From Bolinopsis microptera (lineage: Eukaryota; Ctenophora; Tentaculata; Lobata; Bolinopsidae): 64,000 nt of DNA. The DNA is taken from positions 15,819,337 to 15,883,336 of the forward strand of contig NC_087080.1 of the NCBI RefSeq assembly GCF_026151205.1, written 5' to 3'. Within the stretch, counting starts at the first letter, position 1; every line of letters begins with the position of its first letter. The position numbers and the translations under genes are program-made. The notes below the pieces were generated by a model. That model was not told the DNA's origin, made no database searches, and was given only the letters and a program-made list of their open reading frames with translations. Positions 1 through 64,000 of the stretch are shown here, piece after piece.

Positions 1-160
<160 letters not shown>

Positions 161-1737
161 ATTAGTATCCTGTTAATCCGTTTATAAGGCAGTAGGCGTA
201 AGAACCATTTAAAGTGAATTTGTGAATATTTAAAGCCTCGCATGACACTATCTAAACCATTTAAACTTGGGCTCATTTTAAATTAAACAGCGTCTACATA
301 AACTGTATATCAATCTGGGACAAAACGTATTTAATTATAAACCATACTGCTATTTGTTTAACTCTAAAATTTAGCCATTTCCTTCATCCTTGAGCAGTTT
401 ATGATAAAGTTTGAATAACGACTGCTTTACAGACAGCGGGCATTTTCTTGTATTCACTATTCAAGTTGAGAAAGTTTGAGTAATAACCGAGCTGTCGAGA
501 CAAGGATGTTCCCACCATTAACTCGGTCATTACTTCATTAAACTATACACTGATTCCAAATGTCATGAGTGTAGCAACATTTTGACAAAATTACCAGTTT
601 GAGTCTTTTGGAAAAGCGATATGATTGGTAAAGGCGATTTGAGTCGGCTTAACTATCAAGTGATTGAGCTTTCAAGTGAAAACTTTTAAAATGTAATACA
701 TTTTGATTTTAATTGCCACGAGCAAGCTTTAACTCATTTTTCCGACTTGATCATTTCAGTATAATTATGTCTCGTGATGATTATGATTATGTTTCATAAA
801 TGCTCGTGTACAGTACATGTATCCGTGACAAAATATTTAAATCTTTTGATAGTATCCGTAATCTTTCGGCAGTATTTATTGAAAATACGTAATGGTTCTA
901 AAATCGCCGATGTCTGGAAAATGGCAACATTCAAATCCTTACCGTATCATCTAACTAATAATCCCAGAATGTGTGTCTGTCTGTCTGTTTGTAATTTCCG
1001 AGCGGCTTAATCAAGAAAACGGTAAGAGTTGCGGGACTGATTTTTTCGGTAAAGTGCCGACAAAACTCTGACGAAGTTAAATGATAAAGGTTTTTTAAAT
1101 CGGTCGTTGGTAGGTGGTTTAATTGATGGTTTTGTACCACAAATGTTACATAAAATGGCTTGAGCAGAACGGTAAGAGTTACGGGGCTCGCATATATATA
1201 TATGTAGCTGCATAATTAGTGTAATTGAGTTACCCGGGTAAGATTCGCTGTCTATACTATAATCTTATTAGGGGAGGGGGAACTGTTTGGACTGCAGAGA
1301 GAGAGAGTTCATACTTTCATACGACAATGTTATGCGTGTTCACAAATATGATAGGCGGGTGTGGTGTTAAGGGTTAATTTCTATTGATTATTGTTTAAGA
1401 TACTATTACTATTGTTTAAGATACCATTGGATACGTGAGGGCACTCCGAATAGAATTGCTCACCTAATGCGGGTTCTGACTCAACGGGTAAATGCTCCTA
1501 CCCTTTTTAACTGCGGCAGTGAAATCCCGGCCGAAGGCCGGGTTACACTAGTCAATCATCATATTCTGAGATTCATAATGAAGAAACCTGGTAAATTTGA
1601 CTTTTAAAAAATAATAGGTAGCGATAACAAAGAATGCAAACAACAAGGCTTGTCTTTTTTGACAAATTTTTGCCACACCTTTAGCTGAACATTTTCTTAT
1701 TTTTGTTTAAATATTTTCGTCAAGCTTCAAATCATAT
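161..1737. other. Non-coding stretch left of the first visible exon
   Basis: I see no convincing exon here. It contains a short AT dinucleotide run near 1193-1204 and a 7-bp-stem GC hairpin at 1526-1542 (CCCGGCC GAA GGCCGGG). It is probably intron of the gene whose first visible exon starts at 1904, or its upstream flank. Confidence 0.5.
1526..1542. repeat. GC-rich perfect hairpin
   Basis: CCCGGCC and GGCCGGG are separated by a GAA loop, in otherwise AT-rich DNA. It may be the end of a small mobile element, but no partner end was found. Confidence 0.6.
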
Positions 1738-1880
1738 CATAATCGGAATTACCACAAGTTGCTGTGATTTTTTAGTTAAATTATAATAATCGGCTTAATT
1801 GCTGTACTTTTTTAATAATTTTATAATAATCGGCTTAATTGCTGTGTTTTCCTAATAAAATTACAATAATCGGCTTAATT
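1738..1880. repeat. Imperfect tandem repeat of about 50 bp
   Basis: Three diverged copies share the core AATCGGCTTAATTGCTGT followed by an AT-rich spacer. They lie directly before the exon at 1904. Confidence 0.7.
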
Positions 1881-1903
1881 ATCATTAACTATTTTGAAAT
1901 CAG

Positions 1904-4900
1904 GAAGAAGAAGGGACATCCATCAGCCAGGAGAGCCAACCAGCCAAAAATGAATTCCTTGTAAGAAAAATATTCAAATTATCGCTACTCCTGCCAGCTC
2001 TATTAATTTTGTGATCTGAGAACCCTTTCCTAAGTTACAATGCCAGATAGCAATCATTCTATTTACATTTCATCCCATTTTTTTATTAAAATTTAAGAAA
2101 TCGACTTATTTCAAGAACTTTTTTTGTATTTTGCCCTACTTAAACAAGTTAAGCCATGTAGCAATAATTTACATGCATTTAAACTTGATATGCTGCTGCA
2201 ATAAAACCCTGAGCTATCCTTTTTGCGATGCAAGCATAGTAAGGAGAATTAAAGAGGTCCAGTAACAGCTTTGAAGAGAATTGTTTAAGTGCTTAAATCT
2301 CCTCCCTTTACCAGTTCTACTAACATTATGCTATCCTTGTTTATTTATTGATTCATACACATTACACGTATCCAATTTTTAAAATGCACTCCCGACAACA
2401 ATTTCAATTGATATCCCTTCATGGAGTCTGTTTGCTGGATGTTAAAACAGAAGTAAAACAGAAGAAGGAGTTAAAAGAAATAACATTATTTCTTTTAACT
2501 CCTACATAAATAACTTTATTTCAGGTAGGCGCACTGCCGGGTGAAATAGGGTATAAATCAAGCAGTCACACTCTCTCCAAACATAGCTCAGTAGACCACG
2601 GTGAAGATGCCTCTGAGAAACACCAGAGCGGCTGGGAGACGTGTGATATCAGGTACAAACTGGCAAACAGACAAACTGGCAAACTAAAGAACTGACAAAC
2701 AGACAAACTGGCTAACAGACAAACTGGCTAACAGACAAACTGGCAAACAGACAAACTGGCTAACAGACAAACTGGCAAACAGACAAACTGGCAAACAGAC
2801 AAACTGGCAAACAGACAAACATATAGAGATTAGAAACGTACAAACTGGTTAACAGACAAACTAAAGAACTGACAAACATACAAACTGGCAAACAGACAAA
2901 CTGGCAAACAGACAAACTGGCAAACAGACAAACTGGCAAACTGAAAAACTTAAGAACTGACAAACATACAGAGATTAGAAACGTACAAACTGACAAACAG
3001 ACAAACTAAAGAACTGACAAACATACAGAGATTAGAAACGTACAAACTGGAAAACAGACAAACTAAAGAACTGACAAACATACAGAGATTAGAAACGTAC
3101 AAACTGGAAAACAGACAAACTAAAGAACTGACAAACATACAGAGATTAGAAACGTACAAACTGGCAAACAGACAAACTAAAGAACTGACAAACATACAGA
3201 GATTAGAAACGTACAAACTGGCTAACAGACAAACTTAAGAACTGACAAACATACAGAGATTAGAAACGTACAAACTGGCAAACAGACAAACTAAAGAACT
3301 GACAAACATACAGAGATTAGAAACGTACAAACTGGCTAACAGACAAACTAAAGAACTGACAAACATACAGAGATTAGAAACGTACAAACTGACAAACAGA
3401 CAAACTAAAGAACTGACAAACATACAGAGATTAGAAACGTACAAACTGACAAACAGACAAACTAAAGAACTGACAAACATACAGAGATTAGAAACGTACA
3501 AACTGGCTAACAGACAAACTTAAGAACTGACAAACATACAGAGATTAGAAACGTACAAACTGACAAACAGACAAACTTATAAAGATTAGACGGCATTTAT
3601 TGAACACTGTACAGTGTACAATTAACACAGTTAACACACTTTCTAACCACCTAAAGTACCCATAAAATTTAACAGATTTCTCTACAATCCATGAATTGCA
3701 ATATGTAATTCAACGTCAACCGTGCGGAGCGTCAACTAGGTGTTAAATGACCGCAAGCTATTACCTTGCGTAACCTGTACTTTAAACGTACATCAACTGT
3801 GCCACCTGTTTGCCAAAGACAGTTTACATTTCCCAAATCTTATACTGTATCAGTTGCTTACATAGCACGAGCTAGTGGCCCCCGAGAGGATAGCGTCTAG
3901 CATTTTACCTACCCTAGATTTGGCACATAGAATTGTTATAAGTGCTATAAAATACAGGGTTATAAAATATAAAATGAGGAAGACAATTTCCAATGAGATT
4001 ATAAACCGCCATAAACTTGATTCCTGAGCGCCGAAACAAGTGTCTTTTATCATATCTTACTAATAAATGAATTAATGATACTCCTTTGTTAAAATAGTGA
4101 CTGTTTCCCTCAGAAAACGTCCGGAGTACACTCGCACGTTGAAGGAGATGGCGGAGGAGTTTGAGGCGCAACGAGATGCGGAAGAGGCGCTGAGACTACA
4201 ACTGCTGAGGGTTAATAAGAAGGAGGAGGGAGAGGAGGATAAGCTCCTTACTAAGGATCAGAGTTTTGTGACCACAGGTGAGAGAGAGGCTTCCAGGCTT
4301 CCTGCTTTTTTTGTTTTTTTTTCATTCTTGCTGATGCGGATTTTTGATGCGAATATAAATCAGGTTAGATGCAGATTTTTTAGTCTCTTTCATACTTTTT
4401 CGACTGATCACCCCTTTAGCTTTTTCTCCCTGCAAAATCCGACCAGTCTCGCTTACACTTGTGTGAGCTTGGAAAAGTATCATGAGCGGTCGTTGCCAGG
4501 TTTTTTTTTCTAGGAATGCAACCTGCAAAATCATTGTTTACTGTATTAAAAATCTTTATGTGCTGGTATCGCTTCTGACTACTGATTTCGTGACCTCTTA
4601 CCTGAGTTCATAACAGAACTTCAGGTATGGGTCCCGTCTACAATCTAATCAAAATTTCTGCATTTTAAATTACGAATTTCCAAATTATGAAAAAACATTT
4701 TTACCAATTTATCTTCAGATGGGGATGATGATAGCATGGATTTGCGAGCCAGCAGTTTCTGCTCAGTGAGCTCTAACAACATGTTACCAGTAAGTAATGA
4801 CCCGCTAATTACCCGCTAATTAACCGCTAATTACCCGCTAATTACCCGCTAATTTCCCGCTAATCTGTTAATTTATTGATAATTTCTTAATTAATGGATA

Positions 4901-7900
4901 TGCTTGTAAAAACGTTATCTATTTTTCTCATAAACTAAAACGGTGTTGAGCTTCTAAGATGACTGCTTTTAGATTACTTTCAACCCATGAGAACACACAC
5001 GAACATCATATGGACTAAAAATTGCATAACTCTTCCATCAAAAAGTAACACCATCCAGTCAGCTTTAATTAAGAGGCCGATCAGCATGGTTCCATTACCG
5101 ACAAGATAGTGGCTGCTCCTCAATATATATCCTTGACGTCACAATCCACTTTCAGACTGCCTGCCACGAAGTTTTTATTGTATTTTCGGTTAAAAGAACG
5201 TCTCAGCGTTCTGCATCACCATCATCAGAACTGGCCACCCCTCTCTCGCGATGAAGAGCTACCAAGCTGCTTTATTGTGTTGCCATTTACCGATTTATGC
5301 GTGCTGGTAATCAGCGATCTTTTAACAACAACTTGTAGTCTGTACAATCGTTACAGGCACAACCATATTACTGCCATGCCGTCACTACAACGCAGATTAG
5401 AACTGAAGGAGTCGAGACAGGGTTCGATACTCGAGCAACCGCTTAGTAATAAAGGTGGATAATTACTGGAACTATGAGACTATGAGAAATTAATCAAGAC
5501 GTAGAGAGAGTAGTAGTACGAGTTACGATTGTCCGCGGTTGAAAATGGTGGTTTTACTGAAGTTTTATAGGTCATCAACCAAAAAATGAACGCCATCTTC
5601 TTAATAAGGTCTGGCGGCTAGTTAATAGGGTTGCCACTTCCTTCAAGTTCAAGTTTCAACGTATGACGATCGCCGATCATTGGTTGATATAAATTTTTGA
5701 GTCCACTATTAATTGAAATAAACAACATTTTACAAATCATTTATCCGATTGACGTCAGACGTGCATGTGTCTCGACACCAGTTTAAGTGATGCAATTGTA
5801 CCATTTTCTTAAAGTAATTTTGTCTGTAATAGGTTGAGATTGTTCGAGAAGGATTCGGTGAAGTGGAACTAAGTTTCTCAGCCTGCGATATAGCATATCA
5901 TTAACATTTAGTCATTGACGTCAGAGGTCGGTTAAGTGTTTGAGAGTTCCCAACGTTCAGCAAATTAGAACCGGACAACTAAATGTTCGTACTGAGAATC
6001 GCATGGGTCGACGTGGTTGAAAGTTCGTGGACAACATACAGATACGTAGGTTTTATGAAATGCTGAATAGCTAACCAGAACAACCAGTGAAGGCATGGTG
6101 GATGGTGGATGGTGGATGGTGGATGGTGGATGGTGGATGGTGGATGGTGGATGGTGGATGGTGGATGGTGGATGGTGGATGGTGGATGGTGGATGGTGGA
6201 TGGTGGATGGTGGATGGTGGATGGTGGATGGTGGATGGTGGATGGTGGATGGTGGATGGTGGATGGTGGATGGTGGATGGTGGATGGTGGATGGTGGATG
6301 GTGGATGGTGGATGGTGGATGGTGGATGGTGGATGGTGGATGGTGGATGGTGGATGGTGGATGGTGGATGGTGGATGGTGGATGGTGGATGGTGGATGGT
6401 GGATGGTGGATGGTGGATGGTGGATGGTGGATGGTGGATGGTGGATGGTGGATGGTGGATGGTGGATGGTGGATGGTGGATGGTGGATGGTGGATGGTGG
6501 ATGGTGGATGGTGGATGGTGGATGGTGGATGGTGGATGGTGGATGGTGGATGGTGGATGGTGGATGGTGGATGGTGGATGGTGGATGGTGGATGGTGGAT
6601 GGTGGATGGTGGATGGTGGATGGTTGATGGTGGATGGTGGATGGTGGATGGTGGATGGTGGATGGTGGAATGAGAGACAAGCCTGTCACATTATATTGTG
6701 TGAACATAATGATTGGACGATGTGATGATAGTCAATGGTCATTGGTCATCCAAGGTGCAGGTTTCCAATTCAATATGGTCGAATAACTGTATTTTCATAT
6801 GATGTAGATCAGCTGCATACTATGCCACTATGCCACTATGCCACTATGCCACTATGCCACTATGCCACTATGCCACATTACCATTACGCTACTATACCAC
6901 ATTACCACTACCAACAACGATGGATTGGAAAAAATTAGGGTTAACCACGTGATGCTTTGTGATCCACACCGAAAATGTGTTTCATGAATAAAGGGTGGCA
7001 GTGACTATAATAGTCTGCTAATCTCTAGTTTTCAATTTATTTGGCTCCCTCAACCTCATAAACCCCAATTAACCCCGTGGAACAAAGAGAGTGTGATATC
7101 CGAGTATGTTCCTATATTGATCTAAAAGATCAGTTGAGTCATAGTCATACATTATAACAGACAAGATATGTCTTGCTCGAGGTAGGATCTTAACCCAGGT
7201 ATTCTGTAAATTTGCATATTATTATACTAGCGTGTCTTAGTCCGCTCACACTAAAGAATCAACTAAAGAATTTGATAGTGCAACTGCACTATCGTTAACC
7301 CATTTGCTTACTACGCTATCATCTACCTATGTCACCTATGTTGAGTTTCGTAAAGCTTCAACAGGGTCATCACATGAACCGTGTGAGCTGTGATTTGAAA
7401 TACACCTGGTCACCGATAGAATGCAAATCATAGGGCATAGCATTTCACAATTTCGAGCCTTTGATGACTGCAAATAAATAACCATATAGGGACTGGTGAG
7501 CTGCTGAGGTGTATATGCATAGTTGTGGACACAACAAGAAAATTGAGAATAATCTTGTGCGAGGGTAGGGACCCAGATGTCGTTTCTAACCCAAATAAAC
7601 TTTAAGGAGGCTTCTCATCAGTAGCCGCACCTCCTTACTCGGTTTCTGAACTGGAATTCTATGGGCTTCCAGACGGCCAGACCGAGTATTACCACCCCAT
7701 CCTTCTAGAGTTCATCACAAGTAGCACCCACCTTGAAGATCTTTGACACCCAGACACACCCCATTGGCGAACAAACTTTGGATATAATCTTACATGCTCC
7801 CGAAGGAATCCCTGGTTTATGGTCTTTCTCATCGTCACCAGCACTTTCACTAGGTCACCAGCTCTTTCACTGAAGTCATCAGCCCTTTCACTGAAGTCAT

Positions 7901-10900
7901 CAGATGTGACTCTGATCAGTTGAGTCATAGTCATACATTATAACAGACAAGATATGTCTTGCTCGAGGTAGGATCTTAACCCAGGTATTCTGTAAATTTG
8001 CATATTATTATACTAGCGTGTCTTAGTCCGCTCACACTAAAGAATCAACTAAAGAATTTGATAGTGCAACTGCACTATCGTTAACCCATTTGCTTACTAC
8101 GCTATCATCTACCTATGTCACCTATGTTGAGTTTCGTAAAGCTTCAACAGGGTCATCACATGAACCGTGTGAGCTGTGATTTGAAATACACCTGGTCACC
8201 GATAGAATGCAAATCATAGGGCATAGCATTTCACAATTTGGAGCATTTGATGACTGCAAATAAATAACCATATATGGACTGGTGAGCTGCTGAGGTGTAT
8301 ATGCATACAGAATACAGATGGAATCACTACAAGGTTTCCTAAACGTGACCTGGAACGAACAAAATGTTAATGTGGAATTTGTTTCAAAACATATAATTTT
8401 ACATATAATTTTACTAATTTTAAATATAATTTTACATATAATTTTACATATAATTTTACATATAATTTTACATATAATTTTACATATAATTTTACATATA
8501 ATTTTACATATAATTTTACATATATGTTTTAAACACAAATGTTAATTTTGCATGCTGAGGTAACTGCTCCCTCTAATCCTGTACAAACATCAGGGATAAC
8601 TGTTGTCATGGAGATCACGCATTCTAGTAATCCTTGCGGTGAAATAATTTTGTATGCTTTCATATTCACGCTTCTGATTGTCACCTATCTTAGAACTGTT
8701 TAAAGGGTACCATATCGGGCAACAACATCCTTATTCATCATTTTCGAGACATCATTATCTCAAATATTCAAGAGTCGCAGTAACGAGAACCAACATTGAA
8801 ACATGGAATTTGATGATTAATTATTTTCCAGATCGATCAGAGTACCAAGAAAGATTCTTCCAGAGAGATGTCATGCGACGATATGGAGGATCCCGTTAGA
8901 CCTAGCTCAAAACTGGAGGTAATTTGGAATAAAACTTTAATTTTATCATGCGATCTTTATCATGCGAAGTTATTTATACTAAACTTATATAACCAAGTTT
9001 AATAATTAGCGATTGTTTGTTAGTACCTTGGAATGTGTTCAATGTTGATTTATTTCTTATAGGGACTAGCGTCCTGACTGTTGAACCAACTAACAAATGA
9101 GTACAAAAACAAACTTATAAGGAATATTAGTCGATTGATTTCCCTGTAACCACAGCTCCATCACAAACCAAATATTAGAATCACAATTTTGTAATCTGGT
9201 TCTCAAATAATATTAATATGATCTATGATACATGTAAGTTAAAAAGTTGACTAAAAACTATAATAAATCATTACAGGACATTGTTTTTCCTTTTTTTTAA
9301 ATCACAAAACTGAAAACATCGACCATTCTACATACCCTGTCTTAGGCTGTCATTTGTCTCCTAAAATCAGCTGCACTTTGATTTTGTGTAGCTCATGATA
9401 GCCGAAAGGTGTTAATACGTACGTTTTCCCTTCACGAGAACGATAAGAATGCCAAATTTAGTCAAAAAATATTGAATTTTCTTCCTTGACGTCACGTAGG
9501 TTTATTATTAAGCTACGATTATTAATTATATGGGGGACAGAATCCAGAACTAGGAATGCCCAAATATGGTATCTTTTAAATCGACGAAGACACAGTTCAC
9601 ACGTCATGAAATATTATTATACCGGAGTCGGTATTTGTTTTTGAAGGCGTAGCCACAGATGTCACAACATTTATTAAATTAACTGTTATGACATCTGTGC
9701 TACGTATTCACCCTTAGTGGGTGGTTTTGCAATGCAAAACGTACAATGGTCAAATTTGATCATCCGATGTTACGTAAGCCAGCCAAGGGGAGGGGGTTAG
9801 GGTTAGGGGTAGGGTTAGGAATTGTTCACATGTTACGTAAGCCAGCCAAGGGGAGGGGTTAGGGTTAGGGTTAGGAATTGTTCGCATGTTAGGTAAGCCA
9901 GCCAAGGGGAGGGGGTTAGGGTTATGGTTAGGAATTGTTCACATGTTAGGTAAGCCAGCCAAGCTGGGAGGGGGTTAGAAATGGTTAGTTACGCCATCAA
10001 TTAGATTCAAATTGACTGAATGAACTATTAACCTATACTACTATGACTACTTGCAACTAACCCGTGAAATCGATTCAGGCTGTTTCTCCAGAATGTCCCT
10101 TTTTCCAGGAGCCCATAAGCCCGATCCCTATGAGAACGATGTCTTGTGACCATCATAATATAAAGAGTAGAAGAAGAAGAATCAGTGCATTTTTAGGATT
10201 GTAAAAAGAGAAGCTGGATAGAGCCTTAACGTTGATGGGACATAATGTGGTTAACGTAGGCAATGCCAGAGAAACGATGTTTAAATTCTAAATACGAGTA
10301 TCTTAATATATTAAGAGAAAATATATTAAGAGAAAGATATTACGAGAAAGGATACCTATAACGAGAAAGGATACCTATAGAAAAATATTACGAGAAAGGA
10401 TACCTAAATACAAGATCCAAGCTTCTGTTGATATGTGTCCTAGCGAGACCTTATAAAATCTCCAGCTTTACGGTTGTGTTTTCTAGATTTGTGTAATAAA
10501 TTGTCGAAATAGTTTAGCGCATGTTGTTGGACCTGTAGGTCATAGTTTTTGTGGACTATTAAGAATAACGATGTACTCGTCTTCAGTAATGACTGAATTT
10601 TTGTGCTTTGTCTTGAAGTGTGTTATTTTTTGTGTCCGGCAAATAAAATATTTGTTACTTGTTCCTTGTATTGATATTGTATTAGTATATAGACCAAATT
10701 TCAATGTATTGGTAAATAGCAGTGACTGATTGTTCATGTATTTCAATTGAAGGTGTTTTTGTTGTTTTTTGTTATGCTAATCTGATTGTCCTCACAAGTG
10801 TGCTCAGTAAAAAAATAAGCCTGATCAGGGAAGTTACTTGCGCTTTAGTCTCCCTTATAACGCTAGAAGAAGCTCTTGTCTGTGAAAACTAAACTTGTCT

Positions 10901-13900
10901 TAAGACTCAAATACAACGGTCACTTGGTCAGTGGTCACTTGGTCACTTGGTCGACTTCAATGCACGAGGATGTACATAAGCTGTTACATTTTGTGATATG
11001 TCAGTAACATACAGCTGTATACAGCTGTATACTTACTTTGTGGTAGTGGTATATCACTTACCTGACACTAATTTTGTAACCCGCAATTTATAAATAGATA
11101 TTTATTAATAGATACAATTACGAAAAGGAAGGTAAATGCATATATAATATATAATATATACCTATATATTTATAATTTATATATTAAACAGTTTAATTTG
11201 ATGCAAATAAACTCGGTATACCTTTGAACTTTGGTTAACAGATTGCTCGGGAAGGTTTATTACAAATACAGACATATAATAAGTTTGACTTTGACATATT
11301 CAATCGACCTAGCCTCAAATTCATTAGCTATCAAAAGAGAAATTTAGCCAACACAATTAAGGCCAAAAGGAAAATTCCTTGTACAAAATTTCATCAAAGC
11401 TGTTCTATTTCAGACGGACAGTAAGGACAGTGGGTATGGAGCGGAGAACAACCGATCAAAGAGGAAATTTGTTAAATTCCCGGAACATCACAGATCACTC
11501 GACGGTGATCATGGATTTAATCTTAGGTACGAAAACATTAAAATGATCCAACAGTCAATAAAGTTCGCATTTTCACATCAAAGACAGTATTCACAATTCA
11601 CAGCATCGCACTTGTTATAAATGGAATCGTTCGTATTTGTAGTCAAGAGAAACGCCACCCTTGGCCTTGCACCGTATACGCAATTTTTTGACGAGAAGAG
11701 AATTTTTGATTCCTCAAACATCAAAGATAACAGAAATCAAAAAAGTCATATTATTATTAAGAATTTTATGGAATTTGCACTAAATTCGCGCCAGCATTGT
11801 TGTAAGAAAATTTGTTTCTTAAATCGAAATCCCCATATTAAGTGTTAAGGCATGCCTTCGCTACACGTTATATATACGTTACTAATTATTTATTTTCAGT
11901 AAAAGATTTGCGCGAAAATGGAAAAAGAAAATGCAACTTGCCTAAAACGCAAAGGTTCCTAATAGTAATACCCATGTTAATATTGAATTAGAAATCTAAA
12001 ATGTTGCAGAGCTTCTAGAACTTGACCTAGTGTGTGTGTAACTGTTTGTATGCATGTTTAATGAAATGACGGGTTAGGGTCAAACAATTGTTTCAATCAT
12101 AAACATAGTCAGGCGTGAACACGAATACAGAGTAGGCCAGGACAGCTGTGACCTTTATACCGCGGGGAAACTAAAGAATCAGCTACTCCAATTCTCCAAA
12201 CTCCGCCTGCTCAACTTCCGTACAAGTGGAAATTCCTACTATCACTTTTTGTCTTTTCCCAAAAAAAATTGTATTTTCTCAACTTTAATATTTGAACCTG
12301 TCCAACTGTCTTAAAGTTAATTTCTGTTAAAGTGTTTTTTTCAAAATCCTTGTTTACATATTTGTTGATTGACAATGTCAACCCTTCCAGATCGTTGCTC
12401 TGTTTTGTAGATGTAAACAATCTCGAGAGGTTAATTTGAGGATTAGTTAAATAAGAGTCCAACTGTCTTAAAGTTAAATTCTATTATAAAATGTTTTTTC
12501 AAAATCCTTGTTTACATATTTGTTGATTGACATTTGACAATGTCAACCCTTCCACTTCCAGATCGTTGCTCTGTTTTGTGAATGTAAACAATCTCGAGAG
12601 GTTAATTTTAAGAAAAGCATACATATTTTGGTAACTAACATGTTTAATATGCCACATACGCAATACGCATACATTAAAGAAATAATAAAATTTTAAAAGT
12701 AACGTAGCCACCCAGTCAAATTAGTCAAAGTTTCAAAAACTTTAAAAAGTGTGTGCTTTTTGCGTAAATTTTGTGTAACTTTTTGTACTACTTTTATCAA
12801 ATCATGAATAAACCTTGAAATATTTTTATCGTGTTGGTTGCAGTTTTTTCCGAAAAGCAACCCCTTTTATTGTTTGTTATACTTATATTAGTTGATTTTT
12901 TTCTCCGCAGGCGTTTTTTTCAGAATTTACTGCGCGCAAAAAGCATATATTGTTATCACTCTGCTCTTAGTCTTGCGCGTACTGCAAAAAACTTTAAACA
13001 TCCATAACTCAACGGCTTATTTTTTCACAATGACTTTTATAATGCCCAGTTGAATTCATATAAAAAATTCATATCCAAAGTAAATTATATTTGCTGCGTC
13101 AATTTGATAATTGGTATCATCGCACAAAATCATCAAAACACATATCACCAACTTATACTAAAACACAACTACTATTAGTACACAACATTTTGAAATTGTC
13201 GATTTTCATGATGAAAGGTAATTATACCAATTAAAAATGTTAACTTTAATTTCAAATTTACTCAAATCTACTATAAAGTTCCAATATCACGAATATTCAC
13301 ATCTGACACTAAAATCAAAGTTTTGTTCAGTAAGAATAGTAAGGGGTCGTTCACATTTTACATTATTACTTTTTGGTCAATTTTAACGCCTCATCCCCGT
13401 CCAAAATTAGTTTAACTTTAAGTTTAACACCTCCCCTCTCAGTTTGAGTTATTAATATGTGAACGACCCCTAACCTTAAAAGCAAACAAAAAAGTTTCAT
13501 TTACAATTTCTAATCATTAACATCATTAATAATGGTTTTACTACCTCAGTACAAGTCCACAGCCGTTTGAGTGTGACCCTGACGTCTGTTATGATGGTCT
13601 GCCACAACGCCCCAACACTTCGTGTGATGTTTCAGAAGGAAAAAAGAAAAATGGCGGGTTTTTCAGCTCTTTCCGATCAAAGAAGAACCACACCGAGAAA
13701 GACCATAGTGAAGAAGAACAGTCCTCCACTACAAAGAAGAAGAGAAAGAAGAAAAGTTCGTCGTCAAGTTCGAAGGGCGGAAATAACCTTCAGGTAAATA
13801 TAAATTTGATGAATATGTTGACATTTTATTTCATAGTTTATTTCATACCCAAAGGGCCTTTTCCATTTTCACAAGAATTTTCTTAAAATTTGGGCGATTG

Positions 13901-15662
13901 AATTTAGTAGGACTAGGACTAAAAGCGATTTTATAGGACTAGGAGCGATTTTATTGTCCTATAGCATAAGATCGTAGTTATAGTTTAAGCAGAATTGTTG
14001 CGGAAGTTTTGAGGATTACTTAAACAAGTTAAATAAGAGTCCAACTGTCTTAAAGTTGAATTCTGATATTGTCGTTTTGTTACACAGAAACTGGTAGTGG
14101 TACTGGTAGTAAAACCTGTACTACTACTACTACTACTAGCAATAAAAATACAGACGCTTAGATGACCGTACGCGTATATTATTATTATTTGCGCCGCGAC
14201 AGTGGACAGGTAATCAAAGTTCAATTTGATTTGAAGATGTGAATTTTTAGGGAACCAGTGTAGTTGTAACAGCAAACAGAGATTTGATTTAAAATTATAC
14301 AGGTGGTAGTGGAACTTTATGTCGAAGTGAGTTCAAATAATTTACATTCTGCTCAGAACTGTTGCCTCCCTCCAGGTAACCTCCAAGCAACAATTCGTCT
14401 TGAGAGGAAAGAAGAACCCTAACTCTACAAACGGTGGGAGAGTACCTGGACACAGCTTCGATAATGGAGACATGTGAACTGGGAACCATAGAGACAAGTC
14501 AGAGTTTTCTCACTGATAGATTGACCACTGAACCATAATAGTTGCGGATATTACCCACTAGAATCTGCTGGCTCGACCCAGGCTTCCGCTTCAAGTTCAA
14601 ACACAGACCAAACTCACCAAACTCACCATATCATACATTGCGGCTCATTTCGTTAATTTATGTTATACTTATAGTTATAGTCATCTCCATTAAATTCTTG
14701 TAAGATCATGAGCTCAACGAATTTACGGTCAAGAGGTAATATTATTCCTCAAATCATTATAATTTTCTCACAGCAGTTGATTTTAGGCAGAGATTTTCAA
14801 GAGAGGTTCTTTTGTTTAAAAGAATTCACATTTTCTTTGCAATGCTCGACTGAGAATGAATCATCCACAAACCGGCAAATATATTACGATGATTTATTTA
14901 TTTTTGAAATGGAACTATAAGTAAATGTTAATGATACTGGGTTGGAATAATTATTGTATGTTTGTTTTAAGCGTTTAGCGTGTATATAGATTTCTTCAAA
15001 TTGCTGCATATTTCTAGTTTCTTGATTCATGTTGTTTGTTTTTAATGCCTTCATTTAGTCAGACGCCAATAAAAAACGAATATCGTTGTAGAACCTTGAC
15101 CAGCAAGTTTTATAAATGTATATTACACAAAATAACACAAAATATACATTACTTAATGCTTCCACCACCCAAATTTGGCTTTAAACATAAACTTATTTAC
15201 TAAAGCAAATTGGACTCATTATAGGCGATCCGTATTTTCATTTAGACCAAAAGTGGGAGTCCGTTAATGGAAATTTACATGATCTTAAATTCGTCAACAG
15301 ATCCTACCTGTATATTCCCGGTAGAATAATTAAAATAACATGACCAGGACCTATCTTCATAATTATTCGTAGCTTCTGTCATGGTTCCAAATGTCAATCT
15401 GTTATTCCAAGATCAAGATTCAGTAGTAAATACAGTCGTAAATACTCAGTAGTAAAAATAACTAAATTTTAGAATTCAGGGTATCTTCAATCTTGGAGGA
15501 CTATAATTCCCACGTTTTGATAATGTAAATAAAACTTAAATATATGCAAACCTTCATTGTTTCTATTTTTAAATGTCAGCTGTTACAAACATTTCAAAGA
15601 TAATTCATTGTTTTACATTATTAATGCAGGACATCTCCGAGTTACGCAACGAGAACGAATAG
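1904..15662 (+). CDS. Unrecognised, probably disordered acidic/basic protein (3' part of a multi-exon gene)
   Basis: Eight plus-strand exons join with GT-AG borders and matching phases: 1904-1960, 2525-2652, 4114-4277, 4719-4789, 8832-8918, 11414-11526, 13550-13793 and 15630-15662, which ends in TAG. No start codon fits at 1904, so the 5' end lies further left or outside the window. The product (about 298 residues visible) is Ser/Asp/Glu/Lys-rich. Exon 3 has a probable coiled coil ([20 protein letters not shown]). Exon 7 starts with a Cys-containing segment ([11 protein letters not shown]) and ends in a Lys/Ser-rich basic tract ([15 protein letters not shown]) that could be a nuclear localisation signal. 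The last exon codes only [11 protein letters not shown] recognise no domain. The composition suggests a regulated, largely disordered scaffold or nuclear protein, but this is inference. The gene converges on syntaxin-16, 225 bp away. The phases support the model, but extra small exons could be missing. Confidence 0.7.
2466..2503. repeat. Perfect 18-bp hairpin just before a splice acceptor
   Basis: AGGAGTTAAAAGAAATAA and its exact reverse complement are separated by 2 nt. The hairpin ends 21 nt before the exon at 2525, where the branch point and polypyrimidine tract of that intron would lie. Confidence 0.85.
2656..3580. repeat. 57-bp minisatellite in an intron
   Basis: Tandem copies of about 57 bp contain ACATACAGAGATTAGAAACG and are built from shorter modules such as ACTGGCAAACAGACAA. 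The 5' part (2656-2820) consists mainly of the short module. Long open frames on the minus strand (repeated VCLF/MYVSNL) are products of the repeat, not genes. Confidence 0.95.
4799..4866. repeat. 11-bp tandem repeat (CCCGCTAATTA)n
   Basis: About six copies with small variants begin ten bases after the donor of the exon ending at 4789. Confidence 0.9.
4867..6094. other. Intronic stretch without a recognised feature
   Basis: This is part of the intron between the exons ending at 4789 and starting at 8832. The open frame at 5109-5462 begins at a GTG, lacks any recognisable domain and has no supporting splice signals, so I do not call it a gene. Confidence 0.5.
6095..6669. repeat. (GGTGGAT)n heptamer satellite, about 82 copies
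   Basis: 575 bp of a 7-bp unit is almost perfect; one GGTTGAT variant occurs near 6622. All three plus frames stay open (repeating MVDGGWW) because 7 is not a multiple of 3 and no frame contains a stop. The open frames are repeat products, not genes. Confidence 0.97.
6818..6895. repeat. (CACTATGC)n octamer repeat
   Basis: About seven copies of an 8-bp unit decay into CATTACCA-type variants at the right end. Confidence 0.9.
7128..8307. mobile_element. Two 394-bp direct repeats around a 392-bp core; possible TRIM-like element or tandem duplication
   Basis: 7128-7521 and 7914-8307 are near-identical direct repeats at an offset of exactly 786 bp, with only a few substitutions. Inside each copy, the segment from about 7135 to 7519 starts TG and ends CA, as LTRs do. 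The 392-bp core codes for nothing recognisable, and I see no clear primer-binding site or polypurine tract. A terminal-repeat retrotransposon in miniature or a simple tandem duplication both fit. Confidence 0.6.
8390..8524. repeat. 12-bp tandem repeat (ACATATAATTTT)n
   Basis: About 11 copies start 80 bp right of the second 394-bp repeat. Open frames on both strands here (repeated ICKI and HIIL) are repeat products. Confidence 0.95.
8919..9647. other. Intronic AT-rich stretch
   Basis: Start of the intron between the exons at 8832 and 11414. I see no feature in it. Confidence 0.5.
9648..9704. repeat. Imperfect 21-bp hairpin
   Basis: CGTAGCCACAGATGTCACAACA at the left pairs with TGTTATGACATCTGTGCTACG at the right, with one bulge and one mismatch around a 14-nt AT loop. 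Confidence 0.75.
9768..9985. repeat. About 65-bp tandem repeat with TTAGGG-like runs
   Basis: Four copies each carry TTACGTAAGCCAGCCAAGG, a G-rich run and one to three GGGTTAG motifs, ending in GAATTGTTCACATG. The TTCACATGTTACGTAA part resembles the ends of the Harbinger-like MITEs at 13343 and 21567. Confidence 0.85.
10302..10408. repeat. Degenerate tandem repeat of about 25-30 bp
   Basis: Repeated ATTACGAGAAAGGATACCTA modules with partial units at the left. Confidence 0.8.
12298..12610. repeat. Two direct copies of a roughly 150-bp intronic sequence
   Basis: 12298-12435 and about 12460-12610 share CAACTGTCTTAAAGTTAA at the left and GTAAACAATCTCGAGAGGTT at the right. The left motif recurs at 14040, and a related form at 43130, so it belongs to a dispersed family. 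Confidence 0.75.
13343..13470. mobile_element. Harbinger-type MITE (128 bp)
   Basis: Perfect 14-bp terminal inverted repeats GGGGTCGTTCACAT / ATGTGAACGACCCC are flanked on both sides by TAA. A 3-bp TWA target duplication is typical of PIF/Harbinger transposons. There is no coding capacity. It lies 80 bp upstream of the exon at 13550. Confidence 0.8.
13794..15629. other. Last intron of the unrecognised gene
   Basis: 1.8 kb without a recognised element apart from a copy of the CAACTGTCTTAAAGTT motif at 14040. Open frames here are short and lack coding character. Confidence 0.5.
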
Positions 15663-15887
15663 CTTAATCTTAACTCCGTGTGAGCTTATTATACTTAGTA
15701 ATTTTAATTCTATCAAGTATTATTAACAGCAATCATCATCACTTCATTATTAACAATTAAACTTCAAATCCGACAACACAAATTCGATAACACATACAAT
15801 TTCGCAACTAAATCATCCGCAGAAGTAATAATATTCGCATCAGAAAATCAGCCAGTTTGTAGCACTTCAGAGTAATCTGAGAAACGA

Positions 15888-18800
15888 TCACTTTTTGAAC
15901 TTGGTGGCGAAGAGAGCCACAACCATACACAAGATCACTAGAGCTAGAAATATAATAAATATACACTTTCTCCCTCGCTTTTGGTGTTTCTCCGCTTTTA
16001 TCAATTCTTGGTAGCCGTCCTCAACCTGCGACATCACATAAACAGATAAAGTAAGGATACATTTCAGTTATTCCAGGTTTGGTTTTGTAGGGTGAGAAAT
16101 ATAAATATGTCACAAAATCGAGATAATTTATATCCTCCGATGCTAACATTCGTGACCCCCGAATTGGTCGTGAACCTTTTCATGATCTAAGGTAGAAGAG
16201 TATTCTTTACTTATAATCTAAAGAACTAATTAATATTATTTTACCTTTACGACAGTTTGCTCCATGTTATAATCGATCCTATCAAGTACTGTCCCCTGAT
16301 CGGCCACCAGACCAGCCAGATCGCTGAATATACTCTGCAGTTCTGCTATACTCTCCACAATCCGCCGTATTTCCTCGTCTCTCTGTTCCACCTGCCTGCT
16401 GTTTTGTTCTACCATCTGAGGATAGTTAATTTTAAATAATAATTAATCTGTAATATTATGAATTGATGATAGACTTCAGCTGAGAAATTTGGCAGTCCTG
16501 GTCAGAGGATCAGCAGATAAATTGTTAACAGTTACAGTACCTAAAGTAAGTAGTTGATTTGACAGACTTGTAATATGATTATTTCACCTTGATAAGTGGT
16601 AATTAATCATGATAGACTTCAGCTCGCGAGACCTACGTGATATAGGTATATTACTAGTGATATAATAGGAGAGCTGTGACTACAGCTTAACAGTGAAGAT
16701 AACAAGGCTATCCATACCAGTACCTGAATTTGCTGGTTGGTGAACTTTGAGTCGATGTACTCCTGGTCATCATCACCACCGAATAGGTCCTGGTAGTCGT
16801 CCCCAACTCCTAACATCCGCTCTCTTTCTTCCCTGCCTTTTAATCTGAAAAAGAGATTTACTTTCATAACATACTTTTGAAGTAAAAGTATTATGTAATC
16901 TAACTATGAGGGCGAAAATAAACAAATTCCATGTATTCGACTACCTTTTTCGATTTTAGAATACGAATTTCTACTCCGAGAAGAAACAAACCTGTTCAAA
17001 TAGTCACTCTGTAGTTTCTTGAAATCTGAACTTTCTTCCTGAATTTAATAACATAATGAAATATTTAATAATAATATTCAATAATGTTACAAAATTTAAT
17101 AATACGTGTCAAAAACTTTGTCAATAATATAATTATAATCTAATAATACGTGTCAAGAACTTCGTCGATATCAGGTATCGCAAATTTGATTTGTTGAGGG
17201 TTAAGTCTACCTCTATATATAATATAATAAGTTGAAGGTTAGGTTTACATTCTAGTTTTAAGAATCACGCATACCTGAAGAGTGGAAGCTAAAGATGACA
17301 TGATGTTGGTGGCCATCCTAAGTTGTTGAGTACTGGAATTCCGAGCTCTTTGTCCAATCAACTTTATACTATTTTGACACTTATGGAATCCTCTGGTTAT
17401 TTGCTTGGTAAGAATTTCTATCTCATTCTCTTTCTCTCTGTCGTCATCAAACGCGTTCCTGTAAGAGATTATTATATGTTATTCTCCATAATATTTCTAG
17501 AAATGAAAAAGTAACTACCCGACCTGGGCTATAATTTATGATTATTTCAGAATTTCGAATTGTTCTATTAGAAATACGTTTATTTGCATTATATAAGTAA
17601 TTAAGGAAATTGGTAATCTTTTTTTGCTCTTATGAGTGGGTCAATCATTTATTTTGAATTGTAGTTGACACACTGAGTGGAGACTCTCACTTCGTCAACT
17701 ACAATTCAAAATAAAATTAAGGAAATTGCTTATAATGCACTGTTGTTAAGTTTATGAAGGAGCAAACTGTCTTAAGAGAATATTCTTTATCTAATCTAAG
17801 TTCCTGACGATTGCTGTAGTTTAATTGCTATATAGTCTGCAACTTGCCATTTGAACTTTGTTTCATTTGTTCAGTTCTATAAGTTATATATATAAGTAAT
17901 ATTCAAAATAAAAAAACCTTTCATCGTTCAAAATTATCATTCAGGAGCAAGTAATTTCTACTATATCTTAAAACCATTCCTAACTTTATATTAAACCAAA
18001 ACATTGACACTACCGCGAAGTCCTAAATAACGGGTAACAGGGGTAATAACAGGGGTAATAACAGGGGTAATAACGGGTAACAGTCTCAGCAGTTCCCACA
18101 AGAAATAGCACAGCCCTCCTCCATAAAGTCCTGGTACTGGGAAGTATCCTGACAGTACCCAATCTGACTCCACATCTCACAGTCGGCCCCCAACTCCGTG
18201 TTCCTGCAGATCCCACCGCTGTTGGGAGACAGAACAGGAACTATCTTCTCCTCAAGTTGGGCGATCTCTATTTCTCCATCACTTGTCACTTCAATAATGT
18301 TTAACTCCATGTAGTCGTGTAGGTGGGGAAACACTTTGAGGGGCTGGTCGTTGAGAAAAGCGGCAAAAAAATGTTCATCTACCCTTATCCGAACCACAGT
18401 CCTGTCGGGTGAGGAGTCAGGGGAACGCATTTCTTCAGTCAACTCATCGGATATACCGAGAGATGATTGGGGCAGATGTGCGAACTGGTGAACTAGCTTC
18501 TTCTTGAAATTAACCACTATTTTGTAGTAAATGCTAGTAGTATGAGTGAGGATGGTGAATGCGGTTTCTAGATATCTGAGTTTCACATCTACAGTTGAGT
18601 TGGACCGGATCTCAAAGATATGTCCTTCTTCGAGGCCATGATCAATATAAAAGTCTTCGTAGTGGCGAGCGTATTGTTTATCCCAAATTTCAAAGTGTGC
18701 AAACCGACTAGTAAGTTGCACTTCCTTGTATTTCAAAACAGGGTAAAAAATGATGAATTGATCTATAGGATATTTAACAATACTATTCCTATTGATGGCC

Positions 18801-21800
18801 ATTTTCCCCTTCATCCCCCAATCTATTCCCCATGAATTTTGCACCAGATAGTGATCATCTGCGTAGCTCACAAAGATAACGAAATGATTGCAGCTCACAA
18901 ACAAGTTTCCTGTTACTATGTCCGTAAAAAGTCCAGATTGGTAAAAGAAAAATCCGATATGATCGACCTCTACATGAATACAGACGGTCAGCGGAGCTCT
19001 TTTAAGACTCTTCTCCATTGTATCTTTCCCTAAGCTAATCATGTGGAAAGAGGTTAGATCCATCCCTTCTTCTAGTGCATTGGGAGGAGTATCCTTGCAT
19101 TCTTGTTTAACACCGCTCCACTTCATCTCATCCTCCAGACCTATAAAGGTATGATCCCGCAAGGTCTTCCATACTTCGTGAGGGAAAGATGGACGATAAG
19201 ATTGATCCTGGCCTTTAATACAGTTCAGGAAGTATTGGGACGAGAATATGGTGACGTCAGATGTTGGTATGTGCAGCAATGATTTGTAGAGGTATTCAAG
19301 ATGCATGACAGCGGCCATGATGCCCCAGGAGGGATAGGCTCCGCTGTGCCGAGTATTCACTACCACTGCAGAGAAATCGCCAAGATCTATTGGAGCTAAA
19401 TTACCGGGAAGTGAGGCGTAACAGGCAAGTAGTTCCTTGAATAGTGTAAACTCGTCCAAATTAGGAGCAGACAGATATCTAACCCACTCAGTCTGGTCAA
19501 GCAGAGCAAAGAAATTTAGTTCTGTCTCGTATGTCTTGAATGGTGCCACTTCCTTTAGGGTATCTTTATTCTTCTTAAATATTTGCAACCGCTTCGATTT
19601 TGATTCCGGGCCGAATTCGTATTCTGCATTTTCAAAAGGACCGATTCCAGCATCTTTAAAATCAAGTTTTAAGACAACTTCATTCCAAAGTTGTTCAAAA
19701 TGTGAATGGCAATATACTTGAGTGAGCAAAAAGCACAGGACGAGAAGCTTCATCACGAGGATTGGAGAAAATGTACTACTACTAATAAATTGCCACGTTT
19801 CCGACGTGCTTTGTTTTTGGTCTCGTATGTGTTTTGGTCTGCTGTTAAACAAACCAGAGGTAAGAGTTTTAACACTTCGTCTTCAACAAACTTTCGTGTT
19901 GCACTCTGTCAAATCACCACTGTGGTACACGTTCGCAGTACAGTAACGGGTGATAACAAACAAAATTAACTTTTTTTCAAATCCTTTTATCGCGTGATCA
20001 ATTCATTTGTTGTCAAAATCGATGAAACAGTGTTAAAATTTGGACAATTTTGAACAAAAAAGTCAATGGCAAACACTCAGAAGCCTCTTGTTGTAGGCTT
20101 GGAGCAATTTCTTTCTTACAGCCACTGAAGTACAGTTTGCATCTAGGATTTTTTTAAAGTTCCATTTTTGTGTAATCACCCGTAACACACACCATACTTC
20201 TGTCGAACTAGAGTGCGCTACCTGGACTCTAGTTCGACACGCACCCCAGTTCGGCACGTACTGTAGTTCGACAAACCCTAACGTGAATCTAACGGTGCTA
20301 CCTGGACTGTATATGTTTTAACTGACTGTTTACTCTACTCCTCAGTTAGAGAAAAACTTCCATCCCAAAAATATCACTGACCTAGCCGGTTTGCTATCTG
20401 ATAAAACTCTAGACCCTACAAAATTTACTGCCACAGCTAGAGCAATCCATTCAATTCTCTCTATGAACGAACAATTTACAGCCAGTACTGTAAGAGCCCA
20501 GATTTCCACTCAAATACTGCCAGTGCATAATGCTATAGGACCTCAAAATAAGATATAACTCTACAAATTCGATCTATTCAAAGAAAAATAGTATTATAAA
20601 ACATTTCTATTTTATCCCTACACATTTGTAAATAACTAGAATTGTGTAACTTTAAATTATTCCAGAATTACAACTATTGTGAACTCAATAAAATAATTAT
20701 CACTTATGTATCCTTGTATCCTTGTATCCTTGTATCCATGTAGGTCGAAAGTTTGAAAAGAGAGGTATTTCCACATTATTCATTTCAGATTACATAAATT
20801 GTAAAGGGGGCACGGGTTGTACGAATGACATCCTGATATTAAAATTTGTGCACTCATAAAGCAGGATTTTTAGTTTAAATTGACCCCGGACTTGCTTGAA
20901 TTTGCCAGGGCTAGTAGGGTGTCCTTACTTTTGACAGATAAAGTTACTAACCATTCAACCATAACCAATAAATGCACCAGCAGATGCGCGTGACCACCCT
21001 AAATATATAGGGCTCTCTGATGATTGCTATAATATTAGAGGTCACATATTCCCACCATTCTCACCATTCTCACCATTCTTATCATTCTCGCGCTACATTT
21101 TAATTTAAAGTGTCAAGGGTGAAAATAAATAAAAAGGGCGGAATAATCTGCTACTGTTGCAGTAATTACAACGGGCATTCGTTACAAGGTGTAAGTTTGC
21201 AAAAGAGCTAATTTCACGTAGCTGTCACATGATGATGAATAGCTTGAATAGTGTAAACTCGTCCAAATTAGGAGCAGACAGATATCTAACCCACTCAGTC
21301 TGGTCAAGCAGAGCAAAGAAATTTAGTTCTGTCTCGTATGCGGTATGTCTTGAATGGTGCCACTTCCTTTAGGGTTTATGTATTCTTCTTAAATATTTTC
21401 AACCGCTTCGATTTTGATTCCGGGCCGAATTTGTATTCTGCATTTTCAAAAGGACCGATTCCAGCATCTTTAAAATCAAGTTTATAAACAACTTCATTTC
21501 AAAGTTGTTTAAATTGTGGCTGGCAATCTACTTGAGTGAGCAAAAAGCACAGAACGAGGAGCTTTAGTGGTCGTTCACATATTACGTAATCAGCTGAGGG
21601 GGGGGGGGTTTCCGAATGATTATGCTAGTGTAATTTTGACTGCAATAGCTATATGTAAAACTGATTACGGAGGGGGGGGGGGTGTAAGTGTGTTCCAAAA
21701 AATAATTACGTAATAATGTGAACGACCCCTTATTATGAGGATTGAAGAAAATGTACTACTACTAATAAATTGCCGCGTTTCCGACATGCTTTGTTTTGGT

Positions 21801-24071
21801 CTGCTGTTAAACAAACCAGAGGTAAGGGTTTTAACACTTCAACAACACTTCGTGTTGCACTTTGTCAAATAACCAGTGTGGTTTATTGTACAGTAACGGG
21901 TGATAACATAAAAATATAACTTTTTTTTCAAATCCTTTTATCGGGCGGAATAAGCGGATCAATTCATTTGTGGTCAAAATCAATGAAACAGTGTTAAAAT
22001 TTGGACAATTTTGAACAAAAAGAGTCAATGGCAAACACTCAGAAGCCTCTTGTTGTAGGCTTGGAGCAATTTCTTTCTTACAGCCACTGAAGTACAGTTT
22101 GCATCTAGGATTTTTTTAAAGTTCCATTTTTGTGTAATCACCCGTAACACTAGTTCAACACACACCATACTTCTGTCGAACTAGAGTGCGCTACCTGGAC
22201 TCTAGTTCGACACGCACCCCAGTTCGGCACGTACTGTAGTTCGACAAACCCTAACGTGAATCTAACGGTGCTACCTGAACTGTACATGTAGGTCGAAAGT
22301 TTGGAAAAAGAGAGGTATTTCCACATTATTAATTTCAGAATTCAGATTACATGAATTGTAAAGGGAGCATGGGTTGTACGGATGACATCCTGATATAAAG
22401 ATGTTTGTACTCATAAAGCAGGATTTTTAATTTAAATTGACCCCGGACTTGCTTGAATTTGCCAGGGCTAGTAGGGTGTCCTTAATTTTGACAGGTGAAG
22501 TTTACTAACCATTCAACCATAATCAATAAATGCACGAGCAGATGTCACGTGGTAAGACGTAGGAACACCACCCTCAATATACAGGGTCTGATGATTGCTA
22601 TAATATTGGAGGTCACATATTCTCACCATTCTCACCATTCTCACCATTCTTACCATTCTCACGCTACATTTTAATTTAAAGTGTCAAGGGTGAAAATAAT
22701 TAAAAAGGGAGGAATATTTTGCTACTGTTGCAGTAATTACAACGGGCATTCGTCAAAAGGTGAAAAGGTGTATGTTTGCAAAATAATTAATTTCACGTAG
22801 CTGTTCTATATCACATGATGATGAATAGCTATGTATAAACTATAATATGTATATTGTATAATAATTATATAATATACATTGTATAATGCATATTTATATA
22901 ATAGACGGTGAATAGACAATATTTTAAATATAATAGACGGTGAATCACCGGGTTATTTTGACTAGGGTAGTCAAATAATCCCACCTGAGATGATCTCCGT
23001 GCAGGGATTCCAAGTGGGTCATTTTCCTCCGGATATCTGACATTTCGAACTCTATGCTTGTTAGTTCGTCAGTGAAAGCAGGAGGCAGGATTGCACTGGA
23101 GTCGCCACGCTCTGAGTCAGTATTGAGGAGTGTGTCCACATCCCCACCAGACTAAGGGATATGGAGTTTTTAAAAAGGTTAAAGGTTAATAATTGTTAAT
23201 AAGAAGTTTGATGTGCAATGTGCAATGAGCATAGAACTCAAGACTCAAGAGAGATGGAAACTGTGTAGGACCTACACGAAAGATAGTGATATGTCATATC
23301 TAAATTCCAGAAATCAGCAACCGAAAAACTGTGCCAGCACATCCCAAGAAAGCGAAACAATAGTTCGCCGGAGCAGTTAACAGCGCTAAAACCTATGATG
23401 CACAACAGTTACTAAAGAGGGCTCATGTTAGCAATAAATCCATTATATTGTAACATTAAATAACATGCTCAATCGATGCACAGTAAGAATGTTAGATCAC
23501 GATTTTGTTACGGAACGAGTGATTGATTTCCCATTTATTCCATCATATTGTGATTTATTTATTGTTTAGAAGAACGGTAAACGAATATATGGAAATTGGT
23601 ACGAAATTCCAGTTTTTACGTGTTCAATCCAACGGAATCCGGTGGAATGATCACATGACTAGTTTTGTTATGTTGTCACATGATCTAGTGTATCATAGAA
23701 TATTAGCACAGTTTTACAAGCAATTATTGGATAGCAGCACATAAACAAGTTTCATACCTTTGCAACAATGTTAACAACTACAGGTTGGCTCTTCTGAAAG
23801 CAACAAACTAAACAATCAGCGCTTTTCCAGCACAACAATAGCTTCGAATTTTTATGTAACCATCAAAGCTAGATCATGAAAAATTAAACTGTGTAAAAAG
23901 CAAGAGGTAAAAGCAGAAAACCAAGAAAAAATGGCAGTAGATTTGACTCACGTCGTCTTGTCGATAGCTGACCGGACCCTGGAGTCTCCGCTTAGCACTC
24001 CTGTTGCGTTCTTTGCTGAATAGATTCCAGTGATCCGTAGTGACAAGAGGAAACTTTGGTACTCCGCTCAT
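15888..24071 (-). CDS. STX16: Syntaxin-16 (Qa-SNARE of the trans-Golgi network)
   Basis: This Qa-SNARE mediates fusion of endosome-derived vesicles with the trans-Golgi network. Seven exons join in phase: 24071-23952, 23151-22985, 17458-17275, 17038-16992, 16844-16724, 16415-16245 and 16025-15888, giving 315 aa (human protein about 325). The start is MSGVPKFPLVTTDHWNLF. An N-terminal helical (Habc) region includes KMTHLESLHGDHL and RGFHKCQNSIKLIGQRARN. The SNARE helix carries the zero-layer Gln in LVADQGTVLDRIDYN. A single membrane anchor (CIFIIFLALVILCMVVALFA) ends the protein with TKFKK. The length and order of all expected parts indicate an intact gene. The 5.5-kb intron 17459-22984 contains another gene on the same strand. 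The gene is convergent with the unrecognised gene ending at 15662. Confidence 0.95.
17648..17715. repeat. Perfect 22-bp inverted repeat with a 24-nt loop
   Basis: TTTATTTTGAATTGTAGTTGAC at 17648-17669 is exactly complementary to 17694-17715. It lies in the large syntaxin-16 intron, about 370 bp past the 3' end of the nested gene. It may be a small foldback element or an RNA hairpin. Confidence 0.85.
18030..18079. repeat. 13-14 bp tandem repeat after the nested gene's stop codon
   Basis: GGGGTAATAACA is repeated three to four times immediately downstream (minus-strand sense) of the stop at 18086. Confidence 0.8.
18086..19753 (-). CDS. Secreted papain-like pseudo-protease with galectin-like region and ShK domain, nested in a syntaxin-16 intron
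   Basis: Single-exon gene of 555 aa. The frame is open to 19852, but I choose the Met at 19753 because MKLLVLCFLLTQVYC is a good signal peptide. An I29-like propeptide follows (RLQIFKKNKDTL, LNFFALLDQTEW), then a C1A papain fold. The active-site segment reads GAYPSWG where papains have CGSCWAF, so the nucleophilic Cys is Ser, and the oxyanion-hole Gln is not visible. The later His (CNHFVIFV) and Asn (VQNSWGIDWG) are kept. A region of about 150 aa looks galectin-like (VVRIRVDEHFFAAF, FPHLHDYMELNIIEV). A C-terminal six-Cys ShK domain starts CRNTELGADCEMW and ends CAISCGNC. Loss of Cys predicts no ordinary cysteine-protease activity. A serine variant as in silicateins, or a binding role, are alternatives. 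The galectin assignment is tentative. Confidence 0.85.
   Translation of the reverse strand: MKLLVLCFLLTQVYCHSHFEQLWNEVVLKLDFKDAGIGPFENAEYEFGPESKSKRLQIFKKNKDTLKEVAPFKTYETELNFFALLDQTEWVRYLSAPNLDEFTLFKELLACYASLPGNLAPIDLGDFSAVVVNTRHSGAYPSWGIMAAVMHLEYLYKSLLHIPTSDVTIFSSQYFLNCIKGQDQSYRPSFPHEVWKTLRDHTFIGLEDEMKWSGVKQECKDTPPNALEEGMDLTSFHMISLGKDTMEKSLKRAPLTVCIHVEVDHIGFFFYQSGLFTDIVTGNLFVSCNHFVIFVSYADDHYLVQNSWGIDWGMKGKMAINRNSIVKYPIDQFIIFYPVLKYKEVQLTSRFAHFEIWDKQYARHYEDFYIDHGLEEGHIFEIRSNSTVDVKLRYLETAFTILTHTTSIYYKIVVNFKKKLVHQFAHLPQSSLGISDELTEEMRSPDSSPDRTVVRIRVDEHFFAAFLNDQPLKVFPHLHDYMELNIIEVTSDGEIEIAQLEEKIVPVLSPNSGGICRNTELGADCEMWSQIGYCQDTSQYQDFMEEGCAISCGNC
20346..20558 (+). CDS. Possible captured terminal exon with 3' UTR, gene unknown
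   Basis: After a good acceptor (CTCTACTCCTCAG), a 71-codon open frame runs to a TAA: it begins LEKNFHPKNITDLAGLL and ends VHNAIGPQNKI. It is followed by a UTR-like stretch with AATAAA at 20687-20692. The composition is protein-like and I do not recognise the family. It sits inside the block that duplicate unit B lacks, so it was either inserted into unit A or lost from unit B. No upstream exon is evident. It is on the strand opposite to its host genes. Confidence 0.45.
   Translation, partial: LEKNFHPKNITDLAGLLSDKTLDPTKFTATARAIHSILSMNEQFTASTVRAQISTQILPVHNAIGPQNKI
21243..21770 (-). pseudogene. Broken duplicate of the pseudo-protease 5' coding region
   Basis: This copies the first roughly 100 codons of the nested gene. 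It is disrupted by small insertions and frameshifts (for example an extra CGGTATG near 21340) and by a Harbinger-type MITE at 21567-21729, exactly at the start codon. The remainder of the gene was not duplicated. Confidence 0.85.
21567..21729. mobile_element. Harbinger-type MITE (163 bp) with G-runs
   Basis: The terminal inverted repeats GGTCGTTCACATATTACGTAAT and ATTACGTAATAATGTGAACGACC are flanked by TTA on both sides. Two runs of 9-10 G lie inside. It has the same ends as the element at 13343-13470. A lone right end of the same family is at 37543-37565. Confidence 0.85.
22610..22660. repeat. 10-bp tandem repeat (CTCACCATTC)n
   Basis: Four to five copies; the equivalent array in duplicate unit A is at 21048-21085. 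Confidence 0.85.
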
Positions 24072-24851
24072 GTTGTTGTGATTTGAAAAATGGAGTTTAC
24101 ATTCTAATTCTGGGAGTCGATATGTTACACTGGGTGGGTTTTTACACTAATGTAATGTCTAAATATCTCTAACCAGCTTTTAGATGTTCAAATCATCTTA
24201 ATAAATATATAAATTATAACTTGTGATGTTCGTAAAATTAAGAAATGGTTAATGGAAGGCATGGTACAGAAAAGAAAGAGGAAGGTATATTACCTTTAAA
24301 CGTATCAATTATTTCATTCAAAACTATCGTAAATTTAGCTTCATCTAAAATAAATAAGTTCTACAAACAGAGCTTAGCAAAAGTTAACCATATTTTGAAA
24401 GAAACTTGTTTATCATGTTTCAAATCTATGACTGAAATAATGACGTTTATTGCAAATGCAAACAAAACATGCAACAGCAAAATAAAACATTTACCGTTGA
24501 AATTCCTAACTGTCCTCGAGAAATTACCATATTTTCTACAATATTAAAATTAGGTAAAATTGGCATGCTTCACAAAAAATAAAATTATACCATGATAATG
24601 TTTTTACAGAACCAGCAGTGTATGAAAGACAGTTAAGTAATTGTTATTTATATTATTAATAAGGAAATATATTATGACCATCATTTAATTCTCAAAATAG
24701 TTCCCTTGATTGAATAAAATCAAAATAAGTCTGTCGTTCTTACATCTTTCCTCTATACTTGTGGACTCTCGTATGTATCATGGGGGGATTACCAAATAAG
24801 GTTATATAGGAAATAACTTTGTACTGATATCGGGTAGTTTACCAATTCTTT
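24072..24851. other. Intergenic region between syntaxin-16 and TM9SF3
   Basis: This is the upstream region of STX16 and the 3' flank of TM9SF3, both minus strand. The 100-codon open frame at 24245-24547 has no recognisable domain and is not called. Confidence 0.5.
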
Positions 24852-27800
24852 CTAGTCTATTTTAACCGTGGCATAGATCTTGTAAATGAATATCCTGCAT
24901 GCTAGATATCCGATTGTTCCTGAAATTTTTTGGTGATGATAGAAAATATGGATGGGAAGCTATAAACAGATGATTTTGATCAATGTTAAAAACAAGCACT
25001 CCAAAACTTCCTAGCTAGGTAATAATCATTAAGGTGACGGTCGGTTAAATAACTTTCACGACCCTTTACTTACCACACATGATACCAAAAGCAAGACTGA
25101 AAACGAACATGTTGGCGAAGTAGAAGACTGTCTGGAAAAGACCGTACATTCTGAAATACATTGCCATTAACCATACATAATGTTCCGCAAATATACACGC
25201 GTCAAAATCTACACGAAATACAATTTAAACTCGCGTGCGCACCAGATGATGTACGACGTAGCTCATGAAAATATCGATCGCGCGCTCCATTCAGTCCGAT
25301 TTTAATGTGATAAACTCAAAGATCATCGCCACGTTAGCTCAGAGCGAATTATCCCGAATTATCATCCAATATCCGGCATAAAATGCATATCAAAGCGATC
25401 CGATCTTACTTGGTCTTGAAAACGAAATAGTAGATAGCGTAGAGGTAGATGTAGAAACCAGTAGATGCTGCACTGAGAAAACTTGTCCACTGCCTGGAAA
25501 ATATCGATGTTTAGTAACCGAAGTCTGGGAATAAATCATTCAATTGTTTTGTTCTTCTTCTATATTCGGGAAAGGGTGTGCCCGCCGATTATTTCAAGAA
25601 GGAATTTCCTCCAGAAATTCATAATTCAGCACTTTCTTGAAGACTAAATCATAAAATTTCGCATACATCATATTATAGCAATACAGAGCAAGAAGAGGTC
25701 ATTGGCCAACTCAAATAGAACTTAAAACTTATGCTATATTTTGTAAATTTGTGACCATTCCAGGGGAAATCCCGATACACTTAAAAACGATGGGAAAGAT
25801 TGACTTACCATCGGTAATCCTCGCTATTAAGAAGGAAGTAGATGCAGACAATGGTAATGCAGATTGTAACAGCCATCAAGATGAGATAAACGAGCAACAT
25901 AAACCCGTATACATAGTAAATCTTGTACGCCCAAAATGATGTGAATATAAAGTACCTGGGGATTTTAAAGTTACCCTTGCGTCTCAAATACAGATAAAGA
26001 ATCTGGACAGTTCTTATTGTGATCTAAGATCACTTACATTTATTTATTAGTGCTTTAGGGGTACCGAACTTTCGGAGGAGTAAGTGAATTATAAGAGTTG
26101 AAGAATGATATCGTTATATTTTCGTACATTTCGATGAAAACTGAACCAAATGGTAGGATTCCTCCAGCGCACCCAATAAAACTTGGCTCCATAAACCACT
26201 TCTTCTCCGGAATTTGCCTGAAATAAATCCAATAAAAAACCAAGAAAGAATGTAATGCAGAATTTGTTCACCCAGATTTCGTGGGCGTGAAATACAAAAA
26301 CATATACAGTTTCATTTTACAAATCCATAAAATCTCGTCTTAAAGAAATATAACGATTACGATTGCTCTATCCCCGGCAATCATTACACCAACATGACAA
26401 CAGATGATGGATATTTCAAACCTGGGTACAGGGTTGATTCTACAGGGAGGTTTAGGAGTACCGGAGACGTTCCTCCCAAACACCGCCCCCACCATCGTCA
26501 GGGGCAGGATTATAAATAGACAGATTGACGCTATCGCTATCTGGCAATAATAAAGGATCACTTTTTTGGAAATATGTAATTTTTTCCTGTTATGATTGGA
26601 AAATGTGTAATGTGATACGTGCGCATGATACAATATAGTGTGTAATATATAGTACTGCGCCACTGTTATTTGTTTTGAAACTTCCCGCCAGCCAGTCTGA
26701 GGTGACTCGCAGTCTGTCCTCATAATCTCTGGCAACCCTCGCGAAAAATTATCGGTTACCAGAGTCCAGGACTTTTGGGGGAAATAATTCCCGGAAAATA
26801 TTATAAGCCCTCTAGAACTGTTCTGTTTACGAGTAACCAGAGAGGGACTACAAAGGAATTTAGAGACAATAACTCTACATTTAACTAGAGCACTAGATTC
26901 CGACATTCTAATTTTTATCAAACAATTGAAATTAAGGACCAGATACAAGGTTGAACGATTGTTTATCTTAGCTACATGAAATTAGGAAAGTTTCAGTATA
27001 ATATCCTCTAGCTGCTATTTTCATTCTTTTATTTTAGTTAAATTCCATTAATTGATCATTATATCATCTTGTCACTAATTAAGTAATTAAGCTACTAATA
27101 GTAATTAACAGGTACTTACCATACTGGTGAATGGGATTGCTTTGGCACTGTGGTAGGAGATAGCAATGAAGTTGATGAAGAAAGAAGTTGAGCACACAAC
27201 ACCAGGAAACAGACTCGCTCCAACTAACGACTGTCTGATCCACCGGCGACCTGGTTTTATATCGATTTATTGTCATGAGACTCGTCGGCTATAGTCGGCT
27301 ATAGCCGGCTAATTGTAGATATTTTTTAAAGAATATTATCTAACTTGGACTATAACCTCCGGTTCCATCAGATGATGTAGAGTCGAAGCCGCCAACTTAC
27401 ACTGTAAAGATTTGAAAGCGCGAACAACGAAAACCAACATAAAGCTCAAGCCAAAGAAAATACCCACCTCCGAGTTGAGAATAAAGTGCACCGCCGGTGT
27501 ACCCATTAATGGGGGAGGTAGCAGCGTACACGAATATTGCAGTAGAGAGGATACTACCTCTCTCCGTCCACAACTTCTCTGTAACAGCCAGGAGGATGAT
27601 TACGAGTGCTGCACAGGAGAGCTGACAGCCAGTGCCGATCAGGGTGCTGAAGAAGAGAGAGTGTGCGCTTGGTCTGAACACGTCACCGTGGATCTGAGAA
27701 GGGTGCATGTTTTAGTTAATGTTTTTATCTAATGAGACTTTGTGTACTTCCAATATATCTGCAAAATTAAATAACAAGGGAATGTGACAGTTAGAGGGCC

Positions 27801-29329
27801 TGTAAGTACTGGAAAACTTAATTTGAAGAAAATGAAAGACTTCTAATCAATATACGAAAAGATAACATTACATTTACAGCTTTAAGAATTGATATTTTGC
27901 ACATGAAAATCACCTGTTTCCATCCATACTCGTCACCCAAATCTCTCTCAATATCGTCCAAATCATCATCTTTACTGTACCTCTGGTAATCTTTCCTTAA
28001 CGTTCTCATCAATATCATGGCCACCAAACCGACCAGGAATATCACCATCATGAAGGAGTTGAAGATAGAGAACCAGTGAATCTGTAATCCATGTCATTAT
28101 TATATCGTTTTAAAATTGTCAATTTCGCAAACACATACTTGCTTAGTGTAAATATGAAGTCTCAATTCATGGCTTCCAGGTTCAATCTTGATAATTGAGC
28201 TTCAACAATAAGTTTCAAGATATAACCTTGTGTTTGAAGAAAGACGCGTCCAAGTATTTATCGTATCTATCCTTAAACTCGACACTACTTTCAGTCCATG
28301 TGACTTCATATGACATTTCCAGGGTGGTTCCCTCAGCGACCATAGTTTTCTTCTCAGTTGTCACAGAAACATCCACAATCCTGTTACCGTTGTATGCAAT
28401 CTCAATTTTCCTGAAAACGTTATATATAGAAATAGAGTGGGACACCATACTACAACAGCAGAGAATATGAAAGGAGGTGACCTTTTTTGTGCCCAGAATC
28501 TCCGAGGGGATAAAATTGCCGAAAATTAAGCTCTCCTCCCATAGTAATTTGGAGATTGAAGTGTACAGCAATCGTAGCTAAATTACCTGTGAGTCCAAAC
28601 AGTATACTCCTTCTCATTCTTCTCTCCGACAATAGCCCATATGGGCAGATCATCAAGATACATCTGATACCAGTAGTGGTTCTTGATAGCGTACACCAAC
28701 AATTTGTGGTCCTTTTTCGTCAGGGGCTGCCTACAGTACACATTACTCGCTACATTCTCTGAAAGTAAAAGTTTTCTTTAGTTTTTCTAAGAGATTCTTG
28801 TTCGAATAATGACAAAAGGTATTATGATTCCTCCTACAAGCTTGATAAAAATGAAAAACTAAAATTAGAACTTTAATAGCATAACCTACTTTTGAACTGA
28901 ATATCAAGTCCGCTGAAAGCTAACTCGACCCCTAAAATATTCTCTCCCAGAGTTTCGTGGTAATGTGATATTCCCTGTCTGGGCCCCTTGCAGAAGGGCA
29001 AGGAAAAGTACTTGTAAGTTTCTTGTTGGTTGTGATAGGGCCCCACTGTGTTCATCCATAGTACTACTTCTTCCCCATCTTCGTACTGAGACACCAAATT
29101 GTTATTGACATATTTTGATAATTGTGGTAAGTTCACTAATTTAACCTTTCGGTAAAATGTATTATCTAGATCTCAAAATATTTCATAAAAGCTCATTATA
29201 CAATATATACACTATACAGTATACATATGAGTAATACACAGTATACATATTACATACCTTGTGATCATGCTCATCTGCAAGAACAAAATCTGCAAAGATT
29301 AAAAAGCATATGATTATAGCATTCCACAT
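24852..29329 (-). CDS. TM9SF3: Transmembrane 9 superfamily member 3 (nonaspanin)
   Basis: This nine-span Golgi/endosomal membrane protein belongs to a family implicated in sorting of transmembrane cargo. Thirteen exons join in phase: 29329-29258, 29085-28890, 28758-28587, 28410-28227, 28081-27914, 27693-27468, 27250-27120, 26540-26422, 26217-26128, 25955-25809, 25493-25410, 25150-25074 and 24919-24852. The product is 577 aa (human TM9SF3 about 589). A signal peptide ([18 protein letters not shown]) is followed by the lumenal domain with [19 protein letters not shown] and [13 protein letters not shown]. The TM9SF3-type loop [19 protein letters not shown] and the family core [12 protein letters not shown] come next, then the last membrane spans. 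The C-terminus IYATVKID matches the conserved tail, whose Lys-x-Asp ending is a known retention signal in this family. All parts are present, so the gene appears intact. Confidence 0.97.
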
Positions 29330-29949
29330 AACCGATTCTGATAACAATCACAATCACAAGCACCAAGCAATTACCACTTCAGCATGTCATCATCTACAAG
29401 AAGAATGGTTAAAGAAACAACATAATCATTGTAGCGTGATCGATAAAATTATGGTTTTGTCCGGTTTTTCATTAAGAACTTTATGTTTTGATTCATTTTG
29501 CATGTAAATATGACATCTTGAAAGAATTTTTGTCAAAGAAAACATAATTAATAATAATAAACGACACATAAATACTTATTTTAAAGTTAAGATATTATTG
29601 AAAAAACAAGTTATATATCATCAATAGTATACATTTACAGTTATCATAATATGTGTAAATCCTGTTTGTGTCATGAATATCACATCTATCAATCTCAAAC
29701 ATGAATATTAAGAGAAGTTTGAAAGATTTAATGTGATATTCTACCCTCACTTGTCAATTGTAACATTCTTTAGGGTGAAAACTGGCTCTTCAAATGCTTA
29801 AATATTTCAACTTCCACAAATGCACTTCCTATCGGTCAAATGTCAGCTAATGATGCCTTGATCGTTGACAGGACTAAATACACCAAGGCCATATAAAATG
29901 TCTTCTGTGAAAAGAATGGAGAGTATCATGAGTGTCCATCATTAGATTA
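29330..29949. other. Intergenic region between TM9SF3 and CNOT9
   Basis: AT-rich sequence that must hold the TM9SF3 promoter and the CNOT9 3' UTR and polyadenylation site. I see no repeat or extra gene. Confidence 0.5.
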
Positions 29950-30813
29950 TTAAAACTGCTGTGGGGTGTTTTTGGAATTGCTGAGATTGCGTTGCAGCAT
30001 TTGGACCCACCTCTTGGTGCTGTTATCATCCTGCTTGATCATCTTGTTAATGCTTCCATCTTTCAATTGCTCTGGCATGAGAGTGCGATTTAGTGCTTCT
30101 TTGGCCCTTGGGTTGTCTGTCAAGCGCAAGTAGCACCTCACTACATGCTTTAAAAGTCTCCCAGAGGGCTCTCTGACTAGACTGTCAACCATTGACTGTA
30201 GAACACTCGTGACACTCTTGAATCTCTCATAGGTATAACAGATGTAAGCAAGTCCATGATCATCAAGCAAGATCTTTTGAAGGATGAAAGTAGCAACAGT
30301 TTTGCTGAGTTCACTTCCGTGCTCCATGATTCTTAGCAGCAATGGAATTATTTCAGTGTTTAACAAGAACTGAATAACCTCCTTGTCATCAGGTTTAACC
30401 AAAGCACCCACAACACCAAGACTAGTCAGTCTCAGATACTCAAACTGACGGAGTTTAGATGTGGTGTGTAAGAAAGGATACAAGAACAGTGGAATATTAG
30501 CCATCAGGAAGTAAGATCTTGTCTCCTGATGAGAAGCAACACATTGCAATAGAGCAAGAGCATTGCATACGCTGTTACTCTGCTGAGCAGTGAGTTGGGG
30601 AGGTGATATAAGGGGATAAATTGCAATAATTTCTTGTAATAGAGCTGTTATTGTTCCAAATGAATGCCACAGCAAAGGAGCAAGATCTGGAACTAATTCT
30701 CGTTTCTTGCTCAGTTCTGCAAGTGATTGTTCCCTTGTTTCTGGATTCAAAAGGTTCTGTACCCATTGATAAATCTGCTCCCGGTCGACAGTTGCTTTTG
30801 GACTGCTAGTCAT
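29950..30813 (-). CDS. CNOT9: CCR4-NOT complex subunit 9 (Rcd1/CAF40), intronless
   Basis: This armadillo-repeat scaffold of the CCR4-NOT deadenylase links RNA-binding adaptors and GW182/TNRC6 to mRNA decay. One uninterrupted frame of 287 aa (human protein 299) covers the whole Rcd1 domain. It contains the strongly conserved blocks [76 protein letters not shown] and [20 protein letters not shown]. The Met chosen is the first in frame and gives a typical N-terminus ([10 protein letters not shown]). Its neighbours have many introns and CNOT9 in vertebrates is intron-containing, so this copy may be a retrocopy or may have lost introns. The frame is intact and conserved, arguing for function. A hAT element lies 126 bp upstream. 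Confidence 0.96.
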
Positions 30814-30947
30814 AACTGAAGCAAATTTTGGAAATTTAGTAACATAAAATCTTTAAATCAACAACTATTGTATGTGCAGGTTATAGATCTGGAAACTGAT
30901 TGAGAAGTGAGCCATTCCCAACACGTGACAGTGATTTTCCTTTCAGC

Positions 30948-31539
30948 CAGAGGCGGCTCGTGGGAGCTGGCTGGCAGTTTTGTTGGGGGTCCAATCGATG
31001 GACTGGGGGGAGGGAGGGGGCTTGGGAGCCGGCTCAAGCTGATCCCTCCAAACTACCGATTACATTACACACAGGGCCTTGTAAATGTAATGTGTAACAC
31101 TTTACAGGCGACAGCAAACAAACACAAATACTTATAACATGGGTGAAACAGGACACCAGTCCACACGTGTACGATCTCAGCCGCGCAGTATCATATAGCA
31201 GTCAAATTGCAAAGGGTCCTGGACCCCCAAATCGAGGCAAATCATAATAGATTACCTATAGTGGGATGCGCACGATGTGCTTTGTACCGTTTACAATTAA
31301 CTATGTGTTAAAACTGCGCGGCTGAGTGGTCCAGGACTCCCTACAACTAAACACAAAATATCACGAAGATCACGCGTGCGCTTACATTAAAACGTATGAT
31401 AGTAAATGAAGACCTTTATATTGCGATTTGTTATTTCCTAACACTATTACTAATTACTATTTCTATTTTAAGCACCAGCCACCAGATAATAATTTTAAGG
31501 CGTCCACGGACGCCTGGACGCCCTCAATAGCCGCCTCTG
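30948..31539. mobile_element. Non-autonomous hAT transposon (592 bp)
   Basis: The terminal inverted repeats CAGAGGCGGCT / AGCCGCCTCTG are exact. They are flanked by the perfect 8-bp target duplication CTTTCAGC at 30940-30947 and 31540-31547. Both the TIR sequence and the duplication length are typical of hAT elements. No transposase frame is inside. Confidence 0.92.
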
Positions 31540-31547
31540 CTTTCAGC

Positions 31548-32354
31548 TTCAATATTGAACAATATTGTTTGATGCAACCTCCCCAACAGTATCCATATTC
31601 GTAAATTAGACCTCATAAATTTTTGACGTTGCATTAAACTATTAACTAAAGGTTTTCAATAATGCAAGAAAAGAACACACTAGGAAAGAAAGTAATACAA
31701 TTTAGAAATTGAATTACTGTACAACGATTTTTATACATTTTCATAAATTGAGGATGTTGTTATAAATATAGAAGGATGAGGGTAATGGGCACTATGTGTA
31801 ACCTATGTATCGACTAAATGTTTTAATATCTATCCAATATTGGGCATATGAGTGAACTGGAATAAACTATAACATTAACATACGTTTCATTTCCCTTTTC
31901 AAGCGTATAATTGCATACCAGCTAGCCATGCCAGATGGCCTGCATGTTTTGTGTGCAGAAAAGGGATCTATGCCAAGCATAGCTAATAAACTTTCGGTTT
32001 AATCATTTAATTACAAACAAACAATCTAATAACATTTATGGGCTCCCATGCCATGTTGATAAGTTTAAGAATTGATCAAATATATTCTATATCGTAAATT
32101 TGTCCACCTTCACCGTAAATCAATATGAATTTCGAAACAATCTGTGTGCACTGAAAGAGACCCTGAGTGCTAGTATCTTTTTGTAGCGCCCATCCCTTTT
32201 TTCAAACCTTAGGGGTACCCTTTGAATTTTGATCTTTTGGTAGGGCCCCTCATTTAGCCCTCAATTACGATTTTCTGATCATTTCAATGAGTGATTTCGC
32301 ATAAATCCAACGAATCCTTATAGCTATTCTATTAGCTATCTCCATAAACTAAGT
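31548..32354. other. Intergenic stretch without recognised features
   Basis: AT-rich sequence with no exon, repeat or transposon end that I can support. Confidence 0.5.
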
Positions 32355-32424
32355 TACAGTTAAATTTGAAGCCTGGACCTTCTGCTCAGAAAGCGAATGC
32401 TCTGACTAGGCCATCCAAACAATA
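32355..32424 (-). mobile_element. Possible tRNA-derived SINE head
   Basis: The reverse strand reads GGATGGCCTAGTCAGAGC (A-box-like, 32416-32399) and later CCAGGCTTCAAATTT (B-box-like, 32377-32362), spaced as in a tRNA. The cloverleaf is poor, so it is more likely a decayed SINE than a tRNA gene. Confidence 0.4.
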
Positions 32425-32739
32425 AGCCCCGGATAGGAGGAGGACTACACCAGATATTGGTGGCACCAATGACCAATTCGAGCAGTAGTTAACTAGTCAT
32501 TAATCAAAAATCATTAAACAGCTTTAATAATTTTGTACATGGTTATTGGGCACCAAAGAAACATTGCATTTTATGATTAATACTGTTACTGTTCGCATAA
32601 AACACCCCTATAATTAAAGAGTATTTTGGTAGCGCTTCTTTTTTTTATCTAGACACTTATTTTACTTCGGAGTATTCCAACAGCCATATTGTTACACAAG
32701 TGCAACCAGCCAATTACAGGAAGCCGAAGGATTTGTTTT

Positions 32740-32991
32740 TAGCCAGTGACGGTTAAGGTAGTGTGTACCATACTTTCTTCGCCCGAGACTTTGCTGCAAT
32801 GTGCAGCTCCTCATTTAACCCTCACACCCGATTTCTCGAGTATTCGGCTGAGTAGACCGGGGGGCTGCATAGACCACTCACGATCCTTAGCTGAATGTCA
32901 ACGACACTCACCCCACGACCAGGCAGGCAGTGGGATTTGAACCCGCAATCTCACGATTGCAAAGCTGGCTAACCAACTGCGCTACCTGGCC
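32740..32991 (-). mobile_element. tRNA-derived SINE
   Basis: The head at 32991-32917 has a 7-bp acceptor-like pairing (GGCCAGG with CCTGGTC, one G-T), an A box TAGCGCAGTTGG and a perfect B box GGTTCAAATCC (32943-32933). A tail of about 180 bp follows. The anticodon arm is not canonical, so it is a SINE rather than a functional tRNA. Confidence 0.7.
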
Positions 32992-33169
32992 GTTAAAAAT
33001 AATTTGTATAATAATTTGAAAATAATTTGTAATCGAGTACACTTTACACGGTGGTCAGAAAATGGAAAAGAATTAATCTTTTTTATCCGGCGCCATTCTT
33101 TTCATGTTTAACATATATATTATTTAACTTACTGGTCTATTGCTCGATTTTCTCACTGTTAATTGACGG

Positions 33170-33615
33170 TCGTTTCACTAGGTTACGATACAGGGGAGCC
33201 GCGCATTCGTGCGCTGCGGTTCATGCAACGTATGACAAAGCGCCGCCCAGTAATGCATTGTTTGTTGCTCTAACCAGAGCCCTCTCGCTTACAGTAGCGC
33301 GCGTATACACATGGCTATGTGAACATTGTTTGTAGCGCGATGCACTGCTCAAAAAACTTTACCGCCTGTCAGGCTCGCTAGAGGTGATCGATTTTTACTG
33401 GGCCGCGCTCAGCCTGTCATTCCGCCTAATTGTCTATATGTTAATGAACATAATAGCCTGGGGTCCCCAGGTAAATCGATTTTCAACAGCGCGTTTGTCC
33501 TCGTGCGTCACGTCAAGTTTTGTCATACGTTGTATGACCCGCCGCGCACGAATGCGCAGCTCCCCCTGTATCGTAGAAACTCTACAGGGGTGTAACGATA
33601 TAGTGAAACAACGAT
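33170..33615. mobile_element. Foldback-type element with roughly 70-bp inverted arms
   Basis: The left arm (about 33178-33245: GATACAGGGGAGCCGCGCAT and onward) and the right arm (about 33520-33585, ending CTGTATCGTAG) are imperfect reverse complements. Internal sequence includes TTGTAGCGCGATGCACT near 33330, an end of the family with 9-bp duplications, and the nested 80-bp element below. Confidence 0.7.
33395..33474. mobile_element. 80-bp hAT-like micro-MITE
   Basis: It runs from TTACTGGGCCGCGCTC to GGGGTCCCCAGGTAA. The flanks are a perfect 8-bp duplication, ATCGATTT, at 33387-33394 and 33475-33482. It is inserted inside the foldback element. Relatives lie at 42176-42410 and 61641-61717. Confidence 0.88.
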
Positions 33616-34195
33616 GGGGGTCACGACGTGATACAAGTCAAGTTTACTTTTTGCACGCTGCATTCAGCCTAGTAGTCATGACAACCACATTAATTTGCAA
33701 AATTAAAAAGCTGTGATCTTTTATTTGGCCCAAAATCAAACTTTTGGTGTTGATTCAAAATCTCGCTCCTACTAAATTGGGTTAGGGTTAAGGTTGGGAT
33801 CAGATTAGAGGGTTAGGGTTTCGAAAAGTCGTTCAGAACTAGCTAGAGAACGGGTTGAAAAAGTCACGTGACAGTCGAGTGTAAAGTGATTAATCATCAT
33901 CCTAAATCGCTCGCCCAAATTTTTAAAAAACTCTTGTGAAACGGCCCTTTGGTTGTGAAATTGCATTGATTTACATCGGTGTATTTTTGGATGCTGATTC
34001 CGATACGAATCGAAATAGAATCACTCCCAGATAGATAAATGTATAGACGCTTTGGCAGTCAATTGTAGCCTACATTTAAGTGTCCGTAGATTCAAAAGTA
34101 TAAAAAATACAGTCATTTCGAACCACAGGTTTCAAAAATAATTGCTTATGCTTTAGTTTACATTATATTGAAAAATAATTTGACGTCATCATCAC
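33616..34195. other. Intergenic stretch with a short TTAGGG-like run
   Basis: Interstitial GGGTTAGGGTT-type sequence occurs near 33778-33822; otherwise I recognise nothing. Confidence 0.5.
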
Positions 34196-34323
34196 TTGAT
34201 TCACGATGTCAATCCTTCGCAGCTCGGTGAGGCACAGTGGTGCATCTCGCCGATCTACCGAAGCATTATTAGATGCGCATTATTGGATGCGCGCGCGCGA
34301 CCCAGTAGTGCATCGCGCTACAA
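34196..34323. mobile_element. 128-bp MITE with 9-bp target duplication
   Basis: It starts TTGATTCACGATGTCAATCC, ends GTGCATCGCGCTACAA, and is flanked by a perfect 9-bp duplication, CATCATCAC (34187-34195 and 34324-34332). The ends form a weak inverted repeat. A shorter copy in the other orientation is at 44132-44227, also with 9-bp duplications. The 9-bp length suggests a Mutator-type origin. Confidence 0.85.
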
Positions 34324-34332
34324 CATCATCAC

Positions 34333-35225
34333 CACTTGATAACGTCATCAAATTAAGTCTTTTTAAAACTTGATTTTTGAAAAAATAACAATTTTTCAAA
34401 TCAATTTTACACCATTAAGGAGTAATTTTATTCAAAATGTGAGGAAATTTTCACCTTTAACAATTGTTCAAGCATTCTGAAAATCTACGGGAAAGTTTTC
34501 CTACCTTGCTCCTTCATAAAAGATATTCGCTATTGAAGTTAGTGCTTTTTTGGAGAATAATTTTATAAAAGCACAAAAGTTGTGAATTAGTATTCTCTGG
34601 GGTTGGGCTATCCCAATTGGGTTGTGGAGCTCAATTTTGCTTCCTAAAGATCGAAATTGTGTTATATAGGCTAGTTTTAATGTTTAAAGTTGAAAATCGA
34701 AAAGTTGCAACGTGAGGACACGCCCAAATTGATTTAAAATTGCTAAAATCACTGAAAATTGTTATTTTCACGATTTTTATCAACTTTGGAGTCCCGTTGT
34801 GATCCAAGGTTCTATTTGAAATCTTCTGAAACTTTGCATGCTTATCGAACTATATATAAAATAACACTATGCTAAAATTTACGGTGATTCAATATTGTCT
34901 GCGTACGCAACGTCCGCTCAAAGTTTGCACGTGCGAAAGGTGATAATTTTTATCATTCGTGATTTCGAATAAATTCTGCTCTCCCACGATATTTTAAATG
35001 GCATTATATATTAATGTAATGCCAACTTGAATGCGTAAAAAGTGCCATATTCAGTTAGTTATCGACAGATATGCCTACGCTACCTAAACACAAGGAAATG
35101 TTTTCAAAGGTAAAATTTCGGAATTGTTGAAATTACCTCCTTATTAATATCAGTATTAATGAAGTTATAAGTTTACATTTCGACTTTGTTAATTATTCTG
35201 ACATTATATTCAAAAAGAGATGATA
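34333..35225. other. Intergenic AT-rich stretch
   Basis: I see no gene or bounded element here. Confidence 0.5.
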
Positions 35226-35516
35226 TTTGACCAAACCCATAATCATGGGTAGAGTGGACCGCTGCCAGTGTCTCTCTTTTCCAAACAAAAGGAAATTATA
35301 TTAATTTGAACCGTCCGCAAATGCAAATTGATATCGAGAATGAAATCCGTCGCTCGCTTTTCCTATTCATTCACGGCTTACGAATTGTAATAAAGCTTAT
35401 TGAATGGGAAAAGCGAGCGACCGATTTCATTCTCGATATCAATTTGCATTTGCGGACGGTTCACTGAGAACACTGGCAGCGGTCCACTCTACCCATGATT
35501 ATGGGTTTTGGTCAAA
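35226..35516. mobile_element. Palindromic mariner-like MITE (291 bp)
   Basis: The two halves are reverse complements over nearly the whole length, leaving a loop of only about 30-40 nt near 35380. The ends are TTTGACCAAACCCATAATC and GATTATGGGTTTTGGTCAAA, with TA on both outer sides as in Tc1/mariner insertions. A half copy is at 43982-44262. Confidence 0.88.
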
Positions 35517-36242
35517 TATGATGTAATATAAGTCGCAGGAAAAACAAAAAATTAAATTCACTAGGAGGAAGATTTTTCACATGTCTGCACTTAGAATATC
35601 AAATATAATAGCTTGTAAAATAGTCAAATAAATCGTCATGATTATAGTATTAATTGTATGTTAAACTCAGACATCGTTTTGTGAATATAATTGAGTTATC
35701 GCAGTAATGGAAAATGCTGGTGTTAGAATTACAGAGATCATGACTAATTGAGTTAGAAGCTAGTTTGATAAATCACTGTAATTATAGTGCGAATATTAAA
35801 TATTATGTACCAGCTTAGTCTTACAGCCAGGGTGTTTTCTGTATATACTTATACGTATAAATATAATTGAGTTGTCGAAGTAAAATAAAATCTCACAAGT
35901 TTTAATTTCAGGTGGTATTTTTTACATGTCTGTTCACTGATGAGGTGATACAGTATAAAATATTGTCCTCACAACTGGTCTATAAGTATAAGCAAAGCCT
36001 CACAAAATTCATAATGTGGCTGTGCTGTTTAGTGTTTATCAAGCAGCTATGTCCAGTCCGGATGAATCCGTACTACTGAGATCAGTAAAGAAGGATCTTT
36101 TCTCTGTGATCTTTTTAGAGACCATTTACTCCGGACTTCTGAATTTTCAGAAACCATTCTGCGCCTTTTTTTCTATTTAATACGTTATTATTCTTTTGTC
36201 ATTGTTTTTGCTATCAATATCGTGCAATTATTTTTCTACATA
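35517..36242. other. Intergenic stretch
   Basis: I see no recognised feature. It probably includes distal upstream sequence of the secreted-protein gene at 36427. Confidence 0.45.
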
Positions 36243-36318
36243 TTAGGTAATCCTTGAGGGGGGTTCACATATTAGGTAATCCCTGAGGGGGGTTCACATA
36301 TTAGGTAATCCCTGAGGG
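36243..36318. repeat. 33-bp tandem repeat in the upstream region of the secreted-protein gene
   Basis: Three copies (ATTAGGTAATCCCTGAGGGG plus GGTTCACAT) end about 110 bp before the start codon at 36427. The GTTCACATATTAGGTAATC core resembles the terminal sequence of the Harbinger-like MITEs. Confidence 0.85.
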
Positions 36319-36426
36319 ACTGACTTACTTTGATGAAAAATTATCGTTCAAGCAATATACTTAGCGGGAAGAAAATTCATTTTCAGTGATTTTACGATCG
36401 TTTTACCTACTGTTCAAATAGTTAAG

Positions 36427-39400
36427 ATGACAAGCCTCCATATTATCATTGGTCTTGGACTCCTCGGACTCTGCTCAAGCGGTAAGCTAAAGATATCAAT
36501 TAAATTCTAATTTTCAATTTTTAATACTTTTAAACCTGTGTCAGCAGTGCAGGTGCAGTGAGGTGGGCCTATTTTCTAAACTTCAATAATATAACGATTT
36601 GGATTTTACTCGACTATCACGTGACTTACTTAAACACACTTTCTAGATGGCCCTGGGGACTATTCAAAACCCTATGGCCCTCTATTCTGATGTAGGCTAC
36701 TATCCTTCAATTGCATCTATCCAAAATCTCCCTACGATGTTGACTTATCACAATGCTGGCAAGCATAACCGTAGTAATACTAGCAAATACTCGACACAAT
36801 AATCAAACAAGAGTCACACAATAATCACACAATAATCAAACAAGAGTCACTGAGTAGAGCTCCGAGTCTTTGACTACCAGCACCAAACCAACGTACCTAC
36901 TGACCCTATTTGTATTTTGTATTTGTATCAGATGCCATCGTGGAGTATGTGGTCTCCTGCACCTTTTCGGCCCCCTTGACATAAAAGAAAAAACCTAGAT
37001 ATGCAACCTGCAATTCGAAGGTGAATGCAGCCCTTACGGAAGACTATAAGGTCTTCATGCTTATATAATTAAATGATTATTAATTAATTAATGATACATA
37101 ACGATAACTTGTAAACCCAAGACGTTTCCAGTATCATCATGAATCGATATACTCACTGAGCTTGGTGTCACTTGGTCATGAGAAAAAGCTGCTAGCTGGG
37201 ATTGACCGTAAAATTGTATCTAGAAATAAATGCCCTTCGTAACATCTATTCCTCTGAATTAAAAACCCGGTGCTGTAAATTTTGAACCAGTATGAATTCA
37301 TACTTTATTAAAACGTGGTGTGTAGTAATATGGTGTAAAGAGTGCATAATAACGAAGTTTATAAAAGCATGAAAACAGATATCGTAGAGTCGAACATCAC
37401 GTCGTGTGGTAGGTGTTAAGGCGGAAAAAAATTAATGGAGGCAGTTAAACAAGCGAAGAGAACATAATTGGCGGGCAATTCAGCCGGGAACCAGTTTTAG
37501 TAGAACATAATTATAGGCTCTGGTGCTCTGGTTAAATATTGATTACGTAATATGTGAACGACCCCATATTAAGATAACTGTGTTAAATTATGTATAGACA
37601 GATATGAATTATTTAAGGAGCAATTGGTGCTGGAGGATAAGTTACCAAATTATCTTGGAGTAGCATCTTATAATGATTGATATTTGATATAGACTGACAC
37701 GTCATAAGTGACAGAATGACACTAAATGACTGGATGACACTAACTATGATGTTGTAATATTTTGGTGAAGCCGAAAGACTGAAACTTAAAGTTGTGAGCG
37801 ATAGAGTTGATTTAAAACAACACTGGAATATTCAGATCTTTAATGGGGTCTTTGTTGTCTTTATCGTAGTAGTTCCATCATGATGTCTGGTAGGACTCTT
37901 TCTTCATTTTATTACGTCGTGTCGCCATTCAAGATACTATCTAAGGGTGTCTCAAAACATAGTGCTAATATACTTAGCCAAAATCACTCTCTCAAAAACC
38001 GCTCTCTCCGTTGGGCGTGGACCGAAATTATAGAGAGGGAGTCACAATTAGAGAGCACTGAAAAACGCAACGCACTGAAATTTACAAATTGGAACTTCCG
38101 CAGTTCCGCCGTCACTGGACTAATGTATATTTCAATCCTTCGGCTTCCTGTTATTGTAACAAATATGGCTGTTGGAATGTCCGAAGTAAGATAAAAATGT
38201 GAACAGTAGTAGTGCAGTTGTATATTAGTGTCTTGTGCACCAGGTTCAGTATTAAAATTACAATTAATCACACTGTTTCAGAGTGGACACCCATCTTCAA
38301 CTCAACATCCAACATGGTCGGTCCCTTCACCTCCTCAAACCTCCCAGTATTTAAGTTGAAGTTCACTGAAAATAAAGTGGCAGACCAGTGGCTATACCAG
38401 AGTGTAAACGTCAACCTGTACGATGGAAATGGAACAAGACTTGGTCTTACAAACTTCATTATCTATGCCACAATTGTGGATGAAGAGGTTCAGGTAACGG
38501 GTTACAAACGGTTCTATTTCAGTGGACCATGGTCAGGAAGCAGAAGTTGCTCAAAAAAACTCAACTTGGATTATCTTAAAGATTTCAACTTCGAGATGGT
38601 TACTTCAGTTGGATCGGAAGATATGTTCCAGTTCACAACATCTAGCGGAGAGAGAAACAGTGAGAGTATGGGAGTCTGCAGCAGTTACTCTACCTGGCAG
38701 GATATGTTGCTTGAGGCTGAGAGTGCTGATTTGGGGATGAGATCCTGGCTGAGCGACCTGCCCGACTACTTTACTACTGAGTACACCGTGACACCAGATT
38801 ATTCAACTGATAGCCAGTCAGGTAAAACTCCTTCTAGATAGATTTAGCGGGATATAGGGCACAGTCCTCTCTGGTAGATTTAGCGGGAATATAGGGCACA
38901 GTCCTCTCTGGTAGATTTAGCGGGAATATAGGGCACAGTCCTCTCTGGTAGATTTAGCGGGAATATAGGGCATAGTTCTCTCTGGTAGATTTAGCGGGAA
39001 TATAGGGCATAGTCCTCTCTGGTAGATTTAGCGGGAATATAGGGCACAGTCCTCTCTGGTAGATTTAGCGTGAATATAGGGCATAGTTCTCTCTGGTTGA
39101 TTTAGCGGGAATATAGGGCATAGTCCTCTCTGGTAGATTTAGCGATTTAAATAGCGAGGATTGTCATCAGAAGTTGTCCAACCGTCCATGTAGTATCAAT
39201 ACTTTGATCGAAGCCGAAGTCTCGCGAGTCCTTACTGTTTATCTTACTATATATTATTATATAAGTATAACTCGACTTACTCGACTTAGGGCGGCTTCAA
39301 CGTCCGAACAGAGATAGTTTTCTTCCAAATCTGTCTATCCAGCATGAGTTTGTTTATCTCCGTGCTGTCGTCAAGCCCCGTGTTCTTCCGAAGAATGTCA

Positions 39401-42085
39401 ATATATGTGAGATGTGGTCTTCCCCTTCGACGATGTCCTTGAAGGGGTCCCAAGAAGAGAAGTTGATGACTCAATAGTTCTTCATGTCTGGCTAAATGAC
39501 CTGCCAGTCTCATCCTCCGTGCAGCTATCTTATCAGATGCTCTGATGAGGTGTCCATACACCTTGGCGTTAGTCTGCCGCTCTTTCCAGTCAATGTTCAG
39601 TGCCATCCTCAGCATTCTCGTATAACATCCATCAATACGTTTTGCGAGGGTCTGGCTGACAGTCCATGTTTCAGAGCCATATAGAAGGATGGACTCGACT
39701 GTAGCCAGGAACAGTCGTATCTTGAGATCTCTACGCATATCCGACTTCCATACAAGCTTCATCTGGTGACACGCTCCCCATGCCTTAGCTTTCCTCACTT
39801 CGAAGTCCTTCTCCGAACTCTTCATTCTACTACCCAAGTATACAAAGTCATCGACTTTCTCAATGTTCTTCCCACTCCCAGCAACCAGAGTCGGGTTATC
39901 ATCATCTCTTATGTTGATTCCCATGTACTTAGTTTTCCCCTCGTTGAGGTGGAGTCCAACTGAGTTGGCCGCCAGTTCCAGACTCCTGAGGAAATCTTGT
40001 GCCTCCGCAACACTATCTGTTTTAAGAGCAAGGTCGTCAGCAAAGTCCGCATCAGTGACCTTGACAGCCGGATAGCGACGACTTCTTCTAGGGTGTAGAG
40101 TAAACCCAAAGTCCCTACCCTCTAAGGACAGTGGACACTCTCATAATGTAGTCAATTACGATTATGAATAGGTAGGGCGCCAAAGTGTCTCCCTGCATCA
40201 CTCCTGCTAGAATGAAGAATGCTTCACTCAGACCATCCTCGGTAATCACACGAGCAAATGTATCTGCATACATTCTTTGTATCAAGCCTACAATCTCCTT
40301 AGGAATTCCATATGCCAGGAGGATCTTCATGAGGAGTCCACGGTGCACGCTGTCGAATGCCTTTTTGAAATCAATGAAGAGCATTACCGCGGTCAGATTA
40401 TTATATAAAGCGAGACGATATATTTTAATACTTTCAATACTTTCAATACTTTCAACACTACTATATAACAAATAATTTGAGGAAACGATGTAACAGAGTC
40501 GATCTATTTTAATGTTGCCATGGGGTGGTAAGTCCCCATACATCGTGGTCCGGTAGTTTTATTGCGTCCTAATATATGGGGGGTTCCGTACCATTTTACT
40601 GACACCACGGCATCAACTTTAACGCGACTTTCCGCAAAAACCGTAAAAGATATACAACTGAAACTTTTTTGACTGGGTCAAATGCTTTAATGGCCTCCAA
40701 ATCAGCATGAAAAAATAAAAAATTGACCAAGAAATAGGAGTTTTAGATCCCAAAATTTGGACCCCCAAGTGGTGTCAAAACCGCGAATTAAATAGGTAAT
40801 AATTATTTTAGTCTCTTGAGTCATGACACCATTTTAGGGTTATACGGGTTCCTGCTAGTTACTATAATGCTAGAGGTAATGGAAATATTTACTTCCAGGG
40901 ACTTGGAGCAAGAACGCTGGTAAATATCTGAGCGGCTACAGCGTAGGAACCGCCAAATACGACAGTCTTCTGAAGGCTCAGAGCGAATGTCTCATACGAT
41001 CCGGTCAGTTCAAACTTGCAGTTAATTTGATGATAAATTAGAAAGTTTATTGGTTATCTTGAAATTGAATACACAAAAGATATACAAAATCTCTGGTAAA
41101 ATATTAATTCACCTTAAATGCCACCTTCTCCTACCAGACTGTGGAGGTATCACATACGAGACCCTATCCAAAAAGTTCACTCTGCGAAGAGGAGTCAACC
41201 TCAAGGACAGTCCCTCCAGTGAAATCTCCTGGATGGCTATCTCAAGCGAAGGTAACCAATTATTTTTGGCGCTACATATACTAGCTATCGATAGGTAATA
41301 CTAGTGAGCGCTAGTGAACATAATAGCTTGGGGTCCCCATGTAAGCGAGTCCTTCCTATCTCTGGACTCTGTCTAATTCGCTTTTATTGTCATAAACGTT
41401 GTTATTGGATGAGATTTTCTCGGCTTCTAAAGAGCTTAACAACCACTTCTTTATTATCATTAGATAGTGACTATTATCAAGTAAACAAATCCAAACTGTC
41501 AAAGTCACGTGAGTCCTCCCGTTCAGTGGCGTAACGTTACCTGTTACCCCCCCCCCCACTGCTCCCGTTCAGTGGCGTAACGTTACCTGTTACCCCCCCC
41601 CCCCCACTGCTCCCGTTCAGTGGCGTAACGTTACCTGTTACCCCCCCCCCCCCCCCACTGCTCCCGTTCAGTGGCGTAACGTTACCTGTTACCCCCCCCC
41701 CACTGCTCCCGTTCAGTGGCGTAACGTTACCTGTTACCCCCCCCCCCCCCCACTGCTCCCGTTCAGTGGCGTAACGTTACCTGTTACCCCCCCCCCCCCC
41801 CCCCCACTGCTCCCGTTCAGTGGCGTAACGTTACCTGTTACCCCCCCCCCCCACTGCTCCCGTTCAGTGGCGTAACGTTACCTGTTACCCCCCCCCCCCC
41901 CCCCCCCCACTGCTCCCGTTCAGTGGCGTAACGTTACCTGTTACCCCCCCCCCCCCCCCCCCACTGCTCCCGTTCAGTGGCGTAACGTTACCTGTTACCC
42001 CCCCCCCCCCCCCCCCCCCACCCCCACTGCTCCCGTTCAGTGGCGTAACGTTACCCCCCCCCCCCCCCCCGTAACGTTACCTGTT

Positions 42086-42121
<36 letters not shown>

Positions 42122-44335
42122 ACTGCTCCCGTTTCTTTTCCTGTATCTGGTTAACTTCAAACAGCTTAAAAATCCTTACTGGGCGGCGCTCAGCCTGTCA
42201 TTCCGCCGAATCTTTATTCGGGCTGAGTGAATTACGACCTCCATCGCCCTGAAAAAAAGTGCGAATGCTCATTGGATGTTAAAGCGCAAGTGACTAGCAT
42301 TCAGGTGATCGTTCAGAACCAATTACACCTTACTGGGCGGCGCTCAGCCTGTCATTCCGCCGAATCTTTATTTATGTTTATGAACATAATAGCCTGGGGT
42401 CCCCAAGTAAAAAATCCCTCCGATCGTGAGATATATATATATGAGTAGGTAGTGCGCCATCGACAGTGAGCCGCGCGTGCCGACTGTAGGATGGTTTTTT
42501 AGCGCTTATTTCGGCCAGCACAATTTTCTTCAAACAAATAGATATTAAGTATCTTTCCCGACCTCTGATTGCAACAAAAATTGGTAAGCTTACTCATAGA
42601 CTTACAAGGAAAGTGTCCGAAAAGTTTAAAGCATATCCAACCATCAGACATTATGTTACAGCTAAAAGCAGCGTATTTTGCCCCATTTTGATCACTATAT
42701 CAACTCCGATATCCACCAAATTTTTCGGACAGTTGTGAAAGCCCTATCGGAAGGTCGTCGCCAATTTTCAGAATGATCTCATTCAAGGAACTGAAGATAT
42801 ATCCAAATAATACGACAAAAATCAACGAATTTGGTCAAATTTGGTCATATTACGCGACTTTCACAGCTAATTTTGCTCCAAAAGCCGCGCACCATCAAAT
42901 ATGGCACCTAGGCGAAACTCACTGATCTTTCCAAAAAGGTATGACAAATTTGGTATTGTGAAAATTCTCACAGTCTCTAGAAAACAATGGTACAAAAATT
43001 TTTAAAATCCGAGCAAGTTTATTTTTATGGTGCACCCCCTAATATGAGTCATGAGTATGACAAGTTTGTCATTGTCATAAAGTCAAATTAACCTATCAAA
43101 TAAACAGGCTCGAACATTTGACCGTCAAATTGTCTTAAAGTTAAACAAATCTTAATTAATAAATAAAAACTTAGACCAACTTCCTTATGTTATGTAGTCA
43201 AGTAATGTGATCAAACAGATTTTCGCCGATATCTCGCGGCCAGGGGAGCATATTAACCCTATGTAATCTTATCTAGGGTGATTCGGTATCACCGTTCAAA
43301 AATACGTACAAAATTTGGTGATATTATTTATATTTAATGTAAAACTACTGTGCCAATTATATACCAGAGTAACTTGTACTTCGCCGCAATAATGTCACCT
43401 TTAGATTTGCCGCTGTGGCGGCACTTTAAAGTTTTGAAAATACCCAATCCCACATCCACATATAATATACTCGAGATATACAGCTTTAAATATTTGTTTT
43501 CTTTTTATTGTAGCTGCTTTCTGTGTTGGAGAATATTTCATTTAGTCGACTATTAACAGCTTACCTAGTAGGATCCCTATTTCCAATTAAGGAAAACAGT
43601 ACAAGTACATGGAACTGGGCTCATGATGGTATAACTAATAACGGGGTCCTTGAGTTGCTTGGTGACGGGGCTGTAAAGTGGAACAATGGTGACAGACAGG
43701 GTAGTTGGGGACTCAGAGACAATGGCACAATCCTGGGTACCACCTTTAACCGTCGTTATCATGAGCTGAGGTACGAAGATGGGATAGCGACCCTGGTAAT
43801 CCCCAAGAGATCCCCTCCCAGTACTATGACACTGATATCAGTTATAACAGGTATTCATCAAATATTTTCCACCCTGTAGTAAAATTTAAGCATTTTAGTT
43901 TTACCAGATTACAGTATAACATGAAGTAACAGGTATTGTGATTCACTCACATGTCACAGCCACAAGGTTCGGTTTAGTAAATTTGACCAAAACCCATAAT
44001 CATGGGTAGAGTTGAGAGTGGACCGCTGCCAGTGTCTCTCTTTTCCAAACAAAAGGAAATGATATTAATTTGAACCGTCCGCAATTAATGCAAATTGATA
44101 TCGATAATGAAATTGGTCGCTCGCTTTTCCCTTGTAGCGCGATGCACTATTGGGTCGCGCGCTCATCAAATAATGCTTCTCGCAACCACAGATCGGCGAG
44201 ATGCGAAGGATTGACATCGTGAATCAAGCTTTTCCCATTCATTCACGACTTACGAATTGTAAATCAATTTTCTTTATAAATAATTGATAATACCCTAATA
44301 TCTTTTCAGGTGTAGAGGTCGGGCCGAAACTGTAA
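36427..44335 (+). CDS. Secreted multidomain protein of unknown function
   Basis: Six exons, all with phase-1 borders: 36427-36481, 38282-38821, 40899-41003, 41138-41251, 43560-43850 and 44310-44335 (TAA). The product is about 376 aa. Exon 1 codes only a signal peptide (MTSLHIIIGLGLLGLCSS). Exon 2 (about 180 aa, starting WTPIFNSTSNMVG) has four Cys and looks like a beta-sandwich, but I cannot name it. Exons 3 and 4 make a small Cys-containing module (YLSGYSVGTAKYDSLLKAQS, then DCGGITYETLSKKFTLRRG and SEISWM), somewhat apple/PAN-like. Exon 5 carries a WNWAHDG / GAVKWNNGDRQGSWGLRDNG motif that looks like a small beta domain. Uniform phase-1 introns are typical of extracellular modular proteins. 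The exon 5 acceptor could also be at 43569 in the same frame. A carbohydrate-binding or mucus role is inference only. Confidence 0.75.
36482..38281. other. First intron of the secreted-protein gene
   Basis: 1.8 kb with a lone Harbinger-type MITE end at 37543-37565 (ATTACGTAATATGTGAACGACCCC-like). Otherwise I see nothing. Confidence 0.5.
38841..39146. repeat. 37-bp minisatellite in an intron
   Basis: About eight copies (core GATTTAGCGGGAATATAGGG) begin 20 bp after the donor at 38822 and show few differences. Confidence 0.95.
39286..40400 (-). mobile_element. Decayed non-LTR retrotransposon (LINE), 3' half
   Basis: Minus-strand pieces of a reverse transcriptase: FIDFKKAFDSVHRG (RT motif near 40340-40385), GVMQGDTLAPYLF (near 40165-40205), then FADD (the catalytic YxDD-box equivalent, near 40040) in another frame. 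A thumb/C-terminal part follows in the frame ending at 39286 (LLYGSETWTVS, HRRRGRPHLTYIDIL). A frameshift near 40120 and loss of everything 5' of the RT fingers mark it as inactive. The motifs fit a CR1/RTE-like LINE; I do not assign the clade. Confidence 0.88.
41544..42121. repeat. Poly-C/minisatellite composite array
   Basis: Eleven or so units of CCCGTTCAGTGGCGTAACG + TTACCTGTTA alternate with C runs of about 9 to 35 bases. Each unit has the palindrome GTAACGTTAC. The opposite strand carries matching long G runs. Intron of the secreted-protein gene. Confidence 0.95.
42176..42410. mobile_element. Longer or composite member of the hAT-like micro-MITE family
   Basis: A left end TTACTGGGCGGCGCTCAGCC occurs at 42176 and again at 42330, and a right end GGGGTCCCCAAGTAA stops at 42410. 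The left flank AAAAATCC (42168-42175) matches the right flank if the boundary slides by one A, which suggests one insertion containing a second left end. Confidence 0.65.
42413..43559. other. Intron sequence before the fifth exon of the secreted-protein gene
   Basis: AT-rich, with a copy of the dispersed TTGTCTTAAAGTTAAAC motif near 43130. No gene is visible. Confidence 0.5.
43982..44262. mobile_element. Half copy of the palindromic mariner-like MITE, interrupted by another MITE
   Basis: The left half of the 35226-35516 element (TTTGACCAAAACCCATAATC onward) is present; the right arm is missing. The insertion 44132-44227 splits it. Confidence 0.8.
44132..44227. mobile_element. 96-bp MITE with 9-bp target duplication
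   Basis: Starts TTGTAGCGCGATGCACTATT and ends CATCGTGAATCAA. It is flanked by a perfect GCTTTTCCC (44123-44131 and 44228-44236). It is an inverted, internally deleted relative of the element at 34196-34323. Confidence 0.88.
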
Positions 44336-44378
44336 TCAGACACTAAAGAGAACCAATTATTCTACAACTTCAATGATG

Positions 44379-44384
44379 AATAAA
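44379..44384 (+). terminator. Polyadenylation signal of the secreted-protein gene
   Basis: AATAAA lies 44 bp after the stop codon at 44335. Confidence 0.7.
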
Positions 44385-46348
44385 GATCTCTGAATCCTGA
44401 TTGCTATTAATTATGCAAATTTTAACCAATTTTGTTCATTATTTCAGAATATTATTTAGTAGACAAATTACTTTCGAACTGTGTCCATATTATTTATTCA
44501 AATCTAAAACAAAAAAAATTATTTGACTTCAAAATTTTTCAATCTGTATAAGAGCTAATTATGACGAAGGGAGGTCACAAAGCTTCGTGCCGGGGTGTTT
44601 ATGTAAATTCTAAACCCTAACCCTAACAGTAACCCCGAAGCCATCCCATATCCATAACCTTAATCACAACCCTAACCGGGTTAGAATTAGGGTAACCCTT
44701 TGTTACCCTTATATACCATGACCCTTATAGTCATGGTATGTTGACGCGTAGCAGGGTATTTTAGTTTAAGACTTTAAATTAGAATCGCAAAATTAGCCGT
44801 ATTATTCCTCCAAACTTACGACTTAGATGGACTGAGATTAGCCCTTAAAATACAGCTTACACTTTTTACCTTATGATTGGGTCGTTATTCTAAAAAAATT
44901 TGTCAAGAAGTGTGGCTCACCGGTCACTTAACGTCACTTGTAGCGACCAAGGTCTGCGACTGGCTGCAACAGGTGCATATGATCTGTGACACGAGATATC
45001 CTTGTGTTTGGCTTGTACTAACTCTAATTGGGTATTTCGTCACAAGTCATGCGACTCGATATACATAAAACCAATACTAGGGTGGATGGTTTTTTTTTAC
45101 GTTTTTATGGAATTGGTACCGTTGTAAAGCTTACATTATGACAGTTCAGATGGCGAAATTTTTATCGAAAATGGACCTGACATTGTTTTGGAAATAACAA
45201 TAATATCAAATGAGTTTACAATAATATCCATGACCAATTTAACCATACTTAAGCTTTTTGACTACTCCTACAAGATTAGCCTTGCTAAAAGTCGCCTGAA
45301 AAAGGCACTTCTAAAGCTGCAACATGCTTATAATGATTCAGCATGGACTTCAAGCGATTATGACATAATGCAGCTGTCATTTGAAAACAATCCCCTTCAA
45401 CAAATGTAATCCAGTGTTCTCACTTCTCGGCCCACAGGTTCCTCCTATTAAAAAATTTTTGATTTTGGTAAATGTGTGCTGACTCCACCACCTATGTATT
45501 TAACCTAATATTTAGTGTATTACAGGTAGACATTGACTTAGGTAGGTATTTTTCTCTTAAGGTAGATATTAAGAATTTGGTAAATTTCCTAATTGTATGA
45601 CTATTTCCATTATTGAGACGTTTTAAATATTTGATTTAAGAGGTTTTTTTTTATAGGACTGGTTCACAGTGCGAACAGATTCCAGATTTATATATTTTTT
45701 AAGTGATATTTAATAAATGATTAAAAGAACCAATTTTAAAGTTGCCATAGTAAAGCCTTTAGGTCCAAAAATATACCCATTATGCTCACGTAAAAACAAC
45801 TCTAAATCAGTAGGCTGTCACTCTATTAATGCACCACACCGCTTCCTCCACTGCACTAAAAGTTATACAATAAATTCTTCAATCCTAATTTTGTATCGTG
45901 ATGGAGACCGGTGTCCATACAAACATTTTACTAGGTTGCCGTTTGGTGTGAGCAATAGCGAACAGCACGAACACTCCTTTGCCCCGTCAACCTATATCTA
46001 ATCTATTTAAAGAGTGACAACCATACTACACATTGAATTAGGATTCCTTTAAATATCAAATTGATTTATTGTAAACTTGTTTACTCTGTAATAAATGGCA
46101 TAAAATTGAATTTTTGTTTAACTGAATTTTTTCCCGATCCATGACTCAAAAGTGCCGAAGGCACAAAAGAGTCAAGGACAAGGGTTAGCGATCGAGGTTT
46201 TTTTTGTATATGGTAGCTTTGCGACCGTGCCTGCGTGCGAGTGTGCGTGCGTGCGTACGTGCCTGCGCGCGTTGTTGTCGCTGGTGGCAATATTTGCTTT
46301 GTATCCTACTAAGTGTAAAATGCGCTCCCCATGGTTACATAATTCAGC
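44385..46348. other. Region between the secreted-protein gene and the Helitron gene
   Basis: Contains CCCTAA-like runs near 44610-44680. Two short plus-strand open frames (45188-45409 and 45717-46001) have no recognisable domain. The second includes Cys and His residues (CSRKNNSKSVGCHSI, FLHCTKSY) but is not supported as a gene. The left end of the Helitron should lie somewhere here; I could not identify a terminus. Confidence 0.45.
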
Positions 46349-46355
46349 TATAAAT
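46349..46355 (+). promoter_or_regulatory. TATA box of the Helitron gene
   Basis: TATAAAT lies 77 bp before the ATG at 46433, a usual distance for a TATA box with a short 5' UTR. Confidence 0.55.
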
Positions 46356-46432
46356 GCGACCGGGACACGGAACTAACTCTTTTCCCTCGATATTTTCACA
46401 CAAACGTTATAAATTACATTTTGATTAAAGAT

Positions 46433-49400
46433 ATGAGATTCAAGTTATTGCTAATTGCTATTCTCGCCTTTTCTTATGATTTTGGACCTGGCCCTGGCAA
46501 TTTAATAGAAAATGAATGTTATCATGATTTAACTATTGTGTGGTCCTGTGTGGTTGATTTTGTTATGGCTGTTTTAACCCCCCTCGCTCAATTATCCGCT
46601 GGAGTGATTACAAACATTCACTGTTATGTTAATAGCATACAGTATATTTGGTTACTGTTTCTACATCACTCCGTGTATTTCTCTCACAACGGGGGTGGTG
46701 TTTGTAAAGGTTTCAGATTTAGGAGGCTGTTCTTCGTGTCAAACAGGTTGAGTGCGGTGTTAGTCACATCCGTACTCTTGTCGGCTGCTTTCGTGGACAT
46801 CCGCATGCTCTCTACTACAGGTGATGAATTTCACAATTTTATCTAGGCAACGGTATAAATAAAACACGTCATAATTTATAAAGGAATAATATTATTAAAC
46901 ACTTTTATTAAATTTTATTTACAAACACTTATCAATATCATACTAATATTTAACTAGGGTTTTATAAATTGATAATAATACTGTTTCTCTCCTAGGTTTA
47001 ACGCTCTTTGAGTGTGATACCTGGATTGTATTGTGCACACCCCAGGAATTGTTTATTGTTCGCAATTCAATTCTGCCACAATGCAATCTGTGGTCAGGTG
47101 TGTGCAGTCTGCTGTTGTTGCTCTCTGGAGATATTGAGTTAAATCCAGGACCAACCACATCATTTGTGCAAACTAATGATAGAACCGTGTTTACTGACAA
47201 GAAGGTTAATTTCTTTATAATCTTCTGTGCTCCTTTATTTCAAGTATTCGCTTTCAATGCAATTGTTAACAATTCCATTTAAGATGTTTAATTAACCCCA
47301 AATTTGATAGATGCACTTATCACTAATATTCCCTATTTATCAGGTCGTTGTTATTGGAGATTCGATACCAAAGTATGTAGGGGATAGTACCAATGAAACA
47401 GAGAAAGAAAGGTTTGTGGATTCATACAAAAGTTTAGAAGTCCTTGCATGTCGAGGCAAGGCCATCTCGCAGATTACTGACTGTGTGTACAATCTCAGAC
47501 GGGCAGTTGTAGATTTACAGGCTGATATCGTTTACGTTTTGCTGGGCACCAATAACATCTGTGGTCGCTCAGCTTGTAATCAACAACAGTTTGCAGCTGC
47601 TTTCAATGAATTCATTGATGCTGTTAACAATAAATTCAAACGTGCTCATGTTATTGTCAATGTCATAATACCTAGACTTGATATTAGCCCTACCTTAATG
47701 GACAAGTTAGCTGCTTTCAATAAGGAAATACATGGTCTTTCGTTTAGGCGTGGATGTACTGTAATTTCATCCCCCTGGGACAAAACTAGAACAGATCCTA
47801 GGGTCTATCTGGCTAAGGATAACCTGCACCTTAGCTATCGTGGCAATGTCATGTTGAAGAAAATCGTGAAAGCAAATATTCACGCTTACTCACATGGCAT
47901 CTCCTCATTGCCACATGATCTACTCTGCTATGTCGAGGATAGTTTCCAACCAACGGTTATGCCCCTTTCTTCTTTTCCCAATTATGTAAACAATTCCTGG
48001 GACTCGGCTTACACGGGGTCATCTAAACCTCCACCAGACCCTGCACCTGCTCCTATTGCTTCATTAACTATTCAACCTGTCACTGATTCTCAGGAGGAAG
48101 CGTCCCATTCACAGTACTTTCCTCAACCCGTCCAAGTCCAACTTAGGACATACGCTTCTGTAACATCTCACAGTTTATCTGTTGATCGGACCACTCGCCA
48201 TTACCATCTCAATTCAGATACTACCGTTGCTCAATCTACTCGAAGTCCTCTTCCATCTGTGGGTTCTCATACATCCATACCAGTCACTGTACCACTAACA
48301 GCTCATCAATACGATGATTCCACTCATTTGACCACTAATCCTGCTGTTTCGGCATCTGCATCGGCAACTGCTTCTGCGGCTATAGCTGTTATTCGAACAT
48401 CTACTCTACCAGCTGCCGCTCAACCTATTCTGGCTCCTGCTACATCTGCTTCACCTACCACTGCATCAGCTCCTTCTCCTGCAGACCCTCCTTGTGCTCC
48501 ACTTGCCCTCCGACTTGATTCTGCTCCATCACTTCTTGAACCAGCTCCAACTACTCCTATCCCTAATCCTGTTCCTGCTACCCCTTCATCACTTCCTGAT
48601 CCAACTGCCCAACCAGATGCTACCAATGCTCCTCCATCTGCTTCAACTGACCCTATTGCATCTACGTCATCAATTTTGTCCAAGTGCCCAGATTGGCTTA
48701 GTAAAAGGTTAAGTTATTACAAGAATTTCCTATCTGCCCGTATTGTACAGGAGGTTGAGAAACTGCTTCTAGCAAAGGTTGCACAGGGTATGTTTGTTAG
48801 ACAGGGCATCAATTCTTCAAAGGTCCTTCTTTTCGGTGAGCATAAATATATTTATAACAGGGCCACTATGCATCTTAGTCCTATCCCTATTCGATCCTAT
48901 CCTATACTGCAAACAGTTTTGTTCATGGTCAATATTAAGCTTTCATCCAACTTCAACAGCATATTGGTTAATTTTTACGAGGACCCCTCTATTATCTTAC
49001 CTTATCACAAGGATGATGAGCGGCACTTGGACAAGTCTGCAAAAATTGCAACGCTCTCAATTGGGGCTACACGTAATATGGATTTTGCTGCGTGTAAAAA
49101 GGAGCGCCCCTCATATAGTCAGCAGCTTCTCTCCAATTCTTTATTTGTCATGCATCCTGAGACACAGGTATCTTTTTTTCATCGTATTGCGCCCGGTAGT
49201 TTCTCTTGTCATTCCCTTGGCTACCGTTTCAGTCTCACATTCAGAACGCTCAAGCCAAGATCTACTTCACATCCCAGCACCCTTGATAAGAATGAAGGGG
49301 TGTCGTCTACATTTACTCCTTTACCTAATCCTATTCCTGCTACCCCTTCATCACTTCCTGCTCCAACTGCCCAACCAGATGCTACCAATGCTCCTCCATC

Positions 49401-52400
49401 TGCTCTGGCTCCTGCTACATCTGCTTCACCTATCACTGCATCAGCTCCTTCTCCTGCAGACCCTCCTTGTGCTCCACTTGCCCTCCGACCTGATTCTGCT
49501 CCATCACTTCTTGAAGCAGCTACATTTACTCCTATACCTAACCCTGTTCCTGCTACCCCTTCATCACTTCCTGATCCAACTGCCCAACCAGATGCTACCA
49601 ATGCTCCTCCATCTGCTCTGGCTCCTGCTACATCTGCTTCACCTACCACTGCATCAGCTCCTTCTCCTGCAGACCCTCCTTGTGCTCCACTTGCCCTCCG
49701 ACCTGATTCTGCTCCATCACTTCTTGAACCAGCTCCAACTACTCCTATCCCTAATCCTGTTCCTGCTACCCCTTCATCACTTCCTGATCCAACTGCCCAA
49801 CCAGATGCTACCAATGCTCCTCCATCTGCTCTGGCTCCTGCTACATCTGCTTCACCTACCACTGCATCAGCTCCTTCTCCTGCAGACCCTCCTTGTGCTC
49901 CACTTGCCCTCCGACCTGATTCTGCTCCATCACTTCTTGAAGCAGCTACATTTACTCCTATACCTAACCCTGTTCTTGCTACCCCTTCATCATTTCCTGC
50001 TCCAACTGCCCGACCAGATCCACCATCACAAGAATCTTTGCAACCAGCGTATATCAAGCTACTTCTTTCATCATCCGGTGAATTTACACCACCAGCAGTT
50101 GTACACAGTCCGCAACCTTGCCATAACATAATGTTATTTTTGTCAGCCCACCAACAGCCTGCACAGCTGGCCCACTCTCTCACTTCAACAGCTTCTCCCC
50201 TTCTCTCTCCGCAGATAAATCAGACAGTTCAATTGTCACCTATCTCTTTAAAGTCGCCTATCCCCTCAGACACACTTCCATCGTCATCACCTCATTCTTC
50301 TTCACGTATGCAAATTCAGTCCACATTACCTAACACTTTTTCATTAATACCGTTGTCGATGCAATTTCAAAATAATACGAATTTATATTTGGTTCAACAT
50401 CCCTACAAGTCCCCATACTTATCATATAACAGAAATATTATGCTATCTCTAGCATTATCAACATACCAGCAGCCGACACAGCTGGCCTTCTCGAACACTT
50501 TAAGCAGTGATTATCTTTTCTTGAAGGAACACGGTTCGGTTCAATCACTACCTTTACCTCCTGCCACTGAATTACATAGTTGTTGTAATTCATATGAGCA
50601 ATTGGGTGGTGGGACTAAAAATGAATTTATTGATAATGAAGCTGCCCACTCCTCTGACGATACCCTAGGCATTGACAGTGATACATCTGACTGCATCTTC
50701 GACGACTTTATCGACGACACCCCTATCTCACAAGAGCATGTTCCCTTTTTTGACCCGTACAATGACACTCAGACAGACGAGTCAAAACATAGAAGGCTCA
50801 ATCTTACAGAGGAGAACAAACAGAAGGAGAGAGATAGACAGAAACAGAGAAGACTGAATAAGACGCTGACAGAGGAAGAAAAACAAAAGAAAAGAGACAA
50901 GGCCAAACAGGATAGACTGAACAAGACGCTGACAGAGGAAGAAAAACAAAAGAAAAGAGACAAGGCCAAACAGGATAGACTGAACAAGACGCTGACAGAG
51001 GAAGAAAAACAAAAGAAAAGAGACAAGGCCAAACAGGATAGACTGAACAAGACGCTGACAGAGGAAGAAAAACAAAAGAAAAGAGACAAGGCCAAACAGG
51101 ATAGACTGAACAAGACGCTAACAGAGGAAGAAAAACAAAAGAAAAGAGACAAGGACAAACAGGACAGACTGAACAAGACGCTGACAGAGGAGGAAAAACA
51201 AAAGAAAAGAGACAAGGCCAAACAGGATAGACTGAACAAGACGCTGACAGAGGAAGATAAACAAAAGAAAAGAGACAAGGCCAAACAGGATAGACTGAAC
51301 AAGACGCTGACAGAGGAGGAAAAACAAAAGAAAAGAGACAAGAACAAACAGGATAGACTGAACAAGACGCTGACAGAGGAGGAAAAACAAAAGAAAAGGG
51401 ACAAGGCTAAACAGTACAGACTGAATATGACAGAGGAAGACAAACAGAAAGAGAGGGATAGACTAAAGCAAGCTCGTATTCGACGGAAGCTAACTAAAAC
51501 GGAGGGGTTGCATAACATATCAGTTGAAACCATCACACAGACAATATTTTCACCCCTCTCATCTACTCAGACTTACACCTCACCCCATGACTCAACTAAA
51601 ACAAGCAATTATGACAGACAAAAACATTCTCAGTCACCACCGCGACCGTACAAATTGTTTACTTCCCCATTACCAAATTCTGACAGAGCCACAACTCCTA
51701 CAACATCACTGCCCTCTCCCAGACTTACACAGTCTGCAGAATCTACTAACGAAGCCCCAGATGGTCATGACAAACCCGATTTTGAAGTTATTTCAGCCTT
51801 CCGTAGTATTATGAAAGAATATCCTGAATATGAATGTGCTAATTGCAATACTTTAAATTTTCGTCAAAATGTTGTCAAATTTGACAGAACATCTGCCAAA
51901 TCTGGGAAACAGCAAACTTGGATTTGCAAACGGTGTAACAGTTATCGCAAGTCTAACAAAATTTGTCCACTGGCTACTATACCCATGAAACTCGAAACTG
52001 GTTCATTACCAGACAATCTTGTCATGAATCCAACAGAGACCCGCCTTGTAGCAATGCGTATCCAGTTTATGAAGATACGGTCTTTACCTGCTGGTGGCCA
52101 ACGTGGTATTAGGGGCGCGGTTGTTAATGTCCCGATTGATGCCCAGGAAAGTTGTCTAAAACTCCCTCGGAATATTCCCGATCTTGGAGTTCTTAAGGTT
52201 AAAATTAAGCGTGATGTAAGCCACAAAACTGTTGTTTTAGTTGATGATGTGGACCCTAAGAAATGCATTAATGTCTTAATATGGTTAAAAAAGCATAACC
52301 CACTGTATACTTTCACTGTACTGAATGACGATTGGATTAAAGGCAAATACAATGACCACCAAGACTTCTTTAACGTACATTTTGCAGACAATGCTCATGT

Positions 52401-55400
52401 TATCGCTTCATCGCTGGTTGACGAAATTGTAGCAAACATATGTAATGAGGGTACATACGACCAACTGCCCTATGAGCATTGTATTCAATATAAGGATCCT
52501 CTGCAAAATTTTATCCACGAAGTTCCAGTTATGGACTTTGCACCAGGACAAGGGAAGACACCGATACCTGCCTTATCTGACTCATTAGCAGAGCCTTTAT
52601 CATTTCCGAACCTGTTTCCCCTGGGGAAAGGCCATTTTCATGACTCAGATAGGCAAGCCTTGATTGCCAGCAAACTTATCCCAAAGTTAAGTAGAAAACA
52701 ATATGCTAAACATCACCTTTACTCTGCAGATAGAAAATTTGCCATGGATCCTGAGTACATATTTTTCACGCAAGCATGTGTCGAACGTGAATCAATCTAC
52801 AATGCTGCATCAATACACCTTCAAAAGTCACGCAAAATCAGCACAGATGGTATTAGGTTGACAGCCGGTCTTTTTACTAATAAACTCATAAGCACAGAAC
52901 AATTATTGAATAATATTGATGCATTTCGTTACATGAAAGACGTTAAGGGCACACCTGCATTCTGGCAGAGGGTAAAAAGCGATGCGTTGGGCATGGTTAG
53001 TCAATTGGGTACCTTCACGTGGTTCTTAACTTTTAGTTTCAATGACTTGGTTTATTCGATTCCAGCCATATTGACTTTGATGGGGATAGAACCTTCCGAT
53101 CAATTACTAACGGACATTTCGTGGCATCGCAAACATGAGCTCTTGCGTACTGATCCGGTTATAGCAGTTCGCATGTTTGATAGATATATTCGTAAAATAA
53201 TATCGTTCCTTCTCGAGAAAAAACAAATTCTTGGCGCAACCGAGGCTTATACAGGCCGTGATGAATTTGGTGACAGGGGCTCTCCACATTTTCACATGAT
53301 GTTAAAGTGTATTGGAGCACCTATAGTTGGGGTGGATTCTATTGAAACTATAATAAAGTATATAGACAAATACATCACTACTAAAAAACCTACCCCAGAG
53401 GAGGATCCTGTGCTTAGTGCTTTGGTAAAACTCCAAACACATTCTCATACAAAAACTTGCAGAAAAGGTGTTGCTGAAGATGCTTGCAGATTCTTCTTTC
53501 CGAGGCCAATTTCCAGAAGAACTATCATTGTAGATGCTGACGGAAAAGAGATGACCAATGCTGACCTACACAATATATCAGCAGACAGGAACAAAGGCCG
53601 AAAAAGTCGTGTCATCTATATTAGGCAAATCGGTGCGGAGCTTATAAATCCGTACAATGAAACGTTGCTTCGTTGCTTGGAATCTAACATTGATGTTCAG
53701 TATATTGTGGGGATGTGGGACATGGTCAATTATTTAGTTAATTATGCGACAAAAACTGAGAAGGACGTTTGCGATGCCATGAAAGACGTCAAAAATAATA
53801 TTATGCATGATGAAAACAAGAATGCTCGAGACAAATTAAAATCACTAGGAAATGTTTTCATTGACGCAAGGTCTGTTTCCATACAAGAGTCTGTATTCCG
53901 AACAACTGACCTACCCATGAAATTCTCGTATCCTAAGGTGATTTTTGTGCCATCAGACATGCCTGATCAACGCCATGGTATGTTAAAGTTCCGTCGTGAC
54001 ATGGAAAATATGCCTGAAGACTCTGATGACATATTTATGAAAGGGTACATTGATCGTTATCCACAGAGGCCTGATTCTTTGAAGGAAATGTGCTACAAAG
54101 AATTCGCTGTAAATTATGAAAAATGTTGTAATATTACGAAATCTAATGTTGACCGAACTATTCAGTTGAAGGACGCAACATTGGGAACAATGATTAAAAG
54201 GACTGGTCCTCAAATTGTTCGTAGTCACACACCATCTAGAAAAACAGATCCGGAGAAATACTACTATAGCAAGATTTGTTTATACTTTCCTTGGACTGAT
54301 GAGGCACAAATATTGGGGAATTATACTACAGTTGAGGAGTCATTTGTTGCAAAATACGACGTCATAAAATTAAACATGCAAAAATTTGAACACATTGATG
54401 AGGCAACCCTTGATTCTATGATAAGTGAAATTACCGAAGATATTTTAAATTCGCACGTGCCCATTAATGTTCACGATGACAAACTTGATCCGCGTGGTCT
54501 CGCAAGCCATCCACCAAACAATTTGAAACGTGAAGAGGATACTGAAAACTTCAAGTTCACTTACGAGGAGCCACCAATTACCGAACAAGAATACAACAGT
54601 ATGGTCAGCTCTCTCAATGAAAAGCAACGTGACATATTTTCTATGATTCAGACTCATGCTCAGAACGCGAACGATGGTAAGAAAGTAAACCAACTTATAC
54701 ACTTCATAAGTGGAGCTGGTGGTGTTGGTAAATCATTCCTCATTACAGCTATAAGGCACTGTATAAACCGCACGTTCAAAAGAGGCTCCCACAACTCTGC
54801 TGTTTTGGTTTCCGCCAGCACTGGTGTTGCTGCCGCCCTCATAGATGGACAAACCGTTCACAAGTTACTTCAACTTGATTGCCAAGAGGGTGGTTTTTTT
54901 AATCAAAAGTCTTTAAATTCTGCAAAAAGAGACAAAATGTTCAACTCCATCTTTAAGCATGTTAGGTACCTCATCATTGACGAAGTATCTATGATAGGCA
55001 ATACAAATTTAAATCAAATTCACAGCAGATTAAATCAATTATTCGGGATGTCCGGCACCAAAGACTATTTTGGCGGAATAAACATCATTTTTGTAGGAGA
55101 TCTCTTCCAAATTCCACCCGTGCAACAAACTAAAATATTCGATCCGAGGGGCCTTGCAGCACTTGGTGTCAATTTTTGGAAAGATTTCTGTACCTTTTCT
55201 GAGCTGACTGACGTAGTTAGGAGCAAAGGGGACGCGCCCTTTACTGAACTTTGTCATCGGCTAAGGACTGGGCAGCATACCGAGAAAGATGTTAGTTTAC
55301 TACAGTCAAGAGTGATACCACAATTACCAAACGTAAGTCAACTCATGGACAGTATGCTTCTATTCTCTACAAATGCAAAATGTTCTGAGCATAACAAAAA

Positions 55401-56991
55401 GTGTGTTGACCACCTTACAGCTACCACCAAAGTTCATAACATTATGGCCCATGATAAGTTCTCTAATGAGCAGTTTAACAATAGCAATCAGACTGACAAA
55501 CGTGACAAAAAAAACATCAAAGACTATGTTACTGACGACATAAACAAGACCGCTGGACTGCCAACCTCAATTATTTTAGGGCTTGGGGCACGTGTAATGG
55601 TCCGTGCAAATATCAACGTGAATGATAAATTATGTAACGGTGTTTGCGGAACTGTGAAGCACATTAAATTCAAAAATACCCCAGACACGTCTAACAGCAA
55701 CAATGTGTCTGTGAAAGTTATAGACAAGGTATATGTTAAATTTGATATGGAAAAAGTTGGTAGAAAAATAATGCATTTGTGCAACAAATTTTGCCATCAA
55801 AATTGTACACTAGCAGGTACAGTGCCGATCAGTCCTGTAGAAAAACAGTTCAAGTGCAAAAAGGTTAAGAAAACAAATGTATGGCTAAAAAGGTACCAGC
55901 TACCACTAACATTGTGCTGGGCCTCAACTATCCATAAATGTCAAGGAGTCACCTTGCAAAATGCATACATAGACCTCTCTGGCATAAACTGGAAGGCGGG
56001 CATGGCCTACACAGCTATATCACGGCTCACTTCGATGGCAGGTTTGTTTCTCATCTCCTTCGATAAAAGGTGCATAAGAACAGACCCTCAAATAGTAAGA
56101 GAATATAAACGTCTTCGATCCTTGCCTCCTTTCCAGTTAAATGATGCAACAAGTGACATCATTAAATCTCCTATTATTCAACCGAGTGAAAGTCCACAGA
56201 GTGAAAGCTCCCTTGCAAGCACTCGATTATCTTCACAGAAATTACGAACCCCACCAAGCCCTTCAAGTAGGCCTCTTTCCAAAAAACAACGAGTTGAAAG
56301 CCCTACACTACCAAACAGTAAACGGCCTTCACCAGCATCTCCCATCATTAACGGTAACCGCAAGTGTCCTCGGTTATCTTCACCTGCAATGGCTACACCA
56401 AATTCGCAATTTAACAGCCTATTGTCAAAGGGTAAGGCCTACGTCATAGACTTCAACGATGACCCGCAATCCAGCCGTTTTGCCACACAGTTGGTCACAC
56501 TGGGTTTTAATGTCCGGAGGACAATAAATCGCTTCCAGGAAGGTGTCAGCTGTGGCTACATAGCGGCGCGGGTTATTGCTAAATTGAATGCGGCTACTAT
56601 TTCAAACGTCAACTGTTTCGATATTGATGTATTCGATTGCAATTACAATGGCAGAAACAGTGCTGAACTAGACATGGTAGCGGTGGCAAATATCCATCTG
56701 GGGTTGCCTGGTTCCAAGCCTCATTTTTTGTATGCTTCACAATGCCTTACTTTGATTACTTTTTACTCCATGCTCTATTATAACAAGTCTATAGCAACCT
56801 TAAATTTCAATGAACTCAATATAGAGCAACCGTTGAGTAAGACTAGCTTCACACATAAACTCAATCAAATTGTCGTACAAGACAAGGCAATTCCACCAAC
56901 ATTTTTTACAGTTAATGCATCGGACCAGCAAGGGACACACTGGTTTGTGGTAGTTATTGAAATACCTTTAGATTCGCAGAATGAGCAGTAG
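46433..56991 (+). CDS. Giant Helitron polyprotein: 2A, SGNH esterase, AlkB-like oxygenase, HUH Rep, Pif1 helicase, cysteine-protease-like tail
   Basis: Rolling-circle transposon protein. Exons 46433-46820, 46996-47204 and 47344-56991 join in phase to about 3414 aa. The last exon alone is open for 3226 aa from ATG 47311. Order: hydrophobic leader (MRFKLLLIAILAFSY); 2A motif DIELNPGP (47130-47153); SGNH hydrolase with GDS (47356), LLGTNN and DNLHLS (47818); AlkB-like fold with HxD (YHKD, 49006) and FFHRI (49180); 213-bp Pro/Ala/Ser repeats (48430-50010); 60-bp Lys/Glu repeats (50850-51420); a CxxC-x-CxxC region (from 51835); Rep with HFH (53287-53295) and NYLVNYATK (two Tyr, 53731 and 53743); helicase with GAGGVGKS (about 54712), LIIDEVSM and TIHKCQGVTL; C-terminal protease-like region with SCGY (Cys 56551) and GTHWFVVV (His 56938). 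The nuclease should nick and join DNA and the helicase unwind it; the other domains' roles are unknown. There is no stop or frameshift, so the element may be recent. The weak donor GTTAAT at 47205 makes the second intron less certain. Confidence 0.9.
46821..46995 (+). other. Predicted first intron of the Helitron gene
   Basis: It runs from GTGATGAATT to TTTCTCTCCTAG and contains in-frame stops. The exons on each side are phase 1 and continue hydrophobic sequence into the 2A region. Confidence 0.7.
47130..47153 (+). other. 2A ribosome-skipping motif (DxExNPGP type)
   Basis: The eight codons give DIELNPGP, preceded by a Leu-rich segment (VCSLLLLLSG). Canonical 2A peptides have D-x-E-x-N-P-G-P and release the upstream product after the Gly. 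Here that would separate the hydrophobic N-terminal protein from the esterase-helicase protein. Confidence 0.88.
48430..50010 (+). repeat. 213-bp in-frame tandem repeat coding a Pro/Ala/Ser-rich linker
   Basis: Unit starts at 49405, 49618 and 49831 are exactly 213 bp apart; an earlier copy starts at 48430, before the AlkB-like segment. Each codes about 71 aa (TSASPTTASAPSPADPPCA and so on). One copy is thus separated from the others by the oxygenase domain. Confidence 0.95.
50850..51425 (+). repeat. 60-bp in-frame tandem repeat coding a Lys/Glu-rich helix
   Basis: About ten copies of a 20-residue unit (LNKTLTEEEKQKKRDKAKQD). A long charged, probably single alpha-helical or coiled-coil rod. 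Copies are nearly identical at DNA level. Confidence 0.95.
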
Positions 56992-57764
56992 GCCTATATT
57001 ATCGTCATTCCCAGAGAAGAAGTTTATAACAAAAGCAGTAGTATACAGTTGGACATGAAATCTTTATACACACTAATTAAGATACTTCATTACCCTAATC
57101 TTATCCAAGCCATTCAATAGTAGCATTACAATTCTGGTATACTCTGCTGAATATTATTGAGATAATTATACTTATACATCATTTATCATAATATATTAAC
57201 TTGTAATACAGTAGGCTGGGATTATACACACAGTCAGTAATCTGCCCTATGTAGGTCAGCATATCGTGCAAAAAGATCACCAAGTCGAATATTACCTGAT
57301 AAAAGTGAACTAAGGTTGTGTTAGACATTTTGTCCCTACATGGGCTCCCGGCCGTGCGTCCATGTAGGAACTGTGGGGCCTTCCGAGTGATAGGGTTACA
57401 GTGACTGTTAGTAGCGAAAGTATGAAAGTTATACCAGTAGACACAATTACCGAACACAGGGCATTGGCTCGACCTCCAAGACAGGGTATCCGTGAGGACC
57501 CTGGTCGTAATCAGCTCTGCACTACTCCAGTGTATCCTGATGCCTGAAATCTTGGACACTGTCTACGTACGGGGTAGACGGCCACAGACGATTGCCTCTA
57601 TTGCTACCTTAGTTCACTTTTTGATTACAGCCAAATATTCAAAGTTGAGATGATCTACATTTTTGACACATACCTTGTATTATCAATTCTTCCCGGTATT
57701 CAAGCTTAATCTGAACAAACTTAAACACCTCTAGCAATAATTTTTTTTGGTCATATTTGGTGTT
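56992..57764. other. Helitron 3' flank
   Basis: Non-coding. A 21-nt stretch at 57223-57243 is the exact reverse complement of coding sequence at 47469-47489 within the esterase domain. The minus-strand open frame 57179-57559 is otherwise unrecognised. Confidence 0.5.
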
Positions 57765-58400
57765 TGATCTTTAGATATAAGTTTACAACAGACTTGTCTT
57801 TTACGACATCTTTTCAAGCATATTTTTCCACCCATTATCAACTATTTAAGTGAATTTCTGGTATGTTTAGATAAAACATCGCTGATTATAAGTTCACCGT
57901 AATAGTTGTATTATTACACTACAATTTATTACTAATCTTATTTAAATCATTCAGTGTGATTTGTATATTTGTATCTTTACATATAAGTTTACTACAGACT
58001 ACTATTTTACGATGTCTTTTCAAGCATATTTTTCCAGAAATTACCTACTATTCAAGTAAATTTCTGGTATGTTCAGATAAAACATCGCTGATTATAATTC
58101 ATACCGTAATAGTTCTATTATTACACTATAATTTATTACTAATCTTATTTAAATCCTTCAGCATGATTTGTATTAATTGTATATTTGTATCTTTAGATAT
58201 AAGTTCACTACAGACTACTATTTTGCGATGTCTTTTCAAGCATATTTTTCCAGAAATTACCTACTATTCAAGTAAATTTCTGGTATGTTCAGATAAAACA
58301 TCGCTCATTATAAGTCATACCGTAATAGTTGTATTATTACACTATAATTTATTACTAATCTTATTATCATCACCATGATTTGTATTTTTTGTATATTTGT
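57765..58400. repeat. About 206-216-bp tandem repeat, three copies
   Basis: The shared segment TTTTCAAGCATATTTTTCCA lies at about 57811, 58017 and 58233. The second and third copies are the most alike. Open frames here are repeat products. Confidence 0.9.
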
Positions 58401-60093
58401 ATCAATAACTGTAGATTAGATGTATTATAAGGATGCAGGTGGAGGACGTCCGATTGTGCTACCCGTGGGCACAACTCGTGTAATCCGGTAACAATAGAGA
58501 TCTTCTTTGACTTCTGTTGGCAAACACTCCACATATAGGTAAGTTCAGGTAAGTTCAGGTAAGTATGACCTAATTCCTATATTTAGATGACTTCTGCAGT
58601 GGACTATATACAATACTGATGCTCGTAACAGCCACAAATGTTACCATACTATCACCTAATGTCAATATCTAAAGATAAATACTGATATGATGATATTCTT
58701 TACTTTCCTCTCACATTCTAATTCACATTATATTGTAACAACTTCAGTCCAACATTCCAATCTAGGTTAGTTTATCTCCACATACTTCGATATATTTTAA
58801 AACTTACTCACTAATATACAATAATGAGATATACCCAGTTCAGCTAGTGTGTTCTGCACTTCCACAACATTTTCCAACGTTTGCTCCTCTAAACAAGTAC
58901 GCTGTCCTCTATCATTGAATGTTCACTTCGTTGCCCAAGATTGAATCAACATTCTGCAGAGTATGTAAAGCACATCTTCCAACGGTAATGAAACCTGATT
59001 TGGAAAATTTGATATTAATTTACAAATAAATCTGCAAACCACTTCCATCTAAAAATTTCACCACATGCACATGGCATAATACCTAACAAAACTCCAAAAA
59101 TGCCATAATATTAAAGGTATGTACATGATTCAAGATTATCCTCAATACTTACCTCAATGTTTTTCAGTCGCAACAAAACTTTTGATCAGAACCACCAACC
59201 ATGCCAGCATTTTCATCCACTCCAACAACACCGGTAACTTTATATTACCCTTGTCAGTCCTTAGTTAGATACCAGGTTCAATAAAGCTTTCAAAACTCTC
59301 TGAAATTAATATCATAGTAAATACCCTCTCGAGATTATAATTTTGTCATAACAGCTCCACGAAGATACTTCAAAGACATAATGCATATTAAAACTTTACA
59401 AACCTCTTTTACAGGTACCATATAGGACGTACTCTTATACTCAGTACACAATCATCATAGGCAATATCTACCACTTATCGAAAGTATCAACCACACTCCA
59501 CACATATCGGCGATTCGGCATATAGTTCATATCAAGAAATGCTATATCCGGGAATTTCATTAATGTTAAGGTTTGTTCATTAACAAATTATTACAAGAAA
59601 TAACCGTACTGAAACAATTCCTACAAAATATGTAACAGGTCACTCGTTGTACTTGTGACATCCTACAACAGCCATTTCAAATCACCAATACTTCAGGCAC
59701 CACAACAAAGTCGGATACAACAGCAACTGAGAAGAAAATTCGAACGACTACAAATCAATAGAAAGTTATAATGTACATGTTTTTTAACAACATCACCAGC
59801 TGGTAACACTCATACTACTTCACAACAACATCAGAAAATGGACGATCAGGACAGCTCACACACTCACTTTTCAATTATATAAGGTCACCACCATCAACAC
59901 TCCAAAACACTGTGCAATGATATTGCACCCACCTTACCTTCAACTCCAGTTTAATGATTTTTCTAACCAGTCCCGCCTTTACCTTTAATAATTATTAACA
60001 ATAATATGTTGGAATATATTTGTTAATTATGGGGATTTCTGGCATGTACATACAGTTGGTCATGAAAGCCTCAATTTTCTCTCCGCATAATGG
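58401..60093. other. AT-rich non-coding stretch right of the Helitron gene
   Basis: Includes a short GGTAAGTTCA repeat near 58538-58566. I see no gene. It may be internal non-coding DNA of the Helitron. Confidence 0.45.
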
Positions 60094-60149
60094 CCATAAT
60101 AGTTATCTTTAATAGTAGAGTCTACATGTATTAAAGATAACTATTATGG
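60094..60149. repeat. Perfect 21-bp hairpin, 14-nt loop
   Basis: CCATAATAGTTATCTTTAATA at 60094-60114 pairs exactly with 60129-60149. Helitrons end near a hairpin, but no CTRR terminus follows at the usual short distance, so its role is open. Confidence 0.85.
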
Positions 60150-60404
60150 TCAATTTGTAGACATATAAATGTTGCTACAAATATCCACACGAGTAACGTT
60201 CTATATCTTATTAGCTATATTTTGTTCCTGGTTTACTTACCTTCGCAATTGAACACAATTGCAATATCCTACACCTAACTTTTGTTTAAGCTACATTATT
60301 TATGATGAACTGCTTTCATTGGTGCCTGCGTGATTTTCTAATCTAACTTTTCTGCTGGTGACCTATATAATAGTTGATACAATTATGATGACTGTCAAAT
60401 ATTC

Positions 60405-60610
60405 AGTGTTTATGAACACTAGCAAAAACACCACTTCATCACTTGTCAGTGATTTTCAACTCTATCAACCACCATTTCATCATTCTCCAGTACTGCAGTA
60501 TTTTCAACACTACATCATTTATCAGTGTTTTTAAACACTAAAAACCAATACTACATCATTTCTCAGTGTTTTTTAACACTACATCATATATCACTGTTTC
60601 TCAACACTGG
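60405..60610. repeat. Cluster of small palindromes AGTGTTT..AACACT
   Basis: Five or so loosely spaced units alternate ACACTACATCATTTATCAGT with palindromic AGTGTTTTTTAACACT-type motifs. Confidence 0.75.
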
Positions 60611-61640
60611 ACCAAACAGACCAAGACTGCTACCAATCAGTGCATCAACCACAATATTCAGATAACTCTATCGATGTTCTAATCTGAACACATATACATG
60701 AAGCCAACCAACAACTCCTCATTCGTTAAACGCAGTCATCATTCTTGTATCAATAATATCAACCTGCGTCAAGAAACGGTATCGTTGCCTACACTTCGAC
60801 TCAACTTAGTCTTACAAGATTGACTAATCTCCACTGAAACAGTTCCTCATATTAAATACTAAGCTTTACAAAAAGTACAAACTGATACTCCGTATTAATT
60901 GTACACCGCCCAGTTCAAAGTATTTAACCAGATGTGAGGATATTTATAATAACATACATTCAACGGAATGTTCGCGTAAAATAAGTACGGATTTGGCATA
61001 TTTTACCCCATTGAGGCTCACATGACCAACCTTAATATATGATATTATTTAATGTAAAATAAAGAAACATTATTCACTAATAGAGTTCTCCTCGTTGCAC
61101 TAACTTTAATATTATGATACATACAAAAATTGTCTCATTGTTTACCAGAATACACCACAAATTCAAATTACCGGCCGGCTGTTTCTAATATATTCTCTAA
61201 CGCCAAACGGCAACAACACGCAAACAAAACTGTACAATTGTATAACTAAATGATCATCAATTTGTACATTCAATATCCTATCCAGCTGTATCACGCCACA
61301 TTTAGATTATTCCCACATCATTGGCTAAGATTTTCAGTATTACTATCACGCCACACTTGCGCAGTCCAATCACAAGGGTAGCATGTATCACGAGTTCATT
61401 TTTTATCCAACGCGAAACAATCTCAGGAATCTTAAGACTATGTAATCACTAGATCGCGCGGCTTTTTCAACCTTAAATGTACAATTATCTGCGCGCGGCT
61501 TTCTCCCCTTTCGAAATTTAAAATTTTATTGGCAAACGTTCATGTTCCGTTTTACACGTCAGCAACCCATAACTTTAAAGTTTAAAAGCATTTATAGCAC
61601 AATACCAGATCATTATTTGAATAACACACTTTTCGCTATC
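60611..61640. other. Non-coding stretch
   Basis: No gene or bounded element recognised. Confidence 0.45.
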
Positions 61641-61717
61641 ATCACCTGGGGACCCAAGGCTATTATGTTCATAAACATAAAGATTCGGCGGAATGACAGA
61701 CTGAGCACCGCCCAGTA
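61641..61717. mobile_element. 77-bp hAT-like micro-MITE (inverted copy)
   Basis: Reverse strand reads TACTGGGCGGTGCTCAGTC to TTGGGTCCCCAGGT. It is flanked by a perfect 8-bp TCGCTATC (61633-61640 and 61718-61725). A more diverged relative lies at about 61790-61890. Confidence 0.88.
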
Positions 61718-62156
61718 TCGCTATCCCAGTTACTCACTAATGTTCAATTAATTATTTCAAACCTTGCCTCACCACGACTTAATTTTACTTTGGCGGACCT
61801 CAGGCTATTACATATTTAATATTATGTTCATAAATATATAAAATAGAGATTCGACGGAATGACAGCAGACAGGCTTAGCGCGGCCTAATAAAACTTACTT
61901 GTTACTAGTTGATTGCACTTAAATTACAACAATTAATATAATTTTTAATTCCAATTTACTGCGCAGTGCAACCCAGTAGTTCAACATATTACATATTACA
62001 AACAATTTTGTCAACAAATCTGCCGCGTCGACAATTAGAATTTGTTGATATATTGAGTAAGTATTATTTAATATAGTTTAACCATTTCTATTATATAGGA
62101 AATATATATGTATATAGGAGATATCGCGGATCGGGAAATTGAGCGGTCGCCCACAA

Positions 62157-62178
62157 AAGAAATGCGGCCGCATTTCTT
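62157..62178. repeat. Perfect 22-bp palindrome
   Basis: AAGAAATGCGG joined to its reverse complement with no loop, in a short GC-rich patch. It could be the centre of a foldback element. Confidence 0.85.
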
Positions 62179-62635
62179 GTTGTTTAACTGATATAAAGAA
62201 ATACGGTCGGTGATCCAGTATTGAGCATATGTGCAACTGTGTGAGTTCATTATTCTAATTGCCCCCTTCGAGCAGCTAAGGTGCATCTCACTTGCAGTCA
62301 TGTGACCGAGATCACGTGATAACACCTTTAACTAACTTATAGCCCTGAGGATCAATTGGTACAATGTGTATTGAGGTAAATTGGTCGGGGTATGTTTTAT
62401 TATATATAATATCAGTATTTACACTGAAACATTCAATAGCTCTCCTTAGCTGTTGGAACAGTGAAAGACCAAAATATTAGATGTTAACCCTGAGCAAATT
62501 GTAGCTTGTAGTTGTACATTTAATATAATCAATAATACTACATACTACCTTGTCGGACTTTATTTAAACGGACTTTAGTTCATAGTTGGATGCTAGAAGC
62601 CCAAGTTTACAATTTACCGCAGAAATTTAGCTCGT

Positions 62636-63945
62636 ACCGTTTTAAAACCAGATCTCGGAGAAGAGTTCACCTTAGATTATTTTAAACCTAATTCTCGGGC
62701 AGACGTTTTACAATCTCCGAACAGTGTGACTATAATTATATTATATACAATCTCCGAACAGTGTGACTGTATTATGTACAATATCCGAACAGTGTGACTG
62801 TATTATGTACAATATCCGAACAGTGTGACTGTATTGTGTACAATCTCTGAACAGTGCGACTATATTGTGTACAATCTCCGAACAGTGTGACTATATTGTG
62901 TACAATATCCGTACAGTGCGACTATATTGTGAACAATCTCCGAACAGTGTGACTATATTGTGTACAATCTCCGTACAGTGCGACTATATTGTGTACAATC
63001 TCCGTACAGTGCGAATGTATTGTGTACAATCTCCGAATAGTGCGACTATATTATGTACAATATCCGTACAGTGCGACTATATTGTGTACAATCTCCGTAC
63101 AGTGCGACTATATTGTGTACAATCTCCGAACAGTGTGATTATATTGTGAACAATCTCCGAACAGTGTGACTATATTGTGTACAATCTCCGAACAGTGCAA
63201 CTATATTGTGTACAATCTCCGAACAGTGTGACTATATTGTGTACAATCTCCGAACAGTGTGACTGTATTATGTGCAATATCTGAATAGTGTGACTGTATT
63301 GTATACAATCTCCGTACAGTGCGACTGTATTATGTACAATATCCGAACAGTGTGACTGTATTGTGTACAATCTCCGAACAGTGTGACTATATTGTGTACA
63401 ATCTCTGAACAGTGCGACTATATTGTGTACAATCTCCGAACAGTGTGACTATATTGTGTACAATCTCCGTACAGTGCGACTATATTGTGTACAATCTCCG
63501 AACAGTGTGACTATATTGTGTACAATCTCCGAACAGTGCGACTATATTGTGTACAATCTCCGAACAGTGCGACTATATTGTGTACAATCTCTGAACAGTG
63601 TGACTGTATTGTGTACAATCTCCGAACAGTGTGACTGTATTGTGTACAATATCCGTACAGTGCGACTATATTGTGTACAATCTTCGAACAGTGTGACTAT
63701 ATTGTGTACAATTTCCGAACAGTGTGACTATATTGTGTACAATCTCCGAACAGTGTGACTATATTATGTACAATCTCCGTACAGTGTGACTGTATTGAGT
63801 ACAATCTCCGTACAGTGCGACTGTACCGAGATCTGGTTTTAAAACGGTACGAGCCAAACTTCTGCCTGAGAATTAGGTTCAAAATTCAAAATACTCTAAG
63901 GTGAACTTTACTCCGAGATCTAGTTATAAATTGGTACGATTGTAC
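62636..63945. repeat. 31-bp minisatellite with inverted flanking sequence
   Basis: About 36 copies of a 31-bp unit (core ACAATCTCCGAACAGTGTGA) fill about 62706-63826. The left flank 62636-62700 (TCGTACCGTTTTAAAACCAG) returns as its reverse complement at 63826-63920. From about 63940 the same minisatellite restarts in the opposite orientation and runs off the window. Open frames of repeated LYCVQSPNSV are repeat products. Confidence 0.93.
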
Positions 63946-64000
63946 ACAATATAGTCGCACTGTTCGGATATTGTACACAATACAGTCACACTGTACGGAG

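Follow-up and report, generated by a model that had tools for sequence, protein, structure and literature searches.

A Helitron2-type transposon of Bolinopsis microptera with a candidate 2A signal, an SGNH hydrolase domain and an AlkB domain in its Rep/helicase gene

A window of 64,000 nucleotides from the ctenophore Bolinopsis microptera (NC_087080.1, positions 15,819,337 to 15,883,336 of the forward strand) was analyzed, and all coordinates below are positions of this whole stretch. The window holds a rolling-circle element of 16,055 bp on the + strand, named copy A1, and its assignment to the Helitron2 class is well supported. The explanation that is favored overall, with fair but not high confidence, is that A1 is a complete, autonomous rolling-circle transposon of Helitron2 type, in which one message would give a leader and a polyprotein whose accessory enzymes are useful to the element. 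The element and its ends, the conserved exon regions, the 2A motif, the order and conservation of the domains and the related short copies are read from the DNA itself; we infer from sequence the enzyme activities, substrates and roles of all accessory domains.

Termini and class of the element

46127..62181, + strand: complete Helitron2-like element, copy A1; similarity to copy A2 begins and ends at these bases
46127..46140, + strand: 5' end TTTTTTCCCGATCC, which includes TTTCCCGATCC
46142..46174, + strand: 5' subterminal hairpin TGACTC...GAGTCA, from sequence and fold
62128..62181, + strand: 3' end, with the inverted repeat GGATCGGGAAA, a palindrome at 62157-62178 (AAGAAATGCGGCCGCATTTCTT) and GTT last

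Copy A2 is located at C9:11.08-11.10 Mb. At the 5' end of A1, TTTCCCGATCC is the reverse complement of GGATCGGGAAA at 62128-62138, and the two form an asymmetric terminal inverted repeat, a trait of Helitron2. The repeat is 11 nt long in family A, and counterparts were read in families B and C, which are bounded by ends of the same plan. A palindrome or hairpin, also a Helitron2 trait, is present at both ends of A1, the copy that was folded and read. Thirteen copies with both ends were located via the end motifs and the points where similarity stops; all have a 5' T-run followed by CC and the 3' sequence TTCTTGTT. The 5' edge of A1 was placed within the T run.

The giant frame has an HUH Rep with two tyrosines fused to a PIF1-type helicase, the trait of the Helitron superfamily. 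No AP endonuclease was found among the Pfam families matched by the 3,226-aa frame at E values up to 1, as is typical of Helitron2, and identity as a Helentron was rejected on the lack of a C-terminal match of this kind. The canonical Helitron (Helitron1) was also rejected: 5'-TC and 3'-CTRR ends with insertion between A and T were not found, and the first 3' flanking base varies. As to insertion between two T residues, the Helitron2 pattern, 3 of 10 long copies have a T as this first 3' flanking base, and the 5' edge is blurred because of the T run. Flanks share at most 7 nt in 12 of the 13 copies compared for a target-site duplication; A1 has a direct repeat of 10 nt.

Predicted three-exon gene, leader and 2A motif

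46433..46820, + strand: exon 1, encoding the N-terminal portion of the hydrophobic leader, its start signal-like by eye; from conservation, a GT donor and the open spliced frame
46996..47204, + strand: exon 2, remaining leader and 2A motif; AG/GT borders, conserved in family B
47130..47153, + strand: 2A (StopGo) octapeptide DIELNPGP within LLLLLSGDIELNPGP
47344..56991, + strand: exon 3 (giant frame); predicted spliced product of 3,414 aa

The preliminary description had reported one giant intact frame, and a single unspliced open reading frame of 3,226 aa without a stop was indeed confirmed at 47311-56991. The exon model, predicted from conservation and GT-AG borders, places the ATG at 47311 inside intron 2. 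The extent proposed earlier, 46433 to 56991, is right in its start, which is the predicted start of exon 1; the giant frame is exon 3 only, and the element runs from 46127 to 62181. Exon 1 is 25-30% identical at the amino acid level to exon 1 of six family B copies (tblastn), and its dN/dS is 0.19 between A1 and A2 and 0.51 in B pairs. The upstream exons, the leader with its 2A motif, the element ends, DUF6570, the non-autonomous copies, the apparent exchange of AlkB and the AlkB of LINEs were all absent from the preliminary description.

The leader ends in a textbook 2A motif, SGDIELNPGP, which has both the D(V/I)ExNPGP sequence and the hydrophobic upstream context of 2A/StopGo signals. The motif is present in all 8 family A and B copies with both ends. 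Near-full-length matches to the SGNH domain were found at 11 loci of the genome, counting its own, and the motif occurs at every one of these loci. The 2A pattern has 13 sites in 264.65 Mb, 11 of them at these loci, and a control pattern has none. The motif is regarded as a candidate ribosome-skipping signal, with splicing and cellular 2A activity predicted. The presence of 2A in APE-type retrotransposons was reportedly described by Odon et al. in 2013.

Domains of the giant frame

The SGNH, AlkB-type, Rep and helicase domains proposed earlier all scored over the Pfam cut-offs in a profile search, and their motifs lie where they had been placed. With amino acid positions counted in the 3,226-aa frame, the scores were 43.1 bits for Lipase_GDSL_2 at aa 14-179 (cut-off 32.9), 64.2 for 2OG-FeII_Oxy_2 at aa 512-645 (31.2), 43.0 for DUF6570 at aa 1560-1671 (24.3), 83.5 for Helitron_like_N at aa 1798-1998 (28.9) and 86.3 for PIF1 at aa 2435-2641 (25.9).

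47344..47964, + strand: SGNH/GDSL hydrolase domain (Pfam); GDS at 47356, GTNN at 47545, DNLHLS at 47818
48706..49284, + strand: AlkB (2OG-Fe(II) oxygenase) domain, nearest solved relatives ALKBH3/ALKBH2; HKDD at 49003, H at 49177, RFSLTFR at 49225
49307..50019, + strand: tandem repeats rich in Pro, Ser and Ala, with a 213-nt unit; coding linker
50842..51425, + strand: coding tandem repeats with a 63-nt unit, basic (KQKKRDK...LTEEE)
51988..52323, + strand: DUF6570 (Pfam)
52702..53304, + strand: HUH Rep (Helitron_like_N); PHFHM at 53284, and the paired Tyr YIDKY at 53359, just downstream
54613..55233, + strand: PIF1-like helicase (Pfam); Walker A at 54712
56431..56976, + strand: C-terminal Cys/His domain, candidate papain-like protease (motifs); Cys at 56536-56553, His at 56932-56943

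Blocks I, III and V of SGNH hydrolases (GDS, GTNN, DxLH) are all present; the block names follow PMC4021074. The AlkB domain has the HxD...H and RxxxxxR motifs of the ALKBH2/3 type and is nearest in sequence to ALKBH3/2. All 17 PDB matches up to E 1 are ALKBH3, ALKBH2 or AlkB.

The C-terminal domain had been called protease-like. The Cys/His pair is present, but no Pfam match (window copy) and no PDB match at E 10 was found, and the protease label is a motif-level guess. Its AlphaFold (AF2) model is poor, with a pLDDT of 46 from a 4-row alignment in which three rows are 87% identical to the first; when P0004 was added, the domain was misaligned. Two scans of viral contigs gave no relative of the Cys/His or the AlkB domain. 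The Q-C...HW motif could presumably be read as Josephin- or Ulp-like, a reading that was considered and is not claimed.

Copies, families and domain order

A genome-wide search for copies with the same domain order, as suggested at the outset, was productive. The order SGNH-AlkB-DUF6570-Rep-Hel-Cys is present in A1, A2 and B1-B5, and the full order leader-2A-SGNH-AlkB-DUF6570-Rep-Hel-Cys is common to families A and B, which are 40-73% identical by domain and 40-60% identical outside AlkB. B6 has the same domains minus the DUF6570 match, with Rep in pieces. Among other public records, P0001 and P0002 have the same order from within SGNH onward, and P0003 has it up to the helicase, where its sequence stops. 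An assembly join of separate elements, the danger named in the preliminary description, is rejected on the same order in A2 and B1-B5. These copies lie on other contigs and have common ends, and with the related proteins in other records they speak equally against a chance long frame; either origin can be dismissed with near certainty.

The spliced frame is open in A1 (3,414 aa), B1 (3,614 aa) and B4 (3,681 aa), or 3 of the 8 family A and B copies with both ends. Four of the 8 (A2, B3, B5 and B6) are broken, and B2 is counted in neither group. Locus L042 was considered as a stand-alone SGNH-AlkB element and rejected; over 5.2 kb it proved to be a further broken copy of family B.

Family C consists of near-identical copies with common ends. 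It has SGNH, and neither AlkB nor a 2A motif was found in the sequence examined. Since family C has spread without them, Helitrons in general do not require AlkB and 2A to move. In family D, no AlkB was found in the frame scanned.

Short non-autonomous copies with both family A ends number hundreds of candidates, and at 39 scored loci the 5' end is identical to that of A2. The shared ends of these short copies support recent mobility of the element, in line with the recent activity suggested earlier.

Selection and history of the SGNH and AlkB modules

The dN/dS means over B pairs, which take in broken copies, were 0.28 for SGNH, 0.19 for AlkB, 0.08 for Rep, 0.21 for the helicase and 0.03 for the Cys/His domain. 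The linker, for comparison, has a mean of 0.79, taken from poorly aligned repeats, and the SGNH value of 0.49 for A1/A2 comes from few changes. By these ratios, purifying selection is acting on SGNH and AlkB. The AlkB residues HxD, H and R.....R are kept in every one of the 11 rows read, from 10 element proteins plus P0004, and they are invariant in all 16 rows of the alignment that takes in LINE-type proteins. A clash of identities between domains points to an apparent exchange of the AlkB module between families; the AlkB tree, which is unrooted, is by itself compatible with either grouping of P0003.

SGNH and AlkB could be passengers from Helitron gene capture, carried but unused. A fish Helitron has been published as having captured an SGNH gene (PMC4021074), and this reading agrees with the apparent mobility of AlkB between families and its absence from family C and the scanned frame of family D. 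However, the fusion is in fixed order and in a single frame in two families that have diverged outside AlkB, the modules are under purifying selection with conserved catalytic residues, and the same architecture is found in other public records. The passenger origin is considered rather improbable.

The SGNH-AlkB pair could also have come from the ORF1 of a LINE in the same genome and serve as a nucleic-acid-binding, chaperone-like part. At six LINE-type loci, AlkB is present in the examined frame in 6/6, a GDSL/SGNH match (E below 0.01) follows it in 4/6, and an APE or RT match adjoins in 5/6; the AlkB of locus L030 is 41% identical to that of the element. The order in LINEs is reversed, however, with AlkB before SGNH, and BLASTP at E 1e-5 matched the element SGNH to none of the six LINE-type proteins. 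That family C has SGNH but no AlkB suggests that SGNH came first. A LINE source for the pair is considered unlikely.

Comparison with known systems

The papers cited here were available in part, and the comparisons hold for those parts. Helitron2 has been described with a single Rep/Helicase ORF (PMC4067079). The present element resembles it in the lack of an AP endonuclease, the asymmetric inverted repeats, the palindromes at both ends and the 5' T-run; its gene differs in the added leader, 2A, SGNH, AlkB and Cys/His domain at the C-terminus. Some Helentrons carry OTU or VTD deubiquitinase domains (PMC4067079, PMC9741609) and are likewise rolling-circle elements that have a domain of Cys-protease type within or next to Rep/Hel. 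In contrast, no AP endonuclease was found here, and neither Pfam nor PDB gave a sequence match for the Cys/His domain. SGNH, AlkB and 2A are unmentioned in the available parts of those descriptions.

A platyfish Helitron carries the texim SGNH gene as a separate gene (PMC4021074), whereas here SGNH is fused upstream of AlkB and Rep, behind 2A. Orchid Ty3/Gypsy elements carry an AlkB demethylase that removes m6A from ssRNA in vitro (PMC9289625). It has the same intact HxD...H...RxxxxxR on a transposable element, but it is ALKBH5-type and sits on an LTR retrotransposon, whereas the present domain is nearest ALKBH3/2 and sits on a rolling-circle element. 2A and 2A-like signal sequences are known from non-LTR retrotransposons, viruses and sea urchin NLR proteins (PMC4981915), where D(V/I)ExNPGP also ends an N-terminal hydrophobic stretch; Helitrons are not among the carriers in the part available.

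The literature covered included few subscription papers and no Repbase reports. Within it, no paper with both "Helitron" and "NPGP", no AlkB-bearing Helitron, no Helitron with a 2A peptide, no ctenophore or Mnemiopsis Helitron of this kind, and no retrotransposon ORF1 with AlkB and an esterase were found. The claim of an undescribed combination is therefore narrowed: the set of 2A, SGNH and AlkB on a Helitron looks new within this coverage, but neither SGNH on a Helitron nor AlkB on a transposable element is new by itself, because the platyfish and orchid cases are in print (PMC4021074, PMC9289625, as available).

Proposed mechanism

In the favored explanation, one message from a single three-exon gene would give a leader protein and a giant polyprotein. 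The ribosome would make the 181-aa hydrophobic leader, skip the Gly-Pro bond at 2A and resume at Pro, which would yield a polyprotein of 3,233 aa with the order SGNH - AlkB - DUF6570 - HUH Rep - PIF1 helicase - Cys/His. The Rep tyrosines would nick and rejoin DNA, the helicase would peel off a single strand, and the termini would end replication; the same machinery may move full elements and their short non-autonomous relatives. The accessory enzymes would be retained since they help the element. AlkB most likely reverses 1-methyladenine/3-methylcytosine on the ssDNA intermediate or the element RNA, the SGNH esterase most likely has a membrane or acyl substrate, to which the leader gives it access, and the Cys/His domain most likely serves in polyprotein cleavage or ubiquitin removal.

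A bolder and quite improbable extension is a virus-like plan. The 2A would free a membrane-directed leader, an unseparated fraction would take the esterase and Rep machinery to membranes, and AlkB would guard the exposed strand. The life cycle would then be partly membrane-associated, which could aid transfer between cells or hosts.

Significance

Within a single genome, AlkB is found both in rolling-circle DNA elements and in LINE-type retrotransposons, two unrelated transposon classes that each pass through single-stranded nucleic acid. It can therefore be tested directly whether transposition is limited by alkylation or methylation of bases in the intermediate, and whether transposons bring erasers of their own. 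Concrete material for such tests comes from the open frames of A1, B1 and B4. If the 2A works, virus-like translational recoding would extend to a DNA transposon, another class of mobile element.

Predicted gene structure of the element in the window

The giant open frame at 47311-56991, previously described as an intact Helitron polyprotein, was found to be real. The domains named in that preliminary description are present above their own Pfam cut-offs, except the C-terminal Cys/His domain, which had no Pfam match. Two further predicted exons lie 5' of this frame and are kept in family B, as determined by tblastn of the upstream frames. The genome with the window comprises 264.65 Mb in 232 contigs. 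Exon 1 of A1, the copy in the window, shares 25-30% identity with family B across the matched part, and exon 2 shares at most 47% over 47 aa. When spliced at GT-AG borders located at corresponding places, the frames of A1 (3,414 aa), B1 (3,614 aa) and B4 (3,681 aa) are all open. The gene is broken in A2, the second family A copy, and in B3, B5 and B6. B2 has an open exon 3 of 3,366 aa; only the second half of its exon 1 was matched, and the start pattern search found no exon 1 start. The leader measures 181 aa in A1 and 277 aa in B1 and contains high-hydropathy stretches; judged by eye, it begins with a signal-peptide-like segment.

A 2A motif was found in exon 2 of all eight A and B copies, as SGDIELNPGP in family A and SGDVETNPGP in family B. 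NPGP was not found in the three family C copies, one of which has no known 5' end. The 2A core octapeptide and its dependence on upstream context are treated in the available text of PMC12846837 and PMC4981915. A genome scan for DNA exactly encoding D(V/I/M)ExNPGP, with D only as first residue, found 13 sites, and the control pattern gave 0. Each of the 11 near-full-length SGNH matches is preceded by one of the 13 sites, at a distance of 158-234 nt (17 SGNH matches were listed, the other six being short fragments). Of the two other sites, the one on contig C5 adjoins a frame reading by eye as a reverse transcriptase, and the remaining site is at C10:9263263.

Element ends and recent movement

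The element and the repeats within and beside it are as follows.
46127-62181: element A1, 16,055 bp
57763-58403: tandem repeat of a 216-nt unit, three copies, within the element 3' of the gene
46116-46125 and 62182-62191: 10-nt direct repeat GTTTAACTGA flanking A1

Sequence comparison gave sharp ends common to A1, A2, six family B and three family C copies, with the 5' end of C3 not located in this comparison. In A1, a hairpin follows the 5'-terminal sequence TTTTTTCCCGATCC. The opposite end carries GGATCGGGAAA as inverted repeat, then a 22-nt palindrome without mismatch and finally GTT. The plan of the end repeats is common to families A, B and C, and the letters differ in B and C. These features match Helitron2 as given in the available text of PMC4067079. 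Pfam found no AP endonuclease in the giant frame protein, and frames of at least 25 aa in the 5.2 kb 3' of the stop had no tblastn match to B1, B4 or C1 (E 0.01). The window element is Helitron2-class; its gene is open, and it shows signs of having moved recently.

The 10-nt flank repeat is peculiar to A1 against 12 other copies compared, and none of 156 mismatched flank pairs shared 10 nt. Such a repeat would be unexpected for elements described as inserting without target duplication.

In large blocks, identity is about 91-95% between A1 and A2; between B1 and B4 it is about 91-97%. The last 102 nt of A1, used as a DNA query, yielded 444 candidates. The best 40 of 444 were A1, A2, 37 matches over nt 44-102 at 92-93%, and one over nt 17-102 at 83%. 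The 63-nt A2 5' end gave 397 candidates. The best 40 of 397, A2 itself included, were all 100% identical, 35 over 63 nt and five over 62 nt; A1 carries an indel at that end and was absent from them. Four short loci were fetched; three have a 5' and a 3' end spaced 547-575 bp, and one yielded no 5' end. Six further end pairs came from the two end searches, five 561-583 bp apart and one 968 bp. Because identical ends occur at many places, these sequences point to recent movement.

Candidate enzyme identities

All 17 PDB matches of the element AlkB at E up to 1 were ALKBH2 (12), ALKBH3 (4) or AlkB (1), and the best was ALKBH3 (8e-14). ALKBH3, ALKBH2 and AlkB act on 1mA and 3mC, and ALKBH3 acts on single strands and RNA. 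Since these relatives act on 1mA and 3mC, the element AlkB may be hypothesized to act as a guard. A rival reading, drawn by analogy, is that its substrate could be m6A, as for the orchid Gypsy AlkB, which the available text of PMC9289625 gives as ALKBH5-type with m6A activity.

The Cys/His domain has invariant Gln, Cys five residues on, Asn and His-Trp in families A, B and C and in the protein P0004. In papain-like proteases, Cys precedes His and Gln precedes Cys. The domain is thus a papain-like protease candidate whose residue order fits, with no family match. A deubiquitinase role is plausible by analogy, because Helentrons are known to carry two kinds of deubiquitinases (available text of PMC9741609).

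Selection and probable exchange of AlkB

Table. dN/dS (mean dN / mean dS, NG86, broken copies included; family B from 15 pairs, 10 for DUF6570) and A1 vs B1 identity
Region; family B dN/dS; A1/A2 dN/dS; identity
SGNH; 0.28; 0.49; 41%
AlkB; 0.19; 0.09; 73%
DUF6570; 0.05; 0.27; 48%
Rep; 0.08; 0.05; 55%
Hel; 0.21; 0.27; 59%
Cys/His; 0.03; 0.08; 40%
Exon 1; 0.51; 0.19
Linker (alignment poor); 0.79; 0.84

The protein P0003, taken from a separate public record, belongs to family B by its identity to B1 in SGNH (90%), DUF6570 (97%), Rep (95%) and Hel (96%, 98 aa), and its Rep is 54% identical to that of A1. Its AlkB is 76% identical to B1 and 84% to A1. As no one AlkB rate accounts for both of these identities, the simplest reading of these sequences is that AlkB was exchanged between families; P0003 is possibly the product of a chimeric contig instead. 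Within family B, dS is 0.22 for AlkB vs 0.05 for Rep, a further sign that element parts differ in history or mutation rate. P0004 (2,249 aa) shares 62% identity with the window element in AlkB and 30% in Cys/His. Pfam found no Helitron domain in it, so AlkB and Cys/His occur together outside Helitrons too, and P0004 perhaps represents another transposon class.

AlkB in LINE-type elements

The AlkB genome search gave 727 candidates, of which the best 150 were scored; among those listed, the frames that hold non-Helitron matches measure about 220-750 aa in nearly all cases. AlkB was over the cut-off in ORF1 of all six LINE-type loci fetched (L030-L035). A GDSL/SGNH match lies 3' of AlkB in four of the six (E <0.01; one over its own cut-off), and L034 and L035 show SGNH-like blocks by eye only. 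An adjoining frame matches APE or RT in five of the six, below the family cut-off in L032; L034 has no such frame within the 6 kb fetched. For one LINE ORF1 of this genome, 69 homologues were found; all five that have an organism name are from Mnemiopsis leidyi, which points to a ctenophore host. On the minus strand of L030, a degenerate 2A-like SILNPGP lies near the start of the LINE second frame. No description of AlkB in LINE-type elements was found in the literature searched; an esterase in CR1-type elements is already known (available text of PMC4021074, which lists Kapitonov and Jurka 2003 among its references).

Other features were observed in the window.
5979-6731: long stretch of simple repeat whose minus strand encodes PSTIHHP
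18086-19882 (-) and 29950-30852 (-): two gene-like frames (by eye), one a papain-type peptidase with a ShK-like end (by eye), the other presumably of a conserved unnamed type, CNOT9-like
39286-40140 (-): LINE reverse-transcriptase C-terminal-like fragment (by eye)

Possible origin of the accessory set

No description of this accessory set with 2A on a Helitron2-class element was found in the literature searched. Family C has SGNH with its own intron, and neither AlkB nor 2A was found in its copies. In family D, a further family, a scan of 2,725 aa showed no SGNH and no AlkB. These families of the same genome suggest a stepwise gain, in which SGNH came first and AlkB and the 2A leader later.
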